From Bacillota bacterium (GTDB taxonomy: Bacteria > Bacillota > Sulfobacillia > JACIYH01), in the NCBI GenBank assembly GCA_040757085.1, contig JBFLXJ010000003.1:1-55651 (forward strand): DNA of 55,651 nt, written 5' to 3'. Made by a program: the position numbers and the translations under genes. The notes beneath the pieces were generated by a model. It made no database searches, had not been told where the DNA came from, and saw only the letters and a list, made by a program, of their open reading frames with translations. The stretch's first letter is position 1. Every line of letters starts with the position of its first letter. Positions 1 to 55,651 of the stretch are shown here, one piece after another.

Positions 1-76
1 GCTTACCGCGTGTAACTACGCACTTCGCCGTTCCCACCCGGGGTCTACACCCTGAAACCCGCACCGCTACTGCGTA

Positions 77-517
77 TCACCGTCGGCCGCGTGCCCACAT
101 GTGCCTCCAAACTGTCGAACTCCGGTCGTACCAGCCCTGAAGAAACTGCAGGTAGCCCGGGTCGCAGCGGGAGAACTTGCGTACCACGTACCTGAGCTGC
201 ACCTTCCGGCCATCCCGGAGCTCGAAGGACAGCCTGTACTCCGACCAGCTTTCGTTTCCGGGCGACCCCACCTCCCTGGCTTCCTTCAGATACCCGAGTA
301 GACAGGCGAGGATCCGGGGGTCGGCCACCCTCCTCGGGGAAGCTGACTCACCAGAGCGCGTCACCGGCTCCCACTCCACCGCCTTCGCCCGGCCCGCCAG
401 TTCCCGCGGGGTCAGCGGTGCCTCGGATCGCAGGGCACAGCCCCCCGCCAGCAGGAGCACCACCACGCTGAGCCATACCAGCGACTTCTTCACGGCATGA
501 GCGACAAACCCTCTCAT
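77..517 (-). CDS. small predicted lipoprotein, unknown function
   Basis: This 146-residue protein has a basic N-terminus, a hydrophobic segment (about residues 13-25) and a lipobox LLAGGC, so it is probably exported and lipid-anchored at Cys27. The mature part has no fold I recognise; it contains scattered Arg/Glu and two Cys and ends in an Arg-rich tail. The chosen ATG is preceded by a G-rich stretch (GAGCGGGGGG) at suitable distance; an internal GTG at codon 9 is an alternative. It is the most downstream gene of the minus-strand lipoprotein cluster and follows a decayed scrap of the NPxCG small-protein family (605-646), so it may once have been the second gene of a similar cassette. Confidence 0.55.
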   Translation of the reverse strand: MRGFVAHAVKKSLVWLSVVVLLLAGGCALRSEAPLTPRELAGRAKAVEWEPVTRSGESASPRRVADPRILACLLGYLKEAREVGSPGNESWSEYRLSFELRDGRKVQLRYVVRKFSRCDPGYLQFLQGWYDRSSTVWRHMWARGRR

Positions 518-604
518 CAGACAGCCCCCCGCTCAATGCGCACCGGCTCCTCACCGGCCGCACGAGAACACATCCGCAACGACCCGGCAGGGGCCGGTCC
601 TCGC

Positions 605-646
605 TCAGCGTCCGCCTGTTGACGATTCGACGCCAGGGGCAGGGTT
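605..646 (-). pseudogene. scrap of the NPxCG-type small protein gene
   Basis: On the minus strand this stretch reads NPAPGVES and then a stop, and its bases align with the 3' end of the small gene at 4810-4918 (aaccctgcc...ctcgaat...ggacgctgag) with several small deletions. The intact relative is 12699-13133, whose end reads NPECGLQFLDCRW. I read it as the decayed tail of a third copy. It is short, so chance similarity is not fully excluded, but it sits just upstream of a lipoprotein gene as the other two copies do. Confidence 0.4.
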
Positions 647-1814
647 ACCGCAACCCGTAGACCACCAGGCGGTCGTCATTGACCCGCAGAACCCGCCTGC
701 CATCGCCGCTCACGTACCACCCTCGGCACCAGTACCCCACCTCGGCACTGCAATTGAACGGGCTCGTCGTCGACCCGGCTACCAGCTCGGCACTGTCTCC
801 CCTTACGTACACAAGGTCCTCCTCGCCATCCCGTATCCGCAACGCAAAATACCCGCTCCCCTGCCCGGGCACGGCGAGAGGCCAAATCCCGGCGGGCACA
901 GAGATTACCTCACGCCTCTCGGCGAGGTTGAAGATCGCCGGTCCCGGCTCCACCAGCGAACCGGTGGGGTAATGGACTGTCGCCACGACACCCTTCTGCC
1001 CGACCGCGCTTATTCTCACGTACCACGGCCACCGCGCAAGGACTTCTCCCTCCCCCCCGCCGGATACTCTGACTGCCAGCACAGAAGCCGTGGGAAACGG
1101 CTTCGGCGGATTTGCGACCCAGGCTTCGTTACTTTCGGGCTCCAGGTAATCGTTGTGATACACCCACAACCTGTCGGGGTCCAGCCAGCCGACGCAGCGT
1201 ACCATTCCGTCCAGCCCGTCCCGCGTGAACACCACCCGGCCAGATCCAGACCGCGAAGGGTCGACCACCATCACTATGGACTGGTCCACCGCAAGACTCA
1301 CCGATGACCGGGCCTGCACGAGTACCGCCAGCCTGTCCCCTTCGGGGGACCATGCCAGACCTTCCACCCGAGGCAGCGTACTTTCTTCGGGCGCTTCCCC
1401 GGCGGCACCGCCTAGTTCCGCCCTCGGTAGAATCAGGCGATGGCTTCCGTCCGGTTCCACCACGCCGAGCCCCTCAGGAGACGCGAACGCCAGGCGTCCC
1501 TTCCCGTCGCCGTAAACCAGGTATGCCTTCTGGTCAACGGTCCGGGTGGCCCCCGTCCTCAGGTTTGCTATCGTAATCCCCGCAGCGCTGCTGAAAGCTA
1601 CGTCCTCGCCCGACACCCACGTGGCAGAACCCTCCGAGTCGGGATAAGGGGGGTTCGCAGGGTGCTTCGCCGGCCGGTTGTCCTCCGCAACGGCCTGCGT
1701 CACCACGTGGAACCGCACCGGATGAGTGCATGCGCTCAGTACAACCGCGGCCAGAAGCACCAGCAAGCCGACCGTTGCGCTGCGCCGCACCGAAGGGAGC
1801 CCCGCTTCTCTCAC
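645..1814 (-). CDS. lipoprotein with TolB/WD40-like beta-propeller
   Basis: This is a 389-residue exported protein. The N-terminus has Arg residues, a hydrophobic run and the lipobox LSAC, predicting lipidation. The body shows repeated blade-like strings such as LAWSPEGDRLAVLV and VSGDGRRVLRVNDDRLVVY, typical of TolB/WD40-like propellers that usually bind partners rather than catalyse. I chose the GTG at 1814 because AAGGAG lies 9 bases upstream; an ATG at 1844 is open but lacks this spacing. It is one of several propeller lipoproteins in the first 13 kb, all on the minus strand. The ligand is unknown. Confidence 0.7.
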   Translation of the reverse strand: MREAGLPSVRRSATVGLLVLLAAVVLSACTHPVRFHVVTQAVAEDNRPAKHPANPPYPDSEGSATWVSGEDVAFSSAAGITIANLRTGATRTVDQKAYLVYGDGKGRLAFASPEGLGVVEPDGSHRLILPRAELGGAAGEAPEESTLPRVEGLAWSPEGDRLAVLVQARSSVSLAVDQSIVMVVDPSRSGSGRVVFTRDGLDGMVRCVGWLDPDRLWVYHNDYLEPESNEAWVANPPKPFPTASVLAVRVSGGGEGEVLARWPWYVRISAVGQKGVVATVHYPTGSLVEPGPAIFNLAERREVISVPAGIWPLAVPGQGSGYFALRIRDGEEDLVYVRGDSAELVAGSTTSPFNCSAEVGYWCRGWYVSGDGRRVLRVNDDRLVVYGLR

Positions 1815-1901
1815 CGCGCACCACTCCTTCTCGTCCGAGGCCACCCCAGCCGAGTCCCGCGCTTCTCTTGTTCCTCCCGGCTAGCAGCGTCTCACCGTGC
1901 G

Positions 1902-3001
1902 CTACTCCGGCACAGGCCACCGCCAGCAGGTTATGACCAGTCCGTCTTCGCACACTCTCATCGTGTAGATGTGGCTCTCTGCGTCCGCGCCCGTCGGAAA
2001 CTCGCCCTGCGGCAGAACAAACCCGACGGCCCTCGGCTTCCCTCCCTGTAAACCGTAAAGCGCAGCGGAGCATCACCAGGACCCGGGACATCAAGACCCA
2101 CCACCGAGCCATCTTTCCCAACGGCGTATATGGCGCAGCACGGCAGTTCCACCGTTCGCCTCAGCGTGAACCGTCCCTTTTCGACCCAGAACTCGCGGTG
2201 GCTGTACACCCCATCCCGGGACACACCAGCTCCGAATGCGGTCCCCCTCGTGGTAAAGACAAGCTTTCCCGGGATGCCCTCCCGGTCGCACCGCACGAGC
2301 TCCCCGGCAGCATCGTAAACCACGCACGCGTCGAATGCCTCGACCGGGGCCCACTGCTCCATCGTAATTCCCGGCGCGTCTGGTGACACGACCGTCTGTT
2401 TTCTCAACCGCTCTATCCGGATGGAGCAGTAAACGTCGCCCGAGGGGGATACGAACGCGGACTCAAATCCTTGAACCAACTCCGATGCAGTCTCTGCCGC
2501 TACCCCCAGAATCGTCTTCGCCTCGCGGTAGGGTTCACGTTCCCAGAGTACCTCCCCGGACACGCTGTACATCCTGAGCGGCCCACCCAACGTGACCAAC
2601 GCCCCATTTGGGGCAAATCCCACAGGACGCCCCTGACGCAAACCGATGAACCGGCCCTGAATGTCATACAAACGTGTATCACCGCGATCCTCCACAGCTA
2701 CCGTCGGTCCCGGTCCGACGACGACGAGATTGGGAGGCGCTGCCCCGCCCGGCACGGGCATGTCGACCTCCATCATGCCCAGATACTTGTCCCCACCCCC
2801 GAGGCCGTCTTTGGACCAGGGCAGGAAGAGTTGCCATACCTGGTTCAATGGCGCCTCCTCAACCGGCAGCCCGACGAAGCTGACGTCCTCAGCCCGCGGT
2901 TCGAGGGCCTCGTTGAGCAAACCCGGAATCACGCGGGCTGCCCGGACTGCACCGGTGAGCACGACCAAACACAGCACGACAATCCATGCCCGCTTCTTCA
3001 C
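1902..3001 (-). pseudogene. secreted propeller-like protein, frameshifted near its C-terminus
   Basis: The protein begins MKKRAWIVVLCLVVLTG, a clear signal sequence without a lipobox, and continues about 315 residues with blade-like strands (LYDIQGRFIGLRQGR, MYSVSGEVLWEREPY). After RFTVY (near 2048) the frame turns into an Arg-rich tail that stops at 1958. Another frame continues the natural sequence: KPRAVGFVLPQGEFP, then TMRVCEDGLVITCWRWPVPE, stopping at 1902. Restoring one base near 2045-2051 joins them. It is thus a one-base deletion in an otherwise good gene, or a sequencing error. It is a paralogue-like member of the same lipoprotein cluster. Confidence 0.65.
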
Positions 3002-3123
3002 AGGTCACCCCCTCCGCCCGGTGGTCCTCAGCCGCCGAACCTTGGATTAACCGCTGCTCAACACATCTTGTCTGAGCCGCGCTACGCCAGTACTCAAGGC
3101 CGCACAGTACTGCACAGCGGCGG

Positions 3124-3537
3124 TCAGCGCGAGTCGAACCAAGCACGGGCCGCCATCGCTCCCGCAGTAACACAGGCAGCTGCGTAGACGACCGGGCTGG
3201 TCAACACCGCCAGCACGGACCGGAGCGGGATGAGGCCATAGACAGCAGGTAGATAGTGCCGCAGGGGTACCGCCAGTAAGAACGTAGCTAAAGCGATCAG
3301 CCAGGTCACCGTCCAATCAGTGCGGCCTGTAGCGGGGCTGCGGCATGCCGAAGCAAGAGCGATTCCTGTGAGGACGAGCAGCAGTACACGAACGTATCCC
3401 AGGACCGTGACCAGTCCGGTAACGGTGAAGGTCCTGCTGGTCACCTGAGCCATGACAGGTGCCCCGGTTGCCTCGAATACGCAGACAGCAAGGAACATCG
3501 CGGCCAAGATCACACAGCTACGCACCCGTGAACTCAC
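3124..3537 (-). CDS. small integral membrane protein, four predicted helices
   Basis: The 137-residue product has about four hydrophobic segments: an N-terminal signal-like helix, one near YVRVLLLVLTGIALASA, one near TWLIALATFLLAVPL, and one near VLTSPVVYAAACVTAGAMA. I cannot assign a family. The GTG at 3537 is preferred because GAGGGG lies 8 bases upstream. It lies between two propeller genes on the same strand, and a similar small membrane gene (9813-10259) sits beside another gene of the cluster, suggesting a recurrent partner role in the envelope. Confidence 0.55.
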   Translation of the reverse strand: MSSRVRSCVILAAMFLAVCVFEATGAPVMAQVTSRTFTVTGLVTVLGYVRVLLLVLTGIALASACRSPATGRTDWTVTWLIALATFLLAVPLRHYLPAVYGLIPLRSVLAVLTSPVVYAAACVTAGAMAARAWFDSR

Positions 3538-3595
3538 GGTTGCACCCCTCAGCACCCCAACTGCGCCATTTCGGCACCACAGCCCTCACCTAACC

Positions 3596-4813
3596 TCATC
3601 GCAGGCGCAGCAGCAAGACTTGCCCAATCTCCATTGTCCTTATTGCGGCATACGCGCCGCCAGGGCTTACATAAACATCACTGTAAGCGTCTGCCGTGTA
3701 AGCATACCTGCGAATGCGACCAGCACCGGCACTGCCTGGTGAAAGATCCACCACGCATATCTCCCCTTTGTTGCTCCCGCGCCTGAAGGAGTGCCACCAA
3801 ATGCCCCCGGTCGCGACACCCCAGTAAGCAAGGTGAGGTAATCCAGGTGACTCCCACATGCGCTCACCCGCGAGCGTAAAGACGCTCAGTCTGTTAGCCC
3901 CGCTTCTCTCCATCGATACCGCTACCAGGTCCGTTCCGGGAACTGCTCTGCCTTCGTACCGCTCGAAGCCTCGGGGCAGCACATGGCTCCAGAGCACCTG
4001 CCCGCCGTCGCACACTCGCTCAAGGGCCCTGCCTCTCAGCCGGATGTGGCCGCCTCCTTCGTCCAGAACCGCCACCAGCTGCACCCTCTCGGACAGAGAT
4101 TCGCTTGCCGGCGGGGGCAACGTGAACCGCACTAACTCGCGGCCCTGGAGGTCGAGCAGCACCGCTGCTTCCCCGCCACTGCTTTCGCGAGAGGTGATTA
4201 GTACGCGTTCCTCGCCCGACACTTCGTGGGGCTGGGCCCGCGCAGCACCCGCGAGATCCCGATGCCAGACCACCTGCCCGCTCTCCGCATCGATCAAGAA
4301 CACCAAAGTCTTCTCATCGAACGGGTCGACCAGCGCGTTGATCAGCACCCACCGGCCGTCTTCGCTCATGTACGGGTACGGGTCGTAGAGCAGGCCAAAC
4401 TTCTACCGAATCTGGCCACCACTAACGTAAACCACAACTCCCTCGGATCTCGCACGCACGTCCCCGCCGCGGGCCACCCACTTGGTCCTCGCGACAACCA
4501 GCGGGATGGCGTCCGTGGCCACCCTGGCCGCGTAGATGCCACGCAAGAAGCCGGTAGACCAAACTCGCTCCTCGCCCTCCGAAGGAACCGCAACCTCCCA
4601 AAGCGCGGAGCCGTCTGCTGTGCGGTAACAGCGGAGATGTCGGTTGCCCGCAAGCACCAGCAGGTACCCATCCCGCAGAGCTTCGTATCCACCCCCGGGC
4701 GCAGGAATGCGGGCAATTTCATGCAGCGGCTGGTCCAGAAATTGGTGGCCCGAACAGGCCAGCAGTGACACGAGCAGGATCACCGCTAGAGCGCAAGCTC
4801 GTCTCTGCGTCAT
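3596..4813 (-). pseudogene. PQQ-like beta-propeller lipoprotein with in-frame amber codon
   Basis: The gene starts at ATG 4813 (MTQRRACALAVILL, lipobox SLLAC) and runs to 3596, but a TAG at 4403-4405 interrupts it in the same frame. The two halves are otherwise continuous and align without gaps to the intact paralogue at 11461-12708. There VLWEKG stands where this gene reads IR-stop-KFG, so the amber replaces a conserved Trp (TGG to TAG). Blade motifs such as LIDAESGQVVWHRDL are PQQ-propeller-like. The start overlaps the stop of the small-gene remnant 4810-4918 by ATGA. It is most likely a recent pseudogene; stop-codon read-through is possible but unsupported. Confidence 0.7.
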
Positions 4814-4918
4814 ACGCACGTGTGCCCCCAGTCACTCAGCGTCCACCGACAGTCGACAAATTCGAGGCCACAGGCAGGGTTACGTATAACGGATGTAGTC
4901 GTCGAACCGGAGCCTGTC
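4810..4918 (-). pseudogene. 3' remnant of the NPxCG small protein gene
   Basis: In one frame the minus strand reads RFDDYIRY, and two bases are missing before it resumes as NPACGLEFVDCRWTLSDW and a TGA stop. This matches the end of the intact 144-residue protein at 12699-13133 (FRFTDYLRYLNNPECGLQF). Nothing upstream of 4918 continues the match, so the 5' part is lost. Its stop overlaps the start of the following lipoprotein by ATGA, exactly as in the intact cassette, which shows that the pair was duplicated as a unit. Confidence 0.65.
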
Positions 4919-5340
4919 GTGCAAACGCGAGGATAACCGTGTGAAGGGGGAACAGGTGAAGGTCGGTGGCTCGGGTCGTTCCCCGTTGGCCCTCGCACGA
5001 GGCATTTTCCTGCTCCCTTCACCCCTTCGTCAGGCCGCCAGGGCCGGTCTCGTCCTGTGAGGGCAGAATAAGCCCAGGTGCTGGTTGCTTGTTGCTGAGG
5101 TCTTGAAGGTGGTCAAGCGTTAGCCTACCCGAGGGGCTGGTGCTGCTGCTTTGTTCTGCATACCCAAATGCTTTCCTGTTTGTCCGGGTACTCTCGCAAA
5201 ACGCACTGATGGGTCTGCGCGCCGTGTTTCCCGGTCCTGACCGGTGCCCGGTGCAGTTTCGGGAGAATCTCGTGTCGGCTTGGCGGTCGTTGGTGCGGCA
5301 AGTGGTTGCGTGCCTGATGGGCTGGATCTGCTGGCAGATG
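4919..5340. other. no gene seen
   Basis: Open frames exist on both strands but none has a plausible composition, ribosome site or family motif. The stretch separates the remnant small gene from the DUF1287 remnant and is probably decayed sequence. Confidence 0.4.
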
Positions 5341-5772
5341 ATTGCAGTCCTCTTCACGGGCGACACCCGCGTTGTGGATCACCATGAGGAGCCTCGAAGC
5401 ACCCAGCCTGTCTGACACAATCCCGCAGTGGACCCGGTCGCCCGGCAGCCGCCCGCCAGTACACCACATCTCCCCACCACCATTCACCCCGGTCCCGGGG
5501 CGCCAGGGAAAGCGTCAGGCTGCGGCCGTGGCGCTCGAAGAACCGCATCTGGTTCTGCACACGCCGGTGGTCGATGTTGGGATGCGGGCCCTTCAGCCCC
5601 CACAGCTGCGGGTAAAGCACGCCTCCAGCTCAGCCACCCTGGACCGCAGCTCGCCTGCCTCCCTCACTGCTTCCGCTGCTTGTTTTCCCCACCCCAGGCA
5701 GCTGGCAAGCGGAAGTGCGACGAGTACAAGGCCCACAGAAGCCCGGGTTTTCTCCGCCCTGTCCCTGAAGCG
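5341..5772 (-). pseudogene. DUF1287 (NlpC/P60-like) lipoprotein remnant
   Basis: Three frames carry pieces of one protein. The first reads VGLVLVALPLASC (a lipoprotein signal) and a short coiled-coil AEAVREAGELRSRVAELEA. The second begins VLYPQLWGLKGPHPNIDHRR and goes on through MRFFERHG to GDVVYW, which is diagnostic of DUF1287 proteins. The third reads HCGIVSDRLGAS and MVIHNAGVAREEDC, the usual end of that domain. The region that in the family carries the catalytic Cys (around RGVCTD) is absent, and at least two frameshifts separate the pieces. Family members are thought to be cell-wall-related papain-like enzymes. This copy cannot be functional. Confidence 0.65.
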
Positions 5773-5851
5773 ACGTCACCTCACCCCACCACCCTGGCCC
5801 GTGACCTCCATATCGGCCGTCCTGCAGTACCTGCCGGCTCCCCCTCCTGTG

Positions 5852-7441
5852 CTACCTGGCCGGCCGTATCCTGAGCAGTGCCGTGCTCGCCGACCCATCC
5901 GGGGCAAGAGTCTCTACAATAAAGGCCAGGTAGCGGCCATCCGGGGACGGGGCCAGCTCGGCACGCAAGACACCCGCGCCCTCGAGGACCGAGACCACCC
6001 CACCATCGAGGGAAAACACCCGCAGTTCACCCGCACGGTACTCCCTACCGGGAAGTACGACGCGCCCCGCGAGGGCATCATTGCCAAGCCAGACTACCGG
6101 CGCGTCGACCTCGCCGAGCATCACCGGAGCACCCCAGGAACCGGCCAGCTTCCGGACCACGCCCACCCGGAGCGAACCCTCACCACCGGGAGAAGGAACA
6201 GAAAACGCCAGGGCCCCACCGCGGGGAGCCCACGACAGGGGGATCTTGTCTCCCCCGCCCTCGGTGCGTCCGGTAACCTGCGCGACCGTCCATTTCCCGT
6301 TCCGCTCCTCAGCCACATGGACGTCGCAGGACACGCGGAAACCGCCCGTCCTGTTGCCCTCCACGGTACCCGCCCCGAAGGCCAACGCATCGCCCGCGGG
6401 CGACCAGACCGGAAGGCCGTAAACCAGCTTCCCCGGTAGACTGACGTATTCCACCCGGCCGGACTTCACTTCCAGGATCCCCACCCTGTACGCGATGGGC
6501 GGAATCAACTCCTCCTCCGGGCCGAGAAAGGCATCAGCCTTGCCGTCCAGGGCCAGGAAGGCCACCCGCGACCCGGCCGGCGACCAGACAGCCCCGAACG
6601 CGCATCCCTTCTCAGGGGCCACCTTGCGCACCACTTCAGCCGTATCCGTCCGCACGATCCCGAACCACCGCGTCACCTGGCCCTCGACCACCTGGTAGAG
6701 GTAGTGAATACTGTCAGGGGACCAGCTCGACCCGATCCCCACGAAGGGGAACTCGTAGGCGGGAACTCCGGGCAACCTGAGCCTCTGCCCGGTGCGGAAG
6801 TCCATCACGCTGGCGCCATCATTGTCGTAAAGGACAGCCCTCGTGCCGTCAGGAGACATCCTGAACACCGCATTTACCCGCTCGGCCACCTTGTACACCC
6901 CGCGCTCATCCGCACCGGAGGGTTCCGCGTCGTACCGCCAAAGAGGCCCCATCACGCTGTCCTGCAGCGAAGTAAACACAATCGACTTGCCCCCCGCCAG
7001 GGGCGCCCACATGTAAAAATGCTCCGGTGTAACACCCTCCTTGAGGGTCAGGACTGCGCGGCCCTCCCAGGCACCCCCGGCCTGGCACGAAAACCGCAGG
7101 ATGGACTCGCCTCCCTCGTGTCTCGCCAGCGCCAGTAACTCGCCCTCGCCCACCCACATCAGACCATACAGTTGCCGGAACGGTCCGGCTGCGGCCACGT
7201 TCGCCTCCGCGCGCACCTCTACGACGCCTGCCTCCCCGGGCGTCCACTCACGCGCGGGAACTCCGCCTCCCCCTCCCGCTCCCGGCGCCCGCCCGCCGCC
7301 AGGCACCCCGCCCCCGCCCGGCTCGCTGCCTCCTGGCGGCTCCCCGCCGACCGCCGGACCCGGCCCGCACCCCGTCAGGCACGGCGAGCAGACCACCGCG
7401 AGGCAGGCAACCATCATCACCACCAGCGCAACCCGAGCCAC
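5852..7441 (-). CDS. large TolB-like beta-propeller lipoprotein with Gly/Pro linker
   Basis: This is a 529-residue protein with a signal sequence, lipobox LTGC, then a linker of Gly, Pro and Glu (about residues 27-65) that would lift the globular part off the membrane. The remainder is rich in blade motifs: RMSPDGTRAVLYDNDG, SWSPDSIHYLYQ, VWSPAGSRVAFLALDG, SWAPRGGALAFSV and PSPDGRYLAFIVET. These are TolB/DPP-type propeller repeats. The GTG start is supported by AGGAGG about 8 bases upstream. It is intact, unlike several neighbours. The family usually acts as a binding scaffold at the cell surface; the partner is unknown. Confidence 0.75.
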   Translation of the reverse strand: MARVALVVMMVACLAVVCSPCLTGCGPGPAVGGEPPGGSEPGGGGVPGGGRAPGAGGGGGVPAREWTPGEAGVVEVRAEANVAAAGPFRQLYGLMWVGEGELLALARHEGGESILRFSCQAGGAWEGRAVLTLKEGVTPEHFYMWAPLAGGKSIVFTSLQDSVMGPLWRYDAEPSGADERGVYKVAERVNAVFRMSPDGTRAVLYDNDGASVMDFRTGQRLRLPGVPAYEFPFVGIGSSWSPDSIHYLYQVVEGQVTRWFGIVRTDTAEVVRKVAPEKGCAFGAVWSPAGSRVAFLALDGKADAFLGPEEELIPPIAYRVGILEVKSGRVEYVSLPGKLVYGLPVWSPAGDALAFGAGTVEGNRTGGFRVSCDVHVAEERNGKWTVAQVTGRTEGGGDKIPLSWAPRGGALAFSVPSPGGEGSLRVGVVRKLAGSWGAPVMLGEVDAPVVWLGNDALAGRVVLPGREYRAGELRVFSLDGGVVSVLEGAGVLRAELAPSPDGRYLAFIVETLAPDGSASTALLRIRPAR

Positions 7442-7949
7442 AAAGCACTCCTCCTCGTACGACCCTCACCCAGCAAGACGTCCCGGAACACGACCACGTT
7501 TCAGCACAGCAGCCCGCCGAGCGCTCAAACCGGGCCGGCAAGACCGGCACCTCCACGGCACAGCCACAGGGCACCACACAGCCACGCCAGGACTTCCAGA
7601 AGCACACCGGCCAGCTCCGGCGTCGCTGCGGCGCGACCACGGGAAGCACCAGCGATTCCGATTCCTCGGCCGGGCGCGTCGGCACGTCCACGCCCAGGTG
7701 ACCCACCCCCAGCGTCCGCCGCCCTCCCGCCTTGTACCTACCCGGGTACGCGGCTGGCAGGCGATGCCACCACCTACCTATAGAGAAGACGTCCCGGCGA
7801 AGGCCTCCGTTGCATGCCCCCCGGGACCACCTGCCACGCCGCCGGGGTGGGTATCGGGAACGGGACGGTCGGGCGGCGTGTTGAGGTACGAGATAACACG
7901 ATAGGGAACCAACGCGTTAAGTTTCCGGGAGTGGCCCGGTGGGCCGTGC
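7442..7949. other. about 500 bases without a convincing gene
   Basis: Open frames on both strands here have compositions expected from GC-rich noncoding or decayed DNA (Arg/Pro/Ser or Cys/Trp-rich) and no family motif. I see no tRNA, strong terminator or repeat. It separates the S41 protease gene from the propeller gene downstream of it on the minus strand. Confidence 0.4.
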
Positions 7950-9677
7950 TCATTCCCCGCCAAGGGCGACTCGCAGACATTCCCGCAGCGCTGCATCGTA
8001 CTCCAGGTTGGGCCCATCGCCCAAAGGCACTCCTTTGGCCAGGGCCTCGGCATATCGCACCAGATCTTGCGGGTCAGGCTCGGCCAGAACATCCGGAGTC
8101 GTATGGGTTTCCTCGTTTGCCGTAAAGTCCGCGTTGAGGCCCATCCTGCTGGGGAACAAGATGGCCATCCTGCTGTTGGGCAGTACCATGATCACGGGAG
8201 TGGATCCTCCACCGTCTCCCCCTGAGCGTTCACCGACCACGGTCGCCCAACCCGAACCTTTGCAGAACGACGCAAACCCTTCTGCAGCTGAGAACACTTT
8301 TCTGTCGACCAGCAAGAAGATTCGTCCCTCGTACGGGAACTCGCGGGACGGTTCTATGACCATGGTGTATTTGCCGATATTTCCAAACGAATCGGTGAGG
8401 GTCTCAGGAGGCAGGTTTGCGATCTGGGCGGGGGTAAGGTACCGTGATAGGTCAGACTTGTCTACGACGACCCCTTCTCCGCGGAAGCCTTCGATGGTCT
8501 GGCCGAATTCCTTGTTAGCTCTAAGGAACCGAGCTATGTAGTCACCCGATCTGGCCACGCTTCCACCGGAGCAACGAACGGGCCCGGTCGCCAGCGGTCT
8601 GACTATATTCAGCATCCAGAAGCGGTCGTCTCCGCCGCGGTTTCCACGGATATCTATGATAAGCGAAGGTACGTCCTTGATCTCGGCGAAGAACCTGTTC
8701 AGAACCGCCTTATCGCCTTGGGAGACCTCGTACTGAGTCATCCGGCTTACGTGCATGTATGCCACTCTGCCGTCAGCCAGGTATCCGGTATAGACGTTGG
8801 ACCCTTTCTGAAGGAGGTTTGTCGGAAAGACCGGGTCCACAAGGTTCTTCCGCCGGACCAGGTCGACTCTCGCCTGAACATAAGTCTTATCTGGATTCTC
8901 GAGCACAACATCGTACATCTTAGACATATCGGTGACCAGCAGTTGATGCATGTAGACTCGCCGGTGACCCGGATCGTAGGACAGAGGGGTAGTTCCCCTG
9001 AGGGCCGCAACGAACTCGTGCACGGGCGTGCCATTGATCCTCACGACTTTCTGGCCCGGAGATATCCCCTTGGCCTTTCCCTCTTCGAAAACGTTCACCA
9101 CGTAGTACTCGCCTCGAACGTAGAAAGCCTGGAAGGGTAGCACCTTTTTCGGCCGCAATCCGCTTACGAAAAGGTCGAACCATTTCTTTACGGTTTGAGC
9201 GTCCGTCTTGGCAGCCTCGTCCAGCCACGGCTCCATGTGTGCGGGCATGGAGACTATCTGGTCGTACACCTGGGGATTGAGAATAGTTGTGTGTCCGTTG
9301 TTTATTAGGAGCAGGATTCTCCCGATTTCCTTAGCGAACTCTCCATCCGTCTTGGTCCGACGGACCGCATCCTCGAACTCCTGCTCGTGGGCAAGCCAGT
9401 CATAACCCTCGACCCTGGCTTTCAGGGCGAGATACGGATGATTCTCCCGCAGGATGTGGAACATGTACCGGAAATCCTCGAGTTTCTGGTCGGTGGTGAG
9501 CTGGTTGCCCGAGCATCCGGGGAGCAAAACGCTCAACGCGCATGCAACAGCCAGTACCGTGGCCAAAGCCGCTACGGACAGGGGCATACGGTGCCGGAGA
9601 GTTCTGCGACTCAGTTGTGTTTCACTCCCAAGTGGCAAACCCGGCGAACGTCGCAGTGACTCACCTACCCGCCGCAT
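7950..9677 (-). CDS. S41-family peptidase lipoprotein
   Basis: This is a C-terminal-processing-peptidase-like serine protease (family S41). A hydrophobic segment ending in LLPGC predicts a lipoprotein exposed outside the membrane. A PDZ-like part lies around GKAKGISPGQKVVRINGTPV, and the protease core includes SLIIDIRGNRGG and VDRKVFSAAEGFA, where the Ser of FSAAE is the expected nucleophile. The N-terminal region (EDFRYMFHILRENHPYL) is typical of the S41 subgroup often annotated as carboxyl-terminal protease. Start choice is uncertain: ATG 9677 has a G-rich sequence upstream; 9746 and 9587 are also open. It is intact and stands alone between propeller-type genes. Confidence 0.85.
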   Translation of the reverse strand: MRRVGESLRRSPGLPLGSETQLSRRTLRHRMPLSVAALATVLAVACALSVLLPGCSGNQLTTDQKLEDFRYMFHILRENHPYLALKARVEGYDWLAHEQEFEDAVRRTKTDGEFAKEIGRILLLINNGHTTILNPQVYDQIVSMPAHMEPWLDEAAKTDAQTVKKWFDLFVSGLRPKKVLPFQAFYVRGEYYVVNVFEEGKAKGISPGQKVVRINGTPVHEFVAALRGTTPLSYDPGHRRVYMHQLLVTDMSKMYDVVLENPDKTYVQARVDLVRRKNLVDPVFPTNLLQKGSNVYTGYLADGRVAYMHVSRMTQYEVSQGDKAVLNRFFAEIKDVPSLIIDIRGNRGGDDRFWMLNIVRPLATGPVRCSGGSVARSGDYIARFLRANKEFGQTIEGFRGEGVVVDKSDLSRYLTPAQIANLPPETLTDSFGNIGKYTMVIEPSREFPYEGRIFLLVDRKVFSAAEGFASFCKGSGWATVVGERSGGDGGGSTPVIMVLPNSRMAILFPSRMGLNADFTANEETHTTPDVLAEPDPQDLVRYAEALAKGVPLGDGPNLEYDAALRECLRVALGGE

Positions 9678-9812
9678 CTTGTCTCGCCCCCGCAATGAGA
9701 CACAATTCGGTGGAAAGCTGGTGCTTCCCTCCGCCCAGGTGCTCATACCTCGTGCGGATCCGCTACCAGGTCCCCAACTTTCAGAGCGGAGGGTACAGCA
9801 CCCTTGGCCGGC

Positions 9813-10259
9813 TCACCGCGCCCTGGCTCTCGCCATCATGGCTGCACTGGCACCCACCAAACTACCCACCACAGGAAGGACTAAGCAGGCACCCGCCCAA
9901 TACCTCCGAACCAAGGCACTTTCCAACACCAGGTTACGGAACAACAGGAGGACGTCGCTTAACGCCGGCCCACCCCCACGGGGGTAGCTGACGTGCACAA
10001 GTACTGCCCAACCCGCAATCAGCAACCCTGCTGTGGCAAGGCCCGGGAACCACCACAGGTAACGTGGTAGCACTCGGGACGCCATGGCCCCGCTCATGAA
10101 ACCGAGAGCGACCTGGATGAGCCCAGAAGCCAGCATGTGATGGGCTGCCGTCCAACGGTTGGGACCCGTGTTCGCAAGGATCAAAAGGTAGATCAGGAAC
10201 AGGACCGGCCCAACAACGATCACGGCCAGCAACACTTTCAGAAGCCGCCAGGCGGTCAT
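9813..10259 (-). CDS. integral membrane protein, four predicted helices
   Basis: The 148-residue product has four hydrophobic segments (LLKVLLAVIVVGPVLFLIYL; SGLIQVALGFMSGAM; FPGLATAGLLIAGWAVLV; ACLVLPVVGSLVGASAAMM). The family is not recognised. The start at 10259 is set by an ATGA overlap with the stop of the preceding gene and by GGAGG 10 bases upstream, implying translational coupling to the frameshifted gene 10256-11289. It is similar in plan to the membrane protein at 3124-3537. Confidence 0.6.
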   Translation of the reverse strand: MTAWRLLKVLLAVIVVGPVLFLIYLLILANTGPNRWTAAHHMLASGLIQVALGFMSGAMASRVLPRYLWWFPGLATAGLLIAGWAVLVHVSYPRGGGPALSDVLLLFRNLVLESALVRRYWAGACLVLPVVGSLVGASAAMMARARAR

Positions 10260-11289
10260 CGGCAAGCGGCCTCCGACAAGCAACTTGGATCACAGGTGGA
10301 CGCCTCGGCCCCACTCATGCCCGTACCGGCCATCGCACGCAAAAGGCGCTGAGGTCTCGGATCACCTTCAAAGTCGCCCCCATCACCAGCGGCCCGGGGA
10401 AGTGCCATGTGGTAGATGAGACTGAAAAGCCGGAAACCCTGGGTATGGTAGTAATGCCCACCGAAGACGCGCTCGGGCCCGGGCCCCAGGGCAGGGGACG
10501 AAAAGCGCCGGCCCATCACCACACGCCCGGACGGATCTGCGTAAGCCAGGCTGTAGCAGCCCGCCGTTATCGTGTGCACGTGCAGGACGAGTACCTCCCA
10601 CCCGGGATACCCGTCCGGCGCGGAGGTTATGCGGGAGTAGCTCCGAACCGCCCACACGAAGGACGTCAGCCACCCCAGGGGAGGCGGAATCTGCCACCTG
10701 TACAACCGGTCCAGGCCCCGGGCCTCATCATAAGACAACAGTTCGCCCTTCTCGCTCAGCCTGAACCACACAAAGGCGGGGATGGGAATTTCGCGCCACT
10801 CCCCCGTTTCACGGTCCTTTTCGCTGATCACGCCCGCCAGCTTCCCACTGTCATGAAGCTCACCCCGATTGGCTGTCTTGAGACGGGCAGTTGGTCCGAG
10901 CACAGCGCCCCCACCCAAATATCTACCTTTTCCACCACGAGCCCCGCGGGGGTGGCAAAGCGATACGGATAGGCCACGCGCAGCTCCCGCCGTACCTCAA
11001 GCTCCGGGCCCAGCCACGCCAGCAAGATTTGCCCCCCGGCCCGGCCGCAGGCACTCGCCACCAGCACCCCATCACCGCACCGGGCGATGCCGACCACCTG
11101 CCCGGGGAACGCCCGCCAGCACTCGCCCTGCAATAATCGGACCGGCATGAGCCAGATGCTCTGGCTCAGGTAAGCGATCAGCAGCCACGTCAGCACCTTC
11201 CGTCGGGGAAAGGGGCGGGGGATCCTCCGAGCGGCCAGACCCACATCCTTCCAAAGGCACTCGACGATACGCGTCGGACGCAAAGCCAC
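10256..11289 (-). pseudogene. membrane-anchored hypothetical protein, frameshifted in a G run
   Basis: The N-terminal frame begins MALRPTRIVECLWKDVG, has one hydrophobic segment (LTWLLIAYLSQSIWLMPV) and runs to KVDIWVGA. The C-terminal frame takes over as GGGAVLGPTARLKTANRG and continues over 200 residues to an ATGA overlap with the next gene. Adding one G in the run at 10905-10916 joins the frames into about 345 residues. Strings such as WFRLSEKGELLSYDE suggest beta strands like its propeller neighbours. A G-run slip may be a true mutation, phase variation or a sequencing error. Confidence 0.6.
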
Positions 11290-11460
11290 GGGCGTCGCCC
11301 CCCAACCGATTCCCTCAAAGCCAAACCCACCACCCTGAGCCGCCCACCTTATCAGAGCCTGCCGGCAGGGCGAAGTGTTTGGTGCGTCGCCGACGCGAAC
11401 CTGCGAACCGGGACACTAGTCCCGCCCACCATGAGATCGGGCAGCCTCGCCCCTGGGCGC

Positions 11461-12708
11461 TCATTTCGGCGTCAGGCGGAAGAGCATCAGATCGTGGGCC
11501 AGTCTTACAGCGGCATAACGCCCGTCGGGGCTCACCTTCACGCCACCACCTTCCACTCCCAGATCGAACACCCTGGCGGGTTGGGCCAACTCGCCCGCGC
11601 TCAGGCCCTTCATCGAGAGAGTCAGCTTGCGGTTCTTGGGGTCAGACGCCGCCCACCACAGACAGCCTCCCGGAAGAACACCCCACTGCCAGCGCCTCCC
11701 TACCAGGTTCCCGGACGACCAGATCCGGTTTCCCTGGAAGTCATAAGCGAGGAACATGGCTCCAGCCGCCCCCGTGAACGCAACCACGACGGGCCCGCCA
11801 GCGGGGGCCACCTGCTCCTCGCAGCTGTCATATCCTGGCGGCAGGTCGCGCCGCCACAGGATCTTTCCTCGGGCAGAGCAACACTCCAGCTGCCGACCCC
11901 TCAGCCGCACGTGCGTCCCGTCGCTGCCTATCACGGTCACGCGCATGAATACGGGCTGAGGACCGGCGACATGTAGCTGGACGCCCCGGTGCCACGATAT
12001 CGAGGTCAGTTCCCGCCCCTCCAGGTCAAGCACCGTCACGCACATGTCCGCCTCGTCACCCTTGCGGGCGGTGATGGTGGTAACGTATACGCAGTCTCGG
12101 CCCGCCAGGTCCGTGATCTCGGCCCACGACTCTGCGGGAAAATCGCGCTGCCAGAGTTCGCGGCCGGTTTCGGCGTCAACGACTGCCACCCGGTAGTCCG
12201 CGAAGGGCTCCGGGCGCCCCGCTGCCAGGACAAAGCGACCACTGCTGCTCAGCGCGGCCGCACCGTAGTAAACGGGTCCCTTCTCCCACAGCACGTCCCC
12301 GGATCTTATCAGAAGCAGGCGAGCCCTCGAGACCGCTTCTGTCTTGCCCTGACGCCAGTGCCACTCGTCACGACACGCCAGCACCGGCAGGACGTCCCAC
12401 CCTGCGTCTGCCTCTGCCCGGGGACCCAGGCTCCCCAGGCGAAGGCGTTCTCGGTCACCGAGCATGAGTGTCTTTTCCCACTTCAAGTCACCGCTGTTTA
12501 CATCGAAGCAGCGCACGCGATCCCCCGACAGGGCAAAAAGGTAATGATCACTCAGGACCTCTTGGTCACTCTCCCCGCAACGCGCAACCATACTCGCCGT
12601 GCCCGCCACCTGCTCAAGTGTCGGTCCGCGGCAACTGCAGGCCATGGAAGCAAGCACCAGGGAGACCACAAGCGCCAGCCAGTCGCCCCGCCCGAACTTC
12701 AACCGCAT
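11461..12708 (-). CDS. PQQ-like beta-propeller lipoprotein (intact paralogue)
   Basis: This is a 415-residue protein with a signal sequence ending LASMACSC (an imperfect lipobox). Blade repeats carry the PQQ-propeller pattern of a Gly-x-x-x-Trp end: CFDVNSGDLKWEK, LIRSGDVLWEKG, VVDAETGRELWQRDF and CSARGKILWRRDL. It aligns over its length with the amber-interrupted gene 3596-4813. I place the start at ATG 12708, which lies inside the last codons of the upstream small gene, a 10-base overlap that implies coupled translation; an ATG further upstream would overlap much more. No PQQ-binding enzyme motif is evident, so a scaffold role is more likely than a dehydrogenase. Confidence 0.75.
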   Translation of the reverse strand: MRLKFGRGDWLALVVSLVLASMACSCRGPTLEQVAGTASMVARCGESDQEVLSDHYLFALSGDRVRCFDVNSGDLKWEKTLMLGDRERLRLGSLGPRAEADAGWDVLPVLACRDEWHWRQGKTEAVSRARLLLIRSGDVLWEKGPVYYGAAALSSSGRFVLAAGRPEPFADYRVAVVDAETGRELWQRDFPAESWAEITDLAGRDCVYVTTITARKGDEADMCVTVLDLEGRELTSISWHRGVQLHVAGPQPVFMRVTVIGSDGTHVRLRGRQLECCSARGKILWRRDLPPGYDSCEEQVAPAGGPVVVAFTGAAGAMFLAYDFQGNRIWSSGNLVGRRWQWGVLPGGCLWWAASDPKNRKLTLSMKGLSAGELAQPARVFDLGVEGGGVKVSPDGRYAAVRLAHDLMLFRLTPK

Positions 12709-13133
12709 ATGACAGGGCTCTCCCCCAGCCGCCAGCGGCAGTCGAGGAATTGGAGGCCACACTCAGGGTTGTTAAGGTAGCGCAGGTAGTCGGTAAACCT
12801 GAAGGACCAACCATCCGAAGCGGCAGCCAAGAGCTCTTGCCACCTGGCGCTCTGAAAATAGGTGATGTCCACAGCGATGTTATCGCCTTCCTGGAGAGGT
12901 AGCGTCTTTGTCAGCTCTTCTCCCCATCGCAGTACCCCATCGGCATCATAGATCTCAGCGTACTGATGGTACTCGTAAAAGCCGGCCGCACCCACACCAA
13001 ACACAGTCAGTGCCGTCTTAGCATATGCACGGCTGGTCCCATACTCTACCGTGACCCGAACCACCCCCGACCTCGGGCTATCGGCCGCCGGTAGGGGGGT
13101 TCCGTAGACCGTTGCTTCACTAGTAGCCATCAT
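12699..13133 (-). CDS. small conserved protein with NPxCGL-x-F-x-DCRW C-terminus
   Basis: This 144-residue protein has no signal peptide and is likely a beta-rich soluble domain (RVTVEYGTSRAYAKTALTVF; YAEIYDADGVLRWGEEL). Its C-terminus, NPECGLQFLDCRW, has two Cys that are conserved in the remnant at 4810-4918. The start ATG at 13133 has GGGGAGGTG just upstream. The stop overlaps the start of the PQQ-like lipoprotein. I do not recognise the family. The repeated pairing suggests the two proteins work together. Confidence 0.6.
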   Translation of the reverse strand: MMATSEATVYGTPLPAADSPRSGVVRVTVEYGTSRAYAKTALTVFGVGAAGFYEYHQYAEIYDADGVLRWGEELTKTLPLQEGDNIAVDITYFQSARWQELLAAASDGWSFRFTDYLRYLNNPECGLQFLDCRWRLGESPVICG

Positions 13134-13752
13134 CGACACCTCCCCATCGTGTCGTCGGGCTCTCGTGCCCGCCACCCACGGGCCCGACTTATTCGTATAC
13201 TAGACGCCGAAACAAGCAGAAACGTTGCACAGAGGCGTAGGATTCCCACGATTACCCGGCAGGGCTACGTACAGCGGTGATGTCTCGAGCACTGAGGATG
13301 CCTACATCATCACCGCCTCTCAGCACTCGAAGTCGCCTGCCGTACCGTACACACCACAGCCCCCTCGCAGACGCCTACCCCAAATCCTCTGACTCCGTTC
13401 CGATCCTGCACGTATAAGGGCTGCCCCCGCCCCAGGCACCGTCACGGACAGCCCGAAGCTCACGTACGGAAACGTGCGGAGCGCCTGGCTGCCAGCCTGC
13501 GTCGCAGAAGAAGCACTGTGCGAACCAAAAGACCAACCAGCGGGGGAGAGCACGTACGCGCGGGGGTACCCCGCCGCTTGTCCCACCAAGGGCAGTTCAC
13601 GCCGTGCACGGACAGGCCGCCGCACACCCGCGGTGCAGCCGCCACCCCCGACTGCCCGGGCAGCAGCGGCCCCAATTCCGGCATCACAAGCGGGTCGCCG
13701 ATCTGAGTTCGGGCAGCTCCCACCTTACGCCGGCAAACGACTACACCCGAAC
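13134..13752. other. long intergenic or decayed stretch
   Basis: A minus-strand open frame at 13320-13625 contains a plausible protein-like segment (TFPYVSFGLSVTVPGAGAAL), but it has no recognisable family and no convincing start, so I treat it as a possible decayed gene tail. The rest shows no RNA gene or clear repeat. Confidence 0.35.
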
Positions 13753-14016
13753 CACAAAAGCACCGCGGTGAAACTGGCCTTGCAGGCCCACCCCACCACC
13801 GAGATCGCCCGCACGATCTACCTGTTTGACCGAATGCTGATGCTCAGCCACTACCCCCTGCCGGAAAGGTCATGCACCGGATCACCGGCACCAGCCCGGC
13901 CTCGTGAAGGAGCACTTGGAACTGGCAAAGAAACACCTCCCCGACCCCCGGATGCCATCAATAACTACCTGGTCAGCCGGGGCATCAAGGTCGAGGAACT
14001 GGCTTCGGGAACTTAG
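13753..14016 (+). pseudogene. DUF1670-like gene remnant
   Basis: The pieces read HKSTAVKLALQAHPTTEIAR and then FDRMLMLSHYPLPER in one frame, MHRITGTSPA in a second, LVKEHLELAKKHLPD in a third, and AINNYLVSRGIKVEELAS back in the first, ending at TAG 14016. As I recall the family, this is the helix-turn-helix C-terminal part of DUF1670 proteins, which are often found in many copies in Bacillota. The segment after IAR lacks the usual residues before the DRxL helix, so there is also a short internal deletion. It is clearly non-functional. Confidence 0.55.
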
Positions 14017-14120
14017 CTGCTATTCGTTGCCACCCGCTCGCCGGTTTCGCCAACAGGCTCTTCTTCTGGGCAACTTCCTGCCCGGGCGCCAGGCCTGGAT
14101 CTACAAAGGAGGATACCGCC

Positions 14121-15035
14121 GTGAGCGCGGGCTGGTTCCTGGTAGTTCTGGTTGCCGCTTTCTTGCACGCCGGCTGGAACATGTTGCTCAAGGGCGGACG
14201 CGGGGGTATGGCCTTCAACATCATCATGCTTACGGCCACGGTGCTTTTGTACCTGCCGGGTTTCTTGATCGTATACGATCTGGGGGGTTTTGCCCGAAAA
14301 GCCTGGCCATGTGTGGTGGCCAGCGGTGCGGTCCACGGGCTGTACTTTACGCTGCTGTCGATATCCTACAGCCGTGCCGATCTATCCCTCGCTTATCCCG
14401 TGGCACGCGGGTCAGGCGCCGCCCTGGCAGCCCTCGGGGGCACGGTCATATTGGGGGAGAGGCCAGATGCCACAGGGTGGGCCGGCATAGCGGCAATCCT
14501 GGCCGGCATGGGTCTGCTTTGGATGTCCGAACATGTCGGTGGGCATCTTCCGTTCGTCCCCGGCGCTCGGGGGCGGCGGATGGAAGTCTCCCGGCTGTGG
14601 TGGGCACTGGGAACCGGGGCGTCGATCGCTACCTACAGCCTGGTGGACAAGGTGGGCGTGTCCGTGAGCCATCCCTTTGCCTACGTATACCTGGTGATGG
14701 CTTGTGCCGCGGTCATCATCCTGTTTGCCTACCTCGGCCAGCACCGGCGTGCGGCGGCAGGAGGAAGAAGCTGGCGAGAGGGACTGGTTTCCGAGTGGAA
14801 CCACAACGGAACCCGGGCAGTGGCTGCGGGCTTTTTCATGCTCTTCACTTACCTGCTCGTGCTGTTCGCTATGCGGACCTCTAAGCTTTCCTACGTGGCC
14901 CCTCTACGCGAGAGCAGCGTCCTGTTCTCGATGCTGCTCGGCCGCCTGGTGCTGAAAGAACGGATCACCGCTCGCCGTTGGGCGGCCGGAGCGGCCATCT
15001 GCCTGGGAGTCGTCTTGCTGGGCCTTGCCCGCTAA
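14121..15035 (+). CDS. EamA/DMT-superfamily transporter
   Basis: This 304-residue integral membrane protein has about ten hydrophobic helices arranged as two EamA repeats, beginning AGWFLVVLVAAFLHAGWNML with the second half from WALGTGASIATYSLVDKVG. The tail of each half shows the usual end motif (ALAALGGTVILGERP; LLGRLVLKERITARRWAG-like). Such proteins export or import small metabolites; the substrate cannot be read from the sequence. The GTG start has a perfect AAAGGAGG 8 bases upstream. It stands alone on the plus strand between decayed DNA and a toxin-antitoxin scar. Confidence 0.9.
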   Translation: MSAGWFLVVLVAAFLHAGWNMLLKGGRGGMAFNIIMLTATVLLYLPGFLIVYDLGGFARKAWPCVVASGAVHGLYFTLLSISYSRADLSLAYPVARGSGAALAALGGTVILGERPDATGWAGIAAILAGMGLLWMSEHVGGHLPFVPGARGRRMEVSRLWWALGTGASIATYSLVDKVGVSVSHPFAYVYLVMACAAVIILFAYLGQHRRAAAGGRSWREGLVSEWNHNGTRAVAAGFFMLFTYLLVLFAMRTSKLSYVAPLRESSVLFSMLLGRLVLKERITARRWAAGAAICLGVVLLGLAR

Positions 15036-15149
15036 GCCGGTCCTGGTCCAGCCAATGCCAGAAGCCGCTTCCGGTTTGCGCAACTCTCAGCCCACCAGAT
15101 CTCGGAAGGACGTGCCTGTAGCTTGCGCTCTCTGCATCCGAAAAGAGGG

Positions 15150-15514
15150 TTACGATGGCCTGCGAATCCGTATCCGCCCGCCGGGTTCCGGCACAACAAT
15201 GAAGCCGCGAATATCCCCTTGGGAGAGCAATGAGACTGCAACGAGAGTTCCTTGTTGACCGAGGCTACCGACGCCTCGTATGGAAACCGCAGCACCACGA
15301 TGCGGCAATGCGACCCAGGGGGAAAGTCCACGGTACTGGCAAAGCCCATGTCGCCCGTCACGAGCACAGCCCGATGCTTCTGGGCCCACTGGAAAATCTC
15401 GCGGTCCGGTCTGCCGCGGAGACCCACGTCCCTGACGCGATCAGCCAGGTGCCCGGCCTGCCCCAGACTCAGCGCCGCCGAACGGGGCAGGTCCTCATCT
15501 ATCGGGAACCGCAT
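15150..15514 (-). pseudogene. DUF5615 PIN-like toxin, frameshifted
   Basis: The start MRFPIDEDLPRSAALSLGQ and the segment REIFQWAQKHRAVLVTGDMGF are typical of DUF5615, a small PIN-like nuclease with acidic active-site residues (Asp in IDEDLP and TGDMGF). After SVASVNKE (near 15237) the frame is lost. The natural ending, GTLVAVSLLSQGDIRGFIVV followed by a short basic tail, is in another frame and stops at 15150. One base change restores it. The start overlaps the DUF433 gene just upstream, the usual antitoxin-toxin order. Confidence 0.7.
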
Positions 15515-15744
15515 CTTGCGGTCACCCGCACCTGTTCCTGACCCACCACCTTGGCAGCATACGCAAGTACCGCGAGGATGTCCTCCCGCTCCAATCCGTA
15601 CTCCTCCTGGATCTCCTCAAAGGTCATCCCGGAAGACAACTTCCCCAGCACGAGGTCAACAGGAACGCGAGTTCCCCGTACCATCGGTTTACCGAAACGC
15701 ACGCCCGGATCGACCACAATGCGGGGCCTCCGCTTGTTGAGCAA
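15499..15744 (-). CDS. DUF433 antitoxin
   Basis: This 81-residue protein has the DUF433 core PRIVVDPGVRFGKPMVRGTR followed by a helical HTH-like part, MTFEEIQEEYGLEREDILAV. DUF433 proteins are the partners of DUF5615 toxins. The C-terminus overlaps the start of the toxin gene. The upstream end is suspect: only a TTG without a ribosome site is available and a foreign PIN-domain fragment begins at about 15740, so the native start may have been cut off by a rearrangement. Confidence 0.7.
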   Translation of the reverse strand: MLNKRRPRIVVDPGVRFGKPMVRGTRVPVDLVLGKLSSGMTFEEIQEEYGLEREDILAVLAYAAKVVGQEQVRVTARCGSR

Positions 15745-15904
15745 GGGAGTCGCTCGCGAAGCCCTCCGGTTGTACGCCGCGGAAAACCTGGATTGGACCG
15801 ATGCCTTTGTCGCTGCCCAGATGCTCTCCCGCAGCCAGACCGAAATCTACTCCTTCGACAGGGATTTCGACAAGGTGCCGGGTGTGGTCCGCCTCGAACC
15901 GTAG
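15740..15904 (+). pseudogene. C-terminal fragment of a PIN-domain (VapC-like) protein
   Basis: The plus strand reads GVAREALRLYAAENLDWTDA, AFVAAQML and then YSFDRDFDKVPGVVRLEP and a stop. This is the characteristic end of PIN-domain toxins, including the Asp of WTDAF and the DRDFD motif. The first two thirds of the domain are missing; the coding sequence meets the oppositely oriented DUF433 gene at about 15740. It is a rearrangement scar. Confidence 0.7.
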
Positions 15905-16066
15905 TGCCCGGGGCACCGTGGGGCAGCACGGCTTGCCGCTGGTGCTACGCGCACTGCTCCATCAGCGTGAGGCTGCGTTAACCCACGTGAAGCGACGGAC
16001 AATCAGGTCGCGCCCGGGCGCCGCGCGGCTTTCCTGCTCACCTGCCTCTAGCCGTATGCCGCGTGG

Positions 16067-17662
16067 TCACGACGGCCCCGGTGCCGCCGGACCCCGCCTT
16101 GCCTCCAGGCGGGCCTTAACCGTGGGAAACAAATCCAGGTTGGTGTGAGGTAGAAACCGGCTACCGGCGAAGCGACCCATGAACTCGGTACTCGCGTTGA
16201 GTTGGAAGTAGGTGATCCGGCGGGCGATCTCCTCTGCCTCCCGTCGGCAGGTTTCCGAAAGCAGCACCTGCCGGGCCCCCTCCAGTGCTGAGTTGCCTAG
16301 CCGCACAATCCGGTGCCGGGGGAGATCGGGGTAAAGGCCGACGGTAACCGCCGATTCCAGGTCCACGTACTCGCCGAAAGCGCCCGCCACGAAAAGGTAA
16401 CCCAGGTCCTCGAGGCCGCACCCCACCGCGGCCAGCAGGGTTTCCAGCGCGGCGTTCACAGCCCCCTTGGTCCGGAGAAAGCTATCTATATCCCGCTGGG
16501 TAACAGCAATGACGCTACCGGTACTCGACTCCTCGGCCGTAACCAGCACGAACTCGTGTCGACCGTCAGTAAACTGACCAGCGCGATCGACGATCCCTGC
16601 CAGCAGGAACTCCGCGATGCAGTCTATAAGTCCAGAACCGCAGATGCCCACCGGCGGGAGGTTACCGATGGTCCGGTAACTCACCCGTCGGGTGGCGGGA
16701 TCGACGCGCACGCGCCAGATCGCCCCCGGCGCTGCCCGCATCCCGTGCCCGGCCACCCCTCCTTCCAGCGCGGGGCCCGCCGCTCCCGCACAGGCCACCA
16801 GCCACTCACGGTTCCCCAGCACCATCTCGGCATTGGTCCCCACATCCACGAAGAGGCACACTTCGTCCCGATGGAGAAGCCCGGCCGCCAACGCACCCGC
16901 TACAACGTCGCCGCCCACGTAGCTACCCACTCCGGGGACCACGTAGACCGCACCCGCAGGTGATAGCGCCAACCCCACCTCCTGCATCCGGAGTACCCCC
17001 GGGCAGTTCACGATCGGTGTATAGGGGTCGCGACAAATCCGGCGGGGATCGAGACCCAACCAGAGGTGAGCCATAGTGGTATTGGCGCTCACCGCCGCAG
17101 CAAAAACTTCCCCCGGGTCGACCTTTGCCCGAAAGCACAGCTCGTGTGCCAGCCTGTTTATGGTCTCGCTAACCGCTCCCTGAAGGGCAGCCAGGCCCTC
17201 GGGCGTGCTGGCAACACAAATGCGGCTCAGGACGTCTTCCCCCAGGGGCAGCTGTCCGTTGTAGTCAGCCGCCGTCCCCAGGATCGCGCCGCGCTCCAGG
17301 TCAACCAGGCTGGCAACCACGGTGGTGGTCCCTATGTCGACCGCGAGCCCGCACCAGGGCCCGTGGGCCCGGCCCGGTTCCACCCTGGCCAGTCGCCAAC
17401 CGCCAGCCGTGCGGGCGACCACCACGTTCACCCGCCACTCACCTTGCCGGCAGGCGACCGGAATCACTCGCATGAGATCGAGTGGTATTTCCAGCGGGCG
17501 GAACGAACGCTCCTCGACGGCAGCGCGCAGGCGGTCAACGTCGGCCCGGCTGTCCTGCAAGGACGGTGGACTCAACTCCAGTGTCAGCCGCACGCCCAGG
17601 GGCGAAACTTCCGGAACCGTGACCCGACGGCAATCCGTAAGGATGGTGCTGTTTATCTCCAA
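16067..17662 (-). CDS. ASKHA-family protein like corrinoid-activating RACo, lacking the ferredoxin domain
   Basis: This 531-residue ATPase-fold protein matches the middle and C-terminal parts of reductive activators of corrinoid proteins (RACo/RamA type, DUF4445). Visible motifs are phosphate-1 AVDIGTTTVVAS (about 107-118), VSANTTMAHLWLG, phosphate-2 FVDVGTNAEMVLG, and the adenosine motif GICGSGLIDCIAEF. Family proteins usually begin with a 2Fe-2S ferredoxin domain that supplies the electron; here the protein begins at the linker region, with a TTG start well supported by GGAGAGG. It would need a separate electron donor. It lies 39 bases after a DsrE-like gene in the same orientation. The corrinoid partner is not in the window. 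Confidence 0.8.
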   Translation of the reverse strand: MEINSTILTDCRRVTVPEVSPLGVRLTLELSPPSLQDSRADVDRLRAAVEERSFRPLEIPLDLMRVIPVACRQGEWRVNVVVARTAGGWRLARVEPGRAHGPWCGLAVDIGTTTVVASLVDLERGAILGTAADYNGQLPLGEDVLSRICVASTPEGLAALQGAVSETINRLAHELCFRAKVDPGEVFAAAVSANTTMAHLWLGLDPRRICRDPYTPIVNCPGVLRMQEVGLALSPAGAVYVVPGVGSYVGGDVVAGALAAGLLHRDEVCLFVDVGTNAEMVLGNREWLVACAGAAGPALEGGVAGHGMRAAPGAIWRVRVDPATRRVSYRTIGNLPPVGICGSGLIDCIAEFLLAGIVDRAGQFTDGRHEFVLVTAEESSTGSVIAVTQRDIDSFLRTKGAVNAALETLLAAVGCGLEDLGYLFVAGAFGEYVDLESAVTVGLYPDLPRHRIVRLGNSALEGARQVLLSETCRREAEEIARRITYFQLNASTEFMGRFAGSRFLPHTNLDLFPTVKARLEARRGPAAPGPS

Positions 17663-17701
17663 GTGTTCTTCCTCTCCGACGCCGCAGGTTACGCCGGCCG
17701 G

Positions 17702-18046
17702 TCACGGTTTGATGTAGGCATAGCCTTGCCGCTGCCTCGTCGCCAGAACCGTGACCCCTGCGGGTACCACGGTGACAAAATGCGGCAACGTCTCCTCGGC
17801 AATGCCCTGCATGCGGAGTGCGTTGCGACAGGCCAGGAATTTGACCCCCGACCGACTCAGGTCCTCCATGCGGAGCAGCAGGTCAGCCTTCTCCCCGGTG
17901 TACGCCGCTACGGCAGGGCCGTTGGCCAATATCTCGGCCTCCACGTTTTCCGCCCCTGCATCCAGAAGCAAATTGGTGGCGTTAAGGAGAGCTCGATCCC
18001 ACCGCAACCGGTCGGAAACGTGGAAGATGACTCTTACCCTTTCCAC
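17702..18046 (-). CDS. DsrE/DsrF-like small protein
   Basis: The 114-residue protein reads VERVRVIFHVSDRLRWDRAL, then ANGPAVAAYTG and GVKFLACRNALRMQGI and ends in YAYIKP. This is the pattern of the DsrE-like family (sulfur-relay-type Rossmann-like fold), with the Cys of LACRNAL at the expected place. The GTG at 18046 is chosen for its upstream GGGAGG. It probably forms an operon with the ASKHA protein; a redox or sulfur role is inferred from the family only. Confidence 0.75.
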   Translation of the reverse strand: MERVRVIFHVSDRLRWDRALLNATNLLLDAGAENVEAEILANGPAVAAYTGEKADLLLRMEDLSRSGVKFLACRNALRMQGIAEETLPHFVTVVPAGVTVLATRQRQGYAYIKP

Positions 18047-18252
18047 ACCAAGCAACCTCCCAACCCCCAATGGGGGCTAATGTCCTCCACACAAGAGGCG
18101 TTGCAGCCCCGAGGCTTCTGAGCACCCGGACAGCCACTTCCTCGTCCGCCCACATTTTATCACGCCGCCACACAGGGTTCCAAAGCACGCACCTCCCACC
18201 GCCCAAATCGTGGCGGTCCTGCGAAGAATATAAGGGAACCGGCATCAGCCCC
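18047..18252. other. divergent intergenic region
   Basis: This lies between the minus-strand DsrE-ASKHA pair and the plus-strand riboswitch-led gene. It must hold promoters for both, but I see no confident -35/-10 pair. Confidence 0.35.
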
Positions 18253-18332
18253 CAAAAAAGGCAAACCCGGCGAAAGCCGGGGGCGCAAAGCCACGGGGCC
18301 TAAGGCGTAACGCTATGGCAGCCCGGCCGCTG
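18253..18332 (+). promoter_or_regulatory. c-di-GMP-I (GEMM) riboswitch
   Basis: The sequence contains the GEMM-I signature in order: GGCAAACC, a stem closed by a GAAA tetraloop (CCCGGCGAAAGCCGGG), CGCAAAGCCACGGG, a GCCTAAGG joining segment, and a second arm CTATGGCAGCCCGG. It lies on the plus strand about 165 bases upstream of the gene at 18497. A further GC-rich inverted repeat (CCTGCC at about 18356 with GGCAGG near 18384) could serve as expression platform. Ligand selectivity (c-di-GMP versus cGAMP) cannot be settled by eye. Confidence 0.88.
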
Positions 18333-18496
18333 GGGGATCCTGTGATTCCCTTCCGGCCTGCCGGCTGCCGCAAGGAGGTGGTTGGCAGGTCGGGTCTCTT
18401 GTCCTGAGCAGTCGGCCAGGCTTCCCAACCCAAGCCCCTGTCGATGCGCGGGAACGGGGGCGAAGAATCGATCGGTTCGGGGAAGGAGTGATGAAC

Positions 18497-19606
18497 ATGA
18501 AGAAGCAAGTTCGGGGCTTCCTGGTCCTATTGCTGGTATCCATCTTCCTGCTAGGGGTAGTACACACGGCGCTGGCAACCGGAGAAGAACCGGCGGGTGG
18601 TAATGCCGCTGCCGGCACCACGGTTGGCTCAGGTGGCGAGCAACCCCCGGGGACCGCAGGCGATGATGCAACGCTGGCATCCGGTGAAGACGAGCACGAG
18701 GACGAGGGGAGTGACTCCGCATCTCCTGAGGCCGAGCCCGGTGACGAAGATGAGCAATTCCGGTTGCAGGTCGAAGCAAATTTGGAACAGGCCGTGGCCT
18801 CGGACGAGGAGAGCGAAGAAGAGCCTGACGAGCCCGATGCAGGAACGCCGGCGGGTCTTGCGAAGCGCATAGCAAAGCTGGAGCAGCAGCGAGATCAGAA
18901 ACCTGAAGATGCCCGGATACTCTGGAAGCTGGCTGTGGCATACAAGGCGGCAGGCGAGTACGACAAAGCCATATCCGTCCTTAAGGAGATGAAGAACCTG
19001 CCCGGTTCCGGCGCCAAGGTAGCCGTCATGCTGGCCCTGTGCCTGCGGGCCGCAGGTGACCCGCAAGCCGCGCTCACCGAGCTAGAGAGCCTGGACTCCA
19101 CGGTTCCGGGGGCAGTGTATGCCTACCGGGCGATCCTGAAGGATCAGCTGGGTGAGGTCGAGGAAGCAGTCGAGGACATGGAGGAGGCGGTCGCTGCCGA
19201 GCCGGAGCAGGACGACATGTACGCCAAGCTCGGTGAGCTTTACGATAAGGCGGGCCAGCACGGTGTCAAGGTCTTCGTGAAGGGCAAGAAGGTTCCATTT
19301 GACGTCGAGCCTTTCATAACGCCCCAGGGCAGGACCATGGTGCCCTTGCGGGCCATTGTCGAGTCGCTGGGTGCGGACGTGAAGTGGGATGGCAAGCTGC
19401 GGCTGGTGACTGTGGTCAAGGGGGATATTACGGTCGTGCTGCCAGTGGGCTCGCTACGGGCCAGCGTGAACGGCGTAGAGGTGACTCTCGACGTGCCCGC
19501 CGTAATCGTGGGGGACAGAACCATGGTACCTCTGCGCTTCCTGTCCGAGAGCCTCGGGGCTAGGGTGGGATGGTTCACGCAGGGACAGGTGGTGTCGGTC
19601 AACTAG
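18497..19606 (+). CDS. secreted TPR / copper-amine-oxidase-N domain surface protein
   Basis: This 369-residue exported protein has a signal peptide (MKKQVRGFLVLLLVSIFLLG), a long acidic Gly/Glu/Asp-rich linker (about residues 30-115), TPR-like helices (ARILWKLAVAYKAAGEYDKA; AKVAVMLALCLRAAGDPQAA) and a C-terminal copper-amine-oxidase N1-like domain with its double motif GRTMVPLRAIVESLGADVKW and DRTMVPLRFLSESLGARVGW. Such domains are common stalks on Bacillota surfaces and do not imply oxidase activity. I prefer the third ATG (18497) because GGAAGGAG lies 8 bases before it. The upstream riboswitch predicts control by a cyclic dinucleotide. Confidence 0.85.
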   Translation: MKKQVRGFLVLLLVSIFLLGVVHTALATGEEPAGGNAAAGTTVGSGGEQPPGTAGDDATLASGEDEHEDEGSDSASPEAEPGDEDEQFRLQVEANLEQAVASDEESEEEPDEPDAGTPAGLAKRIAKLEQQRDQKPEDARILWKLAVAYKAAGEYDKAISVLKEMKNLPGSGAKVAVMLALCLRAAGDPQAALTELESLDSTVPGAVYAYRAILKDQLGEVEEAVEDMEEAVAAEPEQDDMYAKLGELYDKAGQHGVKVFVKGKKVPFDVEPFITPQGRTMVPLRAIVESLGADVKWDGKLRLVTVVKGDITVVLPVGSLRASVNGVEVTLDVPAVIVGDRTMVPLRFLSESLGARVGWFTQGQVVSVN

Positions 19607-19629
19607 CATATCGGCGTGTAACACCAACA

Positions 19630-19662
19630 GGGTCCGGGGCAACGATGCCCCGGGCCCTTCCG
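19630..19662 (+). terminator. hairpin terminator after the surface-protein gene
   Basis: A nearly perfect 12-base stem (gggtccggggca / tgccccgggccc) with an ACGA loop lies 24 bases after the stop. The following T-tract is weak (ttcc), so termination may be partial and allow read-through into sigI. Confidence 0.6.
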
Positions 19663-19728
19663 CTCTGGCAGTGCCTGCTCGATCTAATCTTAGAGCTGCA
19701 GCCACTACCTGTGAAGGGATGTGTGAGG

Positions 19729-20466
19729 GTGAATCCCGGCCCCGACCACCTCGTAGCGCGCGCCCAGGCCGGGGATGCGTACGCCCGGGAAATCCTCTTG
19801 CGGGATTACCAGCCCTTCGCGCTGCGCGTCGCGGCACAGGTGCGAGGGAAGTTCGTAACCGGATCGAGCGACGACGCGTCGGTAGCCCTGGTCGCCTTCA
19901 ACGAGGCCATCGACAGCTACCAGCCGGATCACGGGGTCGGCTTCCTCAGTTTCTGCGAGACCGTGATCAGGCGCCGGCTGATTGACCACTACCGGCGCCA
20001 GTCCCGGCAAGCGCGGGAAATCCCGCTTTCGGCCCTGGAGCAGGACGACGAAGAGGGGAACACGTACTCACCGCAGCAGATGCAAGCATCCCAGACCGCG
20101 CACCAGGTCTACGTGGAGGCCTGGGAAAGGCGGGAAGAAATGGCCCGTTTCGAGGCCAGGCTGAAGGAAATCGGACTTGGCCTGGGGGAGCTGGTTCGAG
20201 TGTCTCCCAGGCACCAGGACAGCCGGCAGCGCGCGCAACGGGCGGCCCGCTATCTGGCCGAGCACCGGGAGCTGGCCAGGCAAGCACTGGCCCAGCGCAG
20301 GCTGCCGGTACGAGAACTCGAGAAGGCCCTGGGGTTGGGACGTGACATGCTGCAGCGAAATCGCAAATACATCCTCGCCCTGACCCTGATTCTGCTTGAG
20401 GAATTCCCTTACCTCCAGGACTACCTGCGCCCGCGATCACCCTCGCCGAAGGGGATGGCGACGTGA
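19729..20466 (+). CDS. sigI: RNA polymerase sigma factor SigI family
   Basis: The 245-residue protein has the SigI sigma-70 region 2 pattern: LVARAQAGDAYAREILLRDY, VALVAFNEAIDSYQPDHGVG and FCETVIRRRLIDHYRRQSR. Its C-terminal half (LPVRELEKALGLGRDMLQRN, then LTLILLEEFPYLQDYL) is typical of SigI rather than ECF factors. The GTG at 19729 is chosen because the SigI match begins there and AAGGGA lies 9 bases upstream; the upstream open frame runs through the preceding terminator. Its stop overlaps the start of rsgI by GTGA, so both are co-translated. SigI factors respond to heat or extracellular polysaccharides in other Bacillota. Confidence 0.88.
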   Translation: MNPGPDHLVARAQAGDAYAREILLRDYQPFALRVAAQVRGKFVTGSSDDASVALVAFNEAIDSYQPDHGVGFLSFCETVIRRRLIDHYRRQSRQAREIPLSALEQDDEEGNTYSPQQMQASQTAHQVYVEAWERREEMARFEARLKEIGLGLGELVRVSPRHQDSRQRAQRAARYLAEHRELARQALAQRRLPVRELEKALGLGRDMLQRNRKYILALTLILLEEFPYLQDYLRPRSPSPKGMAT

Positions 20467-21668
20467 AACGGGGAATCGTGCTAAAGATACAGGGGAAGAT
20501 GGCCATCGTGCTCACGCCCGACGGCGAGTTCCTCCGCACCCCCACTGGCCGGGAAGGCTGGTGGCCGGGGCAGGAGGTGACCTGGCCGGACCGGGAGCCG
20601 CGAGCCTACTTGCGCCCGGCCCTGGCCCTGGCCTGCGTGCTGGTCCTCCTCCTGGCCGGCAGCGGGTTGGCCTACCGCCACTGGTGGGCACTGGGCCCGG
20701 TGGTGGCTTACGTGTCGGTGGACATCAACCCCAGCCTGGAACTGGGCGTAGACGCCCGCGAGAGAGTGTGCAGCGCCTGGGCCTTCAATCCCGACGGGGA
20801 AAGGCTGCTTGCGGGATTGACGTACCGCCGCCGGAGCCTGGTGAAGACGCTCTCTGACCTCACGCTCCGCGCCGTGGAGCAGGGTTATCTCGGCGCGGAC
20901 CGTCCGGGGGCGGTGCTGGTTGCAGTCGTGCCTGCCGGGACGACCGCAGGGGTGGATCCTGCCCGGTTGCGCGAGGAAGCTGTAACTGCCGCTCGCCTGG
21001 TGCTGCAGCAACGGGGTCTCAAAGTCGAGGTCAAAGGATGGACTGCCGACCGGCAGGTCCACGAGGAGGCCAGGCGTCACCACATCTCGGCCGGGCGGAT
21101 GGCCCTCTATCTGGCGGCCCGTCGCGCCGGGGCGGAAGTCACCCTGGAACAGGTCTGCCGGGAACCGATAGCCCAGGTGCTTAGCCTGGTCACGGGGCGT
21201 CCCGACCAGAGAGAACCGGGCACGACGCAAGAGGAACGGGAGTTCACCCAGGGTGAAGGCTGGCACGGGAAAGACGATCGATCCCCGGCTGTGCCCGGCA
21301 ACAAGCCGGACTCACCGGGCGGACAGAAGACGGGCTCGCACGGGGCAAGTCCATCTGGAGGAAAGCCCGGCCCCGGCTCGGGTGAGGAGCCCGCTGGCGC
21401 CCCCGGCGAAAGCACACCCACTCTGGAAAGCAGCCCCGGCACGGTTTCCCCGCCGCCGCCAGAGCAGGACACCGAGGAACCACCGGCTGACGAAGACGAG
21501 AGCACCCCTCAGGCTACCCAACCACCCCCGCACCCGGAAACGCAACCGGACGGCGACGGTCAGACAGCAGTCTGCCCGGAGGGGACATCCCAGGAGCAGG
21601 CCGAGGAGCCGCCCCATTCCATGAATGACCTCCTGCCGCCCGCAAGCGGCGAAGAGGAAGGCAGGTAG
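20463..21668 (+). CDS. rsgI: anti-sigma-I factor RsgI
   Basis: This 401-residue single-pass membrane protein has a cytoplasmic anti-sigma domain (KRGIVLKIQGKMAIVLTPDG), a transmembrane helix at about residues 52-71, and an extracytoplasmic RsgI domain starting YVSVDINPSLELGVDARERV. Asn89-Pro90 in that motif is the position at which RsgI proteins are reported to cut themselves. The last 150 residues are a Pro/Gly/Glu-rich disordered tail without a carbohydrate-binding or other sensor domain, so the signal it detects is not evident. It overlaps sigI. The two-gene unit and domain order are typical. Confidence 0.88.
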   Translation: MKRGIVLKIQGKMAIVLTPDGEFLRTPTGREGWWPGQEVTWPDREPRAYLRPALALACVLVLLLAGSGLAYRHWWALGPVVAYVSVDINPSLELGVDARERVCSAWAFNPDGERLLAGLTYRRRSLVKTLSDLTLRAVEQGYLGADRPGAVLVAVVPAGTTAGVDPARLREEAVTAARLVLQQRGLKVEVKGWTADRQVHEEARRHHISAGRMALYLAARRAGAEVTLEQVCREPIAQVLSLVTGRPDQREPGTTQEEREFTQGEGWHGKDDRSPAVPGNKPDSPGGQKTGSHGASPSGGKPGPGSGEEPAGAPGESTPTLESSPGTVSPPPPEQDTEEPPADEDESTPQATQPPPHPETQPDGDGQTAVCPEGTSQEQAEEPPHSMNDLLPPASGEEEGR

Positions 21669-21714
21669 GCAGCGCGCAGGCAGGCACGCAGGACAGTTCC
21701 AGAGCGGTGCCGGA

Positions 21715-22107
21715 TCAATGGAGGCAGATGAGCTGGAGGTCGGTCAGAAGATCGGGAGCGTCCAGCCTCCCCCGGTAAGCCACCCTGCCTTCCTTCAGGA
21801 CGTAGCAGGTCACGCCCCACGGTGCCACGGCACGGGCCGCCTGCTCCACCAGCAGGATGGCAGTCCCCTGCTCGTTTATCGCCCGCACGTGTTCCAGCAC
21901 GGTGCCCGCCAGGGCGGGACTGAGGCCCATGGTGGGTTCGTCCAGGCAGAGGAGGCGCGGCCGGGCGACCAGGGCCCGGGCGAGGGCCAGTATCTGCTGC
22001 TCTCCCCCCGAAAGGCTTCCCGCTGTCGGCAGCAGCCGTTCCTTCAAGCGGGGAAACAGTTCGAGAACCCGTTCCACCGCTTCCATCCGCTCCTGTGTGG
22101 CGTACCT
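21715..22107 (-). pseudogene. C-terminal fragment of a LivF-type ABC ATPase
   Basis: The fragment has the ABC signature [19 protein letters not shown], Walker [14 protein letters not shown] and the H-loop-region sequence typical of branched-chain amino-acid transporter ATPase LivF. Walker A and the first 100 or so residues are missing; the sequence before about 22107 is unrelated Gly-rich reading. It sits after the MacB-like operon but belongs to a different transporter type, so it is probably a translocated remnant. Confidence 0.7.
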
Positions 22108-22221
22108 TCCCCGGCTCCCCCCCTGCCCACCGCCAATGCAACCCGCACCGAGTTCCAAATTCTCGGGCGGCGGCAGCGACAGGGGGAGGCTGGCGGCGGG
22201 TCGCCGGCCCTGGGGACGCGC

Positions 22222-23364
22222 TCAGAGAAAGCGGAGAGCCCGGGCAGGGTCAAGGCAGGAGGAGTGCCGGGCCGGGAAATATGCGCCCAGAAGGCCGACC
22301 GCCACGGCACCGGCCCACACCAGCAGTCCCAGCTGGGGGTACAAGCCCATCGTCCTCGACGACGGATCGAGCAGGGAAAGCAGGATGCGGGCGGCTGCCA
22401 GGCCGACTCCGTAGCCAACCACCGCAGCCCCTGTGCTCAGGATCAGTACCTCGACCAGGAAGACCTGCAATACGCGCCGCTGGCGGTAGCCCAGGGCGCG
22501 CAGGATTCCCACTTCCCTGGTCCTCTCTCTCACTGCGGAGAATTCCATGGCCGCCACCAGCAGGGCACCCGCCATGGCCGCCACCACCGTGACCAGCGGC
22601 ACCAGGGACCGGATTTGCTCCAGTAACGCAAGGCGAGCCTCCCCCACGTTTCGTACCAGGCTGACCTCTGCTTCGGGCAACAGCTCCGCCAGGCGGTCCG
22701 CCAGGTCGACCCGGTAAGGGGCACGCGCTTCCACGAAGGTGAGGGCGCCGGGTCGGCCCAGGCGGCGGCGCAGTTCCTCCAGGGAAAGGAAGAGCAGCCC
22801 GTCCTCCTCCTGGCCCGTCTCCTCCAGGACCCCGGCCACCCGATACTGCCTGCCCAACAAAGAGACCCCGCCACCCGGTCCGATCCCCCATAACTCCCCC
22901 AGGTGGGAGCCGAGCAGGACCTCCCCTTCCCCTTGCGGGTATGCTCCCCGGACCTGCCAGTAGGGTCGCATTTTCCTCTCTGCCTCCCACTCCACTCCCA
23001 CCACCAGCACCTCATCCCCGAGTGGCCCCGCCGCCAGTTCCAGCAGCTTGGGGGCTACCAGATCGATGTCGTCCACCGTCTCCAGCCTGGTGCAGGTGTC
23101 GGCAGGCAGGTCCGCCACCTGGTAACTCAGCCCCGGCCCCACCGGAAAGCCGGCATAAGTGAAGTTCCATTCCTGGCGCGCGGGGGAAATCACCACCCTG
23201 ACCCCGCTGGAACGCAACTCTTCGCCGAGTTGTTTCTCCATGGTCAAGGTGATGGCCAGCAACCCCACCACTGTAGCGACACTCACCCCCAGCCCCAGGA
23301 GCAGTATGACCGCCCTCCCGGGCCGCCGTTTGAGGTGACAAAGGGCCAGCTCCGTCAGCGTCAC
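22222..23364 (-). CDS. FtsX/MacB-like ABC transporter permease
   Basis: The 380-residue permease has the MacB/FtsX layout: an N-terminal helix (RRPGRAVILLLGLGVSVATV), a large extracytoplasmic domain (about residues 50-240), and three C-terminal helices including VREVGILRALGYRQRRVLQV-type coupling sequence (here TREVGILRALGYRQRR). It ends with the classic PARALRFL. The GTG at 23364 overlaps the ATPase stop by GTGA. It pairs with the ATPase and a second permease upstream, and the extracytoplasmic domain resembles that of the second permease (YAGFPV / YAGLALP; VAPKLLEL / VAPKLLAI), so the two may form a heterodimer. Confidence 0.85.
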   Translation of the reverse strand: MTLTELALCHLKRRPGRAVILLLGLGVSVATVVGLLAITLTMEKQLGEELRSSGVRVVISPARQEWNFTYAGFPVGPGLSYQVADLPADTCTRLETVDDIDLVAPKLLELAAGPLGDEVLVVGVEWEAERKMRPYWQVRGAYPQGEGEVLLGSHLGELWGIGPGGGVSLLGRQYRVAGVLEETGQEEDGLLFLSLEELRRRLGRPGALTFVEARAPYRVDLADRLAELLPEAEVSLVRNVGEARLALLEQIRSLVPLVTVVAAMAGALLVAAMEFSAVRERTREVGILRALGYRQRRVLQVFLVEVLILSTGAAVVGYGVGLAAARILLSLLDPSSRTMGLYPQLGLLVWAGAVAVGLLGAYFPARHSSCLDPARALRFL

Positions 23365-24095
23365 TGCCCCCACCCGTCCCTGCCCGCGTCTTGCGGCCAT
23401 AGTGTGCCATCGCGCATAGTCAACACTCTGTTCGCGTAGCGCAGGTTCTCCAGGTTATGGGTTACCATGATGATGCAGATGCCCTCGCCATTGAGCCCTG
23501 CGAACAGATCCAGGATCTGCGCACCGGTCCGTGAGTCCAGGGCACCCGTGGGCTCGTCGGCCAGTACGATGGGCGGGCCATTAACCACGGCCCGCGCAAT
23601 GGCCACCCGCTGCTGCTCGCCACCTGACAACTGATTGGGCAGGCGGTTACACCTGTCGGCCAGGCCCACCCTGGCCAGAGCCTCTTCCGCCATCTCCCGT
23701 TGTCGCCGCCGGGGGATCCCGCTTGCCACCAGGGGCAGCATCACGTTCTGCAAGGCGGTAAGGTAGGGAATGAGCTGGAACTCCTGGAACACGAATCCCA
23801 CGTACTGGTTGCGGAAGTCAGCCCGCCTTTCCGGGTGCAGCCCATAGATATCCATACCGTCCACCACCAGCCGCCCGGCCGTGGGCGGGTTGAGGCCTCC
23901 CAGGATGCCGAGGAGAGTACTCTTACCGGAACCGGACGGCCCCGTCACGCCCACGAAATCCCCGGCCTCGACCTCCAGGGAAACGCCCCTGAGGGCCACC
24001 ACCCGACCGTCACCGCTCAGGTATTCCTTGCGCAGGTTTTCCGCCCGAACCAGGCTCATCCCGTGGTCAACCCCCGTTTCCTCCAGTTCCCTCAC
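23361..24095 (-). CDS. MacB/LolD-type ABC transporter ATPase
   Basis: This is a complete 244-residue ATPase: Walker A GPSGSGKST, Q-loop VFQEFQLIPYLTALQN, signature LSGGEQQRVAIARAV, Walker B IVLADEPTGALDS, and H-loop IMVTHNLENL. The length and DEPTGALD are typical of LolD/MacB ATPases that drive FtsX-like permeases. The GTG at 24095 overlaps the upstream permease stop by GTGA; ATG 24059 is an alternative. It would power the heterodimeric permeases on either side. Confidence 0.92.
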   Translation of the reverse strand: MRELEETGVDHGMSLVRAENLRKEYLSGDGRVVALRGVSLEVEAGDFVGVTGPSGSGKSTLLGILGGLNPPTAGRLVVDGMDIYGLHPERRADFRNQYVGFVFQEFQLIPYLTALQNVMLPLVASGIPRRRQREMAEEALARVGLADRCNRLPNQLSGGEQQRVAIARAVVNGPPIVLADEPTGALDSRTGAQILDLFAGLNGEGICIIMVTHNLENLRYANRVLTMRDGTLWPQDAGRDGWGQ

Positions 24096-25315
24096 AGGAA
24101 CCGCAGCGCCCTCACGGCGTCTATCCGGGCAGCCTGCCAGGCAGGCACCGTGCCTGCCAGCAGGGACAGTAGCACAGCACCACCGACACCCACCGCGAAG
24201 AGGAGGGGATCAAGGGAAATAGCCACCCTCATGCCGGCAAGGGAAGGTCCCAGCACCCGGGCCAGCACATTACCCAGGAAGGAACCCAGCAACCCTCCCG
24301 CCAGGCCCAGCGTTCCTGCTTCGAGGTACACAAGCGCCAGTATGTGCCCCTGGCGAAATCCCAGCGCCCGCATGATACCGATGTCCCTGGTCCTATCTCT
24401 GACCGAGCCCAGCAACACCAGGGCGACGGCCAGGGCACCCAGCATCCCCGCCGTCACCGCGAGTGCCAGGGCGAAATGGCCAAAGCGGTCCACCACTGCC
24501 CGGCGTGCTTCCACGGCTTCCTTGATGGCGGTTACCCGTGATCCCGGAAGCTTCTCTGCGACCTGCTTCACGATTTCCTCAATGGGACAGGTGTTGCACA
24601 GCGCCGCCACCTCAATCAAGCTCACCCGACCCGTATTTCCCGTAAGTTCCTGCAGTACCCGCAGGTCAACCCAGATCGCCCGGTCTTCATCGGAGCCCAC
24701 GGGATCGATCACACCTGCGACCTCGAACGCCCGCCCGTTCAGCCGCACGGTGTCTCCTACGTCCTTCTGCCACCGCCCGGCCACCTGCGCTCCCAGCAGG
24801 ACCTGCGTGGGACCCACCCCCAGCGGGGGGTAAGCGGGGGCATAATCCGTCTGCCGGGCGGGCATCGACTCGCCATGGAGCAGCGTCGCGCGAGACACCC
24901 GTATCCTCCACCACTTCTTGAGCCTCAACTCGGCCGGGAAGCGCACGCCCACGGCTGTGGCGCGCCCCTGCGGGGTCTCGACGATGGCCAGCAGCTTGGG
25001 GGCTACGATGGCGATGCTTTCCCGGTTCTTTATGGAGCGCACCGTTTCGGCACTGACCTCCGGCAGGTACTGCTCCCTGACCGAAGTGGCTGGCAAGGCC
25101 AGTCCTGCGTAACTGAACCGCCTGCTCGCCTGGGGCAATACCAGGATGTTTGCCCCTGTTTGATCGAAGGCGTCCCCGATCTCGGTTCTCATCGCTCCTG
25201 TGACGGAAAACATGACCGTGAGGGTGGTTACGCTGAACACGATCACCAGGAGCAGGAATACCGTCCTCCCCGCCGCACGCCGCAGGCTGCCCCAGGCCAT
25301 GTCGGTGAGCCCCAC
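24092..25315 (-). CDS. FtsX/MacB-like ABC transporter permease (second)
   Basis: This 407-residue permease has the same plan as the one downstream: an N-terminal helix (RTVFLLLVIVFSVTTLTVMF), a soluble domain with DQTGANILVLPQASRRFSYA, and three C-terminal helices with RDIGIMRALGFRQGHILALV, ending DAVRALRFL. The soluble domain includes CNTCPIEE, a CxxC that could bind metal or undergo redox change. The GTG at 25315 is chosen for its G-rich ribosome site. It directly follows the Gly-rich anchored protein and DUF2318 gene, linking the transporter to them. Confidence 0.85.
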   Translation of the reverse strand: MGLTDMAWGSLRRAAGRTVFLLLVIVFSVTTLTVMFSVTGAMRTEIGDAFDQTGANILVLPQASRRFSYAGLALPATSVREQYLPEVSAETVRSIKNRESIAIVAPKLLAIVETPQGRATAVGVRFPAELRLKKWWRIRVSRATLLHGESMPARQTDYAPAYPPLGVGPTQVLLGAQVAGRWQKDVGDTVRLNGRAFEVAGVIDPVGSDEDRAIWVDLRVLQELTGNTGRVSLIEVAALCNTCPIEEIVKQVAEKLPGSRVTAIKEAVEARRAVVDRFGHFALALAVTAGMLGALAVALVLLGSVRDRTRDIGIMRALGFRQGHILALVYLEAGTLGLAGGLLGSFLGNVLARVLGPSLAGMRVAISLDPLLFAVGVGGAVLLSLLAGTVPAWQAARIDAVRALRFL

Positions 25316-25343
25316 GTCCCGACCCCCCTGCGACCGTCCGCCG

Positions 25344-25859
25344 CTAGTAGATCTCCTGCCACTGGCCCTGGCGGTAGCTGTAACTCTTGACCAGACGGCC
25401 GTCCTTATAAATGTCTGCCTGTACGTGGCACCCGAAATCCCGCACACGAACTTCCACCCGGCCCGTGTCGCCGGTTTGCTGCCGGTAAACTTCCAGGGCA
25501 GCCTGCTCCAGGGCCCGCACATCGAGCATCCCGGCGCCTATCCCCGGCCACCCACTGCCGCTGCCGCCGCCGGCACCGCCACCCGGCAAAACGCCGCTCC
25601 CGCCGCTGCCTGCCCAGAACGGACAACCGCCTCGCCCGGCCCCGCAGCAACCGCCAAAGCCTCCCCCGAAGGAGGCTCCGGCACCTGAGCCCGGGCCCCG
25701 GGCCAGCAGGGCGAAAATACCGCCGTAGCCACCCGGAAAGTTGTCCACCCCGGCCGCCTGGGCGCCAGCCCAGCTACGGAAGCCCACGAACAGCACGGCC
25801 ATCAGCACCAGCACCACCACGAGCACCCGCTCAGGCCGCCGCCCCGAAGGATCTTGCAT
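25344..25859 (-). CDS. membrane-anchored protein with Gly-rich linker
   Basis: This 171-residue protein has one N-terminal transmembrane helix (VLVVVLVLMAVLFVGF), a Gly/Ala/Ser linker (about residues 37-105) containing CCGAGRGGC, and a small C-terminal beta-rich domain reading GRVEVRVRDFGCHVQADIYK and ending in SYSYRQGQWQEIY. I do not recognise the family. Its place between the DUF2318 gene and the transporter permease suggests it hands a ligand from one to the other or anchors the complex; this is inference. The Cys residues in the linker and domain are candidates for metal binding. Confidence 0.65.
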   Translation of the reverse strand: MQDPSGRRPERVLVVVLVLMAVLFVGFRSWAGAQAAGVDNFPGGYGGIFALLARGPGSGAGASFGGGFGGCCGAGRGGCPFWAGSGGSGVLPGGGAGGGSGSGWPGIGAGMLDVRALEQAALEVYRQQTGDTGRVEVRVRDFGCHVQADIYKDGRLVKSYSYRQGQWQEIY

Positions 25860-25876
25860 CGTCTTCCGTCCCCTTT

Positions 25877-26479
25877 CTAAACCCTGGGTTTCCAGGATCG
25901 AAGTTCCTGTTCGTCGAGGAGGAGGTTACCCCCCTCCACCTGGTACCTGACTTCGTCGGGTGGGAAGTTCACACACCCTCCCGAGATGCCCCTGAGATCC
26001 TCCAGATTCCATTCGGTGCCGCACACGTTGCATACCAACCGATTTCCCCGGATGTGAAAAGTCGTGCCGCTGCACGGCTCGCAGAAGGAGACGGCCGCCA
26101 CTACCCGCCCTGACGGTGCCACGTAGACCGTCACGGGCAAGTAGTCGAAGGTGGTGCCGTTGGGCAGGGTGACGGGCTGGTTGGGGATCTTGAAGCTGAC
26201 AATCCCTCTCTCGTTCACTCTGGCCAGGTCTACGTAGATCCTCCCGTCACGGAAGTCCGGAACGATCTCTGTCTGCTGTATTCTCCGGCCCGGGTCGTAT
26301 TTGCGAGACCCCAGGTTGTAAGATCCCCCCTTCGAGGAAGACCCCGGCGTCCCCCGGTCCACCAGCACCACCCCTGCCAGCATCACGACCACCAGCACCG
26401 CCACCAGCAGGGGTACGCGGCGCCGCTGCCCACCCCCTTTCCCCATTACCTTCGCTCTCTTGTCCACAACCGGACCCAT
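25877..26479 (-). CDS. DUF2318 (Fe-S-containing membrane protein family)
   Basis: The 200-residue protein has one transmembrane helix (VPLLVAVLVVVMLAGVVLV) followed by an extracytoplasmic domain with the DUF2318 Cys pattern: SFCEPCSGTTFHIRGNRLVC, CNVCGTEW and GGCVNFPP. In known gene clusters this family accompanies FTR1/P19-type iron uptake and MacB-like ABC genes (for example the Campylobacter jejuni p19 locus, from memory). The ATG at 26479 is chosen; GGGGGG lies upstream. A BlaI-like palindrome precedes the gene. No FTR1 or P19 gene is in the window. Confidence 0.8.
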   Translation of the reverse strand: MGPVVDKRAKVMGKGGGQRRRVPLLVAVLVVVMLAGVVLVDRGTPGSSSKGGSYNLGSRKYDPGRRIQQTEIVPDFRDGRIYVDLARVNERGIVSFKIPNQPVTLPNGTTFDYLPVTVYVAPSGRVVAAVSFCEPCSGTTFHIRGNRLVCNVCGTEWNLEDLRGISGGCVNFPPDEVRYQVEGGNLLLDEQELRSWKPRV

Positions 26480-26503
26480 CGCTGTAACCCCCCGTCCTCC
26501 TAC

Positions 26504-26513
26504 ACTACGTAGT
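26504..26513. promoter_or_regulatory. BlaI-like operator before the DUF2318 operon
   Basis: ACTACGTAGT is a perfect 10-base palindrome made of the ACTAC/GTAGT half-sites typical of BlaI/MecI operators. It lies 25 bases upstream of the DUF2318 start and just after a terminator, so it is well placed to control a separate promoter for the DUF2318-ABC operon. Confidence 0.6.
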
Positions 26514-26523
26514 AGACATACCC

Positions 26524-26557
26524 ATAAAAAGGGCTGATCAGCAGAAAGGCCGATCAG
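26524..26557 (-). terminator. intrinsic terminator after the M56 gene
   Basis: On the minus strand a 9-base stem (ctgatcggc / gctgatcag, one G-U pair) with loop ctttct is followed by cccTTTTTAT. It overlaps the M56 stop codon and separates the blaI-M56 transcript from the DUF2318 operon. Confidence 0.7.
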
Positions 26558-27513
26558 CAGAGGGGAACCAAAATTAGTGCCGTAAGCACCCACACCACCG
26601 CCGGTACCCACCGCGACCCGCGGGCCGAAAGAGACCGGGACGGTGGCTCGAGCAGCCGCTCGACCCGCCGCTGTACCTCACCGGCTGCGAGCAAGGGCGT
26701 GAAGTTATCCAGCGCCAGTTGCCACCACGCCCCCGCTGTCCCCAGCTTCCAGCCCTTGATCAGTGCTGAGGCCAGGGCCAGGGGCTTGCCCGTCACCCGC
26801 GCCGCCACTGCGTCGGCCGCCGCCTCCGTTTCTGCTTGCAGCCTGCGGAACACGGGCAAGGAGAGGCCGGTCAAAAGGAGCGCGTCCCGCAGCATCACAC
26901 CCAACCACTTCTTCAAGTGGTCACAGGATTTGACGTGGGCAAGTTCGTGGGCCAGCACGGCCGCCAGTTCTTCATCATCCAGTTGATCCGCCAGCTGGCG
27001 AGACAGAACGACCACCGGTCGCCAGATGCCCACCGTGAATGCATGGGCCAAGGGATGCGGCGTCACCATCACCACCGGCGGCTTCATCCCCATGCGCTCT
27101 GCCAGACCCGCCGCCATAAGGGCGACCCGGCTGTCGCCCGGCTCGGGCCCGAAACGGCGCCAGAGGCGCCCCGCCATCCACGCTCCCGCCGCCGCTTTGC
27201 CTACCCCTGCCGCCAGGGAGACCACGAAAAAAGGTGCGAGCAGATAGGCCAGCAGGGTCCCCGCCCAGCATAACCAGGCCAGGAATGCACCCGCGTACCC
27301 CACTCCGCCCAACACGGGTACCCAGCAGGCGACCCGCCAGCGCCAGGCCCAGGAGGCGACGTAAAGGACAAAGGGCACCGCCAGGGGAGCCCACCAAACG
27401 GCTCGCCTGGCACCGGGCGGTAAGCCGGGCAACTTGGTGGCCAGCGCAGCCAGGGCAGCGCCCACGAACATTCCGGAGAAAGCGTAGACGATGAGCGGGT
27501 GCAGGTAGGCCAT
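26554..27513 (-). CDS. M56 (BlaR1-like) membrane metallopeptidase
   Basis: The 319-residue protein has N-terminal transmembrane helices, a zinc-peptidase core with AAVLAHELAHVKSCDHLKKW (HExxH with the usual spacing) and TEAAADAVA supplying the third ligand, and a final helix. It lacks the penicillin-binding sensor domain of true BlaR1. In BlaI/M56 pairs the protease relieves repression by destroying or triggering loss of BlaI. It starts two bases after the blaI stop, so they are translated together. The signal it senses is unknown; metal or envelope stress is a reasonable guess given the regulated operon. Confidence 0.88.
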   Translation of the reverse strand: MAYLHPLIVYAFSGMFVGAALAALATKLPGLPPGARRAVWWAPLAVPFVLYVASWAWRWRVACWVPVLGGVGYAGAFLAWLCWAGTLLAYLLAPFFVVSLAAGVGKAAAGAWMAGRLWRRFGPEPGDSRVALMAAGLAERMGMKPPVVMVTPHPLAHAFTVGIWRPVVVLSRQLADQLDDEELAAVLAHELAHVKSCDHLKKWLGVMLRDALLLTGLSLPVFRRLQAETEAAADAVAARVTGKPLALASALIKGWKLGTAGAWWQLALDNFTPLLAAGEVQRRVERLLEPPSRSLSARGSRWVPAVVWVLTALILVPLC

Positions 27514-27515
27514 TT

Positions 27516-27959
27516 CTACTTCCGTTCCTCCGACCGCCTTTCCTCCAACCGCCGACGCCTGATTACCTGCTCCAGTTCCAGCAACCTGGCCTCGTCCTCA
27601 GTCCCCATCCTCTCCACCAGGTGGGAAAATACGGGGCGGGCGAACTCCTCCAGGAGGCCGTCGAGCACCGTCCTGGCCACTCTGTCCATGAAGTCTTCCC
27701 GAGTCAGGGCCGGCCGGTACACGTAATAGTTGCGCTCCTGCTCCCGCTCGAGGAGTCCCTTCTGAGCCAGGCGAGTCATGGTGGTCATCACCGTGGTGTA
27801 GGCGAGGGGGCGCTTACCCGCCAGATGCCCGAGTACGTCCCGCACCGTGACCCGGCCCAGGCGCCAGGCCACCTCCATCACCTCCGCCTCCAGTTCCCCG
27901 AGGACCTTTGTCAGCCCCGTTTCCCGGGGGCGGAATTCGAAGCGAATCTCCCTGCCCAT
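27516..27959 (-). CDS. BlaI/MecI-family transcriptional repressor
   Basis: This 147-residue winged-helix repressor carries LGELEAEVMEVAWRLGRVTV, then VLGHLAGKRPLAYTTVMTTM and LAQKGLLEREQERNYYVYRP, the standard BlaI DNA-binding domain, and a helical dimerisation tail with many Arg/Glu. ATG 27959 is preferred over the GTG at 27977 because the predicted transcript begins only about 20 bases upstream and AAGGGG lies between. A palindromic operator overlaps its own -35 box, so autorepression is expected, as is repression of the second palindrome at 26504. Confidence 0.88.
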   Translation of the reverse strand: MGREIRFEFRPRETGLTKVLGELEAEVMEVAWRLGRVTVRDVLGHLAGKRPLAYTTVMTTMTRLAQKGLLEREQERNYYVYRPALTREDFMDRVARTVLDGLLEEFARPVFSHLVERMGTEDEARLLELEQVIRRRRLEERRSEERK

Positions 27960-27985
27960 CCCTACCAGCCCCTTCACTCCCCTGC

Positions 27986-28019
27986 ATTATACCCAGGCGC
28001 TCTACTACAGTCAATAGTA
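27986..28019 (-). promoter_or_regulatory. sigma-A promoter with overlapping BlaI operator
   Basis: TTGACT (28009-28014) and TATAAT (27986-27991) are separated by exactly 17 bases on the minus strand, a near-consensus promoter for blaI-M56. The inverted repeat TACTA (28003-28007) / TAGTA (28015-28019) brackets the -35 box, so a bound BlaI dimer would block RNA polymerase. Confidence 0.8.
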
Positions 28020-28022
28020 AGA

Positions 28023-28059
28023 CCCGCAGCGTCTCCGTGAATGGGCAGAGCGCTGCGGG
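28023..28059 (-). terminator. hairpin after the DppA gene
   Basis: A perfect 9-base stem, cccgcagcg / cgctgcggg, with a 19-base loop and a short TCTTACT tail lies upstream of the blaI promoter on the same strand. It probably stops the D-peptide operon transcript from running into blaI. Confidence 0.55.
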
Positions 28060-28179
28060 CAGTCCTGGCCGGACCGGTCTGGACCTTGCAGAGAGAACCT
28101 GCAGTGGACCGAAAACCGCGGGGTCAGGGTGGAATGGGCGCGAGGACCCGAACTCAGCACAGCCAGGTTAGTGGCCTCT

Positions 28180-29013
28180 TTACAGCGTGCCTTCGGAGCC
28201 GGCAAGACCCAGGAGAAGGGCACCCCACAGCATGCGGAACGCCTCCAGGTAGCCGGGGGCGGAGATGGCCACCGTCTTCGAGGACACCTTCTTTACCTGA
28301 GGAAACAGCGTAGCGGTGGTGACCGCAGCCGAAGTCTTGAAATCCACCTGGAATTCCACCGGCCCGGCCACCACGTAGGGTTCGATCCGCCCCCGGCTGG
28401 CTACCGCCCGGGCGGCAGCCTCGCGGATCAGTTCCCGCGTGCGGCAGGGAGGCAGGCTGGCACCACTCAGGCGGTCGATGCCGCTCTTCACCGCCACCGT
28501 CTCGATGTCGCCCAGCAGGGCGCGGGCTTCCCGCGTCACCGCCTCGTCACCGGTTACCAGCACCACGGGGACGCCGAAAGCACCCGCTATGGCAGCACTG
28601 ATAGCCGTTTCCCCCACAGGATGGCCGTTGAGTCTCACCTCGTCGACTAACCGCCCGACCAGGGTGTGATTGAGGACGCCCCCGTCCGCCCCCTCCCGGG
28701 AATGGTAGGCCACCAGGAAGGCACAGGCGAACGTCTCGTCGATTCCCTCCATCTGCAGGAGCTGCTTGTTCAGTCCCGAGATAAGGCGGGCCCGAGAATC
28801 CAGTTCCTCCACAAGGATATTGATCATGTTGCCGTGGGCGTCGTTGACCACTACCTCGGTGGCCCCGGCCTGGCAGGCCCCCTCGATGGCTGCGTTCACG
28901 TCCCCCGTCAGCAACTTCCGCATCCTCTGGTATTCGGAACTGGACGCATCCACGTGCGGGCGCACCACCACCCCGGTGGCACCCTCCATATCCGCCGACA
29001 CGTATACCTTCAC
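28180..29013 (-). CDS. dppA: M55 D-aminopeptidase (DppA family)
   Basis: The 277-residue enzyme begins MKVYVSADMEGATGVV, the M55 signature in which Asp and Glu bind zinc, followed by VVVNDAHGNMINI and AFLVAYHSREGADGGVLNHT with conserved His residues. Family members remove N-terminal D-amino acids from short peptides and form large rings. The GTG start has a G-rich ribosome site. It is the last gene of an operon that imports peptides and removes N-acyl groups from D-amino acids, so recycling of D-Ala-containing cell-wall peptides is likely. Confidence 0.9.
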   Translation of the reverse strand: MKVYVSADMEGATGVVVRPHVDASSSEYQRMRKLLTGDVNAAIEGACQAGATEVVVNDAHGNMINILVEELDSRARLISGLNKQLLQMEGIDETFACAFLVAYHSREGADGGVLNHTLVGRLVDEVRLNGHPVGETAISAAIAGAFGVPVVLVTGDEAVTREARALLGDIETVAVKSGIDRLSGASLPPCRTRELIREAAARAVASRGRIEPYVVAGPVEFQVDFKTSAAVTTATLFPQVKKVSSKTVAISAPGYLEAFRMLWGALLLGLAGSEGTL

Positions 29014-29073
29014 GGCAAAGACCCCCTAGCCGCAGCGAGATGTAACCCCGCGCCAAAAGAGTGCGCGGGACAG

Positions 29074-30816
29074 TCAGCGGGCGAGGATACGGCCCGCGCG
29101 AACCTCGTGCTGCACGCCGTCCTCCACCACCACCTGGCCGTTCACGAGCACCCACCTGATCCCTCTGGGGTAACGCCGGGGTTCCAGGTAGTCACCCCCC
29201 TCGTCGATGACCTCGGGGTCAAACACCACCAGGTCGGCCCAGGCCCCTTCCCGGATGACGCCCCGGTCGTCCAGGCCGAGGACATGTGCGGGTCGCGAGG
29301 TGATGCGGGCGACCCCTTCCTCGAGGGAAGACCCCGCGTAGCGGCGCAGATACCTGGGGAAAACCCCGTAAGTGTTGGGATGGGGCAGGTAGTACGGTGG
29401 ATGGCGAACCTCCCAGTTCTCGTCGAAGATGAAGGTGTCTGTGCATGCCATCGAGCGCGGGTGAGCGAAGAAAACGCGGATGGCCTCCTCCCGGCCCAGC
29501 ATGCCCATCCGTGCCCGCGTGCGCGGATGCCGGCGCACCACGTCGAACAGGGCAGAGAGGGGATCGCCGTCGCGGTCCCGGGCAACGGTGGCCAGGCTCT
29601 TGCCCTCGAGGGAGGCGTCTTCGCACTGGAGGATCACTATGGCCTCCGCCCAGCGGGGATCACTGCGCGGGTTGAGGGAGTACCACCTGCCCGCCTCGAT
29701 GAATTCGCGCACCTCGGCCTCGTAGTCGGGGGCACCCAGCATCTGGGCCAGCCGCTCGGGTGAACCGGCATCCCGCAGCCAGGGGGACAGGAGGGACACC
29801 AGGTACGGAGCGATCACCACTCCCCCGTCGGTGTTGGGGATGACGTCGAAAAAGATGTCCACCCCCTGCTGCAGGCCTTCCTCGAGCACCTCCAGGGTGG
29901 CTTCCGCCACCGCGTTGAACAGGGAAGCCGGCGGGTCGGGGTACACGCGGTATGCCGGCACCAGGTGGGAAACCTGCACCCTCACCCCCGCCTGGCGGCC
30001 GATCTCCACCGCCTCCTTGAGCCCTCGGGCCAGGGCCGGCTGGGGAGTCCCCTTGCGGATACCGGTCCGGCGCCAGTGAGTGGCGTATATCCCCCCGTAC
30101 TCCGAGAGCACGCGGGCCAGTTCCACGATTTCGGACGTCTCCGCATGCCCGCCCGGTTCGTAATCCAGGCCGGTGGACATGCCCCGAGCCCCTTCCTCCA
30201 GCGCGCTCCGGAGGAGTTCCTTCATCGCCGACAGTTCCTCAGGACGGGCCGGACGGGCGTAATCGGAGCCCATGACCACCGTGCGCAGGGCATTGTGACC
30301 CACCAGCGGGACATAATTCACCGCCGGGCGGGCGGCCTCGACCCGCGAAAGGAAGTCCCCGAACGATCGCCAGTCGATATCCAGCCCGTGTCTTTCCCGG
30401 GCCTTCTGGCGCACCACCTCGAGCGGCCGCATGGTTGGCTCGTAATACTTGTAGGGAGCCACCTCGTGCCACCAGTCGAATTCCCAGAACGAAAGTACCC
30501 ACATATGGCCCAGGGGAGCAGGCGAGAACCCGCAGTTACCCCCCACAAAGGTGGTTATCCCCTGCCTCACCGCACTGGGTGCGGAAGGATAAAGGAGCAG
30601 CGTCTCATCACCGTGAGAGTGGATGTCGATAAACCCGGGCGAAATCACCAGACCTGTAGCATCCAGCACGCGGTCCGCCTCCACTCCCTCGGGGAGGGGC
30701 AGCGGCGCCACCGCAGCTATGCGACCTCCGCGTACTCCCACCCAGCCCGGATATCCCCTGCGCCCGGTCCCGTCGACCACCAGTCCGCTCGTAACAATCA
30801 CATCAAAGCGATTCAC
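29074..30816 (-). CDS. N-acyl-D-amino-acid deacylase
   Basis: This 580-residue amidohydrolase-fold enzyme has the D-aminoacylase markers: VSPGF-type metal motif ISPGFIDIHSHGDE, TTFVGGNCGFSPAP, VPLVGHNALRTVVMG, GMSTGLDYEPGGHAE and IYATHWRR. It releases the acyl group from N-acyl-D-amino acids. The GTG at 30816 is chosen because GGGAGGGGG lies 8 bases upstream and the domain begins there; a longer open frame upstream overlaps dppC. It works with DppA to turn D-peptides or acyl-D-amino acids into free D-amino acids. Confidence 0.9.
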   Translation of the reverse strand: MNRFDVIVTSGLVVDGTGRRGYPGWVGVRGGRIAAVAPLPLPEGVEADRVLDATGLVISPGFIDIHSHGDETLLLYPSAPSAVRQGITTFVGGNCGFSPAPLGHMWVLSFWEFDWWHEVAPYKYYEPTMRPLEVVRQKARERHGLDIDWRSFGDFLSRVEAARPAVNYVPLVGHNALRTVVMGSDYARPARPEELSAMKELLRSALEEGARGMSTGLDYEPGGHAETSEIVELARVLSEYGGIYATHWRRTGIRKGTPQPALARGLKEAVEIGRQAGVRVQVSHLVPAYRVYPDPPASLFNAVAEATLEVLEEGLQQGVDIFFDVIPNTDGGVVIAPYLVSLLSPWLRDAGSPERLAQMLGAPDYEAEVREFIEAGRWYSLNPRSDPRWAEAIVILQCEDASLEGKSLATVARDRDGDPLSALFDVVRRHPRTRARMGMLGREEAIRVFFAHPRSMACTDTFIFDENWEVRHPPYYLPHPNTYGVFPRYLRRYAGSSLEEGVARITSRPAHVLGLDDRGVIREGAWADLVVFDPEVIDEGGDYLEPRRYPRGIRWVLVNGQVVVEDGVQHEVRAGRILAR

Positions 30817-30848
30817 CCGCAACCCCCTCCCAGCCCCGAGCCGGGCAC

Positions 30849-31673
30849 TCATGCCTTGAGCCGAGGATCCAGCAGGTCGCGCAACCCGTCCCCGAACAGG
30901 TTGATGCCCAGCACTGCCACCACTATGGCGATACCGGGGAATATATAGAGCCACCAGGCCAGACCCAGCCACTGCCTGCCCGTATTGATCATGGCGCCCC
31001 ACTCGGGCTGGGGGGGCTGTGCTCCCAACCCCAGAAAAGAGAGGGCCGCCCCCATCAGTATGGCGCTGGCGAAGTGCAGGGTACCCAGCACGATGATCGT
31101 GTTTCCGATATTGGGCAGCACGTGTCGCCACAGAATACGCCGGTTGGGCGCCCCCGCAGCGGAAGCTGCTTCCACGAACTCCTTTTCCCGCAGGGGAAGT
31201 ACAGCACTATGCACCACCCGGGCATACCCTGGCAACATGGAGAACACCACCGCCAGCATGGCGTTACGCAGCGACGGACCCAGGATGGCCACAATAACGA
31301 TGGCAAACAGCATGGTGGGAAAGGCCAGCCACAGGTCGACCACCCGGGCGATGAATCCTCCCAGCCGGGGGTAGTAACCCCACAGGATCCCCACCAGGGT
31401 CCCCAGTACGACCGTCAGGACCGTGGCCGTAAGCCCCATGCTGAGGGAAATGCGGGAACCCCACACGATGCGACTGAAGACGTCCCGGCCGAACTCGTCT
31501 GTCCCGCAGAGGTGTCTGACCGACGGGGGCTGCAGGCGGTCCTCGACCCGCATGTCCAGGGGCCCGTAGGGGGCAATGTAGGGAGCCAGGACGGCACAGG
31601 CCACCACCGCCAGGACCATTGCTGCCCCGATCACCATGCCTTTTTGCCTCATGACCCGCCGAAGAGATTTCAT
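30849..31673 (-). CDS. dppC: dipeptide/oligopeptide ABC permease DppC-type
   Basis: The 274-residue permease has an N-terminal helix, the DppC motif HLCGTDEFGRDVFSRIVWGS, and the EAA loop EFVEAASAAGAPNRRILWRH-LP that docks the ATPase. The end (LFGDGLRDLLDPRLK) is diagnostic of DppC. The start overlaps the dppB stop by ATGA. No partner ATPase gene is in this operon. Confidence 0.92.
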   Translation of the reverse strand: MKSLRRVMRQKGMVIGAAMVLAVVACAVLAPYIAPYGPLDMRVEDRLQPPSVRHLCGTDEFGRDVFSRIVWGSRISLSMGLTATVLTVVLGTLVGILWGYYPRLGGFIARVVDLWLAFPTMLFAIVIVAILGPSLRNAMLAVVFSMLPGYARVVHSAVLPLREKEFVEAASAAGAPNRRILWRHVLPNIGNTIIVLGTLHFASAILMGAALSFLGLGAQPPQPEWGAMINTGRQWLGLAWWLYIFPGIAIVVAVLGINLFGDGLRDLLDPRLKA

Positions 31674-32593
31674 GAGGCCTTCACCCGGGGATCCAGGGCC
31701 CCGTATACGAGATCTACCATCAGATTGACCAGCACGAAGGTAGCCGCCACCACCAGTACCCCTCCCTGCACCACGGGGAAGTCGCGGGTGAGGATTCCCT
31801 TCACCACGTAGGAGCCCACTCCAGGCAGGGCAAACACCGTCTCGGTGACAATAGCTCCCCCCAGCAGGTACCCCAGATCCAGCCCCACCATGGTCACCAC
31901 CGGGATCAGGGCATTCTTAAGGGCATGCCGGTACAGCACTGCCCGTTCGGAAAGGCCCTTGGAACGCGCCGTCCGGATGTAATCCTGCCCCAGGACCTCC
32001 AGGAGGCTGGAACGGGTGACGCGGGCAATGTAGGCGGCAGAGAGGATACCCAGCGTGAAGGAAGGCAACACCAGGTGGTAAACCCCCTGGTAACCGCTGA
32101 TGGGAAACCACCCCAGCACGTACCCGAAGAGCCACATCAGGGCCAGGGCCAGCCAGAAGGAGGGCAGCGACATCCCCAGCACCGCCATCGAGGTGGCGAG
32201 GTAATCGGCGGCCGTGCCCCGGCGCACCGCCGCCAGGATGCCCACCGTGACCCCGAGCAGCGCCTCGATGATGAGCGCGTATATGGCAAGTTGCATGGTC
32301 ACCCGATACCTTTGCAGCAACTCCTGTGCCACGGGAACGCCGGTGAGGAGCGACCGGCCCAGGTCCCCGCGGGCAAGGTGAACGAAGAACCGGCCCAGTT
32401 GCATGTGCATGGGCAGGTCCAGGCCCAGCTCGTGGCGCAGCGCCGCCACCGCCTCGGGCGTGGCCCGTTCACCCAGCATCTGCCGTACCGGATCACCCGG
32501 TACCATGTGGATCATCAAAAACACGATAACCGATATACCTAACAGGACCAGGAAACCCTGCCACAGACGGCGAGCAACGTACTGGTAGCGCAG
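31670..32593 (-). CDS. dppB: dipeptide/oligopeptide ABC permease DppB-type, probable CTG start
   Basis: The 307-residue permease shows MIHMVPGDPVRQMLGERATP, the EAA loop DYIRTARSKGLSERAVLYRH and the ending DLVYGALDPRVK, all DppB features. The usual first helix is encoded upstream of the first available GTG: the frame reads RYQYVARRLWQGFLVLLGIS before VIVFLMIHM. The only start that includes it is CTG at 32593, preceded by GGAGG 9 bases away; the next codon upstream of that site but one is a stop. This gives the normal DppB length, so I infer a CTG start. Confidence 0.85.
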   Translation of the reverse strand: MRYQYVARRLWQGFLVLLGISVIVFLMIHMVPGDPVRQMLGERATPEAVAALRHELGLDLPMHMQLGRFFVHLARGDLGRSLLTGVPVAQELLQRYRVTMQLAIYALIIEALLGVTVGILAAVRRGTAADYLATSMAVLGMSLPSFWLALALMWLFGYVLGWFPISGYQGVYHLVLPSFTLGILSAAYIARVTRSSLLEVLGQDYIRTARSKGLSERAVLYRHALKNALIPVVTMVGLDLGYLLGGAIVTETVFALPGVGSYVVKGILTRDFPVVQGGVLVVAATFVLVNLMVDLVYGALDPRVKAS

Positions 32594-32621
32594 ATCCTCC
32601 TACCTCCCCGCCTCCGGGCAA

Positions 32622-32655
32622 GGCTCCGGCCGGGATCGTGCGCCCGGCCGGAGCC
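32622..32655 (-). repeat. perfect 13-base stem-loop between binding-protein and dppB genes
   Basis: The arms ggctccggccggg and cccggccggagcc form a perfect stem with an 8-base loop and no T-tract. It lies just after the binding-protein stop and before dppB. Such hairpins often protect the upstream message end or reduce downstream expression, giving more binding protein than permease. Confidence 0.75.
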
Positions 32656-32674
32656 AGCCAACCCGATTCTCGGC

Positions 32675-34255
32675 CTACTTCTCGAGGGAGATGTCGCTAT
32701 ACAGGATTCCTACGAACGGGTTGAAGCGCAGGTCCTTGACCCAGGTGCGCGCCGCCACAAAGCCCTTGCGCACAACCAGGGGCACCCAGGGGGCGCCGTC
32801 CAGGATGAGCCGCTGCGCCTGTTCGTAGTACTGGGCCCGCTCGGCGGCATCGACGGTGGTGCGACCCTTCACCAGAAGCTCGTCCAGTTCGTCGGTGCCC
32901 CAGTGCATGCGCACCCGCCCGCTCTCTTTATGGAACAGGAAGTAGAGGATGTCGGGGTCGCTCCAGCCATACTGCCACAGGATGGACTGGTGCAGGCCCT
33001 TGGGAGTGCCGTCACGGATGGCCGCTTCCTCCATAACCTGGATGTCCAGCTTGGCACCGACGGCGGCCACCTGTTTCTGGATGAGCTGGGCTACCCTCTG
33101 ATCCACCGGGTCGTTGGTGATCCACAGGGAGAACTCAAGGGCCTTGCCGTCCTTCTCCACGATGCCGTCGCCGTTGGTGTCCTTCCAGCCCGCTTCGGCC
33201 AGCACCTGCTTGGCCCGCTCCAGATTGTACCCGTACTCGGACTTAGCCTGTTCTTCCAGGGCCTTGGAGTGGCCGGGGAGGTGGTGCGGCAGCGCGGTGT
33301 ATACGGGAGTAGCGAGGCCGTCGTAGCCCACCCTCGCGATCTCATCCCGGTCGATGGCCAGGTTCATGGCCTGGCGAACCCGAACGTCGTCGAAGGGCCA
33401 CTTCTGGCAGTTGAAACCGAAGTACCGGATGCCGTTCTCGGGGTACTCGACCAGTTGAATATCCTTGTTTTCCTTGAGCTTTGCCACCTGCTGGGGCGGC
33501 ACCGTCAACAGCAGGTCAATGTTACCCTTCTCCAGTTCCAGGATGCGGGTGGCCTCGTCGGGGATGATGCGGAATACCAACTTGTCCACCTTGGGTGCGC
33601 CCTGGTTCTTGTAGAACGGCGGAGCCCATTTGTAGTCGGGATTCTTCTCGAAGACGATCTCCGATCCCCGTGTGTGGGATACGAACTTGAACGGCCCCGC
33701 CCCCACGGGGTGCTGCCCGTAGTCCTCGCCGAACTTCTTGATAGCTTCGGGGGACATGAATGAGGCGAAGGTCTGTGCGAAGGTGGTCCACAGCGAGACG
33801 TCCACCTGGGAACAGGTGAGTTGTACGGTGCGTTCGTCCAGCACCTTGATATCGGCGATGGAACTCACCATCTCGCGGTTAAGTCCCTTGGGGTCGTCCC
33901 GCATGCGCTCGAGCCGGAACTTCACGGCCTCGGCATCCAGCTTGGTACCGTCGTGGAACTTCAACCCCGACTTGAGCTTGAAAGTGATAACCTTGCCATC
34001 GGGGGAGACTTCCCATGACTCGGCCATGCTGGGCACTAACTTCCCGTCGAAGTCGATGGCCACCAGACCGTAATCATAGAGCACGAAGAACGGATCCTCG
34101 ATCCAGGTGGTGCGGTCAATGTCAAAGGTCGCGGGATCATTGACGATCCCCACTCTGAGCACCTTTTCCTGCTGAGCCGGCCGGGACCCGCAACCGGCAA
34201 GCAACAGGCTGAAGACCAGGGCCACCACCACCGCACCGGTAGCAAATCTCTTCAT
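32675..34255 (-). CDS. peptide-binding lipoprotein, SBP family 5 (DppA/OppA type)
   Basis: The 526-residue protein starts MKRFATGAVVVALVFSLLLAGC, a classic lipoprotein signal, and has family-5 motifs LVPSMAESWEVSPDGKVITF, LKSGLKFHDGTKLDAEAVKF and PVGAGPFKFVSHTRGSEIVF. The ATG is preceded by AAGGAGG at 8-10 bases. It is the first gene of the D-peptide operon and delivers substrate to DppBC; the ligand is inferred from the D-amino-acid enzymes downstream. A terminator isolates it from the nucleobase operon upstream. Confidence 0.92.
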   Translation of the reverse strand: MKRFATGAVVVALVFSLLLAGCGSRPAQQEKVLRVGIVNDPATFDIDRTTWIEDPFFVLYDYGLVAIDFDGKLVPSMAESWEVSPDGKVITFKLKSGLKFHDGTKLDAEAVKFRLERMRDDPKGLNREMVSSIADIKVLDERTVQLTCSQVDVSLWTTFAQTFASFMSPEAIKKFGEDYGQHPVGAGPFKFVSHTRGSEIVFEKNPDYKWAPPFYKNQGAPKVDKLVFRIIPDEATRILELEKGNIDLLLTVPPQQVAKLKENKDIQLVEYPENGIRYFGFNCQKWPFDDVRVRQAMNLAIDRDEIARVGYDGLATPVYTALPHHLPGHSKALEEQAKSEYGYNLERAKQVLAEAGWKDTNGDGIVEKDGKALEFSLWITNDPVDQRVAQLIQKQVAAVGAKLDIQVMEEAAIRDGTPKGLHQSILWQYGWSDPDILYFLFHKESGRVRMHWGTDELDELLVKGRTTVDAAERAQYYEQAQRLILDGAPWVPLVVRKGFVAARTWVKDLRFNPFVGILYSDISLEK

Positions 34256-34350
34256 CAGTCCGATCCTCCTTCGCGGCAACCAGTCCAATGCTCCTCGTAC
34301 TGACCCCCCGTAAACAGTCGAGTGTGCTGCGCACGACACCCCCCCTCCGG

Positions 34351-34395
34351 GTAAAAATAAGGCGCCTCGCCTTCGGTCTAGTGCCAGAAGGCGCC
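34351..34395 (-). terminator. intrinsic terminator between the nucleobase and D-peptide operons
   Basis: On the minus strand ggcgcctt...aaggcgaggcgcc forms a stem (with one bulge) followed by TTATTTTTA. It lies about 85 bases after the end of the 8-oxoguanine-deaminase-like gene and upstream of the binding-protein gene. Confidence 0.75.
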
Positions 34396-34479
34396 CTCTC
34401 TTTTGAGCTCAGTATAAAACCTGCCATCCACCACTGTCAATCGGGCGCGACCGGCGCCGCAGCCGGTTTATCGTGCCAG

Positions 34480-35904
34480 CTACCCCGCGGTGGAACGCAG
34501 ACCGGGAGAAGGCCTCAGGTAGTCGATGCCAGTGCGGGCGGAAGCACGGCGCACCATCTCGCGGGAAACCCTCGTGGCCTCCCTGGCCACCTCCCGCTCG
34601 TCGCCCATCCCCACCAGGCGCCCGTGCTCCAACACCACCCGTCCGTTCACGATCACCGTATCCACCGGACCGGGGCCGGTAGCCACCACCGCCACCACCG
34701 GATCTTCCGCGGTGCCGGCGAATTCCAACCGTCCCAGATCGATGAGGATCATGTCCGCGGCCATGTCCACGTCCAGGTAACCGATGTCGTCGCGGCCCAG
34801 GACGGCTGCCCCGCCCGCGGTGGCCAGGTAAAGCACCTCCTCTGACGAAAGACCCCGATCCGCCAGGGCCAGCTTCTGAAGGAGATACGCGACCCTGATT
34901 TCTCCCCACATGCCGGAACTGTCGTTACTGGCGCTGCCGTCCACCGCCAGCCCCACCCGGGCCCCGGCCTCCAGCAGATCCCTCACCCGGCATATGCCCG
35001 AGGCGAGTTTCATGTTGGACACAGGGCAGTGCGCCACCCCGGTACGGGTCTCTCCCAGCAGCCGCACTTCCCGGTCATCCAGGTGGATGGCATGGGCGAA
35101 CCACACGTCCGGGCCCAACCATCCCAGCGACTCTACGTATGCCACGGGCCGGCACCCGAATTTCTCCAGGCAGAAACGTTCTTCGTCCCGGGTCTCGGCA
35201 AGATGGGTGTGCAGGAGAACGCCCCGGGAGCGCGCCAGTCCCGCCGCTTCCCTCATCAGGCGCGGAGTGACAGAGAAGGGGGAACAGGGCGCCAGCGCCA
35301 GGCGGCACATGGAGTACCGCGCGGGATCGTGGTGGCGGTCCAGCAGGCGCTCGCAATCGGCAAGTATGGCGTCTTCGTCCTGTACCACCTCATCGGGGGG
35401 AAGGCCGCCCCGGCTGCGTCCCAGGGACATGCTGCCCCGGGTGGGATGAAACCTGATCCCCAGTTGCCGGGCCGCCTCGATTTCGGCCTCGATGAAGCCC
35501 TCCGCGCGGCATCGCGGAAACACGTAGTGGTGGTCGGTGGAAGTGGTGCACCCGCTCTTCAACAGTTCTCCCAACCCCACCAGCGCGCCCAGGTACACCG
35601 CCTCCGGGGTGATTTCCCGCCAGATCTCGTACAGGGTGACCAGCCAGGGAAACAGGGGGACATCCTGTACCGCCGGGATGGCCCTGGTCAGGGTCTGGTA
35701 AAGGTGGTGATGGGTATTCACGAACCCCGGCAAAACCACCATTCCGGAAGCATCGATGACCCGGTCTACCTCCTCCCCTTCCCCGGCCCCCCTGCCCAGG
35801 GCGGCAATGCGGCACCCGTCGATGAGCACGTTTCCGCCCCGTATGCGCTCCCGGCGGGGATTCATGGTTACGATCCAATCCGCATTCCTGATGAGCATTT
35901 TCAT
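34480..35904 (-). CDS. 8-oxoguanine-deaminase-like amidohydrolase
   Basis: This 474-residue zinc-dependent deaminase reads VVLPGFVNTHHHLYQTLTRA, FPWLVTLYEIWREITPEAVY, CTTSTDHHYVFPR, HTHLAETRDEERFCLEKFG, HCPVSNMKLASGICRVRDLL and AVDGSASNDSSGMWGE. This motif set matches 8-oxoguanine deaminases and AtzB-like chlorohydrolases rather than guanine deaminase. The ATG at 35904 follows GAGGGGG. It is the last gene of the nucleobase operon and would turn 8-oxoguanine to urate, or deaminate a related ring; the exact substrate is not provable by eye. Confidence 0.82.
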   Translation of the reverse strand: MKMLIRNADWIVTMNPRRERIRGGNVLIDGCRIAALGRGAGEGEEVDRVIDASGMVVLPGFVNTHHHLYQTLTRAIPAVQDVPLFPWLVTLYEIWREITPEAVYLGALVGLGELLKSGCTTSTDHHYVFPRCRAEGFIEAEIEAARQLGIRFHPTRGSMSLGRSRGGLPPDEVVQDEDAILADCERLLDRHHDPARYSMCRLALAPCSPFSVTPRLMREAAGLARSRGVLLHTHLAETRDEERFCLEKFGCRPVAYVESLGWLGPDVWFAHAIHLDDREVRLLGETRTGVAHCPVSNMKLASGICRVRDLLEAGARVGLAVDGSASNDSSGMWGEIRVAYLLQKLALADRGLSSEEVLYLATAGGAAVLGRDDIGYLDVDMAADMILIDLGRLEFAGTAEDPVVAVVATGPGPVDTVIVNGRVVLEHGRLVGMGDEREVAREATRVSREMVRRASARTGIDYLRPSPGLRSTAG

Positions 35905-36023
35905 CCTGGCGTTCCCCCTCACCAGCCAAGGAAGATACTCGCCGGCCCCGTCCACGTTGGTTCGCCCAACCGCAGAAAGTGCAGGAGGGCGGCGGAGCAC
36001 CCCCCGGGCCTGCCGGCAGTCAA

Positions 36024-37121
36024 TCAGAGCGGGACATCAAGGGCCCGGTAGGCCGCGAGCAGGTTGGCGGCGCTCACACCCTCGGGCAACAGCCCGGAGG
36101 AGCATCCCACCACCAGCCCCCCCTCCCTTGCTGCCCGGGCCAGGCGAACGGCCTCCCGTTCGACTTCCTCCCGGGTGCCACGGCTGAGCAGGTCCACCGA
36201 GAGGCCCCCCAGCAGGCCCAACCGCCCCCGGTAAGCGGTGACCAGGGCAGCGGCGTCCATGCCTGCCTCTGGCTCCAGGGAATGGAGGCCGTCGAAGCCC
36301 GCCTCCCTGATTACAGGTATGAGTGGTTCTACCCGGCCGTCGCTGTGAAACACGAGCAGGGGCCTTTCGCCGCGCAGGGTTCGCACCGCCCCGCAGCGGT
36401 CCACCACTTCCCGCCAGAGCGGCCACAAGTGCTCACGGATCAGCCGGGGGGACAGCAGCAGGCCATCAGTGTAAGCCACGTCTTCCCCCAGCACGATCCC
36501 ATCGGCGCCCGCCTCCAACGCCTGACCCACCTGGGCCAGCACCCGGTCCAGCTGTAGGAACCATAACCCCTCGACCTCCACCGGAAACTCGCCGCCCGGT
36601 CCTGCCCACCGGTCCGCCCCACATGCCCCGGCGGACGGGTCTCCCCGGCCCGTGTGGTGGTCGCCCGCGGCGGCCCCGGCCAGCAACATGATGGCCTGCG
36701 ACCATCCCAGGGCTCCGGCCAGCCCCTGCCAGGGCCCATCCACCAGGGCCCACACGAAGAGGTCGCGGCTCGACCAGTATGCCACCTCCCGCAGCCAGGG
36801 CACACCTGGCACGGCGGCAAAATCCGCGTCCGGCGCGCACTCACCGCTGGCCGCGCACCCGGCGTGCGACCCCAGCTCCCCCGCTACCACGCCCACCATG
36901 TCAGCCCCCAGGCACCGAATGGCGGCTTCCTCGACCTGCCACCTCTCCGGCCCCTCCTGGGGAACGTCGCCCGGCTTCCGACCCGCCAGGGCGGCCACCA
37001 GTGGCGGAGCGAGCTTGAACTCCCCCCGCGGTACCCGGTCGGGAGGACAGCCGGCAAGGGCCATCCGCACCCGCTCGTAACCTGTCAGGGGGCCAGAGCC
37101 AGCATCCGCCGGGCACGCCAC
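36024..37121 (-). CDS. URO-D-like protein (uroporphyrinogen decarboxylase / methyltransferase fold)
   Basis: The 365-residue protein has YERVRMALAGCPPDRVPRGE at the start, a long middle barrel, and the C-terminal LLVFHSDGRVEPLIPVIREA-GFDGLHSLEP motif of the URO-D superfamily. In this subgroup the fold often serves as a corrinoid-linked methyltransferase (MtaA/CmuA type) rather than in heme synthesis. The GTG at 37121 overlaps the previous gene by 37 bases and has AAGGTG 7 bases upstream. Its role in a nucleobase operon is unknown. Confidence 0.75.
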   Translation of the reverse strand: MACPADAGSGPLTGYERVRMALAGCPPDRVPRGEFKLAPPLVAALAGRKPGDVPQEGPERWQVEEAAIRCLGADMVGVVAGELGSHAGCAASGECAPDADFAAVPGVPWLREVAYWSSRDLFVWALVDGPWQGLAGALGWSQAIMLLAGAAAGDHHTGRGDPSAGACGADRWAGPGGEFPVEVEGLWFLQLDRVLAQVGQALEAGADGIVLGEDVAYTDGLLLSPRLIREHLWPLWREVVDRCGAVRTLRGERPLLVFHSDGRVEPLIPVIREAGFDGLHSLEPEAGMDAAALVTAYRGRLGLLGGLSVDLLSRGTREEVEREAVRLARAAREGGLVVGCSSGLLPEGVSAANLLAAYRALDVPL

Positions 37122-38092
37122 AGTTCGTCACCTTCCGGAGGAACGATGGGGATACGGGCCCCCTCCCTGAGCAACCATCTCCCCTCCCGGGTGAGGCACC
37201 CCACCACCGCGGCCCGGATGCCGGCCCCCCGCAGGGCGTCCAGCAGAGGCTCCGGGTCGGGCACCGCCACCAGCAGCGAACCGCTGGAAACCAGGCGCAG
37301 GGGGTCTATCCCAAGCGCCCTGCAAATGGCATCCACCTCCGGCGGCACGGGCACCGCATCCGCGCGGACCTCCACTCCCAACCCGGTGGGGTGAACCATC
37401 TCCCAGACCGCTCCCAGCACCCCTCCCTCGGTGACGTCGTGCATGCAGGTAGCCCCGCAACCTACGGCGATCCTCGCCTCCGGGACCACGCTCAGGGACT
37501 CAAACAGGGACTGAGCACGGGCCAGGGTTTGGGCGGAAACCAGAGAGGCCAGTTCATTCGGGAAATCCGCGGCCAGTACCGCCGCCCCTTCGATGCCGGC
37601 TCCCTTGGTAAGCACCAGGGCATCACCCGGCCGCGGCCCGGTGGGCAACTGATAGCCGGGCCAGGGTTGCCCCAGGGCCGCCACGCACGCCAGGGGGGCA
37701 GGCAAGCCCGGCACCAGCTCTGTGTGCCCGCCGGCAATGGCCACGTTCAGCTTCTGACAGACCCCGTCTGCCTCGCTCATGAAGCGGGCCACGTACTCCT
37801 CACCAAATTCCGCGGGTACCAGCAGCGTGATGGCGACGGCCACCGGCTCTGCCCCCGCCGCGGCCAGGTCGTTACAGGCCACCTGGATACAGAGTTCCCC
37901 CACACGGGTGCTGCCCCCCGTGATGGGGTCCACCGAAATGACGCAGATGCCGCCGCCCAGGCGGAGAACGGCCGCATCCACCCCGATACCTGATCCCCGG
38001 ACCACCTCCGGGCGCCTGGCACCCTGGTGACTCAAGACCAGCTTTTCCAGGATTGCCGGAGGTAGCTTGCCCCCCGCCGGCGCGCGACTCAC
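37085..38092 (-). CDS. AIR-synthase-family (PurM/HypE-like) ATP-binding protein
   Basis: This 335-residue protein has the AIR-synthase fold marks: GSGIGVDAAVLRLGG, NDLAAAGAEPVAVAITLLVP, VAIAGGHTEL, GDALVLTKGAGIEGAAVLA and CMHDVTEGGVLGAVWEM. The lack of a Cys near the N-terminus argues against SelD, and it most resembles HypE-like uncharacterised members. GTG 38092 overlaps the preceding stop by GTGA. It would activate a substrate carbonyl or carboxyl with ATP; the substrate is unknown. Confidence 0.8.
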   Translation of the reverse strand: MSRAPAGGKLPPAILEKLVLSHQGARRPEVVRGSGIGVDAAVLRLGGGICVISVDPITGGSTRVGELCIQVACNDLAAAGAEPVAVAITLLVPAEFGEEYVARFMSEADGVCQKLNVAIAGGHTELVPGLPAPLACVAALGQPWPGYQLPTGPRPGDALVLTKGAGIEGAAVLAADFPNELASLVSAQTLARAQSLFESLSVVPEARIAVGCGATCMHDVTEGGVLGAVWEMVHPTGLGVEVRADAVPVPPEVDAICRALGIDPLRLVSSGSLLVAVPDPEPLLDALRGAGIRAAVVGCLTREGRWLLREGARIPIVPPEGDELWRARRMLALAP

Positions 38093-39132
38093 CTGCGTAA
38101 CCCCCCCTCACGACCGAGCAAGACCAGCAGGCGCTTGCCCGCCTCCCGACAGTTCTGCACCAGTGCCTCGATGGCGGCGGGGTCGGCCCCCTCCAGGTGC
38201 ACCCCGGCCACGCCCACCACGGGAGAGCGGGTGACCCGGGCCAGCTCCTCTCCCAGGGGGCGGATCACTTCTTCCTCTTTGTGGGCCGGGAGGCTGATCA
38301 CCGAAGAGGTCGAGCTGTACCTGCCCGGTTCCGCCAGGCTGGGCCGCGGGATGCTCACCACGACCGTGCCCACGTGGGGACGGTCGCCCCCGAAAAGCCC
38401 GATCACGTAACCATCATCGGTGCCCCAGGCACGGGCGCAAACCCGGAAGCGACCTTCCCCGGCCCAGGCCTCCCACTGCCCCAGCCGGTTGCCTGTGACA
38501 TCCTCACCCGGCCCTTCCGGCTCGGCCTTACCGTGAGCGGTCAGAGCAGGGGTGAAGGGGGCCGGGAAGGGGCAGGCATCCGCGCTTTCGGCCCTCCAGC
38601 GCCGGGATAATCCGTGGGAGACTCCCAGGTGATCGAGGATTCGCCCCACCGTGTGATCCACCAGGTCACTCACGGATGCGGGCCGGATGTAGAAGGCGGG
38701 GGCGGGGGGCATGACCACCACCCCCAGGCGCGCCAGCCGCAGCAGATTCTCCAGGTGGATGGCGCTGAGCGGGGTTTCCCGGGGCAGTATGATCAAATGC
38801 CGGCGCTCCTTGAGGCAAACATCAGCCGCCCGGGTGATGAGATCGCCCGAGAAACCGTGGGCGATGGCGGCCACCGTCTTCATGCTGCAGGGCACCACCA
38901 CCATCCCGTCAACCGGGAAGCTGCCGCTGGCTACGGGCGCGGTGAGATCGTCGGGAGCGTACACGTGCGCAGCCATGTCCCTCAATTGCTCGGGCTCGAG
39001 GCCCATTTCCTCCCTGAGGGTCTGCGCACCCCAGCGGCTGACGATCAGGTGGGTTTCCACCCGGGCCTGCCGCAGCACCTCGAGCAGCCTCACAGCGTAC
39101 ACCGCTCCCGAAGCTCCCGTGACGGCCACTAT
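38089..39132 (-). CDS. UbiX flavin prenyltransferase fused to an LpdD-like domain
   Basis: Residues 1-190 or so are UbiX: IVAVTGASGAVYAVRLLEVL, SGSFPVDGMVVVPCSMKTVA, ICLKERRHLIILPRETPLS-like, and MPPAPAFYIRPASVSDLVDH with the final VGRILDHLGV. Residues about 215-347 match LpdD-type prenylated-flavin chaperones: YVIGLFGGDRPHVGTVVVSI, LPAHKEEEVIRPLGEELARV and VAGVHLEGADPAAIEALVQN. Separate UbiX and LpdD proteins support UbiD-family decarboxylases such as gallate decarboxylase. No ubiD-like gene is in the window. A GTG at 39132 (GGGGAAGG 9 bases upstream) is preferred; TTG 39138 is possible. Confidence 0.85.
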   Translation of the reverse strand: MVAVTGASGAVYAVRLLEVLRQARVETHLIVSRWGAQTLREEMGLEPEQLRDMAAHVYAPDDLTAPVASGSFPVDGMVVVPCSMKTVAAIAHGFSGDLITRAADVCLKERRHLIILPRETPLSAIHLENLLRLARLGVVVMPPAPAFYIRPASVSDLVDHTVGRILDHLGVSHGLSRRWRAESADACPFPAPFTPALTAHGKAEPEGPGEDVTGNRLGQWEAWAGEGRFRVCARAWGTDDGYVIGLFGGDRPHVGTVVVSIPRPSLAEPGRYSSTSSVISLPAHKEEEVIRPLGEELARVTRSPVVGVAGVHLEGADPAAIEALVQNCREAGKRLLVLLGREGGLRR

Positions 39133-39276
39133 CACTCGCAATTGCCTTCCCCCATTGACATCGTTTCGACCTGGTGCGGCTTCCATCCTCGTCCCACCCG
39201 GCCCGAACCGGGCCCCCGGCCCAACGACGGAGAACCCGGACCGCCTTGCCGCTACCTGGCGCGCACGTACCCCCTG

Positions 39277-40623
39277 CTAGTAGCGCTGCCAGAGGGCGCG
39301 CGCCAGTTCGCGGGAGCGGGCCAGGATCGCCTCCTCATCCACGGTCTGGAACGTACGGTCACGCATAAGGATGCGTCCCCCTACCATGACGGTAACCACC
39401 GCCGACCCGGGTACCCCGTATATCAGGTGGCCCATGTAGTTGGTCTCCTCCAGGGGGGTGAATGGCCGGTAGTCCACCAGGATGATGTCAGCGAATCCTC
39501 CCTCGGTGATCTGCCCCAGGGCACGCTCCCAGTAACGGCGGGCCAGGCGGGCGTTGTTCACCCAGGTGATACGGCGCACATCTTCGCCGCCCACAACCCG
39601 CGGGTCGGCCCGACCCAGGCGGGCAACCATGACCGTGAGATTCGCCTCCCGCCACATGTCGAGGAACCCGTCCCCGCCCAGCACCACATTCACCCCGGCC
39701 CCGAGCAGGTCGGGCACCGGGGAGCTACCCACCGCATTGTTCATGTTGGACTGCGGGTTGTGAGCCACCGTGCACCCGCACTCCCGGAGAATGGCGATCT
39801 CCTCCTCACCCACCAGGACGCAGTGGGCGGCGATGCTACTCTCCCCCAGCACGCCTGCTTCCGCCAGGCGACGGACGGGATGCTTTCCGAACTGCCGCAC
39901 GGTCTCGGCCACGTCCGCTTCCCCTTCGGCGACGTGGACGTGGAATCCCGCCCCCAGGCTGTTACCAATCTCGGAGGCCTCCCGCAGGGTTCCCTCCCCC
40001 ACGGTGAAGGAAGCATGGAGTCCGAAGGCACCCCTCAGCAGCGATCCGCCTTCTCGGCGGCAACGCTCGATGAAGCGGCGGTTCTCTTCCAGCCCCCGGC
40101 GGGCTATGGCCGGCCCATCCCGGTCGGACACCTCGTAACACAGGCAGCCCCTCACCCCCATCTCGGTGAAGGCGCGCGCCACCTGGTCCAGGCTCCCCTC
40201 GCAGGCGTACGGGCTGGCGTGGTGATCGAACAGGGTGGTCACCCCGTGCCGGACGGCTTCCAGCAACCCCGCCATCGACTGGTAGTAATTATCCTCCGGC
40301 GTGAGGGCTTTGTCGAGCCGCCACCACAGTCGCTCCAGGATCTGGCGGAAGCCGGCAGCCGGTTCTCCCCGACCAGGGATGCCACGCGCCCACTGGCCGT
40401 AGAGGTGGGTGTGCCCAGTCACGAACCCGGGCAGGATAAGCATCCCGCGGGCATCCAGAAACGGCACCTCCGGGTAGCGGGCGCGGAGAGTGGCGGTCGA
40501 CCCTACCTCTTTTACCAGTTCCCCTTCCACCAGCACCGCTCCATCGGAGAAAAACCGGTTGACCTCTTCCATGGTGATGAGGACCCCATTTCCCACCAGT
40601 GTTCTCGCCTTGGCGCCTTTCAC
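39277..40623 (-). CDS. ssnA: aminohydrolase SsnA
   Basis: The 448-residue amidohydrolase follows SsnA closely: ILPGFVTGHTHLYGQWARGI, LWWRLDKALTPEDNYYQSMA, TLFDHHASPYACEGSLDQVA, HVHVAEGEADVAETVRQFGK, HNPQSNMNNAVG and the end RDRTFQTVDEEAILARSREL. SsnA is encoded with selenium-dependent molybdenum hydroxylase and hydantoinase genes in enterobacteria and clostridia, in purine breakdown. The GTG at 40623 has AAAGGAGG upstream. It lies 36 bases after the hydantoinase gene. Confidence 0.88.
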   Translation of the reverse strand: MKGAKARTLVGNGVLITMEEVNRFFSDGAVLVEGELVKEVGSTATLRARYPEVPFLDARGMLILPGFVTGHTHLYGQWARGIPGRGEPAAGFRQILERLWWRLDKALTPEDNYYQSMAGLLEAVRHGVTTLFDHHASPYACEGSLDQVARAFTEMGVRGCLCYEVSDRDGPAIARRGLEENRRFIERCRREGGSLLRGAFGLHASFTVGEGTLREASEIGNSLGAGFHVHVAEGEADVAETVRQFGKHPVRRLAEAGVLGESSIAAHCVLVGEEEIAILRECGCTVAHNPQSNMNNAVGSSPVPDLLGAGVNVVLGGDGFLDMWREANLTVMVARLGRADPRVVGGEDVRRITWVNNARLARRYWERALGQITEGGFADIILVDYRPFTPLEETNYMGHLIYGVPGSAVVTVMVGGRILMRDRTFQTVDEEAILARSRELARALWQRY

Positions 40624-40659
40624 GTCCGTCTCCTCCTTTCGCCTCGCCCTCCCGGCCAC

Positions 40660-42102
40660 TCATGTCGCCGCCCCGGATGCGCGTACTCCCACGTAAAGGC
40701 CACGCCCGGCCCCGCCGCAGAACTCACCTTCCTCCAGGACCACTTCCCCTCGCGAAATCACGATCCGTGGCCACCCTTTGAGCTCCCATCCCTCGTAAGG
40801 AGACCAACCCAGCACCGCCGCCAGGCCCTCGGCGCCCACTTCCACGCGCCGCGTGACTTTGGGATCCACGAGGACGAGGTCGGCATCGGCTCCGGGAAGC
40901 AAATTCCCTTTGCGGGGGTAGAGACCAAAGGCGCGGGCAGCAGCGGTACTGGTGATTTCCACCAGCCGGGACAGGGGGATGCGCCCCGAGTGCACGCCCA
41001 GGGTATACGTCAGGGGCAGGATGGTCTCGAAGCCAGGCAGGCCCCCGGGGACGTGGAGGAAATCCCGGGCCCTGTCCTTCTGCCCGGCGCTGAGGGCACA
41101 GTGGTCCGTGCCCAGGAAGTGTACCTCGCCGGTGGCTATCCCCCGCCACAGGGCGTCCTGATCCTCTTTTTTCCGCAGGGGCGGGCTGGCGATGAAACGG
41201 TGACCGTCCCGCCGACCGTATACCGACTCGTCGAGGGCCAGGTAGTGGGGGGCGGTTTCCACCCATACCTCGCTGATGCAGTGTCCCCCGGCACCCGGCG
41301 AAGCCCCCCTGGCAGGTGCCGCCCTCATCAACGCCTCGCGGGCAGCCGCGACCGCTGCCAACCCCGCCCCGCTGGACAGGTGCCGGATGCATACGTGCGC
41401 ACCCGCCAGACCCGCCAGGGTAAGCACCCGGCAGACGGCTTCTGCCTCTGCCACCGTCGGCCGGGAGTGCGGAAACCAAACTGCCTCCAGATGTCCGGCT
41501 GCCTGAAGCCGCGCCGTCTGCGATTCCACTATGGCAGCCGATTCGGCGTGGACGGTAGCCAGGGCTCCCGCCTGCCCGATGGCATCCAGGCAGGCCAGCA
41601 GAGACCGGTCGTCCAGCCCCAGACCCGGGTACACCATGTAAAGCTTGAACGAACGCACCCCGCGTTGAACCAGGAGGGGTACCTCGGCCAGGGCATCAGG
41701 ATCGGCCGAACTCAGAGTCACGCTGAACAGGTAGTCTACCACCGCCCGGCCCTCGGCCTGAGCCATCCTTTCCGCCAGGGCCGCGCCGGGCGACTGACCG
41801 GGCCTCGGCTCGGCAAAATCTATCACCGTGGTGATGCCCCCGCGGGCCGCCGCCACCGTGCCTGTGAAGAAATCATCACAGGTCGCCGTGCCGTCTGCCA
41901 GAGGCAGCGATATGTGGACGTGAGGATCGATGAGGCCCGGTAGTACCACCAGGCCGCGGGCATCCACCACCTTCGCCGCCCCCGAAGCGCCCAGGTTCCC
42001 CAGGGCCACGACCAGTCCGCCCCGCACGCCCACGTCGATTTCGCCCCAATCCCCAGGTCCGAATACCCGTCCGCCCCGCACCACCAGGTCAAATCCGCCC
42101 AT
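40660..42102 (-). CDS. hydA: dihydropyrimidinase / hydantoinase-type cyclic amidohydrolase
   Basis: This 480-residue enzyme has VVLPGLIDPHVHISLPLADG (HxH metal motif), the carboxylated-Lys context VRSFKLYMVYPG, VWVETAPHYLALDESVYG, HFLGTDHCALSAGQK and the typical ending strands for ring hydrolases (dihydropyrimidinase, hydantoinase, allantoinase). The CxxD after TATCDDF is unusual. It is the first gene of the nucleobase operon and follows rnpB and its terminator. The substrate may be a hydantoin, dihydropyrimidine or an opened purine ring. Confidence 0.85.
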   Translation of the reverse strand: MGGFDLVVRGGRVFGPGDWGEIDVGVRGGLVVALGNLGASGAAKVVDARGLVVLPGLIDPHVHISLPLADGTATCDDFFTGTVAAARGGITTVIDFAEPRPGQSPGAALAERMAQAEGRAVVDYLFSVTLSSADPDALAEVPLLVQRGVRSFKLYMVYPGLGLDDRSLLACLDAIGQAGALATVHAESAAIVESQTARLQAAGHLEAVWFPHSRPTVAEAEAVCRVLTLAGLAGAHVCIRHLSSGAGLAAVAAAREALMRAAPARGASPGAGGHCISEVWVETAPHYLALDESVYGRRDGHRFIASPPLRKKEDQDALWRGIATGEVHFLGTDHCALSAGQKDRARDFLHVPGGLPGFETILPLTYTLGVHSGRIPLSRLVEITSTAAARAFGLYPRKGNLLPGADADLVLVDPKVTRRVEVGAEGLAAVLGWSPYEGWELKGWPRIVISRGEVVLEEGEFCGGAGRGLYVGVRASGAAT

Positions 42103-42180
42103 CCCTACTTTTCACCCCCCTCAGGGGCGTTCGGTATTACTTAACAGTTCGCCCTGCCGGGTTGCGTTTCCTCTGGAAGT

Positions 42181-42212
42181 AAAATAGCGCGGGCCCTTGC
42201 GGACCCGCGCCT
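42181..42212 (-). terminator. terminator of rnpB
   Basis: A perfect stem gcgcgggtcc / gggcccgcgc-type (one G-U) with loop gcaa is followed on the minus strand by TATTTTA. It immediately follows the 3' end of the RNase P RNA. Confidence 0.8.
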
Positions 42213-42217
42213 GCTTG

Positions 42218-42608
42218 CGGTGAGCAGGTCTGTAAGCCGAATTCTGTGCCCCCGGAGCCGGCCGCACCGGCTACCGGAGCGGCAACCATCCGTCTGGGAC
42301 CCCGGTCACCCGGGGCCTCAAGCGACCTAACCCGGGGAGTCCGCGGGCCACATCATCCTCCCCCTACTTGGTCTTGCTCCGGGTGGGGTTTACCTAGCGA
42401 GCCGGTCGCCCGGCCCCTGGTGGTCTCTTACACCACCGTTGCACCCTTGCCGTTCGGACTGTCGCCCTCCCGGCGGTTTCTTTCTGTGGCACTATCCCTG
42501 GGGTCGCCCCCGCTGGACGTTATCCAGCACCCTGCCCTTTGGAGTTCGGACTTTCCTCGAGCACGACCTCGCGGTCACCTGTGCTCGCAGTTGCCCGACC
42601 TGCTCTTT
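42218..42608 (-). ncRNA. rnpB: RNase P RNA, bacterial type
   Basis: On the minus strand the 5' part carries GAGGAAAGTCCGAACTCC and the 3' part ACAGAATTCGGCTTA, the universally conserved P4-region halves of bacterial RNase P RNA. The ends pair as GAGCAGGTC with GACCTGCTC (helix P1), which sets the borders to within a few bases. The length of about 390 bases and the internal ACAGAAAGAAACCGCC and GGTAAACCCC segments fit a type A RNA. It is followed by a strong terminator and preceded by a promoter-like TTGACG-17-TAACCT. Confidence 0.95.
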
Positions 42609-42618
42609 CGACAACATC

Positions 42619-42647
42619 AGGTTAGCACGCCGGGCTCGCGACGTCAA
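42619..42647 (-). promoter_or_regulatory. probable rnpB promoter
   Basis: TTGACG (42642-42647) and TAACCT (42619-42624) are 17 bases apart on the minus strand and end about 10 bases before the P1 helix of rnpB. The -35 box directly abuts the first repeat of the IS-like end. Confidence 0.6.
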
Positions 42648-42706
42648 CCTGGCAATGCGCACACCTGGCAATGCGGACACTGGAAAGGACACCTGGCAAT
42701 GCGGAC
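42647..42706. repeat. three direct repeats resembling an IS21-type end
   Basis: The unit ACCTGGCAATGCG(C/G)AC occurs at about 42647, 42663 and 42691, the last two as ACCTGGCAATGCGGAC exactly. Read on the minus strand it is GTCCGCATTGCCAGGT. Multiple short repeats of this form are typical of IS21-family ends. No transposase gene lies nearby, so it may be a solitary left-over end. Confidence 0.6.
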
Positions 42707-42880
42707 TCCCGGACATTACAGCACTGACAACATGCACCACGGTATCGCCGAGCAGCACCAGCGCATGTGGCGGAGAACTCACCGTGGCAGGAGCAAGGCC
42801 CCGCCACGTCGAACACACAGGGTAAGCCGGCACTCAAGGGGGTAGCCGGTCTCGAGCTTTTGCGCGGAGGTTGATGTTGC

Positions 42881-44071
42881 ATGGACGGTCCGCATCAGAC
42901 TGCTTGGCCCAGGCCGAGGAAGCTGGTTCTGGTACTGTTTGCAGCCGTGCTCCTCTGCGGCACACTGGCCGTGTCAGCCGGCGTCCACGCCCAGGGCCTG
43001 GTACTCTCTACTCCCTACCCGGGCGTGGTGGCCAGGCCGGGGGAAACCCTCACCTTTCCCCTCCACCTTTCGGTGCGGGGCCTGGGGGACCAGAAGGTAA
43101 CCCTGCAGGTCACCGGACAGCCCAAAGGGTGGGAGGTTTTCCTGTTGGGGGACGGCCGGCAGGTGTACCAGGTGTACGTGCCGGCCGAGAAGGGGCAAGA
43201 AGTTGAGTTGCAGGTGAAGGTCCCCGAGGACGCCCAGCCCGGCGAAGGACGCATAGTGGTGAGTGCCCGTTCGGCTGCGGGAAGTACTGCCCTGCAGGTA
43301 AGCATCCGGGTGAGCACCGAAGAGGCAGGCCCTGACCGGATGGTGACCCAATATCCCTCCCTCACCGGACCCAGCAACGCCACCTTCCGCTTCCGCGTCG
43401 ATCTCACCAACAACGGTTCCCGGGAACGCTCCTACAGCCTGAGGGCCCAGGCTCCTCCCGGATGGCAGGTCACCTTCAGCCCGGCATATGAGAACAAGCA
43501 GATCGCCAGTCTGAGCCTGGGGGCGGGAGAAACCAGGGGCCTTGACGTGGAAGTGAAACCTCCTCAGAAGGTGGCGGCCGGCCGCTACAACATCGTGGTG
43601 GAAGCCCTCTCCGGGGCCAGCCAGGCCTCCGCCAGCCTCGAGGTGAACATCGTGGGGACGTTCGAACTCCGGCTGAGCACCCCTTCGGGGCGCCTGAGTG
43701 CTGAAGCCAACCCGGGCCGCGAAAGCCCGGTCAAGCTGGTGGTGGAAAACGCCGGGAGCGCCGACCTGGGGCCGGTCACCTTTTCCTCCAGTCCGCCCCG
43801 GAACTGGTCGGTGCGGTTTGATCCGGAAACCATAGATACTTTGGCCGCCGGCGAAAGCCGCGAGATCACGGCCTACATCAAGCCGGATAGCCGCGCCATC
43901 GCCGGCGATTACCTGGTGAGTATCAGCGCCAGCGCCCGGGGGGCCTGGGAGAGTGCTCAGTTCCGGGTGACGGTCCTCACCCCCACGGCCTGGGGGATGG
44001 TGGGGATCGCGCTGGTGGCGGCGGTGATGGCGGGGGTATGGGCCACGTTCCGCAAGTACGGCCGCCGCTAG
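42881..44071 (+). CDS. NEW3-domain membrane-anchored exoprotein (COG1470 type)
   Basis: The 396-residue protein has a signal peptide (LVLVLFAAVLLCGTLAVSA), three Ig-like beta domains of the NPCBM-associated NEW3 type (PGVVARPGETLTFPLHLSVR; NNGSRERSYSLRAQAPPGWQ; VENAGSADLGPVTFSSSPPR), and a C-terminal transmembrane helix (WGMVGIALVAAVMAGVWATF) with a basic tail. Such proteins are frequently encoded before ABC-2 exporters, as here. The ATG follows GGAGGTTG. It probably acts as an extracellular accessory of the transporter encoded next. Confidence 0.82.
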   Translation: MDGPHQTAWPRPRKLVLVLFAAVLLCGTLAVSAGVHAQGLVLSTPYPGVVARPGETLTFPLHLSVRGLGDQKVTLQVTGQPKGWEVFLLGDGRQVYQVYVPAEKGQEVELQVKVPEDAQPGEGRIVVSARSAAGSTALQVSIRVSTEEAGPDRMVTQYPSLTGPSNATFRFRVDLTNNGSRERSYSLRAQAPPGWQVTFSPAYENKQIASLSLGAGETRGLDVEVKPPQKVAAGRYNIVVEALSGASQASASLEVNIVGTFELRLSTPSGRLSAEANPGRESPVKLVVENAGSADLGPVTFSSSPPRNWSVRFDPETIDTLAAGESREITAYIKPDSRAIAGDYLVSISASARGAWESAQFRVTVLTPTAWGMVGIALVAAVMAGVWATFRKYGRR

Positions 44072-44092
44072 CGGCACGGGGCAGGGTCCGAG

Positions 44093-44836
44093 ATGGCAGA
44101 GGTCATCGTTTCCCTGCGGGGGCTGACGAAAAGATACGGTAGCCTGGTGGCGGTGGATCACCTGGACCTGGACATCTACGAGGGCGAGGTGTTCGGGCTG
44201 CTGGGGCCCAACGGGGCCGGAAAGACCACCACCATCCTCATGCTCCTTGGTTTGACCGAACCCAGCGAGGGGACGGTGAGGGTGGCCGGTCACGATCCCA
44301 CCCGGGAACCCCTGGCAGTGAAGAGGCTCGTGGGATACCTGCCGGACAATGTGGGGTTTTACGAAGACATGACCGGACGGGAGAACTTGCGCTACACGGC
44401 CCGGCTCAACCGCATCACACCCCCCGAGGCAGAAAGGCGGATCGCGGAATTGCTGAACACCGTGGGATTGGGTGCGGTGGGCGACCGCCCGGTAAGGGAA
44501 TACTCACGCGGCATGCGTCAGCGCCTGGGGCTCGCCGATGCCCTGGTAAAGGATCCCCGCCTGCTGATCCTGGATGAGCCCACCCTGGGCATCGACCCCG
44601 AGGGGGTGCAGGAGGTGCTGGCCCTCATCGTCCGCCTGGCCCGGGAGGAAAAACGCACCGTTCTCATCTCCTCCCACCTCCTGCACCAGGTGCAGGAAAT
44701 ATGCGACCGGGTGGGGATATTCGTGCGGGGACGGATGGTAGAGCCCGGGCCCATCTCCATTCCGGACTTGCTGGCACGGGGCCAGAGCCTGGACCACATC
44801 TACCGTACGTACTTCCAGGGGGGTGACTCCCGGTGA
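44093..44836 (+). CDS. ABC-2-type transporter ATPase
   Basis: A complete 247-residue ATPase: Walker A GLLGPNGAGKTTT, signature YSRGMRQRLGLADALVKDP, Walker B LLILDEPTLGIDPEG and H-loop VLISSHLLHQVQEICDRVG. The signature YSRGMRQR and the layout place it in the CcmA/NatA group that drives ABC-2 exporters. It starts 22 bases after the NEW3 gene and overlaps the permease by GTGA. Confidence 0.92.
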   Translation: MAEVIVSLRGLTKRYGSLVAVDHLDLDIYEGEVFGLLGPNGAGKTTTILMLLGLTEPSEGTVRVAGHDPTREPLAVKRLVGYLPDNVGFYEDMTGRENLRYTARLNRITPPEAERRIAELLNTVGLGAVGDRPVREYSRGMRQRLGLADALVKDPRLLILDEPTLGIDPEGVQEVLALIVRLAREEKRTVLISSHLLHQVQEICDRVGIFVRGRMVEPGPISIPDLLARGQSLDHIYRTYFQGGDSR

Positions 44837-45852
44837 GGCAGCTCGCGCTTTCCGGGGTGCCGGCCTTTTTCTCATCTCTCCAGGAAAAGGTGAGACGGCG
44901 GGCGTCCACCTGGTCGAGCGGCGGTCTGGGAGTAGTCTGCGCCAAGGAGATAGCAGACCACACCGCCAGTATCCGCTTCCTGATCCTCTTCCTGCTTGTA
45001 GGAGTCACGGGCCTGAGCAGCATGTACGTGGGAGCCCAGACTATCCGCCAAACCGTGGCCGAGGAAGGCAACCAGTATGTCTTTCTGCGGCTGTTCACCA
45101 CCTCGGGGACGCTGCCCCCTTTCATTGCCTTCGTGTCCTTCCTGGGGCCGCTGGTGGGTCTGGCCATGGGCTTCGATGCCATAGTGGGCGAGCGCAACCG
45201 GGGTACCCTCAGCCGCTTGCTGGCCCAGCCCATATACCGCGACGACGTCATCAACGGCAAGTTCCTGGCCGGGACCGCCATGCTGGGCTGGATGATGGGG
45301 TCCCTGGGGTTGCTGGTGGCCGGCCTCGGCCTCATCCTCACCGGCGTTCCGCCCACCACCGAAGAGGTGGTGCGCGTCCTGGCCTACCTGGTGGTAACCG
45401 TCGTTTACGTGGCTTTCTGGCTGGCGCTGGGCATCCTGTTCTCCGTGATCTTCCGGCAGGCAGCCACCTCGGCGCTGGCCGGGATCGCCGTCTGGCTCTT
45501 CTTTGCCGTCTTCGCCCGGCTGCTCGCCGGCCTGATAGCAGATACCCTGTTCCCGGTGACCCAGGACTCTCCCGTGGATGTAGCTCTGCGCAACGCCCGC
45601 TGCCATCTGGCCCTCGGCCGTCTCTCCCCCACCGTCCTGTATGAGGAGGCCATCGTAACCCTTCTCAACCCCAGTATAAGGACGCTGGGTCCCATCCTGC
45701 TGGAACAGGTAGAAGGCGCCATTGCCGGGTTCCTCTCCCCGGGGCAGAGTATGCTTCTTGTATGGCCCCACCTGGTGAGCCTGGTCGCCCTCACCGCCGG
45801 AGTGTTCGCGGTCGCCTACTATCTCTTCATCCGTCAGGAAATCCGCGCCTGA
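44833..45852 (+). CDS. ABC-2 family permease
   Basis: This 339-residue permease has about six helices: FLILFLLVGVTGLSSMYVGA, FIAFVSFLGPLVGLAMGFDA, GTAMLGWMMGSLGLLVAGLG, YLVVTVVYVAFWLALGILFS, AGIAVWLFFAVFARLLAGLI and a C-terminal one before YYLFIRQEIRA. The IVGERNRGTLSRLLAQPIYR segment is the ABC-2 coupling motif. The GTG start overlaps the ATPase stop. With the ATPase and NEW3 protein it forms a three-gene exporter operon. The substrate is unknown. Confidence 0.9.
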   Translation: MRQLALSGVPAFFSSLQEKVRRRASTWSSGGLGVVCAKEIADHTASIRFLILFLLVGVTGLSSMYVGAQTIRQTVAEEGNQYVFLRLFTTSGTLPPFIAFVSFLGPLVGLAMGFDAIVGERNRGTLSRLLAQPIYRDDVINGKFLAGTAMLGWMMGSLGLLVAGLGLILTGVPPTTEEVVRVLAYLVVTVVYVAFWLALGILFSVIFRQAATSALAGIAVWLFFAVFARLLAGLIADTLFPVTQDSPVDVALRNARCHLALGRLSPTVLYEEAIVTLLNPSIRTLGPILLEQVEGAIAGFLSPGQSMLLVWPHLVSLVALTAGVFAVAYYLFIRQEIRA

Positions 45853-45884
45853 CCCGCTGCGGTCGTCATACAGCCCCAAGACTT

Positions 45885-46255
45885 TCAGCGACCGCCCCTC
45901 CCTGCCCGGGGGCAATTTGCTAACGGGTTGCTAACGCGGCCCGCTGCAAGGGCTCTCTCCGTAGCCCTTACGGCCTCCTCCTGCGTGTCGGGAAGGACGT
46001 GGCTGTAAATGTCAAGCGTGATCTTCACGCTAGCGTGCCCCAGGCGCTCCGACACCACCTTCGGGTGCACACCCTGCCGCAGTAGCAAAGTGGCGTGCGT
46101 GTGCCGTAGGTCGTGGAGGCGGATCCGGGGCACGCCCGCCCTCTTGCAGCATGCGGTGAAGGCTTTGTGGACGTTCATGTTGAACAGAGGACCGCCTTTT
46201 TGGTTGCAGAACACCAGGCCGTAGTCGCGCCAGTCAGGCCCGTCCGTGTGGTTGA
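45885..46255 (-). pseudogene. C-terminal fragment of a tyrosine recombinase (integrase)
   Basis: The minus strand reads DWRDYGLVFCNQKGGPLFN, then RIRLHDLRHTHATLLLRQGV and LGHASVKITLDIYSHVLPD. This is the catalytic end of a phage/ICE-type integrase with the H-x-x-R and final Tyr, but the N-terminus and the first catalytic Arg are missing. The homology stops near 46255, where unrelated sequence begins. It is the left-over of an excised or degraded mobile element and marks the start of the scarred region. Confidence 0.8.
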
Positions 46256-46280
46256 GGGCTTACTTGCGGAGTGGTCATAG

Positions 46281-46470
46281 ATGGCTGAAGAGAGCACCCT
46301 AACCAGCGCCCATGAGGCAAGTGTTCGCTCGGTGCTGGTCGGCGAATTGATCAAAGACTTAGAAATGTCCTTGCTGGCGGGCACCGATCCGCTCAAGGTG
46401 ATTTTACGGTACATGCCTGCGTTGCTGTCCCTTCGCGCATACCAGGAACATAGATTGGCAACAGATATGA
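46281..46470 (+). pseudogene. N-terminal fragment of an unknown protein
   Basis: An ATG with GGAG 9 bases upstream opens a natural-looking sequence (MAEESTLTSAHEASVRSVLV; LAGTDPLKVILRYMPALLSL). From about 46470 the frame continues only because the reverse strand carries another fragment (46490-46762), and it stops at 46520. I do not recognise the family. It appears to be a gene cut at a recombination junction. Confidence 0.45.
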
Positions 46471-46489
46471 GTAAGCGTCAAACTGTACC

Positions 46490-46762
46490 CACCTGGCGCG
46501 CTGCCAGCTTGCCAAGATGATCGTGGTCGGTCGGCCCCAACTGGTTCTCGATGACCACCACGCGCCCGGACTCCACTTCTCGACCCACAAGGTCCGCGTA
46601 GAAGTCGCCCACCTCTCCCTCCGACTCCGTGATCTCAAGCTCCACTCCCAGGGCCTCGCACAGGAGGTCGATGTTATCCCTCAGCCAAGGCGTGAAGTCT
46701 TTCGCCTCATTCGCCCACACGTCAGCGGGGTCAAGCCGCTTGAGCTTGCCAAGTTGCCTTAC
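46490..46762 (-). pseudogene. N-terminal fragment of a DUF4268-like / NucS-like nuclease protein
   Basis: The minus strand reads LGKLKRLDPADVWANEAKDF, then TPWLRDNIDLLCEALGVELE and VVVIENQLGPTDHDHLGKL, which is the N-terminal restriction-endonuclease-like part of proteins annotated with DUF4268. The match ends abruptly after HLGKL near 46490, and the rest of the protein is absent. The likely native start is a GTG near 46762. It faces the fragment at 46281 tail to tail, which marks a junction. Confidence 0.65.
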
Positions 46763-46965
46763 CACCGGTCCCCCTCCCCCTTCAAACGTGGCCCGTGACC
46801 CCCGCACTCACTCGGCCGAACATTAACCGAACCGGGGCCTTAGCTTCGGTCGCACCACCAGGAATCCCACACAACCGGCCGAGTTGCTGGACGCACCGCG
46901 GCAGCAGCATTCAACCTAAGCTTACCACCGCTGCTCCGTCAAAAGGCGACGGACCAGCCCACAAC

Positions 46966-47421
46966 TCACCCACGCCCCACGACCCCCTCCAGATCGGCCA
47001 GCGCCCTCCGGTACTTCTCCCACCGCCTCCGGTCGGCGTCCGTCGGCTCCGGTATGCGGGACTCGTCCAGGTTGTCCCGCAGGTCGGCCAGCTTCACCCG
47101 GAGCGCCATGGGATTGGCCTTCACCCGCCCGAGGTAGGCGCCGTAGTCCTCCCCCGGCCTCCGTGTCAGGGCCTCAAGGGCCTCCAGCACATCCGCCGGA
47201 AAACCGAGGTGGCCCAGCTGCTCCAGCGTCACCCCGCCGTCTTCCACCGCGTCGTGCAGCACCCCGGCCGCCATCTCCCGCAGGTCCCCGAGTTGCAGCA
47301 TCACGCGCAGGGGGTGGAGTACGTACGGCGCGCCGCCCTTGTCCGTGCTCCCCCGGTGCGCGGCCACCGCAAGAACTATGGCAGACTCAAGTAGCGCTTG
47401 CTCTCCGTCCAGGCCCGCCAC
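46966..47421 (-). CDS. HD-domain phosphohydrolase (MESH1/SpoT-hydrolase-like)
   Basis: This complete 151-residue protein has AIVLAVAAHRGSTDKGGAPY, VLHPLRVMLQL, AAGVLHDAVEDGGVTLEQLG and LRVKLADLRDN, the metal-binding His, HD and distal Asp arrangement of RelA/SpoT-type hydrolases. The small size suggests a stand-alone hydrolase, which could cut (p)ppGpp or other nucleotides. The GTG start follows GGAGGGAGGG. It is intact although it lies in a decayed region. Confidence 0.82.
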   Translation of the reverse strand: MAGLDGEQALLESAIVLAVAAHRGSTDKGGAPYVLHPLRVMLQLGDLREMAAGVLHDAVEDGGVTLEQLGHLGFPADVLEALEALTRRPGEDYGAYLGRVKANPMALRVKLADLRDNLDESRIPEPTDADRRRWEKYRRALADLEGVVGRG

Positions 47422-47483
47422 CTCCCCTCCCTCCGGCCCCCGCCGCCGCCAGCTGCACCGGGCGGGGGCCCGCGCGGTCGGTG

Positions 47484-47963
47484 TTACGCCACCGCCCTCC
47501 CCAGGCGCAGCGGCTCATCCCGCCCGAGCCCCAACAGGCCGTCCTGACCGTGGTTCGTGGCCACCAGCATCGCGTCAGCCCTCGACACCGCTACCACGGC
47601 CAACCGCGCCGCCACATCTTTTCGAGGACTACTCCTGCGAGGGCATCCTGCATGTACTGCATGGACAAGGTCCTCAACAGGAATTGCCGTTTGAGGAATT
47701 CCTCGTTCAGGAATTCCTCCCTCCTGAGGAGTCCACCGCAGGTGTCCCCTGCCTCGGCCTGCGCCTCCTACTGTCCCACCGTTGCCGGAGTACACCCGCA
47801 ACCCGAGGGATCGCACTCGAGGGAACTACAGGAAGGCCAGGGCAAACGCTTAACCATCCATAGGCCGGCAGCGCTCGACTCCTGGCCATATCCCCACCCG
47901 CAGGAATTCCCGCTTGAGGAATCCCTCGCTCAGGAATACCTGTGCGGGGAGTTCCCCAGCTAG
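47484..47963. other. decayed region with a duplicated 41-base unit
   Basis: The minus strand holds protein-like pieces in different frames (EEFLNEEFLKRQFLLRTLSM; VAVSRADAMLVATNHGQDGL; later VFLSEGFLKREFLRVG), but no frame is continuous. I read it as a degraded gene, identity unknown. The repeated peptide FLKR(Q/E)FL comes from the duplication listed separately. Confidence 0.35.
47678..47942. repeat. two copies of a 41-base imperfect direct repeat
   Basis: Copies at 47678-47718 and 47902-47942 agree at 36 of 41 positions, starting CAGGAATT and ending CCT, and each contains several GAGGAAT / AGGAAT units. They lie 183 bases apart in decayed sequence. Confidence 0.7.
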
Positions 47964-47977
47964 GCGCCGAGCTGTCG

Positions 47978-48148
47978 CTACCTCTCCTTCAGCCCCCTCA
48001 GGTTCGCCGCGGCAAGGTAAGCCCTCGCCCAGGGGGCCTCGGCCTCGTCACTGAAGAACATTTCCCCGCCGGCCAGGGCTGGACCCGCCACGCCCGCCTC
48101 AACAAGCAGGACTACGGCCGCAGCAGCAGACCTCAGCAGCACCCTCAC
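47978..48148 (-). pseudogene. N-terminal fragment of a secreted SLH-like protein
   Basis: The GTG at 48148 (GAGAGGG upstream) opens a signal sequence (VLLRSAAAAVVLLVEAGVAG) followed by MFFSDEAEAPWARAYLAAAN, which resembles the first repeat of an S-layer homology domain (FSDxxxxWAxxYI). A stop comes after LKER and nothing downstream continues the domain. It is a truncated remnant, or a very short exported protein. Confidence 0.4.
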
Positions 48149-48637
48149 GTCCAGATCCCTCTCCCCAGTTGTCCGGTCCCCGGGCACGGCTCCCCGGCGG
48201 CCCACCCAAGGCCCGGCGAAAACGTACTCGCACGGAGGGCACCGAGAAGGTACTCACAAATGCTGTTTATCTGTCCGCGAAAGCGGTGCAGCTTCACCCC
48301 CGCTCTGCATCACGGCGGGCCGCCTGGCCCTCCGCAGACAACACCCCCACAGAACCCCGAGCGGGCGGAAAACCGCCCGCAGCCCGTCAGTATGGTAGCC
48401 TAGACGGGCCGCACCCGCAGCGAGTGGCCGCACGGCCTCGCCTTCAGCCGCGGGACATCTAGGACCATCCGGTTGCACATCGTCCCAGCAACGCCCGCTG
48501 AACGATGCCAAGAGCCACTCGTGAGCAAGTAGTCACCAACATACCCCGGCCCGGAAGCGGGGCCAGAGGTCCTGGGGTACCATGCTGTTGGAGACGGTAC
48601 CACGTCTACTACCCAATCCAACTTGCTCCGCTATCTA
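48149..48637. other. no gene seen
   Basis: Open frames here have noncoding composition. I see no RNA gene or clear terminator. Confidence 0.4.
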
Positions 48638-49618
48638 CTATAGCAACGCACTCCATGGGGGGTCCAGAAAAACCCCACCACACTGGTGACACCACAGAAA
48701 GCCGGCATCATGTTCCTCAGAAGCCTTATCCTCGCTGTAAGCCTGCTCCACAACATACTCACCGATGAAGTAGTCACCCTGCATGGCGCCACAATTGGGA
48801 CAGACCTGGCGCCAGTACCGCTGTCTGGCAAGCTTGCTGCTCGCATACTCAAGCCTGATGCCATGGCTTCGCATCAAGGCCAACGCCTGTCTCGGGAACG
48901 TAGCCCACTCCCATATCCGCCAACTATCGTCAGCCCTCCAGTACGCCACCCGCATCGGCCTACGACATCGCCAACAAGGATACTCATTCAACAGCACAAG
49001 CACCACCTTGTGCAGTGGCGTATGGCAGCTTGGACACTTAGGCGTTGGACACTCAACCCCTACCACCTTGTAGCACTGAAAGCCTTGAGCTGCCTGCAAG
49101 AAGCCTTCCACTGTCTTCTCGTCAGCTTTCGCGCAAAACACGGGTATGTTCGCCGCCGAATATACTTGCCAGGCCGCCTCTTCGGGCTCGTGGGTTACCA
49201 CAACCTCCACGACCCGCAGCACCCCACCCTCGTAATCCAACAAAGCAATGTCGGGACGGACATCACCCAACGAGTACTCGAGCTCAACCCTTTCCACCCC
49301 GACAAGGATGTCCAAGCTGTGCTCACGATGGCAGACCCGGCAGGTCCAGGCCACAAGAAAAGCTGAGCGTTCCCGGAGACGGGCGCGCAGGACAGACCCC
49401 AGCGCAACCTTCGCTGCCTGGTGCAAAACGCTCTCTAACGTGCAGCTCGCCGCGCCAGACTTGTGAGCGAAGTGCTTCCTCCTTTACTGACCGGCCCGAA
49501 GCACAAACGGCTCCGTACACTGGGGACAATAGTACTTCTCCCCTCTGACAGCTTGTTCGACCGTCACAACGCGCCCACAAGCATCCAGAGCAACCGGGTA
49601 CATCAGCCTTTCCACCAT
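48638..49618 (-). pseudogene. CoiA-like nuclease-family protein with in-frame ochre stop
   Basis: The N-terminal part reads MYPVALDACGRVVTVEQAVR and YYCPQCTEPFVLRAGQ, then TAA (49484-49486), and in the same frame continues RRKHFAHKSGAASCTLESVL. The motif CPxC...LRxG...HFAH is the start of competence CoiA-like proteins. The rest has RPDIALLDYEGGVLRVVEVV (nuclease-fold Asp, Glu) and several CxxC zinc pairs (CPSCHTPL, CWRCRRP, CPNCGAMQ, CHQCGG). Only one codon is disrupted, so this is a fresh pseudogene, a sequence error or a recoded stop; the first is most likely. Confidence 0.7.
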
Positions 49619-50204
49619 GGCACCACCCCAAGACCTACATCGTGTTAAGCCAGAGCCGATGACCGGGTAATTCAACACCAGATGGCGACCCCAGAGGGCG
49701 GTCCGCCGTCGTCACCACCAGCTGGTCAAGGAGCGTTGTGCGCGGTGGCGAGCAGCACCCAAAACGGTTCCACCTGTGTCAGCCCCCATATGCCCGGCAT
49801 CTGCCGCCTGCGCGAACAGTTGCCGTACTGACCCCCCGGCAGGGGGCGAGCACCACACCGCCAACCTTAACCAGCAAGGCGGGCATAGCCCGCCGGGCCG
49901 GGGGGCAGCAGGACCCAAAAAGGAGCAGCTTCCGTTCTCCCTGCCGCACTTGAAGAGAGAGCTCTTTCTCGCCCTCTCATAGCCGGCGGACGGCGCTGCG
50001 GATATCGTCGTGAGGGGATCCGCCGGCCGCGTTCTCGCTGCTCTTTGCGCGGCGCTCGGGCTCGAGGGCCCTGCGGCTGAGGGTCGAACTGCCGTGTGGT
50101 GGAAGCAAAAAGAAAACCCCGGTACCACCCGCCGCAAAACAGGCCTCCGGGCTGTGGCCGACCGAGTATCACTCCGGGTAATGCCGACGGTTAACACGGT
50201 CCAG
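49619..50204. other. about 580 bases without a gene
   Basis: Long open frames on both strands are Arg/Pro/Ser-rich and lack motifs. A few GC-rich inverted repeats (for example around 49885 and 49981-50030) are visible but have no T-tracts. Confidence 0.4.
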
Positions 50205-51074
50205 CTAGTAACTTTCAAGGCGCGCTCCGGCGACCAGGCAGCTTCTTGGCTGTCCTCTTCTGGGCAGGGGCAGCCAGACGGTGCCGTCGGTCCCGCCCAA
50301 CGGGCGGCAGCGACCTCTCAAGAACTCAGCTCCCACCCAAGCACAAATGGTGGCGTCAAGGGCATCTTCATAACCCTTGAAGGCCGGTGTCTTCGGGCGC
50401 GCCGCCCTCAAGAATGAAGGTTCTGGCAGCCTCCCCGCGAGCTCGACTTCCCCGCTCAAGCCTCTGTGAAGAAGGGTCATGGACTCGACGAGTCTTTCCC
50501 AGCGCCGGGCTGGGGTGTCCTTGGGCCAGTAGTCATGGCGCCTGCTGGTCTTGTAGGGCAGGCGGTAATCGAGCTCGAGAAGTTCAATGACTGCGGGATG
50601 AGGATACGTTTCCAGGAATAGGGGGCGCTCGGTCGAGAAGCAGACCTCGTTGGTCGCGAGTTGGTACCCAAGGCCGGTAAGGGTCTTGTATATACCCAAA
50701 GAAACCCCACCCGGGCGGTTCGGGTTCGGCGTGTGCGTGGTGGCACCTAGTCTCCCGTATTCCCGCGCCACCTCCTGATCCGCCAGTCTGCGCCCGGCTA
50801 TGGGCTGGCTGGACAGGGGGATGTCGATGCTGATCAGCGGCCAGGATCCCAGTTTCCGGGCGGTGGCTTCGAGAACCTCCCGCAACCCCATTTGACCGTG
50901 AGGTGGCGGCTTGTCCCACCTAGGGGTGGCTCCGTCCAGGACCTGCGCGTACTCCACGAACGAACGAGCCGTCACCAGGAGGCGCGGCCGTGAGGCTGGT
51001 TCGCAGGAGAGCAGGCTGATGCCCGAGGGGCATCCTGCCGACCAGGCCGCGTCAATTCCCAGCACGCACGGCAC
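50205..51074 (-). CDS. DUF429 protein
   Basis: The 289-residue protein has the DUF429 pattern: VLGIDAAWSAGCPSGISLLS, LISIDIPLSSQPIAGRRLAD, THTPNPNRPGGVSLGIYKTL, FLETYPHPAVIELLELDYRL and KGYEDALDATICAWVG. These are RNase H-like-fold proteins of unknown cellular role. The start carries the first acidic residue of the fold (GIDAAW). It is intact and stands alone on the minus strand. Confidence 0.82.
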   Translation of the reverse strand: MPCVLGIDAAWSAGCPSGISLLSCEPASRPRLLVTARSFVEYAQVLDGATPRWDKPPPHGQMGLREVLEATARKLGSWPLISIDIPLSSQPIAGRRLADQEVAREYGRLGATTHTPNPNRPGGVSLGIYKTLTGLGYQLATNEVCFSTERPLFLETYPHPAVIELLELDYRLPYKTSRRHDYWPKDTPARRWERLVESMTLLHRGLSGEVELAGRLPEPSFLRAARPKTPAFKGYEDALDATICAWVGAEFLRGRCRPLGGTDGTVWLPLPRRGQPRSCLVAGARLESY

Positions 51075-51496
51075 GCACCATCACCTCGACTGGCAACGCT
51101 GCCGCTGGTGTGTCTACATTTCCATCGCCAGGGCGCCATTTCCTCCTGCCTACCTGGGGCGACTTGAAGGGGAGAACTTCTTGACCCAAAGCCTGGCCAC
51201 CTTTGCAGGGAATTCACAGCACGTCTAAGAGGCCGGGGGATGGCCCATCGGGATCAGGGCTGCCCTCGAGCGCTGAGAGCACCGCGGTCGGGCGAATGAG
51301 TCTGGGGAACTGCTCGGGCCCACCACAAGATCAGGCACCGGCCGAACTACCTGGTCACGGGGGTGCGAGACTGAGGCAGGCGCGCGGCGCCCCTCCGTAG
51401 AAGCGCGCATAAGTTCAAGATATACCGTCGCAAGGAAACGGGGGAGTGGGTTCCACCCCACCCAGTCACAGTGTGTCCCGACGCACTACCGCACCC
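51075..51496. other. no gene seen
   Basis: Short frames on both strands have no motif or ribosome site worth listing. Confidence 0.4.
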
Positions 51497-51852
51497 TTAA
51501 ACGGGCAGTACCCTGCGCCGTACCCGCTGCCGACCAACCACCACAATGCTCCTGGACAGCTCCGCCCCGGGGACGGCTACCATGACGCACCCCATCATGG
51601 TCTCGGGCTCGCTGAAGTTGCCTCCGCGGAAAAGAACCAGGCCCGGGTGGCCAACACGCGCCAGCGCCAGAAGACGGGCATAGTCCAGATCGGCCGTAAC
51701 ACCACCCTCTCCTCACACCACGCGCGCCCCACGATCTCCCCGTCCGAGGCAGACCCTAGGCCAACCTCAAACGCGTGGACGGCGTCGTGCCCGCGCTCAC
51801 GAAGCCAGCAGGCAAGAGAGGCCGAAAGCGGCATGTCGACCAGGAACTTCAC
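51497..51852 (-). pseudogene. DUF5615 PIN-like toxin (second copy), frameshifted
   Basis: It begins MKFLVDMPLSASLACWLRER and continues GHDAVHAFEVGLGSASDGEI to RVVL, then one base is missing near 51706. The other frame carries TADLDYARLLALARVGHPGL, VLFRGGNFSEPE and the basic ending, stopping at 51497. Both parts are typical DUF5615, with acidic residues in FLVDMP and TADLDY. The GTG start overlaps the DUF433 stop by GTGA. It is a different sequence from the copy at 15150, so they are independent modules that share the same fate. Confidence 0.75.
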
Positions 51853-52080
51853 CGAGCAACCTCCACCGTCTCCTCTTCGGCCAGGAACGCGGCATACCTC
51901 AGTACCGCATCGATATCGGCACGCTCGAGATAGGGGTACGCTTTCAGTATGCTCTCCCGACTCTCACCGGCGGCGAGAAGTCCCAGCAAGCGCTACACGG
52001 GAAAACGAAGGCTCCGGATGCATGGTTTTCCACCACACACCTTCGGTCGGGTCGACCGTAATGCGTTCGAAAACCTCCAT
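51849..52080 (-). pseudogene. DUF433 antitoxin (second copy), broken
   Basis: The start MEVFERITVDP is followed by a frame change and GKPCIRSLRFPV, then an in-frame TAG, then LLGLLAAGESRESILKAYPY, LERADIDAVLRYAAFLAEEE and the TGA that overlaps the toxin start. The order and motifs are those of DUF433. With at least one frameshift and one stop it cannot make a full antitoxin, which fits the inactive toxin beside it. Confidence 0.7.
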
Positions 52081-52133
52081 GTCCCATTGCCTCCCGGGCC
52101 AGCTCCGCCCGCAGATTCAACAGCCCTACGAGA

Positions 52134-52358
52134 TCAGTTCAGGAGACGAACAAACTCCTCCACAGAAAGCCCGGCATCCGCCAAGATCCGCCGCAGCAGG
52201 CCCGCCTTGAGCTCACGGTGGCGCGGAACCGTAACAGGCTTCCGGCCGGGGCACAGAAGCCGCATGTGGCTGCCACGCTGCCGGACAACGGTGTAACCCA
52301 CTCGCCCCAGGGCTCGCACCACTTCGTCGCCAGATACTACGGGCAATGCAGGGCTCAA
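52134..52358 (-). CDS. hicA: HicA-family toxin (mRNA interferase)
   Basis: The 74-residue protein has VSGDEVVRALGRVGYTVVRQ, RGSHMRL with the catalytic His, and VPRHRELKAGLLRRILADAG, the full HicA double-stranded-RNA-binding-like fold. The TTG start overlaps the HicB stop by TTGA. The unusual order antitoxin-then-toxin is found in part of this family. It is intact. Confidence 0.88.
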   Translation of the reverse strand: MSPALPVVSGDEVVRALGRVGYTVVRQRGSHMRLLCPGRKPVTVPRHRELKAGLLRRILADAGLSVEEFVRLLN

Positions 52359-52585
52359 ACAGCCACACTCCCGACAAGCACCCTGCGCGGAGGAGGCGCT
52401 TCCCTGCCCTCAGCCCGCAGTTCCTCAAGACACAGTTCTATAGCCTCGCGGATATTGGCCAGGGCCTCCTCGACAGTATCCCCCTGGGTGTAGCATCCCT
52501 CAAACGCGGGGCACACCACGACATACCCACCCCGTTCGTCCTCCTCGATGATCACCGGGTAAACCACGGACCACACCCCCAGCAT
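52355..52585 (-). CDS. hicB: HicB-family antitoxin
   Basis: The 76-residue protein reads YPVIIEEDERGGYVVVCPAF, then EGCYTQGDTVEEALANIREA, the HicB partial-RNase-H fold. It lacks a clear C-terminal DNA-binding domain, as in short HicB variants. A GTG six codons in has a better ribosome site (GGGGGTG) and gives a start closer to the family. Confidence 0.88.
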   Translation of the reverse strand: MLGVWSVVYPVIIEEDERGGYVVVCPAFEGCYTQGDTVEEALANIREAIELCLEELRAEGREAPPPRRVLVGSVAV

Positions 52586-53216
52586 ATTCTAACCCATCAG
52601 AAGCCGAAGCGCGAACACCGCATCCCAAGACCCCAGACGCACGGGGTGCCCACCCCCGCGCCGTGCCAACATCGCCATCTCGGTAGCCCCGTGACTGACA
52701 GCACGCCTGCCTTGAGCGCTGACGACGCGATCCGCAACCTTCTCCACAACGCGGGGCTTCGTTTTACCGCCAGGCCTACGCCCCGGCCCGGACAGGTACC
52801 CGTCAGGGATCTCCTGCAAGCAGAAACCCCGCGGGCTTTCCCGCGGGTGAGAGCGCCCGGCCCACCGGGCGTTCACGTTATGCGACACAGGCAGGCGGCC
52901 TTAGCAGCCGGAGGATCACGCATCACTCCGGGCGGCAAACGCCGCCTGCGTCGGTTAATGAACGTTCCCGCTTGACCTTATCGTGCGGCCCCAGAGCGGG
53001 ATGCACTGACCAGGGTAGGTCCCCTCAGAGCATCTTTGCCATCTTCAGTGCCCGCGTACCTCGTAGGTTGCGTGGGGATCGAACTCCGGCCCGTCCTCCG
53101 ATGTAAATCGACCGTCGGGCGCTTGCCGCCCGAGGATCATGTGCAAAACCCTAGGCCAAAACTACCCCACGGCGCGCAGCCCCGGCCAGCAAAGTCGGCT
53201 CCGCCCAGACCGTGGC
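52586..53216. other. about 630 bases without a gene
   Basis: No convincing coding frame. It holds two tight GC hairpins at 52828-52871 (listed) and otherwise nothing I can name. Confidence 0.4.
52828..52871. repeat. two adjacent GC-rich hairpins
   Basis: CCCGCGGG-cttt-CCCGCGGG (52828-52847) and CGCCCGG-ccca-CCGGGCG (52854-52871) are perfect stems six bases apart. No T-tract follows on either strand, so a terminator role is only possible. Confidence 0.55.
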
Positions 53217-53729
53217 CTAATCGCCTATTGCCTGACCCAGGGTTGAGGAATCCAGCGCCTCGATAACCGTCATGAGGCGGAACGCCATAAGCCCCTTGGC
53301 CTCAGGGCGGATAGCACAGCCCGGCTCGTCCTCTTCCGTCAGGGCTTCCACCACGTACCGCAACAACTCCGGCTGGCGCCAGCGGATGAGCAGATCCCTC
53401 GCAGCCCGGTCCAGCACCTCCGGTCCCTTTCCCACAAGCCGCTTGAGCTCCTTCTCCTTCCGCCTCTCAAGCCGCTCCAGCAACTCCTCCGTCACCGTTG
53501 CAGGCCTGCACCCGGCCCGGCACATCATGCGCCACACCGCCACTCCCAGGTAAAGCAGCAGCTCCCTCTCGTCCTGGTTCAGAAAGTCGTGATCCACCGC
53601 CAGCAGGTAGGCCAGGACCACCGGCTGCTCAGCCGTCATCTCCTCGACCCACCTCTCGGCGTCCCGCTGCGAGGCGCAGCACATCTCCTTCCAGGTCGCT
53701 TCCACCGTGAGCGCATCGACAGGTCGCAC
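53217..53729 (-). CDS. helical hypothetical protein
   Basis: This 170-residue protein is mainly helical: ATWKEMCCASQRDAERWVEE, PVVLAYLLAVDHDFLNQDER, ATVTEELLERLERRKEKELK and EALTEEDEPGC. No family is recognised. The GTG at 53729 follows GGGAGGGGG at good distance. Composition is normal for a coding gene of this genome, and it appears intact. Confidence 0.6.
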   Translation of the reverse strand: MRPVDALTVEATWKEMCCASQRDAERWVEEMTAEQPVVLAYLLAVDHDFLNQDERELLLYLGVAVWRMMCRAGCRPATVTEELLERLERRKEKELKRLVGKGPEVLDRAARDLLIRWRQPELLRYVVEALTEEDEPGCAIRPEAKGLMAFRLMTVIEALDSSTLGQAIGD

Positions 53730-54137
53730 CGCACCGTCCCCCTCCCAAACCCCACCAAGCCCTACAACATTGGAACCCAGGAGCCCCGCGCCTATTCTAC
53801 CAGTCCGCCATTCCCGAGGACCAGCACGAGCCCAGTTCACACGCGATGGCCCGGAGGTCCGGCCTTCCTGACATCAGGAGCGCAGCGGGAAACCGCACCG
53901 TCGCAAAAGCCCCAGCCCAACGGCACATACTGTGCTCGCTGAGGCAGGCCCGCAGGGCCGCCATGCGTCGGCACCGCTCCTCAAGCGGCCATTCCTGCCG
54001 CCCGAGGACATCGGCAAACCCCGCCGGTCAAGAGAGCTAACGAAGACGGACCAGTTCGGCGGCCGACTGGCCGTCCTGCCTGCCACGATTACCGCGTAAC
54101 CCACGTATCTGGTATAATGACCCGAGGGGTGATTGCC
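53730..54137. other. no gene seen
   Basis: The minus-strand frame over this stretch is the antisense of the vapB-like gene and a Cys/Arg-rich tail. A promoter for the vapBC-like pair should lie just before 54138 (tggtataatg at about 54110 looks like a -10 box). Confidence 0.45.
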
Positions 54138-54446
54138 GTGAGGCGCCGACCCGAGGCTACCGTATATCTGGGAGAAGAGCTTTTTCGCGCCCTGGAAGAA
54201 TACCGCAGCACACTCAGCGTCCCTCCCAGCGCAAGCGCACTCGTTCGTGAGGCGCTCCGCAGGTTCCTGGAAGACGCAAGAGAAAACGAAGAAACCCTGC
54301 CTCCCCGCGCGTGGGTCCGAGCTACCGAGCCCGTGATGGCACGGCTGGCTGCCAATGGGATAGCCGTGAACACCGAAGAAATTCTGCACAGCATCGCCAA
54401 GGCAGAAGAGGATCGCGCGCAACGGGCTCTGGGGATCGAGCCATGA
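54138..54446 (+). CDS. VapB-like antitoxin
   Basis: The 102-residue protein starts RRRPEATVYLGEELFRALEE, a short strand followed by a helix as in ribbon-helix-helix antitoxins, then ALVREALRRFLEDAREN. The C-terminal half is helical. The GTG follows GAGGGGTG. Its stop overlaps the toxin start by ATGA. A TATAAT hexamer about 30 bases upstream supports a promoter here. Confidence 0.75.
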   Translation: MRRRPEATVYLGEELFRALEEYRSTLSVPPSASALVREALRRFLEDARENEETLPPRAWVRATEPVMARLAANGIAVNTEEILHSIAKAEEDRAQRALGIEP

Positions 54447-54886
54447 AAGCGGTCGTGGACGCTTCCGCAATCGTCCGCGCCGTGCTCCCTGGCCAGCCAT
54501 ACCACGCCGAGGTGCGCAGGTGGCTGGCTGGAGTGACGGAACTTCTAGCCCCCCACCTGTTACCCTTCGAAGTCACCACCGCCATCAGGCACCTGGAATT
54601 CACAGGCGTCGTCCCTCCAGATGCCGCAGAAGCCGCCCTGGCAGAGGCGCTCAGACTTCGGGTGAGGCTCTGGACCCCGCGCAGCCTCTACCTTCAAGCG
54701 CTCCGGCTGGCGCGCGAACTTGGCATTTCCCGCACACACGATGCTGCGTACCTGGCCCTCGCCGTGCACGCGTCTTGCCCACTCTTCACCCTGGACGAGC
54801 GATTCATCAGAAACGCTACCACGCACGGATATCCAGTGCGCCACCCGGCTCATCACCCCTCCCTAGAACCGACCAGCCCAAGTTGA
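54443..54886 (+). CDS. VapC-like PIN-domain toxin
   Basis: The 147-residue protein has the PIN motifs: MKAVVDASAIVRAVLPGQ (first Asp), HLLPFEVTTAIRHLE (Glu), ISRTHDAAYLALAV (Asp) and PLFTLDERFIRNA (last Asp). The whole fold is present, so it should be an active RNase unless bound by its antitoxin. It is translationally coupled to the upstream gene. Confidence 0.85.
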   Translation: MKAVVDASAIVRAVLPGQPYHAEVRRWLAGVTELLAPHLLPFEVTTAIRHLEFTGVVPPDAAEAALAEALRLRVRLWTPRSLYLQALRLARELGISRTHDAAYLALAVHASCPLFTLDERFIRNATTHGYPVRHPAHHPSLEPTSPS

Positions 54887-55013
54887 GGCGAACACCGACG
54901 GCGTCTGACCCAGGCTCACCGCAGCTGAGCACAAAAGCAACCCGCCGCAAGTGTCCGATATCTCATGTTGCCAGGCGACCCAGGGAGCTGCCATTACCTC
55001 AAGCGCCAACCCA

Positions 55014-55274
55014 TCACAGACCCCGGTAAGCTTCCTTCCGGTGCCTCACCCGGTACACGATGACCCGAAGGGCCTCATCGTCGACCTCGTAAACTACCCT
55101 GTATTCTCCCACGCGCACCCGCCACGCGTTATCCGAGCCGACTATCTTCCTCGCCCCAGGAGGCCTCGGATCGAGAGCCAGCCCACGCAGGCAGGCAATC
55201 ACCTGCCGAAAGACCCGTGCCGGCAGGCCCTCCAGGTCTTTCCGCGCTGCTCTCTCCAGAAAGACCTCATACAT
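55014..55274 (-). CDS. RelE/ParE-family toxin
   Basis: This 86-residue protein shows YEVFLERAARKDLEGLPARV, then WRVRVGEYRVVYEVDDEALR and VIVYRVRHRKEAYRGL, the standard RelE fold with basic catalytic residues near the end. The start overlaps the antitoxin stop by eight bases. It appears intact. Confidence 0.88.
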   Translation of the reverse strand: MYEVFLERAARKDLEGLPARVFRQVIACLRGLALDPRPPGARKIVGSDNAWRVRVGEYRVVYEVDDEALRVIVYRVRHRKEAYRGL

Positions 55275-55464
55275 CCGAGGCGCGCCCCGCGAGGAAATCC
55301 TCCAGGCTCTGCAGGTCCAACGGCCTCTTCCGAACCTCTTCCAACATCCTCAAATCCTCAAGGTCCTCGAGGCGCTCGAGCATCTCCCGATAGACTTCAA
55401 TGTCCAGTATTACGGCAGTGGCCTTGCCGTCCTCCACCACCAACCGCGGCACCCTGCGCGGCAT
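55267..55464 (-). CDS. Phd/RelB-like antitoxin
   Basis: The 65-residue protein reads RVPRLVVEDGKATAVILDIE, then VYREMLERLEDLEDLRMLEE and ends in DFLAGRASDV, the short form of antitoxins paired with RelE toxins. The ATG at 55464 follows GGGGGAG at 8 bases. The open frame runs further upstream to the window edge, but a promoter at 55498-55526 supports the internal start. Confidence 0.75.
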   Translation of the reverse strand: MPRRVPRLVVEDGKATAVILDIEVYREMLERLEDLEDLRMLEEVRKRPLDLQSLEDFLAGRASDV

Positions 55465-55497
55465 ACCCATCTCCCCCAAAGCTGCGCTGGCGGTACT

Positions 55498-55526
55498 AGA
55501 GTAACACCGGACCACACCACTTGCAA
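55498..55526 (-). promoter_or_regulatory. probable promoter of the RelE-type module
   Basis: TTGCAA (55521-55526) and TACTCT (55498-55503) are 17 bases apart on the minus strand, about 34 bases before the antitoxin start. Confidence 0.55.
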
Positions 55527-55651
55527 CCCCCTCGCTCTTTCTCATCAGGTGCTCGTACTGCTGCTCGATTTCTTTCCACAGCGAGGATGGAGAGTCGAAA
55601 ACGTCCTCGAACTGCCCCAGCCCACCGTAGCTCTTCATAAGTTCAACCGGT
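55500..55651 (-). other. open frame at the window edge, possible partial gene
   Basis: The frame of the antitoxin continues upstream through VASGVV, SLWKEIEQQYEHLMRKSEG and MKSYGGLGQFEDVFDS to the end of the window without a stop. The composition looks coding. It may be the tail of another gene fused in frame to the antitoxin by a deletion, or simply open sequence. Confidence 0.35.

Follow-up and report, generated by a model that had tools for sequence, protein, structure and literature searches.

A BlaI-type repressor and an M56 membrane protease, encoded at the head of a transporter operon in a Bacillota bacterium, would have exchanged antibiotic sensing for a cysteine-based input (thiol, metal or redox) and would control a cysteine-rich extracytoplasmic ABC module, a reading to which we assign a probability of about 0.55. 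The extracellular cysteines of the protease, along with an operator that in some species also stands before cytochrome maturation genes, suggest an undescribed metal- or redox-responsive system, which spans several families of Gram-positive bacteria. The operon lies in a window of 55,651 nt, that is, the whole stretch of DNA analyzed (positions 1 to 55,651 of contig JBFLXJ010000003.1, assembly GCA_040757085.1; Sulfobacillia, JACIYH01), from a genome of 2.67 Mb that is 98% complete.

Gene content of the operon

The genes run on the minus strand in the order blaI, M56, DUF2318, Gly-rich Cys protein, FtsX permease, ATPase, and FtsX permease, several neighbors overlapping or almost touching. From the head of the operon, the features are the following:

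28003..28019, minus strand: operator O1, TACTATTGACTGTAGTA (TACTA-N7-TAGTA), spanning the blaI -35 box
27986..28014, minus strand: sigma-70-type blaI promoter, TTGACT-17-TATAAT, 11/12 bases
27516..27977, minus strand: blaI, BlaI/CopY-family repressor without cysteine (PF03965, E 1.3e-28); start possibly at 27959
26554..27513, minus strand: M56 membrane metalloprotease, 319 aa (PF05569, E 1.4e-14), with Cys 63, 82, and 319, the last residue
26533..26558, minus strand: weak terminator-like hairpin and T run between M56 and DUF2318
26498..26514, minus strand: operator O2, TACTACGTAGTGTAGGA, with one mismatch; it overlaps the probable ribosome-binding site of the gene for DUF2318
25877..26479, minus strand: DUF2318 (FtrD-like) protein, 200 aa (PF10080, E 4.1e-18), with one apparent N-terminal anchor
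25344..25859, minus strand: GCH protein (Gly-rich, Cys), with an anchor, a Gly-rich linker with CC, and a C-terminal alpha+beta domain
24092..25315, minus strand: FtsX/MacB_PCD permease 1, 407 aa (PF12704 and PF02687), with CxxCP at residues 240-244
23361..24095, minus strand: ABC ATPase of LolD/MacB type (PF00005, E 2.3e-33)
22222..23400, minus strand: FtsX/MacB_PCD permease 2, 392 aa (PF12704 and PF02687), without CxxC in the column test

Because the gene calls are simple longest open reading frames, the start sites are uncertain; that of permease 1 was set at about 25315 since a longer frame would overlap the Gly-rich gene. Open reading frames and Pfam matches recovered on the minus strand every gene named in the initial annotation, including the repressor (PF03965) and protease (PF05569) that it had placed in front of the transporter genes. 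Of its span, 21715-27959, the low end does not belong: 21715-22158 encodes the C-terminal portion of an unrelated LivF-like ATPase, which was rejected as an operon member. The lack of FTR1 and P19, also remarked on there, extends to the whole 2.67-Mb genome, where PF03239 and PF10634 gave 0 matches. Upstream of the operon are genes for a D-aminopeptidase (PF04951) and an amidohydrolase (PF07969), the latter presumably an N-acyl-D-amino-acid deacylase. The blaI promoter is the sole promoter-like match within 21600-28300, where shuffles average 0.5; terminator-like hairpins number 3 in the region versus 3.7 in shuffles, and Rfam gave no match inside the operon.

The five cysteines of the DUF2318 motif CxxC-x13-CxxC-x15-C (C133, C136, C150, C153, and C169) are invariant among 20 aligned sequences, and the best PDB sequence match of this protein has an E of 0.59. 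The Gly-rich protein, which the initial annotation had called new, carries a GCH motif (residues 143-145) that is invariant across 19 distinct aligned sequences. It has no Pfam or NCBIfam match at E 0.01 and no significant PDB sequence match (best E 0.14), and a Foldseek search with its model, in which the anchor and linker are of low confidence, returned no match at E <= 0.001. As judged from its sequence, it represents an undescribed family. For the ATPase, the best NCBIfam models are LolD and MacB, each below its cut-off.

The M56 chain stops at its last helix and contains no penicillin-binding sensor domain detectable with Pfam, and the protease has cysteines outside the cell, where such a sensor would be. 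Its model superposes on BlaR1 with a Z of 19.0 over 244 residues. Among 33 relatives, HExxH is present in all, Cys82 in 32, Cys63 in 26, and a cysteine as the C-terminal residue in 30. As a control, 30 M56/M48 loci returned by a search (one per genome, not every match) were compared: nine have the Cys tail and all nine adjoin FtsX ABC genes, against 0 of the 21 others, one of which (L244) has a cysteine third from the end. The Cys-tailed proteins measure 309-343 aa, whereas control matches above 140 bits have open frames of 349-862 aa, with one exception of 163. In G070 (L254), a Cys-tailed M56 and blaI have no FtsX genes adjoining, and in G062, a related short BlaI-M56 pair precedes DsbD_TM/CcdA-like and thioredoxin-like genes.

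Recurrence of the gene set and its operator

From 85 DUF2318 places in a phylum sample, 84 were classified, one (L206) being dropped for having no open reading frame. Neighbor labels came from HMMs built on these loci; those for ccm, HMA-ATPase, M56, and BlaI were confirmed with Pfam on single members, and those for HK, RR, and DacF rest on the HMM. BlaI and M56 occur on the same strand within five open reading frames of DUF2318 in 30 of the 84 places, from 17 family codes, and in eight of the 84, less than 3 kb of sequence lies upstream of DUF2318, so that a missing BlaI there may reflect a contig end. The pairing of blaI and M56 with this transporter type, on whose recurrence the initial annotation had staked its proposal of BlaI control, is thus found elsewhere, and control is supported by this linkage and by a conserved operator.

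All 30 linked places have FtsX genes, and their usual order, DUF2318-(GCH)-permease-ATPase-permease, is that of the window with the GCH gene included. Since the order recurs in other genomes, it is far beyond chance, and a chance origin was rejected. The first permease has the CxxC column in 30/30 BlaI-linked loci versus 0/13 long (FetA-type) ones. The GCH gene occurs in 17 of the 30 BlaI loci, in one of the 18 short FtsX loci (among 48) that are without BlaI-M56, and in none of 14 long loci, all 14 of which have the order DUF2318-permease-permease-ATPase. BlaI-M56 stands beside none of the 15 DUF2318 proteins of FetA length, and the one long-type locus scanned (L193) has both FTR1 and P19. 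Moreover, in two genomes (G097 and G077), BlaI, M56, and the FtsX genes stay together with no adjoining DUF2318, which indicates that DUF2318 is not the core.

Short DUF2318 proteins account for 69 of the 84 places, in contrast with the statement, in the available part of one report, that DUF2318 genes are 'almost always' in clusters like the Campylobacter iron locus (PMC6083913).

The operator, a 17-bp dyad TACTA-N7-TAGTA, was first spotted on visual inspection of blaI leaders; three independent tests of it were the gap before DUF2318, the leaders of ccm clusters, and counts across whole genomes. A perfect copy lies 5' of blaI in 20 of the 30 linked loci, and one with at most one mismatch in 24; three of the six loci without such a site have the Carboxydothermus-type order. 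In the gap between M56 and DUF2318, perfect copies are present in 13 of 26 loci and sites with at most one mismatch in 17, and the half-sites at other spacer lengths are found in 0-2 loci each. O1 is the sole perfect copy in the genome of the window, O1 and O2 being among its seven sites with at most one mismatch, and one-mismatch sites at the position of O2 occur in two congeners (G001 and G002). Genome-wide, G000, G002, G064, and G110 have one perfect copy each, always at blaI; G037 has two, both at its DUF2318-transporter locus, and the single one of G400 lies ~6 kb away from its blaI. In AT-rich genomes, perfect-site counts are little above a backward-pattern control, several being below it, and there the operator argument rests on the location of the sites, not on their number.

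In related genomes, the same operator precedes cytochrome c maturation (ccm) genes. Fifteen ccm-linked places were found and 14 counted, L081 running off its contig; one or more perfect operators lie within 600 bp of the first ccm gene, a limit chosen after looking, in 10 of the 14 leaders. Outside these 10, the perfect site of L078 lies ~1.6 kb upstream of ccmF, separated from it by small open reading frames, L080 and L051 have one-mismatch sites only, and L064 has none in its leader. Also, a BlaI-M56 pair is divergent from ccm in G266, and in a Desulfosporosinus bin, blaI heads the ccm cluster, the M56 by that cluster (L121) having none of the three cysteines. Among 20 stretches around operator matches, four are ccm leaders and 16 lie by unlabelled or other genes, two of these with the site inside an open reading frame. 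The ccm link does not hold in the genome of the window, as no operator with at most one mismatch was found in the 19 kb read around its ccm-like genes (C23).

Proposed mechanism and alternative explanations

Under the proposed mechanism, a BlaI dimer would occupy the conserved TACTA-N7-TAGTA sites at the blaI -35 box and ahead of DUF2318, repressing both units. The M56 protease, oriented N-out/C-out like BlaR1, would then sense an extracytoplasmic change through its loop and C-terminal cysteines, the GCH protein perhaps acting as its partner in trans, and, judging from family and conservation, would inactivate BlaI by cleavage. The derepressed module would transport iron or copper ions, a thiol, or electrons, with anchored cysteine proteins as presumed carriers (the five-Cys site of DUF2318, the GCH protein, and the CxxCP of permease 1) and with the ATPase driving the transfer through two MacB-like permeases. 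Finally, the same operator before ccm in Thermincola-type and related genomes points to a role of the module there in serving or protecting haem-thiol chemistry outside the membrane. It is possible, at somewhat less than even odds, that M56 senses extracytoplasmic thiol-redox state or metal directly through its C-terminal and loop cysteines, which would replace a ligand-binding domain and have GCH as partner in trans, and that BlaI controls a Cys-relay ABC module and, in metal-reducing Gram-positives, the entire ccm operon; if so, BlaI-M56 would govern the capacity for extracellular electron transfer.

Of the two functions offered by the initial annotation, an envelope redox module fits better than metal uptake: the operator precedes ccm in relatives, and DUF2318, the Gly-rich protein, permease 1, and the protease all carry conserved cysteines. 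Conserved cysteines cannot, on the other hand, separate metal from disulfide chemistry, and two metal explanations deserve consideration. The first is a copper-responsive, CopY-like system, in which copper would be sensed outside and the module would trap or move it and protect haem attachment to cytochromes. CopY is the top NCBIfam model, at 59.4 bits, for BlaI, the only PF03965 match in its genome, DUF2318 adjoins HMA/DsbD_2/CopA-like or cupredoxin genes in 12 of the 84 places (examples checked), an HMA-type metal ATPase gene adjoins the operator before the ccm cluster in four genomes (G168, G169, G173, and G133), and a predicted CsoR copper regulon includes DUF2318 domains, according to the accessible text of PMC4938975. 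However, HMA linkage within five open reading frames was scored for 0 of the 30 BlaI-linked places, and the CopY score is under the curated cut-off of 121.95 (CopY_TcrY). Assignment of this BlaI as a CopY was rejected, the C-terminal CxC copper motif being absent from the last 40 residues of all 33 distinct BlaI relatives, and we regard this explanation as unlikely.

Quite unlikely, too, is iron uptake by a stripped FetABCD-like system without FTR1/P19, with a BlaI switch in place of Fur. The cysteine spacing of DUF2318 equals that given for Campylobacter FetA (CxxC-x13-CxxC-x14/15-C) in the available portion of PMC6083913, and fetBCD likewise comprises two permeases and an ATPase, growth defects following disruption of fetA to fetD in the parts of PMC10783030 at hand. 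Nonetheless, FTR1 and P19 are missing from the genome, BlaI-M56 accompanies no FetA-length locus, the gene order differs, all 13 long-type first permeases are without CxxC, and extra operators were found at the ccm clusters examined. A classical BlaI-BlaR1 system for beta-lactam or cell-wall stress, with an export pump as an incidental target, is very improbable: the two families, the D-aminopeptidase and amidohydrolase genes upstream, and a carboxypeptidase within nine open reading frames of DUF2318 in eight loci, which we take to be DacF-like, would agree with it, but M56 has no penicillin-binding sensor and is shorter than all but one of the control matches above 140 bits, the operon has no beta-lactamase, and relatives link the operator to ccm.

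If the cysteine-sensing reading of BlaI-M56 is correct, sensor-less M56-BlaI pairs gain a testable non-antibiotic role, for which an operator and target genes are named, and the pair becomes tied to cytochrome c maturation in Gram-positives such as Thermincola, the control of which has, to our knowledge, been little studied. Two new handles on transporter function come from the GCH family and from the permease with CxxCP.

Comparison with known systems

BlaI-BlaR1 and MecI-MecR1 share with the window a BlaI repressor adjoining an M56 protease with HExxH; here, by contrast, M56 has C-terminal and loop cysteines instead of a penicillin-binding sensor, and the pair appears to target the ABC module as well as, in relatives, the ccm genes. 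BlaI proteins with other targets are described in the available parts of PMC8457756 and PMC5874750, namely Rv1846c, which regulates the atp operon of M. tuberculosis, and BlaI_0696 and BlaI_1845 of Clostridium thermocellum. These also have inverted-repeat sites, although the C. thermocellum motif (GTCTAT repeats five bases apart) is unlike the present operator, and no DUF2318 or ccm target is reported in those parts. Among the matches listed from mostly freely accessible literature, in which the name also matches surnames, no paper joins BlaI with ccm or with a DUF2318 transporter. The copper repressors CopY/CopR belong to the same superfamily and bind a related dyad operator, RNYKACANNTGTMRNY, but are defined by a C-terminal CxC metal-binding motif in the available text of PMC7253601, whereas the window BlaI is without CxC and its half-sites are TACTA/TAGTA with a 7-base spacer.

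MacB and LolCDE-type transporters share the MacB_PCD and FtsX permeases and the LolD/MacB-type ATPase. The window, however, has separate polypeptides, with no ATPase-permease fusion as in the MacB tripartite exporter, two unlike permeases with CxxCP in the first, and an operon in which no adaptor gene was seen.

The initial annotation likened the gene order to the accessory part of the P19/FTR1 iron locus, which is right in kind: fetMP-fetABCDEF of Campylobacter jejuni shares the five-Cys spacing of DUF2318, two permeases, and one ATPase. A FetMP iron locus with lost genes was nonetheless rejected on order, permease motif, and DUF2318 length. FTR1 and P19 are missing from the window, its DUF2318 protein has 200 aa and one apparent anchor and not the eight membrane helices given for FetA in the available text of PMC10783030, and the order is permease-ATPase-permease instead of permease-permease-ATPase. 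Moreover, the window adds the CxxCP of permease 1, the GCH protein, and BlaI-M56 with its operator at the head.

Operon of the window and its recurrence

The genes that the initial annotation had described at 21715-27959 as a BlaI/M56-controlled DUF2318-MacB-like operon for metal uptake or envelope redox are all present, BlaI and M56 preceding DUF2318, a Gly-rich Cys protein (GCH protein, with a GCH motif in its C-terminal domain), permease, ATPase and permease. The proposed extent holds for this gene set and fails at its low end, since 21715-22158 codes for the C-terminal end of a LivF-like ATPase and was rejected as a member.

Genes of the operon and the fragment next to it (window coordinates)
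27516-27977, minus strand, blaI
26554-27513, minus strand, M56 protease gene
25877-26479, minus strand, DUF2318/FtrD-like gene
25344-25859, minus strand, Gly-rich Cys (GCH) gene
24092-25315, minus strand, FtsX/MacB_PCD permease 1
23361-24095, minus strand, ABC ATPase gene
22222-23400, minus strand, FtsX/MacB_PCD permease 2
21715-22158, minus strand, LivF/UrtE-like ATPase, C-terminal fragment directly downstream of permease 2 (ABC_tran match from profile position 81 of 137)

The window is one entire contig; its genome, 2.67 Mb in size and 98% complete, has one PF10080 (DUF2318) and one BlaI match. No match to FTR1, P19 or CcmH was found in this genome, bearing out the reported absence of the first two; CcmF/CcmC-like genes lie away from the operon. 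Elsewhere in the window, a c-di-GMP-I-GGC riboswitch (18251-18335, plus strand, 67.9 bits) is upstream of an ORF with TPR and copper-amine-oxidase-N-domain (18488-19606), followed by a sigI/rsgI pair (19570-21668), and a class A RNase P RNA occupies 42217-42606 (minus strand).

Of 61 relatives, 9 carry PF10080; across the phylum, 60 of 398 genomes have it above cut-off, with 77 places counted from the listing. Neighbourhoods were fetched for all 85 distinct places, the window included, and 84, from 68 genomes, were classified. BlaI and M56 lie within five ORFs on the same strand in 30 of these, in 30 genomes and 17 family codes, always with an FtsX permease; carriers include Carboxydocella thermautotrophica, Thermincola ferriacetica bins and Carboxydothermus islandicus. 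The linkage thus recurs in other genomes and is far broader than the initial annotation supposed; the recurrence supports the link of BlaI/M56 to this transporter, the interpretation as a whole being partly supported. The other places comprise short DUF2318 with FtsX and without BlaI (18/84), short DUF2318 without FtsX (21/84) and long, FetA-length DUF2318 of 380 aa or more (15/84, none with BlaI). In seven loci (L096-L099, L102, L106, L015), FtsX permeases are absent and a short DUF2318 has HMA/DsbD_2 or CopA-like neighbours, which reads as a putative separate copper-linked context.

A shared operator, also ahead of cytochrome c maturation genes

The dyad TACTA-N7-TAGTA was first spotted upstream of blaI, and in the window it overlies the -35 box of TTGACT-17-TATAAT, the sole promoter-like site in 6.7 kb. 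Upstream of blaI it is perfect in 20 of 30 loci and has at most one mismatch in 24; in the gap between adjacent M56 and DUF2318 genes, the figures are 13 and 17 of 26. With control spacers of 3-6 or 8-12 bases, the same half-sites occur upstream of blaI in 0-2/30 and in the M56-DUF2318 gap in 0-1/26, and dinucleotide-shuffled blaI leaders give 1/3100 perfect and 35/3100 with up to one mismatch. Genome-wide, the perfect operator is a single copy at blaI in four genomes (G000, G002, G064, G110), and both copies of G037 fall within its BlaI-DUF2318 locus; in G001 no perfect copy exists, the site at blaI carrying one mismatch, and the lone copy of G400 is away from blaI. Across 28 genomes, counts are 0-24 versus 1-15 for the pattern read backward, and in several genomes they are below this control, so that there only location counts as evidence. 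A terminator-like hairpin (26533-26558, minus strand) between M56 and DUF2318 directly precedes the second operator copy (26498..26514); such matches are equally common in shuffles, and attenuation plus roadblock is possible.

Cytochrome c maturation (ccm) genes adjoin DUF2318 at 15 of the 84 places, BlaI-M56 being there too in 4; the CcmF, CcmH, CcmB, CcmC and CcmE labels were confirmed by Pfam on members. Leaders were read for 14 of the 15 clusters, and in 10 (those of G168, G169, G173, G133, L213, L214, L215, L216, L217 and L220) perfect operators, one to three per leader, lie no more than 600 bp from the first gene, a cut-off chosen after inspection. Moreover, in G266 a BlaI-M56 pair and the ccm cluster diverge from an interval that holds operators, and in a Desulfosporosinus bin (L121) the cluster is headed by blaI. 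Sixteen other stretches fetched around operator matches are not ccm leaders, and no operator with up to one mismatch was found in 19 kb read at the ccm-like genes of the window's genome. Three Thermincola-type loci (L214, L216, L221) carry, upstream of blaI, a gene set for cysteine/methionine biosynthesis with operators ~280-300 bp ahead of its first gene; L221 also has operators near cupredoxin, OsmC and Lgt genes (Pfam on its members). These copies perhaps mark a wider regulon.

Conserved cysteines of the M56 and GCH proteins

The M56 proteins of the BlaI-DUF2318 set stop right after the last helix. Among 33 distinct sequences, HExxH is invariant, Cys82 is kept in 32, Cys63 in 26, and Cys is the final residue in 30. 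Cys63 is missing from seven, among them the four ccm-BlaI loci and L121, where Cys82 and the terminal Cys are missing as well. The modelled structure of the protein in the window (mean pLDDT 80.6, pTM 0.80, residues 62-73 below 50) fits S. aureus BlaR1 (Z 19.0, 3.5 Å, 244 residues), whereas the penicillin-binding domain of BlaR1 is absent from this protein, the one scanned against Pfam. Because BlaR1 is N-out and C-out, with an extracellular loop 56-96 linking helices 2 and 3 (PMC9834060), all three cysteines would by homology be outside the cell.

As a control, 30 M56/M48 loci from 61 genomes, one per genome, were compared: 9 have the Cys tail and 21 lack it. DUF2318 adjoins in six of the nine, one is a Carboxydothermus-type operon, and the remaining two (G097, G077) have FtsX and ATPase genes with no adjoining DUF2318. 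A further Cys-tailed M56 with blaI (L254, 7542-9020, G070) has no adjoining FtsX, DUF2318 or ccm genes, which counts against a strict link between Cys tail and FtsX. In G062, a second short BlaI-M56 pair (L255, 7455-10382), whose M56 ends in CV with Cys next to last, precedes genes of DsbD_TM (CcdA-like) and thioredoxin-like type, favouring a thiol-redox theme. Also, in G025, of the window's class, a short M56 without Cys tail lies beside blaI near HMA-cluster genes (L256), where neither the FtsX set nor an operator with up to one mismatch was found.

All 19 distinct GCH family members have [FY]GCH, and the linker of all but one has a CC or CxxC pair (read by eye). For the last 60 residues, the model is of high confidence and shows one helix plus four strands, GCH lying at the first inter-strand turn; no significant PDB match came from sequence search or from Foldseek with the model, and the family is undescribed. 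Its gene is present in 17/30 BlaI loci, 1/18 other short FtsX loci and 0/14 long loci. In G077 (L252), it stands ahead of blaI-m56 with an operator in front; the locus, which has no DUF2318, consists of the GCH gene, blaI, a Cys-tailed M56, a single FtsX permease and an ATPase, carries two perfect operators, and reads as a smaller version of the system. Given these counts and this arrangement, the GCH gene accompanies BlaI-M56 rather than DUF2318.

A candidate cysteine relay and known systems

Five cysteines of DUF2318 are invariant in 20 aligned sequences, and the CxxCP of permease 1, between the MacB_PCD and FtsX domains, would by its place be outside the membrane; second permeases mostly lack CxxC (0/25, 0/13 and 1/12 across three locus groups). 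Since DUF2318, GCH protein, permease 1 and protease all have conserved extramembrane cysteines, the first three could form a metal or thiol relay powered by the MacB-like ABC machine, and M56 would sense the state of its cysteine chemistry and then lift BlaI repression. Copper is a candidate for the moved species, in view of HMA/CopA/cupredoxin neighbours of other DUF2318 genes, HMA-type metal ATPases adjoining four operator-bearing ccm leaders, and DUF2318 domains within a predicted CsoR regulon (PMC4938975). Iron is another, Fet mutants reportedly showing growth defects after fetA-fetD disruption (PMC10783030).

BlaI is already known on a non-beta-lactam target, the atp operon of Mycobacterium tuberculosis (PMC5874750), so a non-antibiotic BlaI alone is not new. 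The literature matches listed contained no published account of a cysteine-tailed M56, of the GCH family, of a CxxCP permease or of a BlaI-ccm link. Finally, in long, FetA-length loci, FTR1 and P19 lie just upstream in the sole one scanned (L193), permease-permease-ATPase follows DUF2318 in 14/14 with FtsX, and the first permease lacks CxxCP (0/13). In contrast, BlaI loci mostly have GCH-permease-ATPase-permease after BlaI-M56-DUF2318 (16/30, plus one locus with an extra permease), and their permease 1 carries CxxCP in 30/30, as it does in 17/18 other short loci.

Follow-up and report, generated by a model that had tools for sequence, protein, structure and literature searches.

The 55,651-nucleotide stretch analyzed here (the window) belongs to genome G000, which was compared with two congeners, G001 and G002. 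Family identities were assigned with curated profile models (TIGR/NF and Pfam) and their score cut-offs, gene orders in the congeners were obtained by tblastn and a window-trained gene caller, and genome-wide absences come from searches across the genome set. As the preliminary description had proposed, six open reading frames with operon-like spacing lie on the minus strand. They specify a HyuA-like D-hydantoinase/dihydropyrimidinase (HYD, 40660..42102; TIGR02033), the aminohydrolase SsnA (39277..40659; NF005540, TIGR03314), a UbiX flavin prenyltransferase fused to an LpdD-like domain (38089..39186; TIGR00421, PF02441, PF21758), an AIR-synthase-superfamily protein with the HypE/ThiL/SelD fold (AIRS, 37085..38092; PF00586 plus PF02769), a URO-D-fold, MtaA-like protein (36024..37121; AlphaFold model compared with 4ay8), and an 8-oxoguanine deaminase-like amidohydrolase (OGD, 34480..36000, probable start 35904; NF006055). 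The HYD and SsnA frames abut, 90 bp separate SsnA from UbiX, UbiX-LpdD and AIRS overlap by 4 bp, and AIRS overlaps the URO-D-like frame by at most 37 bp.

The operon-like run extends on the same strand past these six genes to position 28180. This extension encodes an oligopeptide-type ABC transporter, made up of a peptide/nickel-type SBP_bac_5 substrate-binding protein (SBP, 32675..34339; PF00496) and DppB/OppB-type (31670..32524; PF00528) and DppC/OppC-type (30849..31673; PF00528, PF12911) permeases, followed by a D-aminoacylase-like PF07969 amidohydrolase (NDACYL, 29074..30852) and, as the last gene, a DppA-like M55 D-aminopeptidase (28180..29013; PF04951). The peptide-type transporter, the D-aminoacylase, and the M55 peptidase are also compatible with D-amino acid or peptide scavenging. 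Upstream, rnpB (RNase P RNA, 42217..42606, minus strand; RF00010, 276 bits) directly precedes HYD, with a terminator-like hairpin, called by a pattern scan only, in between (42186..42211, minus strand). Riboswitches ahead of HYD, purine-type or other, were rejected, as none was found and rnpB occupies that place.

HYD reaches 406 bits with TIGR02033 (cut-off 393) in the profile search and aligns end to end with the D-hydantoinase 4kqn, the HxH, K, H, H, and D metal-ligand positions being visible. SsnA exceeds both of its cut-offs (NF005540, 494 versus 444 bits; TIGR03314, 482 versus 455.5 bits) and is conserved in multiple alignment A1. OGD scores 639 bits with the 8-oxoguanine deaminase equivalog NF006055 (cut-off 532), and its nearest PDB entries are 7ww2, titled 8-oxoguanine deaminase, and 3hpa. 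The D-aminoacylase-like protein, best matched in the PDB by 1rjq (D-aminoacylase) and then by 3gip/3giq, belongs to the family of the C. difficile pathway enzyme UacY.

UbiX-LpdD consists of a UbiX domain (about residues 17-198; TIGR00421, 264 versus 109 bits, plus the PF02441 match; nearest PDB entries PAD1 6qlg and UbiX 6m8v) and a C-terminal LpdD-like, putative prFMNH2 chaperone domain (about residues 244-354; PF21758, 96 versus 27 bits). LpdD is a prFMNH2 chaperone that acts with UbiX (PMC10865409). The window protein shares with that system a UbiX domain and an LpdD-type (proteasome-assembly-chaperone-like) domain, but here the two are fused in one polypeptide and no UbiD gene is adjacent. 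It is the only UbiX detected in G000, whose single UbiD (C2:21321-22766) sits beside an MqnP-like UbiA prenyltransferase. One UbiD per genome occupies this position in all three congeners; no MqnC above the cut-off, and hence no full menaquinone pathway, was found in these three genomes.

AIRS has the fold and domains of the HypE/ThiL/SelD/PurM superfamily (AlphaFold pLDDT 92; best PDB matches HypE 3wjp/3vyt, TM 0.75-0.77) but falls below every equivalog cut-off (82 versus 252 bits for HypE), and its C terminus, RRMLALAP, lacks the HypE-type Cys. Homologues occur in most class members in other contexts, often adjoining an ECF S component, and across 101 genomes AIRS shows a negative association with UbiX (11/24/54/12). 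A role for AIRS as a prFMN enzyme (e.g., a dimethylallyl-phosphate kinase) was discarded because of this negative association and its presence in most class members without UbiX.

No Pfam family matches the URO-D-like protein, and its match to the curated MtaA family is weak (E 6.5e-6; 26 versus 235 bits, below the cut-off); the best PDB match to its AlphaFold model (pLDDT 84) is MtaA 4ay8 (E 1.1e-12, TM 0.66/0.70). It resembles MtaA/URO-D-fold corrinoid methyltransferases in fold and in the neighborhoods of its relatives, which usually adjoin the CH3-THF:corrinoid methyltransferase (MeTr) and/or RACo. It differs from them in an HSDG motif in the family alignment, i.e., HxD in place of the MtaA HxC Zn motif, and in the surroundings of the window copy: no corrinoid protein or MeTr lies next to the operon, the MeTr copies of G000 being on other contigs. 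The corrinoid chemistry initially tied to this protein is right for its relatives. The corrinoid activator (RACo) at 16067, also thought to be related to the operon, lies about 17 kb away among immediate neighbors that are not corrinoid-methyltransferase genes, and was rejected as a partner of the URO-D-like gene.

The entire run occurs in identical order in G001 (HYD-SSNA-UbiX/LpdD-AIRS-UROD-OGD-SBP-DppB-DppC-NDACYL-M55), with proteins 56-90% identical, so that this arrangement is not a product of chance. The order does vary within the genus, as its parts are found at three separate places in G002. There, CTaseA-CK-CTaseB-HYD-SsnA-OGD-PALP are contiguous on one strand, so that the purine genes adjoin a carbamate kinase (CK), two carbamoyltransferases (CTases), and PLP lyases; UbiX-LpdD, AIRS, and the URO-D-like gene are not among them, and ubiX-lpdD plus AIRS lie elsewhere, directly behind rnpB. 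At 80 SsnA loci from other genomes, the co-occurring genes are those for XDH (28), PALP (21), PreA/UacX (20), CTase (15), OGD (10), and HYD (9); UbiX and UbiD are each found once, and LpdD, AIRS, and URO-D-like genes never. In class relatives the composition is that of the known pathway, with YgeY-YgeW-HYD-XDH-OGD-PreT-PreA-XDH-SsnA in G045 and OGD-PreT-PreA-XDH-SsnA in G026. Hence, the six-gene order is not peculiar to one strain, recurring in G001, but it is absent from G002 and the 80 other SsnA loci. The proposal that AIRS, URO-D-like, and UbiX parts share one route with the hydrolases is not supported as first put, the parts being separable.

This route was at first regarded as possibly undescribed. 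Its core no longer is, because SsnA and HyuA open the rings in the reductive uric-acid pathway, which was published in 2025 together with the biochemistry of SsnA, HyuA, YgeW/UacY, and YgfK/UacX (PMC12507026). The corresponding E. coli/C. difficile cluster comprises xdhD, ygfK or uacX, ssnA, hyuA, ygeW or uacY, yqeA, ygeY, and ygeX (PMC12507026). As in that cluster, SsnA stands together with a HyuA-type hydantoinase at the operon, and G000 has carbamoyltransferase, carbamate kinase, a UacX-like DHO_dh with Fer4, PALP lyase candidates, and the UacY-family enzyme. These purine partners, along with adenine deaminase, MTAP, a permease, and a BMP-type transporter, support the original assignment of the three amidohydrolases to anaerobic purine breakdown. 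Several of them reside in a locus conserved in the genus, CTaseA-CK-CTaseB-Fd-AOR-ThiS-AOR-UacX-AOR (C11 in G000), which includes three AOR-family, tungsten-type enzymes. The UacX-like protein encoded there (L137:679-1932), outside the operon, scores 179 versus 335 bits with the PreA equivalog, and the two carbamoyltransferases score 176 and 134 bits, below the YgeW cut-off of 500. The carbamate kinase neighboring the G002 purine genes is above the ArcC cut-off and has a homologue in G000. PALP1 of G000 (L138:9520-10806) scores as a threonine synthase and reaches 71 versus 276 bits with the diaminopropionate-lyase model.

The genus departs from the E. coli/C. difficile cluster in several respects: it has a second carbamoyltransferase, its UacX locus also encodes AOR-family enzymes, its genes are distributed among several loci, and UbiX-LpdD, AIRS, and URO-D-like genes are interposed in the operon. 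It also lacks two enzymes. An XDH-family protein (XdhD/XdhA homolog, PF01315) is encoded in none of the three congeners, a search with an XdhA query being negative as well, but is present in all three relatives with SsnA/OGD clusters. The YgeY equivalog is likewise missing from the three congeners, with best scores of 123-141 bits (G000/G002) and 109 bits (G001) against a cut-off of 321.5, whereas the controls G045 and G089 reach 490-498 bits. Two steps of the published pathway are therefore left without their canonical enzymes.

The locus is ordinary in kind; in layout we interpret it as probably a mosaic of two modules, one of reductive uric-acid/8-oxopurine hydrolases and one for housekeeping prenyl-FMN supply, together with a relocated URO-D-like gene. 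HYD, SsnA, and OGD, perhaps with the UacY-like D-aminoacylase, would provide the hydrolytic part of an oxygen-independent pathway. In the predicted order of reactions, OGD would convert 8-oxoguanine to uric acid, SsnA would ring-open the reductively dearomatized 2,8-dioxopurine (yanthine), and HYD would open the hydantoin ring of ureidomethyl-hydantoin to give 2,3-diureidopropionate. Removal of the two ureido groups may then fall to the two carbamoyltransferases together with the carbamate kinase of the C11 locus, with a gain of ATP; alternatively, the UacY-like enzyme may act on one of the groups. The final step would belong to a PLP lyase. UbiX-LpdD with AIRS would form the second module, a housekeeping supply of prenyl-FMN for the sole UbiD in its menaquinone-type locus; a rearrangement next to rnpB would have joined it to the first. 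This single UbiD beside the MqnP-like gene accounts better for the single UbiX than does the ring-degradation role first proposed for it. The URO-D-like gene would be a relocated member of the corrinoid methyltransferase family, and it and AIRS are putative passengers with respect to purine breakdown. An odd six-gene string is thus turned into a testable statement on hydrolases of the reductive uric-acid pathway, whose other neighbors were probably brought in by rearrangement. It also advises caution, since co-localization within a single genome should not be read as a pathway.

Judged from its gene content, G000 appears to use a form of the reductive uric-acid pathway in which two of the usual enzymes are missing, and this XDH-free variant is probably new. 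A tentative possibility, which we hold with clearly less confidence than the mosaic reading, is that throughout the genus at least one AOR-family enzyme replaces XdhD and the second carbamoyltransferase replaces YgeY. This rests on the absence of XDH and YgeY from all three congeners, the conserved AOR-UacX locus, an independent locus in G046 (Fd-AOR-CK-YgeY-YgeW-UacX-HyuA) without XDH, which was looked for in two G046 loci only, and the distribution of carbamoyltransferases: YgeY is missing from 4 of 4 SsnA loci with two of them but present at 12 of 14 loci with a single carbamoyltransferase (Fisher p 0.005, kinship ignored). The class is rich in AOR paralogs (58 of 154 genomes, with many copies), and therefore their adjacency to UacX could be fortuitous. 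Among the hits listed by a literature search, none was relevant to AOR or tungsten in purine breakdown. The AOR enzymes might reduce uric acid to 2,8-dioxopurine or deliver low-potential electrons to the UacX-like dearomatase. With a second carbamoyltransferase in place of YgeY, both ureido groups would yield carbamoyl phosphate and hence ATP. If so, tungsten-type AOR enzymes would perform a step so far needing a molybdenum enzyme, the two-carbamoyltransferase version would save more ATP per purine, and the range of reactions known from anaerobic purine breakdown would widen, with a possible function for orphan AOR-family proteins.

The xanthinase pathway uses a prenyl-FMN-dependent, UbiD-type 4-aminoimidazole-5-carboxylate decarboxylase. 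UbiX-LpdD might owe its operon position, kept in both G000 and G001, to serving a UbiD-family decarboxylase that acts on a carboxylated purine fragment in this or another branch. G046 lends some substance to this idea, with UbiX - SsnA-like - YgeY-like - PALP2 - UbiD - PALP1 - ferredoxin - AOR on one strand, as do the Desulfosporosinus loci L183 and L187, in one of which UbiD and in the other UbiX is encoded within about 10 kb of SsnA. The operon, however, contains no UbiD, UbiX-LpdD is detached from the purine genes in G002, and LpdD is absent from the 80 SsnA loci, with UbiX and UbiD at one locus each, which makes the idea unlikely. The G046 arrangement nevertheless leaves some probability to the prenyl-flavin link to purine operons first suggested. 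The xanthinase (Rabinowitz) pathway is itself a form of anaerobic purine breakdown (summarized in PMC12507026), but HYD, SsnA, and OGD are consistent with the reductive one, and the xanthinase pathway was rejected as the reason for UbiX because the only UbiD adjoins the MqnP-like UbiA in all congeners.

Somewhat less probable still is the scavenging of hydantoins, D-amino acids, or D-peptides, in which the transporter would import substrates, HYD would form N-carbamoyl-D-amino acids, and the D-aminoacylase and M55 enzymes would finish their degradation. The D-hydantoinase family membership of HYD and the downstream genes conserved in G001 agree with such a function, but it leaves SsnA and OGD without a role, in G002 HYD-SsnA-OGD group with carbamate kinase and carbamoyltransferases, and class-wide the three genes co-occur with XDH and PreA-type genes. 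The identical order and overlapping frames in G000 and G001, and the association of URO-D-like relatives with MeTr and RACo, would suit one six-gene ring-degradation route, with AIRS using ATP to activate a ring amide, and demethylation of methylpurines by the URO-D-like protein via a corrinoid protein. We regard it as the most improbable of these proposals, given the absence of the order from G002 and the other SsnA loci, the separate contexts of AIRS and its negative correlation with UbiX, and the lack of a corrinoid protein or MeTr beside the operon.

The mosaic reading draws further on the rnpB junction. An RF00010 search and blastn comparison of junctions placed rnpB of G002 at L033 9425-9807, abutting ubiX-lpdD without hyd-ssnA in between. 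No rnpB was found near the other UbiX loci scanned for an outgroup to polarize the rearrangement, and the difference could therefore equally reflect an insertion in G000/G001 or a loss in G002. The joining of the modules may itself be under selection, since G000 and G001 keep the order intact despite the divergence of their proteins.

All six ORFs of the run lie on the minus strand of the window at 34480-42102, the span given in the preliminary description, and their arrangement is kept in the congener G001; coding sequence, spacing, and this conservation make a chance origin unlikely. A family scan placed the D-hydantoinase (HYD), SsnA, and the 8-oxoguanine deaminase (OGD) above their cut-offs and recognized a UbiX with a C-terminal PF21758 domain (UbiX-LpdD). 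The AIR-synthase superfamily (AIRS-like) protein stayed under every equivalog cut-off, and the URO-D-like protein had no Pfam match and a weak MtaA match. Top PDB matches of their AlphaFold models (pLDDT 92 and 84) were HypE (3wjp/3vyt, TM 0.75-0.77) and MtaA (4ay8, TM 0.66/0.70), respectively. Past OGD, the run goes on with SBP_bac_5, DppB, DppC, a D-aminoacylase-like PF07969 protein, and an M55 D-aminopeptidase. Downstream of the operon (26554-27977), the gene for a BlaI-type repressor adjoins one for an M56/M48 BlaR-like peptidase; FtrD-like and MacB/FtsX transporter genes come next. A c-di-GMP-I-GGC riboswitch (18251-18335, 67.9 bits) precedes ORF 18488-19606(+).

The earlier reading that the amidohydrolases point to purine or hydantoin breakdown is supported for purines, but the route is not undescribed at its ring-opening steps, which are published (PMC12507026). 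In this reductive pathway for uric acid, reduction by XdhD gives 2,8-dioxopurine, YgfK or UacX dearomatizes this product, and SsnA and HyuA carry out the ring openings. One ureido group is then taken off by YgeW together with carbamate kinase, or by UacY, and the other by YgeY; YgeX yields pyruvate (PMC12507026). By sequence, SsnA and the HyuA-type hydantoinase are the predicted ring-opening enzymes of this pathway. Gene orders in class relatives agree with it: YgeY-YgeW-HYD-XDH-OGD-PreT-PreA-XDH-SsnA (G045), OGD-PreT-PreA-XDH-SsnA (G026), and GlyA-HYD-YgeW-XDH-SsnA (G028). The congener G002 carries, on one strand of locus L110, PALP2-PALP1-GlyA-carbamoyltransferase A-carbamate kinase-carbamoyltransferase B-HYD-SsnA-OGD-PALP2-PALP1, PALP being PLP lyase candidates. 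Across 80 SsnA loci from named genomes, neighbors were XDH (28/80), PALP (21/80), PreA/UacX (20/80), carbamoyltransferase and YgeY (15/80 each), carbamate kinase (13/80), OGD (10/80), and HYD (9/80), all lower bounds since many loci are incomplete or divergent.

Contig C11 of the window's genome (L136:12440-19999 and L137:3-9126) carries genes for a purine permease, adenine deaminase, SAH hydrolase, MTA phosphorylase, and an amidohydrolase, then carbamoyltransferase A, carbamate kinase, carbamoyltransferase B, ferredoxin, AOR1 (AOR family, tungsten type), ThiS/Fe-S, AOR2, a UacX-like DHO_dh with Fer4, AOR3, and a BMP-type nucleoside transporter; the stretch from carbamoyltransferase to AOR3 is kept in both congeners, G001 and G002. 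In draft assemblies of 97-99% estimated completeness, neither PF01315 (XDH family) nor the YgeY equivalog was found in the three congeners (0/3 each); the former occurs in G026, G045, and G028, the latter in G045 and the control G089. YgeY is missing from 4/4 SsnA loci with two carbamoyltransferases (L179, L204, L216, and L110) and present in 12/14 with one (one of the two exceptions is cut by a contig end), statistics that ignore kinship among the related two-carbamoyltransferase Chloroflexota loci. A second carbamoyltransferase may replace YgeY. Because XDH is missing in the genus, AORs are kept in the carbamoyltransferase/UacX-like locus, and G046, from another family, also has AOR and UacX-like genes in one run (C21, L265:331-10035: Fd-AOR-oxidoreductase-carbamate kinase-YgeY-YgeW-UacX-like-HyuA, with no XDH within the fetched stretch), the comparison suggests that enzymes of the AOR family may take the place of XdhD; caution is due mainly because AOR paralogs abound in the class. 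In all three congeners, Asp replaces the first cluster-binding Cys of AOR1 (ADFACAQRC; L136:16159-18024), a residue kept in AOR2 and AOR3. The AOR1 sequence matches benzoyl-CoA reductase chain 4z3w; BamB is an AOR-family dearomatizing enzyme.

From identities, gene order, partners, and absences, we infer every reaction step of the following scheme. OGD would convert 8-oxoguanine to uric acid, a candidate AOR would reduce this to 2,8-dioxopurine, and the UacX-like protein would dearomatize it. SsnA and then HYD would open the rings, the carbamoyltransferases would strip the ureido groups with ATP gain, or the UacY-like enzyme would do so, and a PLP lyase would act last. The scheme assigns no step to the AIRS-like or the URO-D-like protein.

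ALTERNATIVES. An operon for D-peptide/hydantoin scavenging would be consistent with the genes downstream of OGD, but SsnA, OGD, and the G002 arrangement do not fit it. Prenyl-FMN may also act inside purine breakdown, since a one-strand run in G046 (C23, L266:3960-14418) joins UbiX, SsnA-like, YgeY-like, PALP2, UbiD, PALP1, ferredoxin, and AOR genes, apparently a prenyl-FMN decarboxylase within a purine-type operon. The xanthinase pathway uses a prenyl-FMN-dependent decarboxylase. UbiX-LpdD is the single UbiX match of the window's genome, with one clear UbiX copy each in G001 and G002, and the three genomes share one UbiD, present once in each. The neighbor of this UbiD is a UbiA (top model MqnP, 355 bits versus a cut-off of 430), and G001 and G002 also have a UbiE-type methyltransferase close by. 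This fits a menaquinone-type use, although no MqnC above cut-off was found, which counts against it. LpdD is a chaperone that binds prFMNH2 (PMC10865409). Most likely, UbiX-LpdD serves the genome's single UbiD.

The proposal that the AIRS-like, URO-D-like, and UbiX-LpdD parts join the hydrolases in one route is not supported by the neighborhood survey, where LpdD, AIRS, and URO-D-like genes were in 0/80 SsnA loci. The AIRS-like family is present in 65/101 relatives (E<=1e-30), in several cases alongside an ECF S component; none outside the genus was seen beside UbiX, and the two are negatively associated across the 101 relatives in a statistic that ignores phylogeny. URO-D-like proteins occur in 22/154 class genomes, and close relatives usually adjoin a CH3-THF:corrinoid methyltransferase and/or the corrinoid activator RACo. 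All aligned members have HxDG (HSDG or HCDG) where MtaA has HxCG. The G001 operon copy (L032:7296-8510) bears a repetitive low-complexity insertion of WWEDADS repeats mid-protein. The RACo-type activator of the window (16067-17662) has no detected N-terminal ferredoxin domain and no corrinoid methyltransferase genes alongside.

The operon is immediately preceded by rnpB (RNase P RNA; 42217-42606), which shares its strand. In G002, permease, ATPase, and NPCBM genes diverge from rnpB-ubiX-lpdD-AIRS (L033: rnpB at 9425-9807, UbiX homology from 9915), whereas in the window and G001 HYD-SsnA comes next after this flank and rnpB, and UbiX-LpdD-AIRS only after that. In two congeners, therefore, the hyd-ssnA block separates ubiX from rnpB; in the third, G002, it adjoins OGD in the carbamoyltransferase cluster. 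A putative IS-like gene follows AIRS in G002 (L033 12144-13409).
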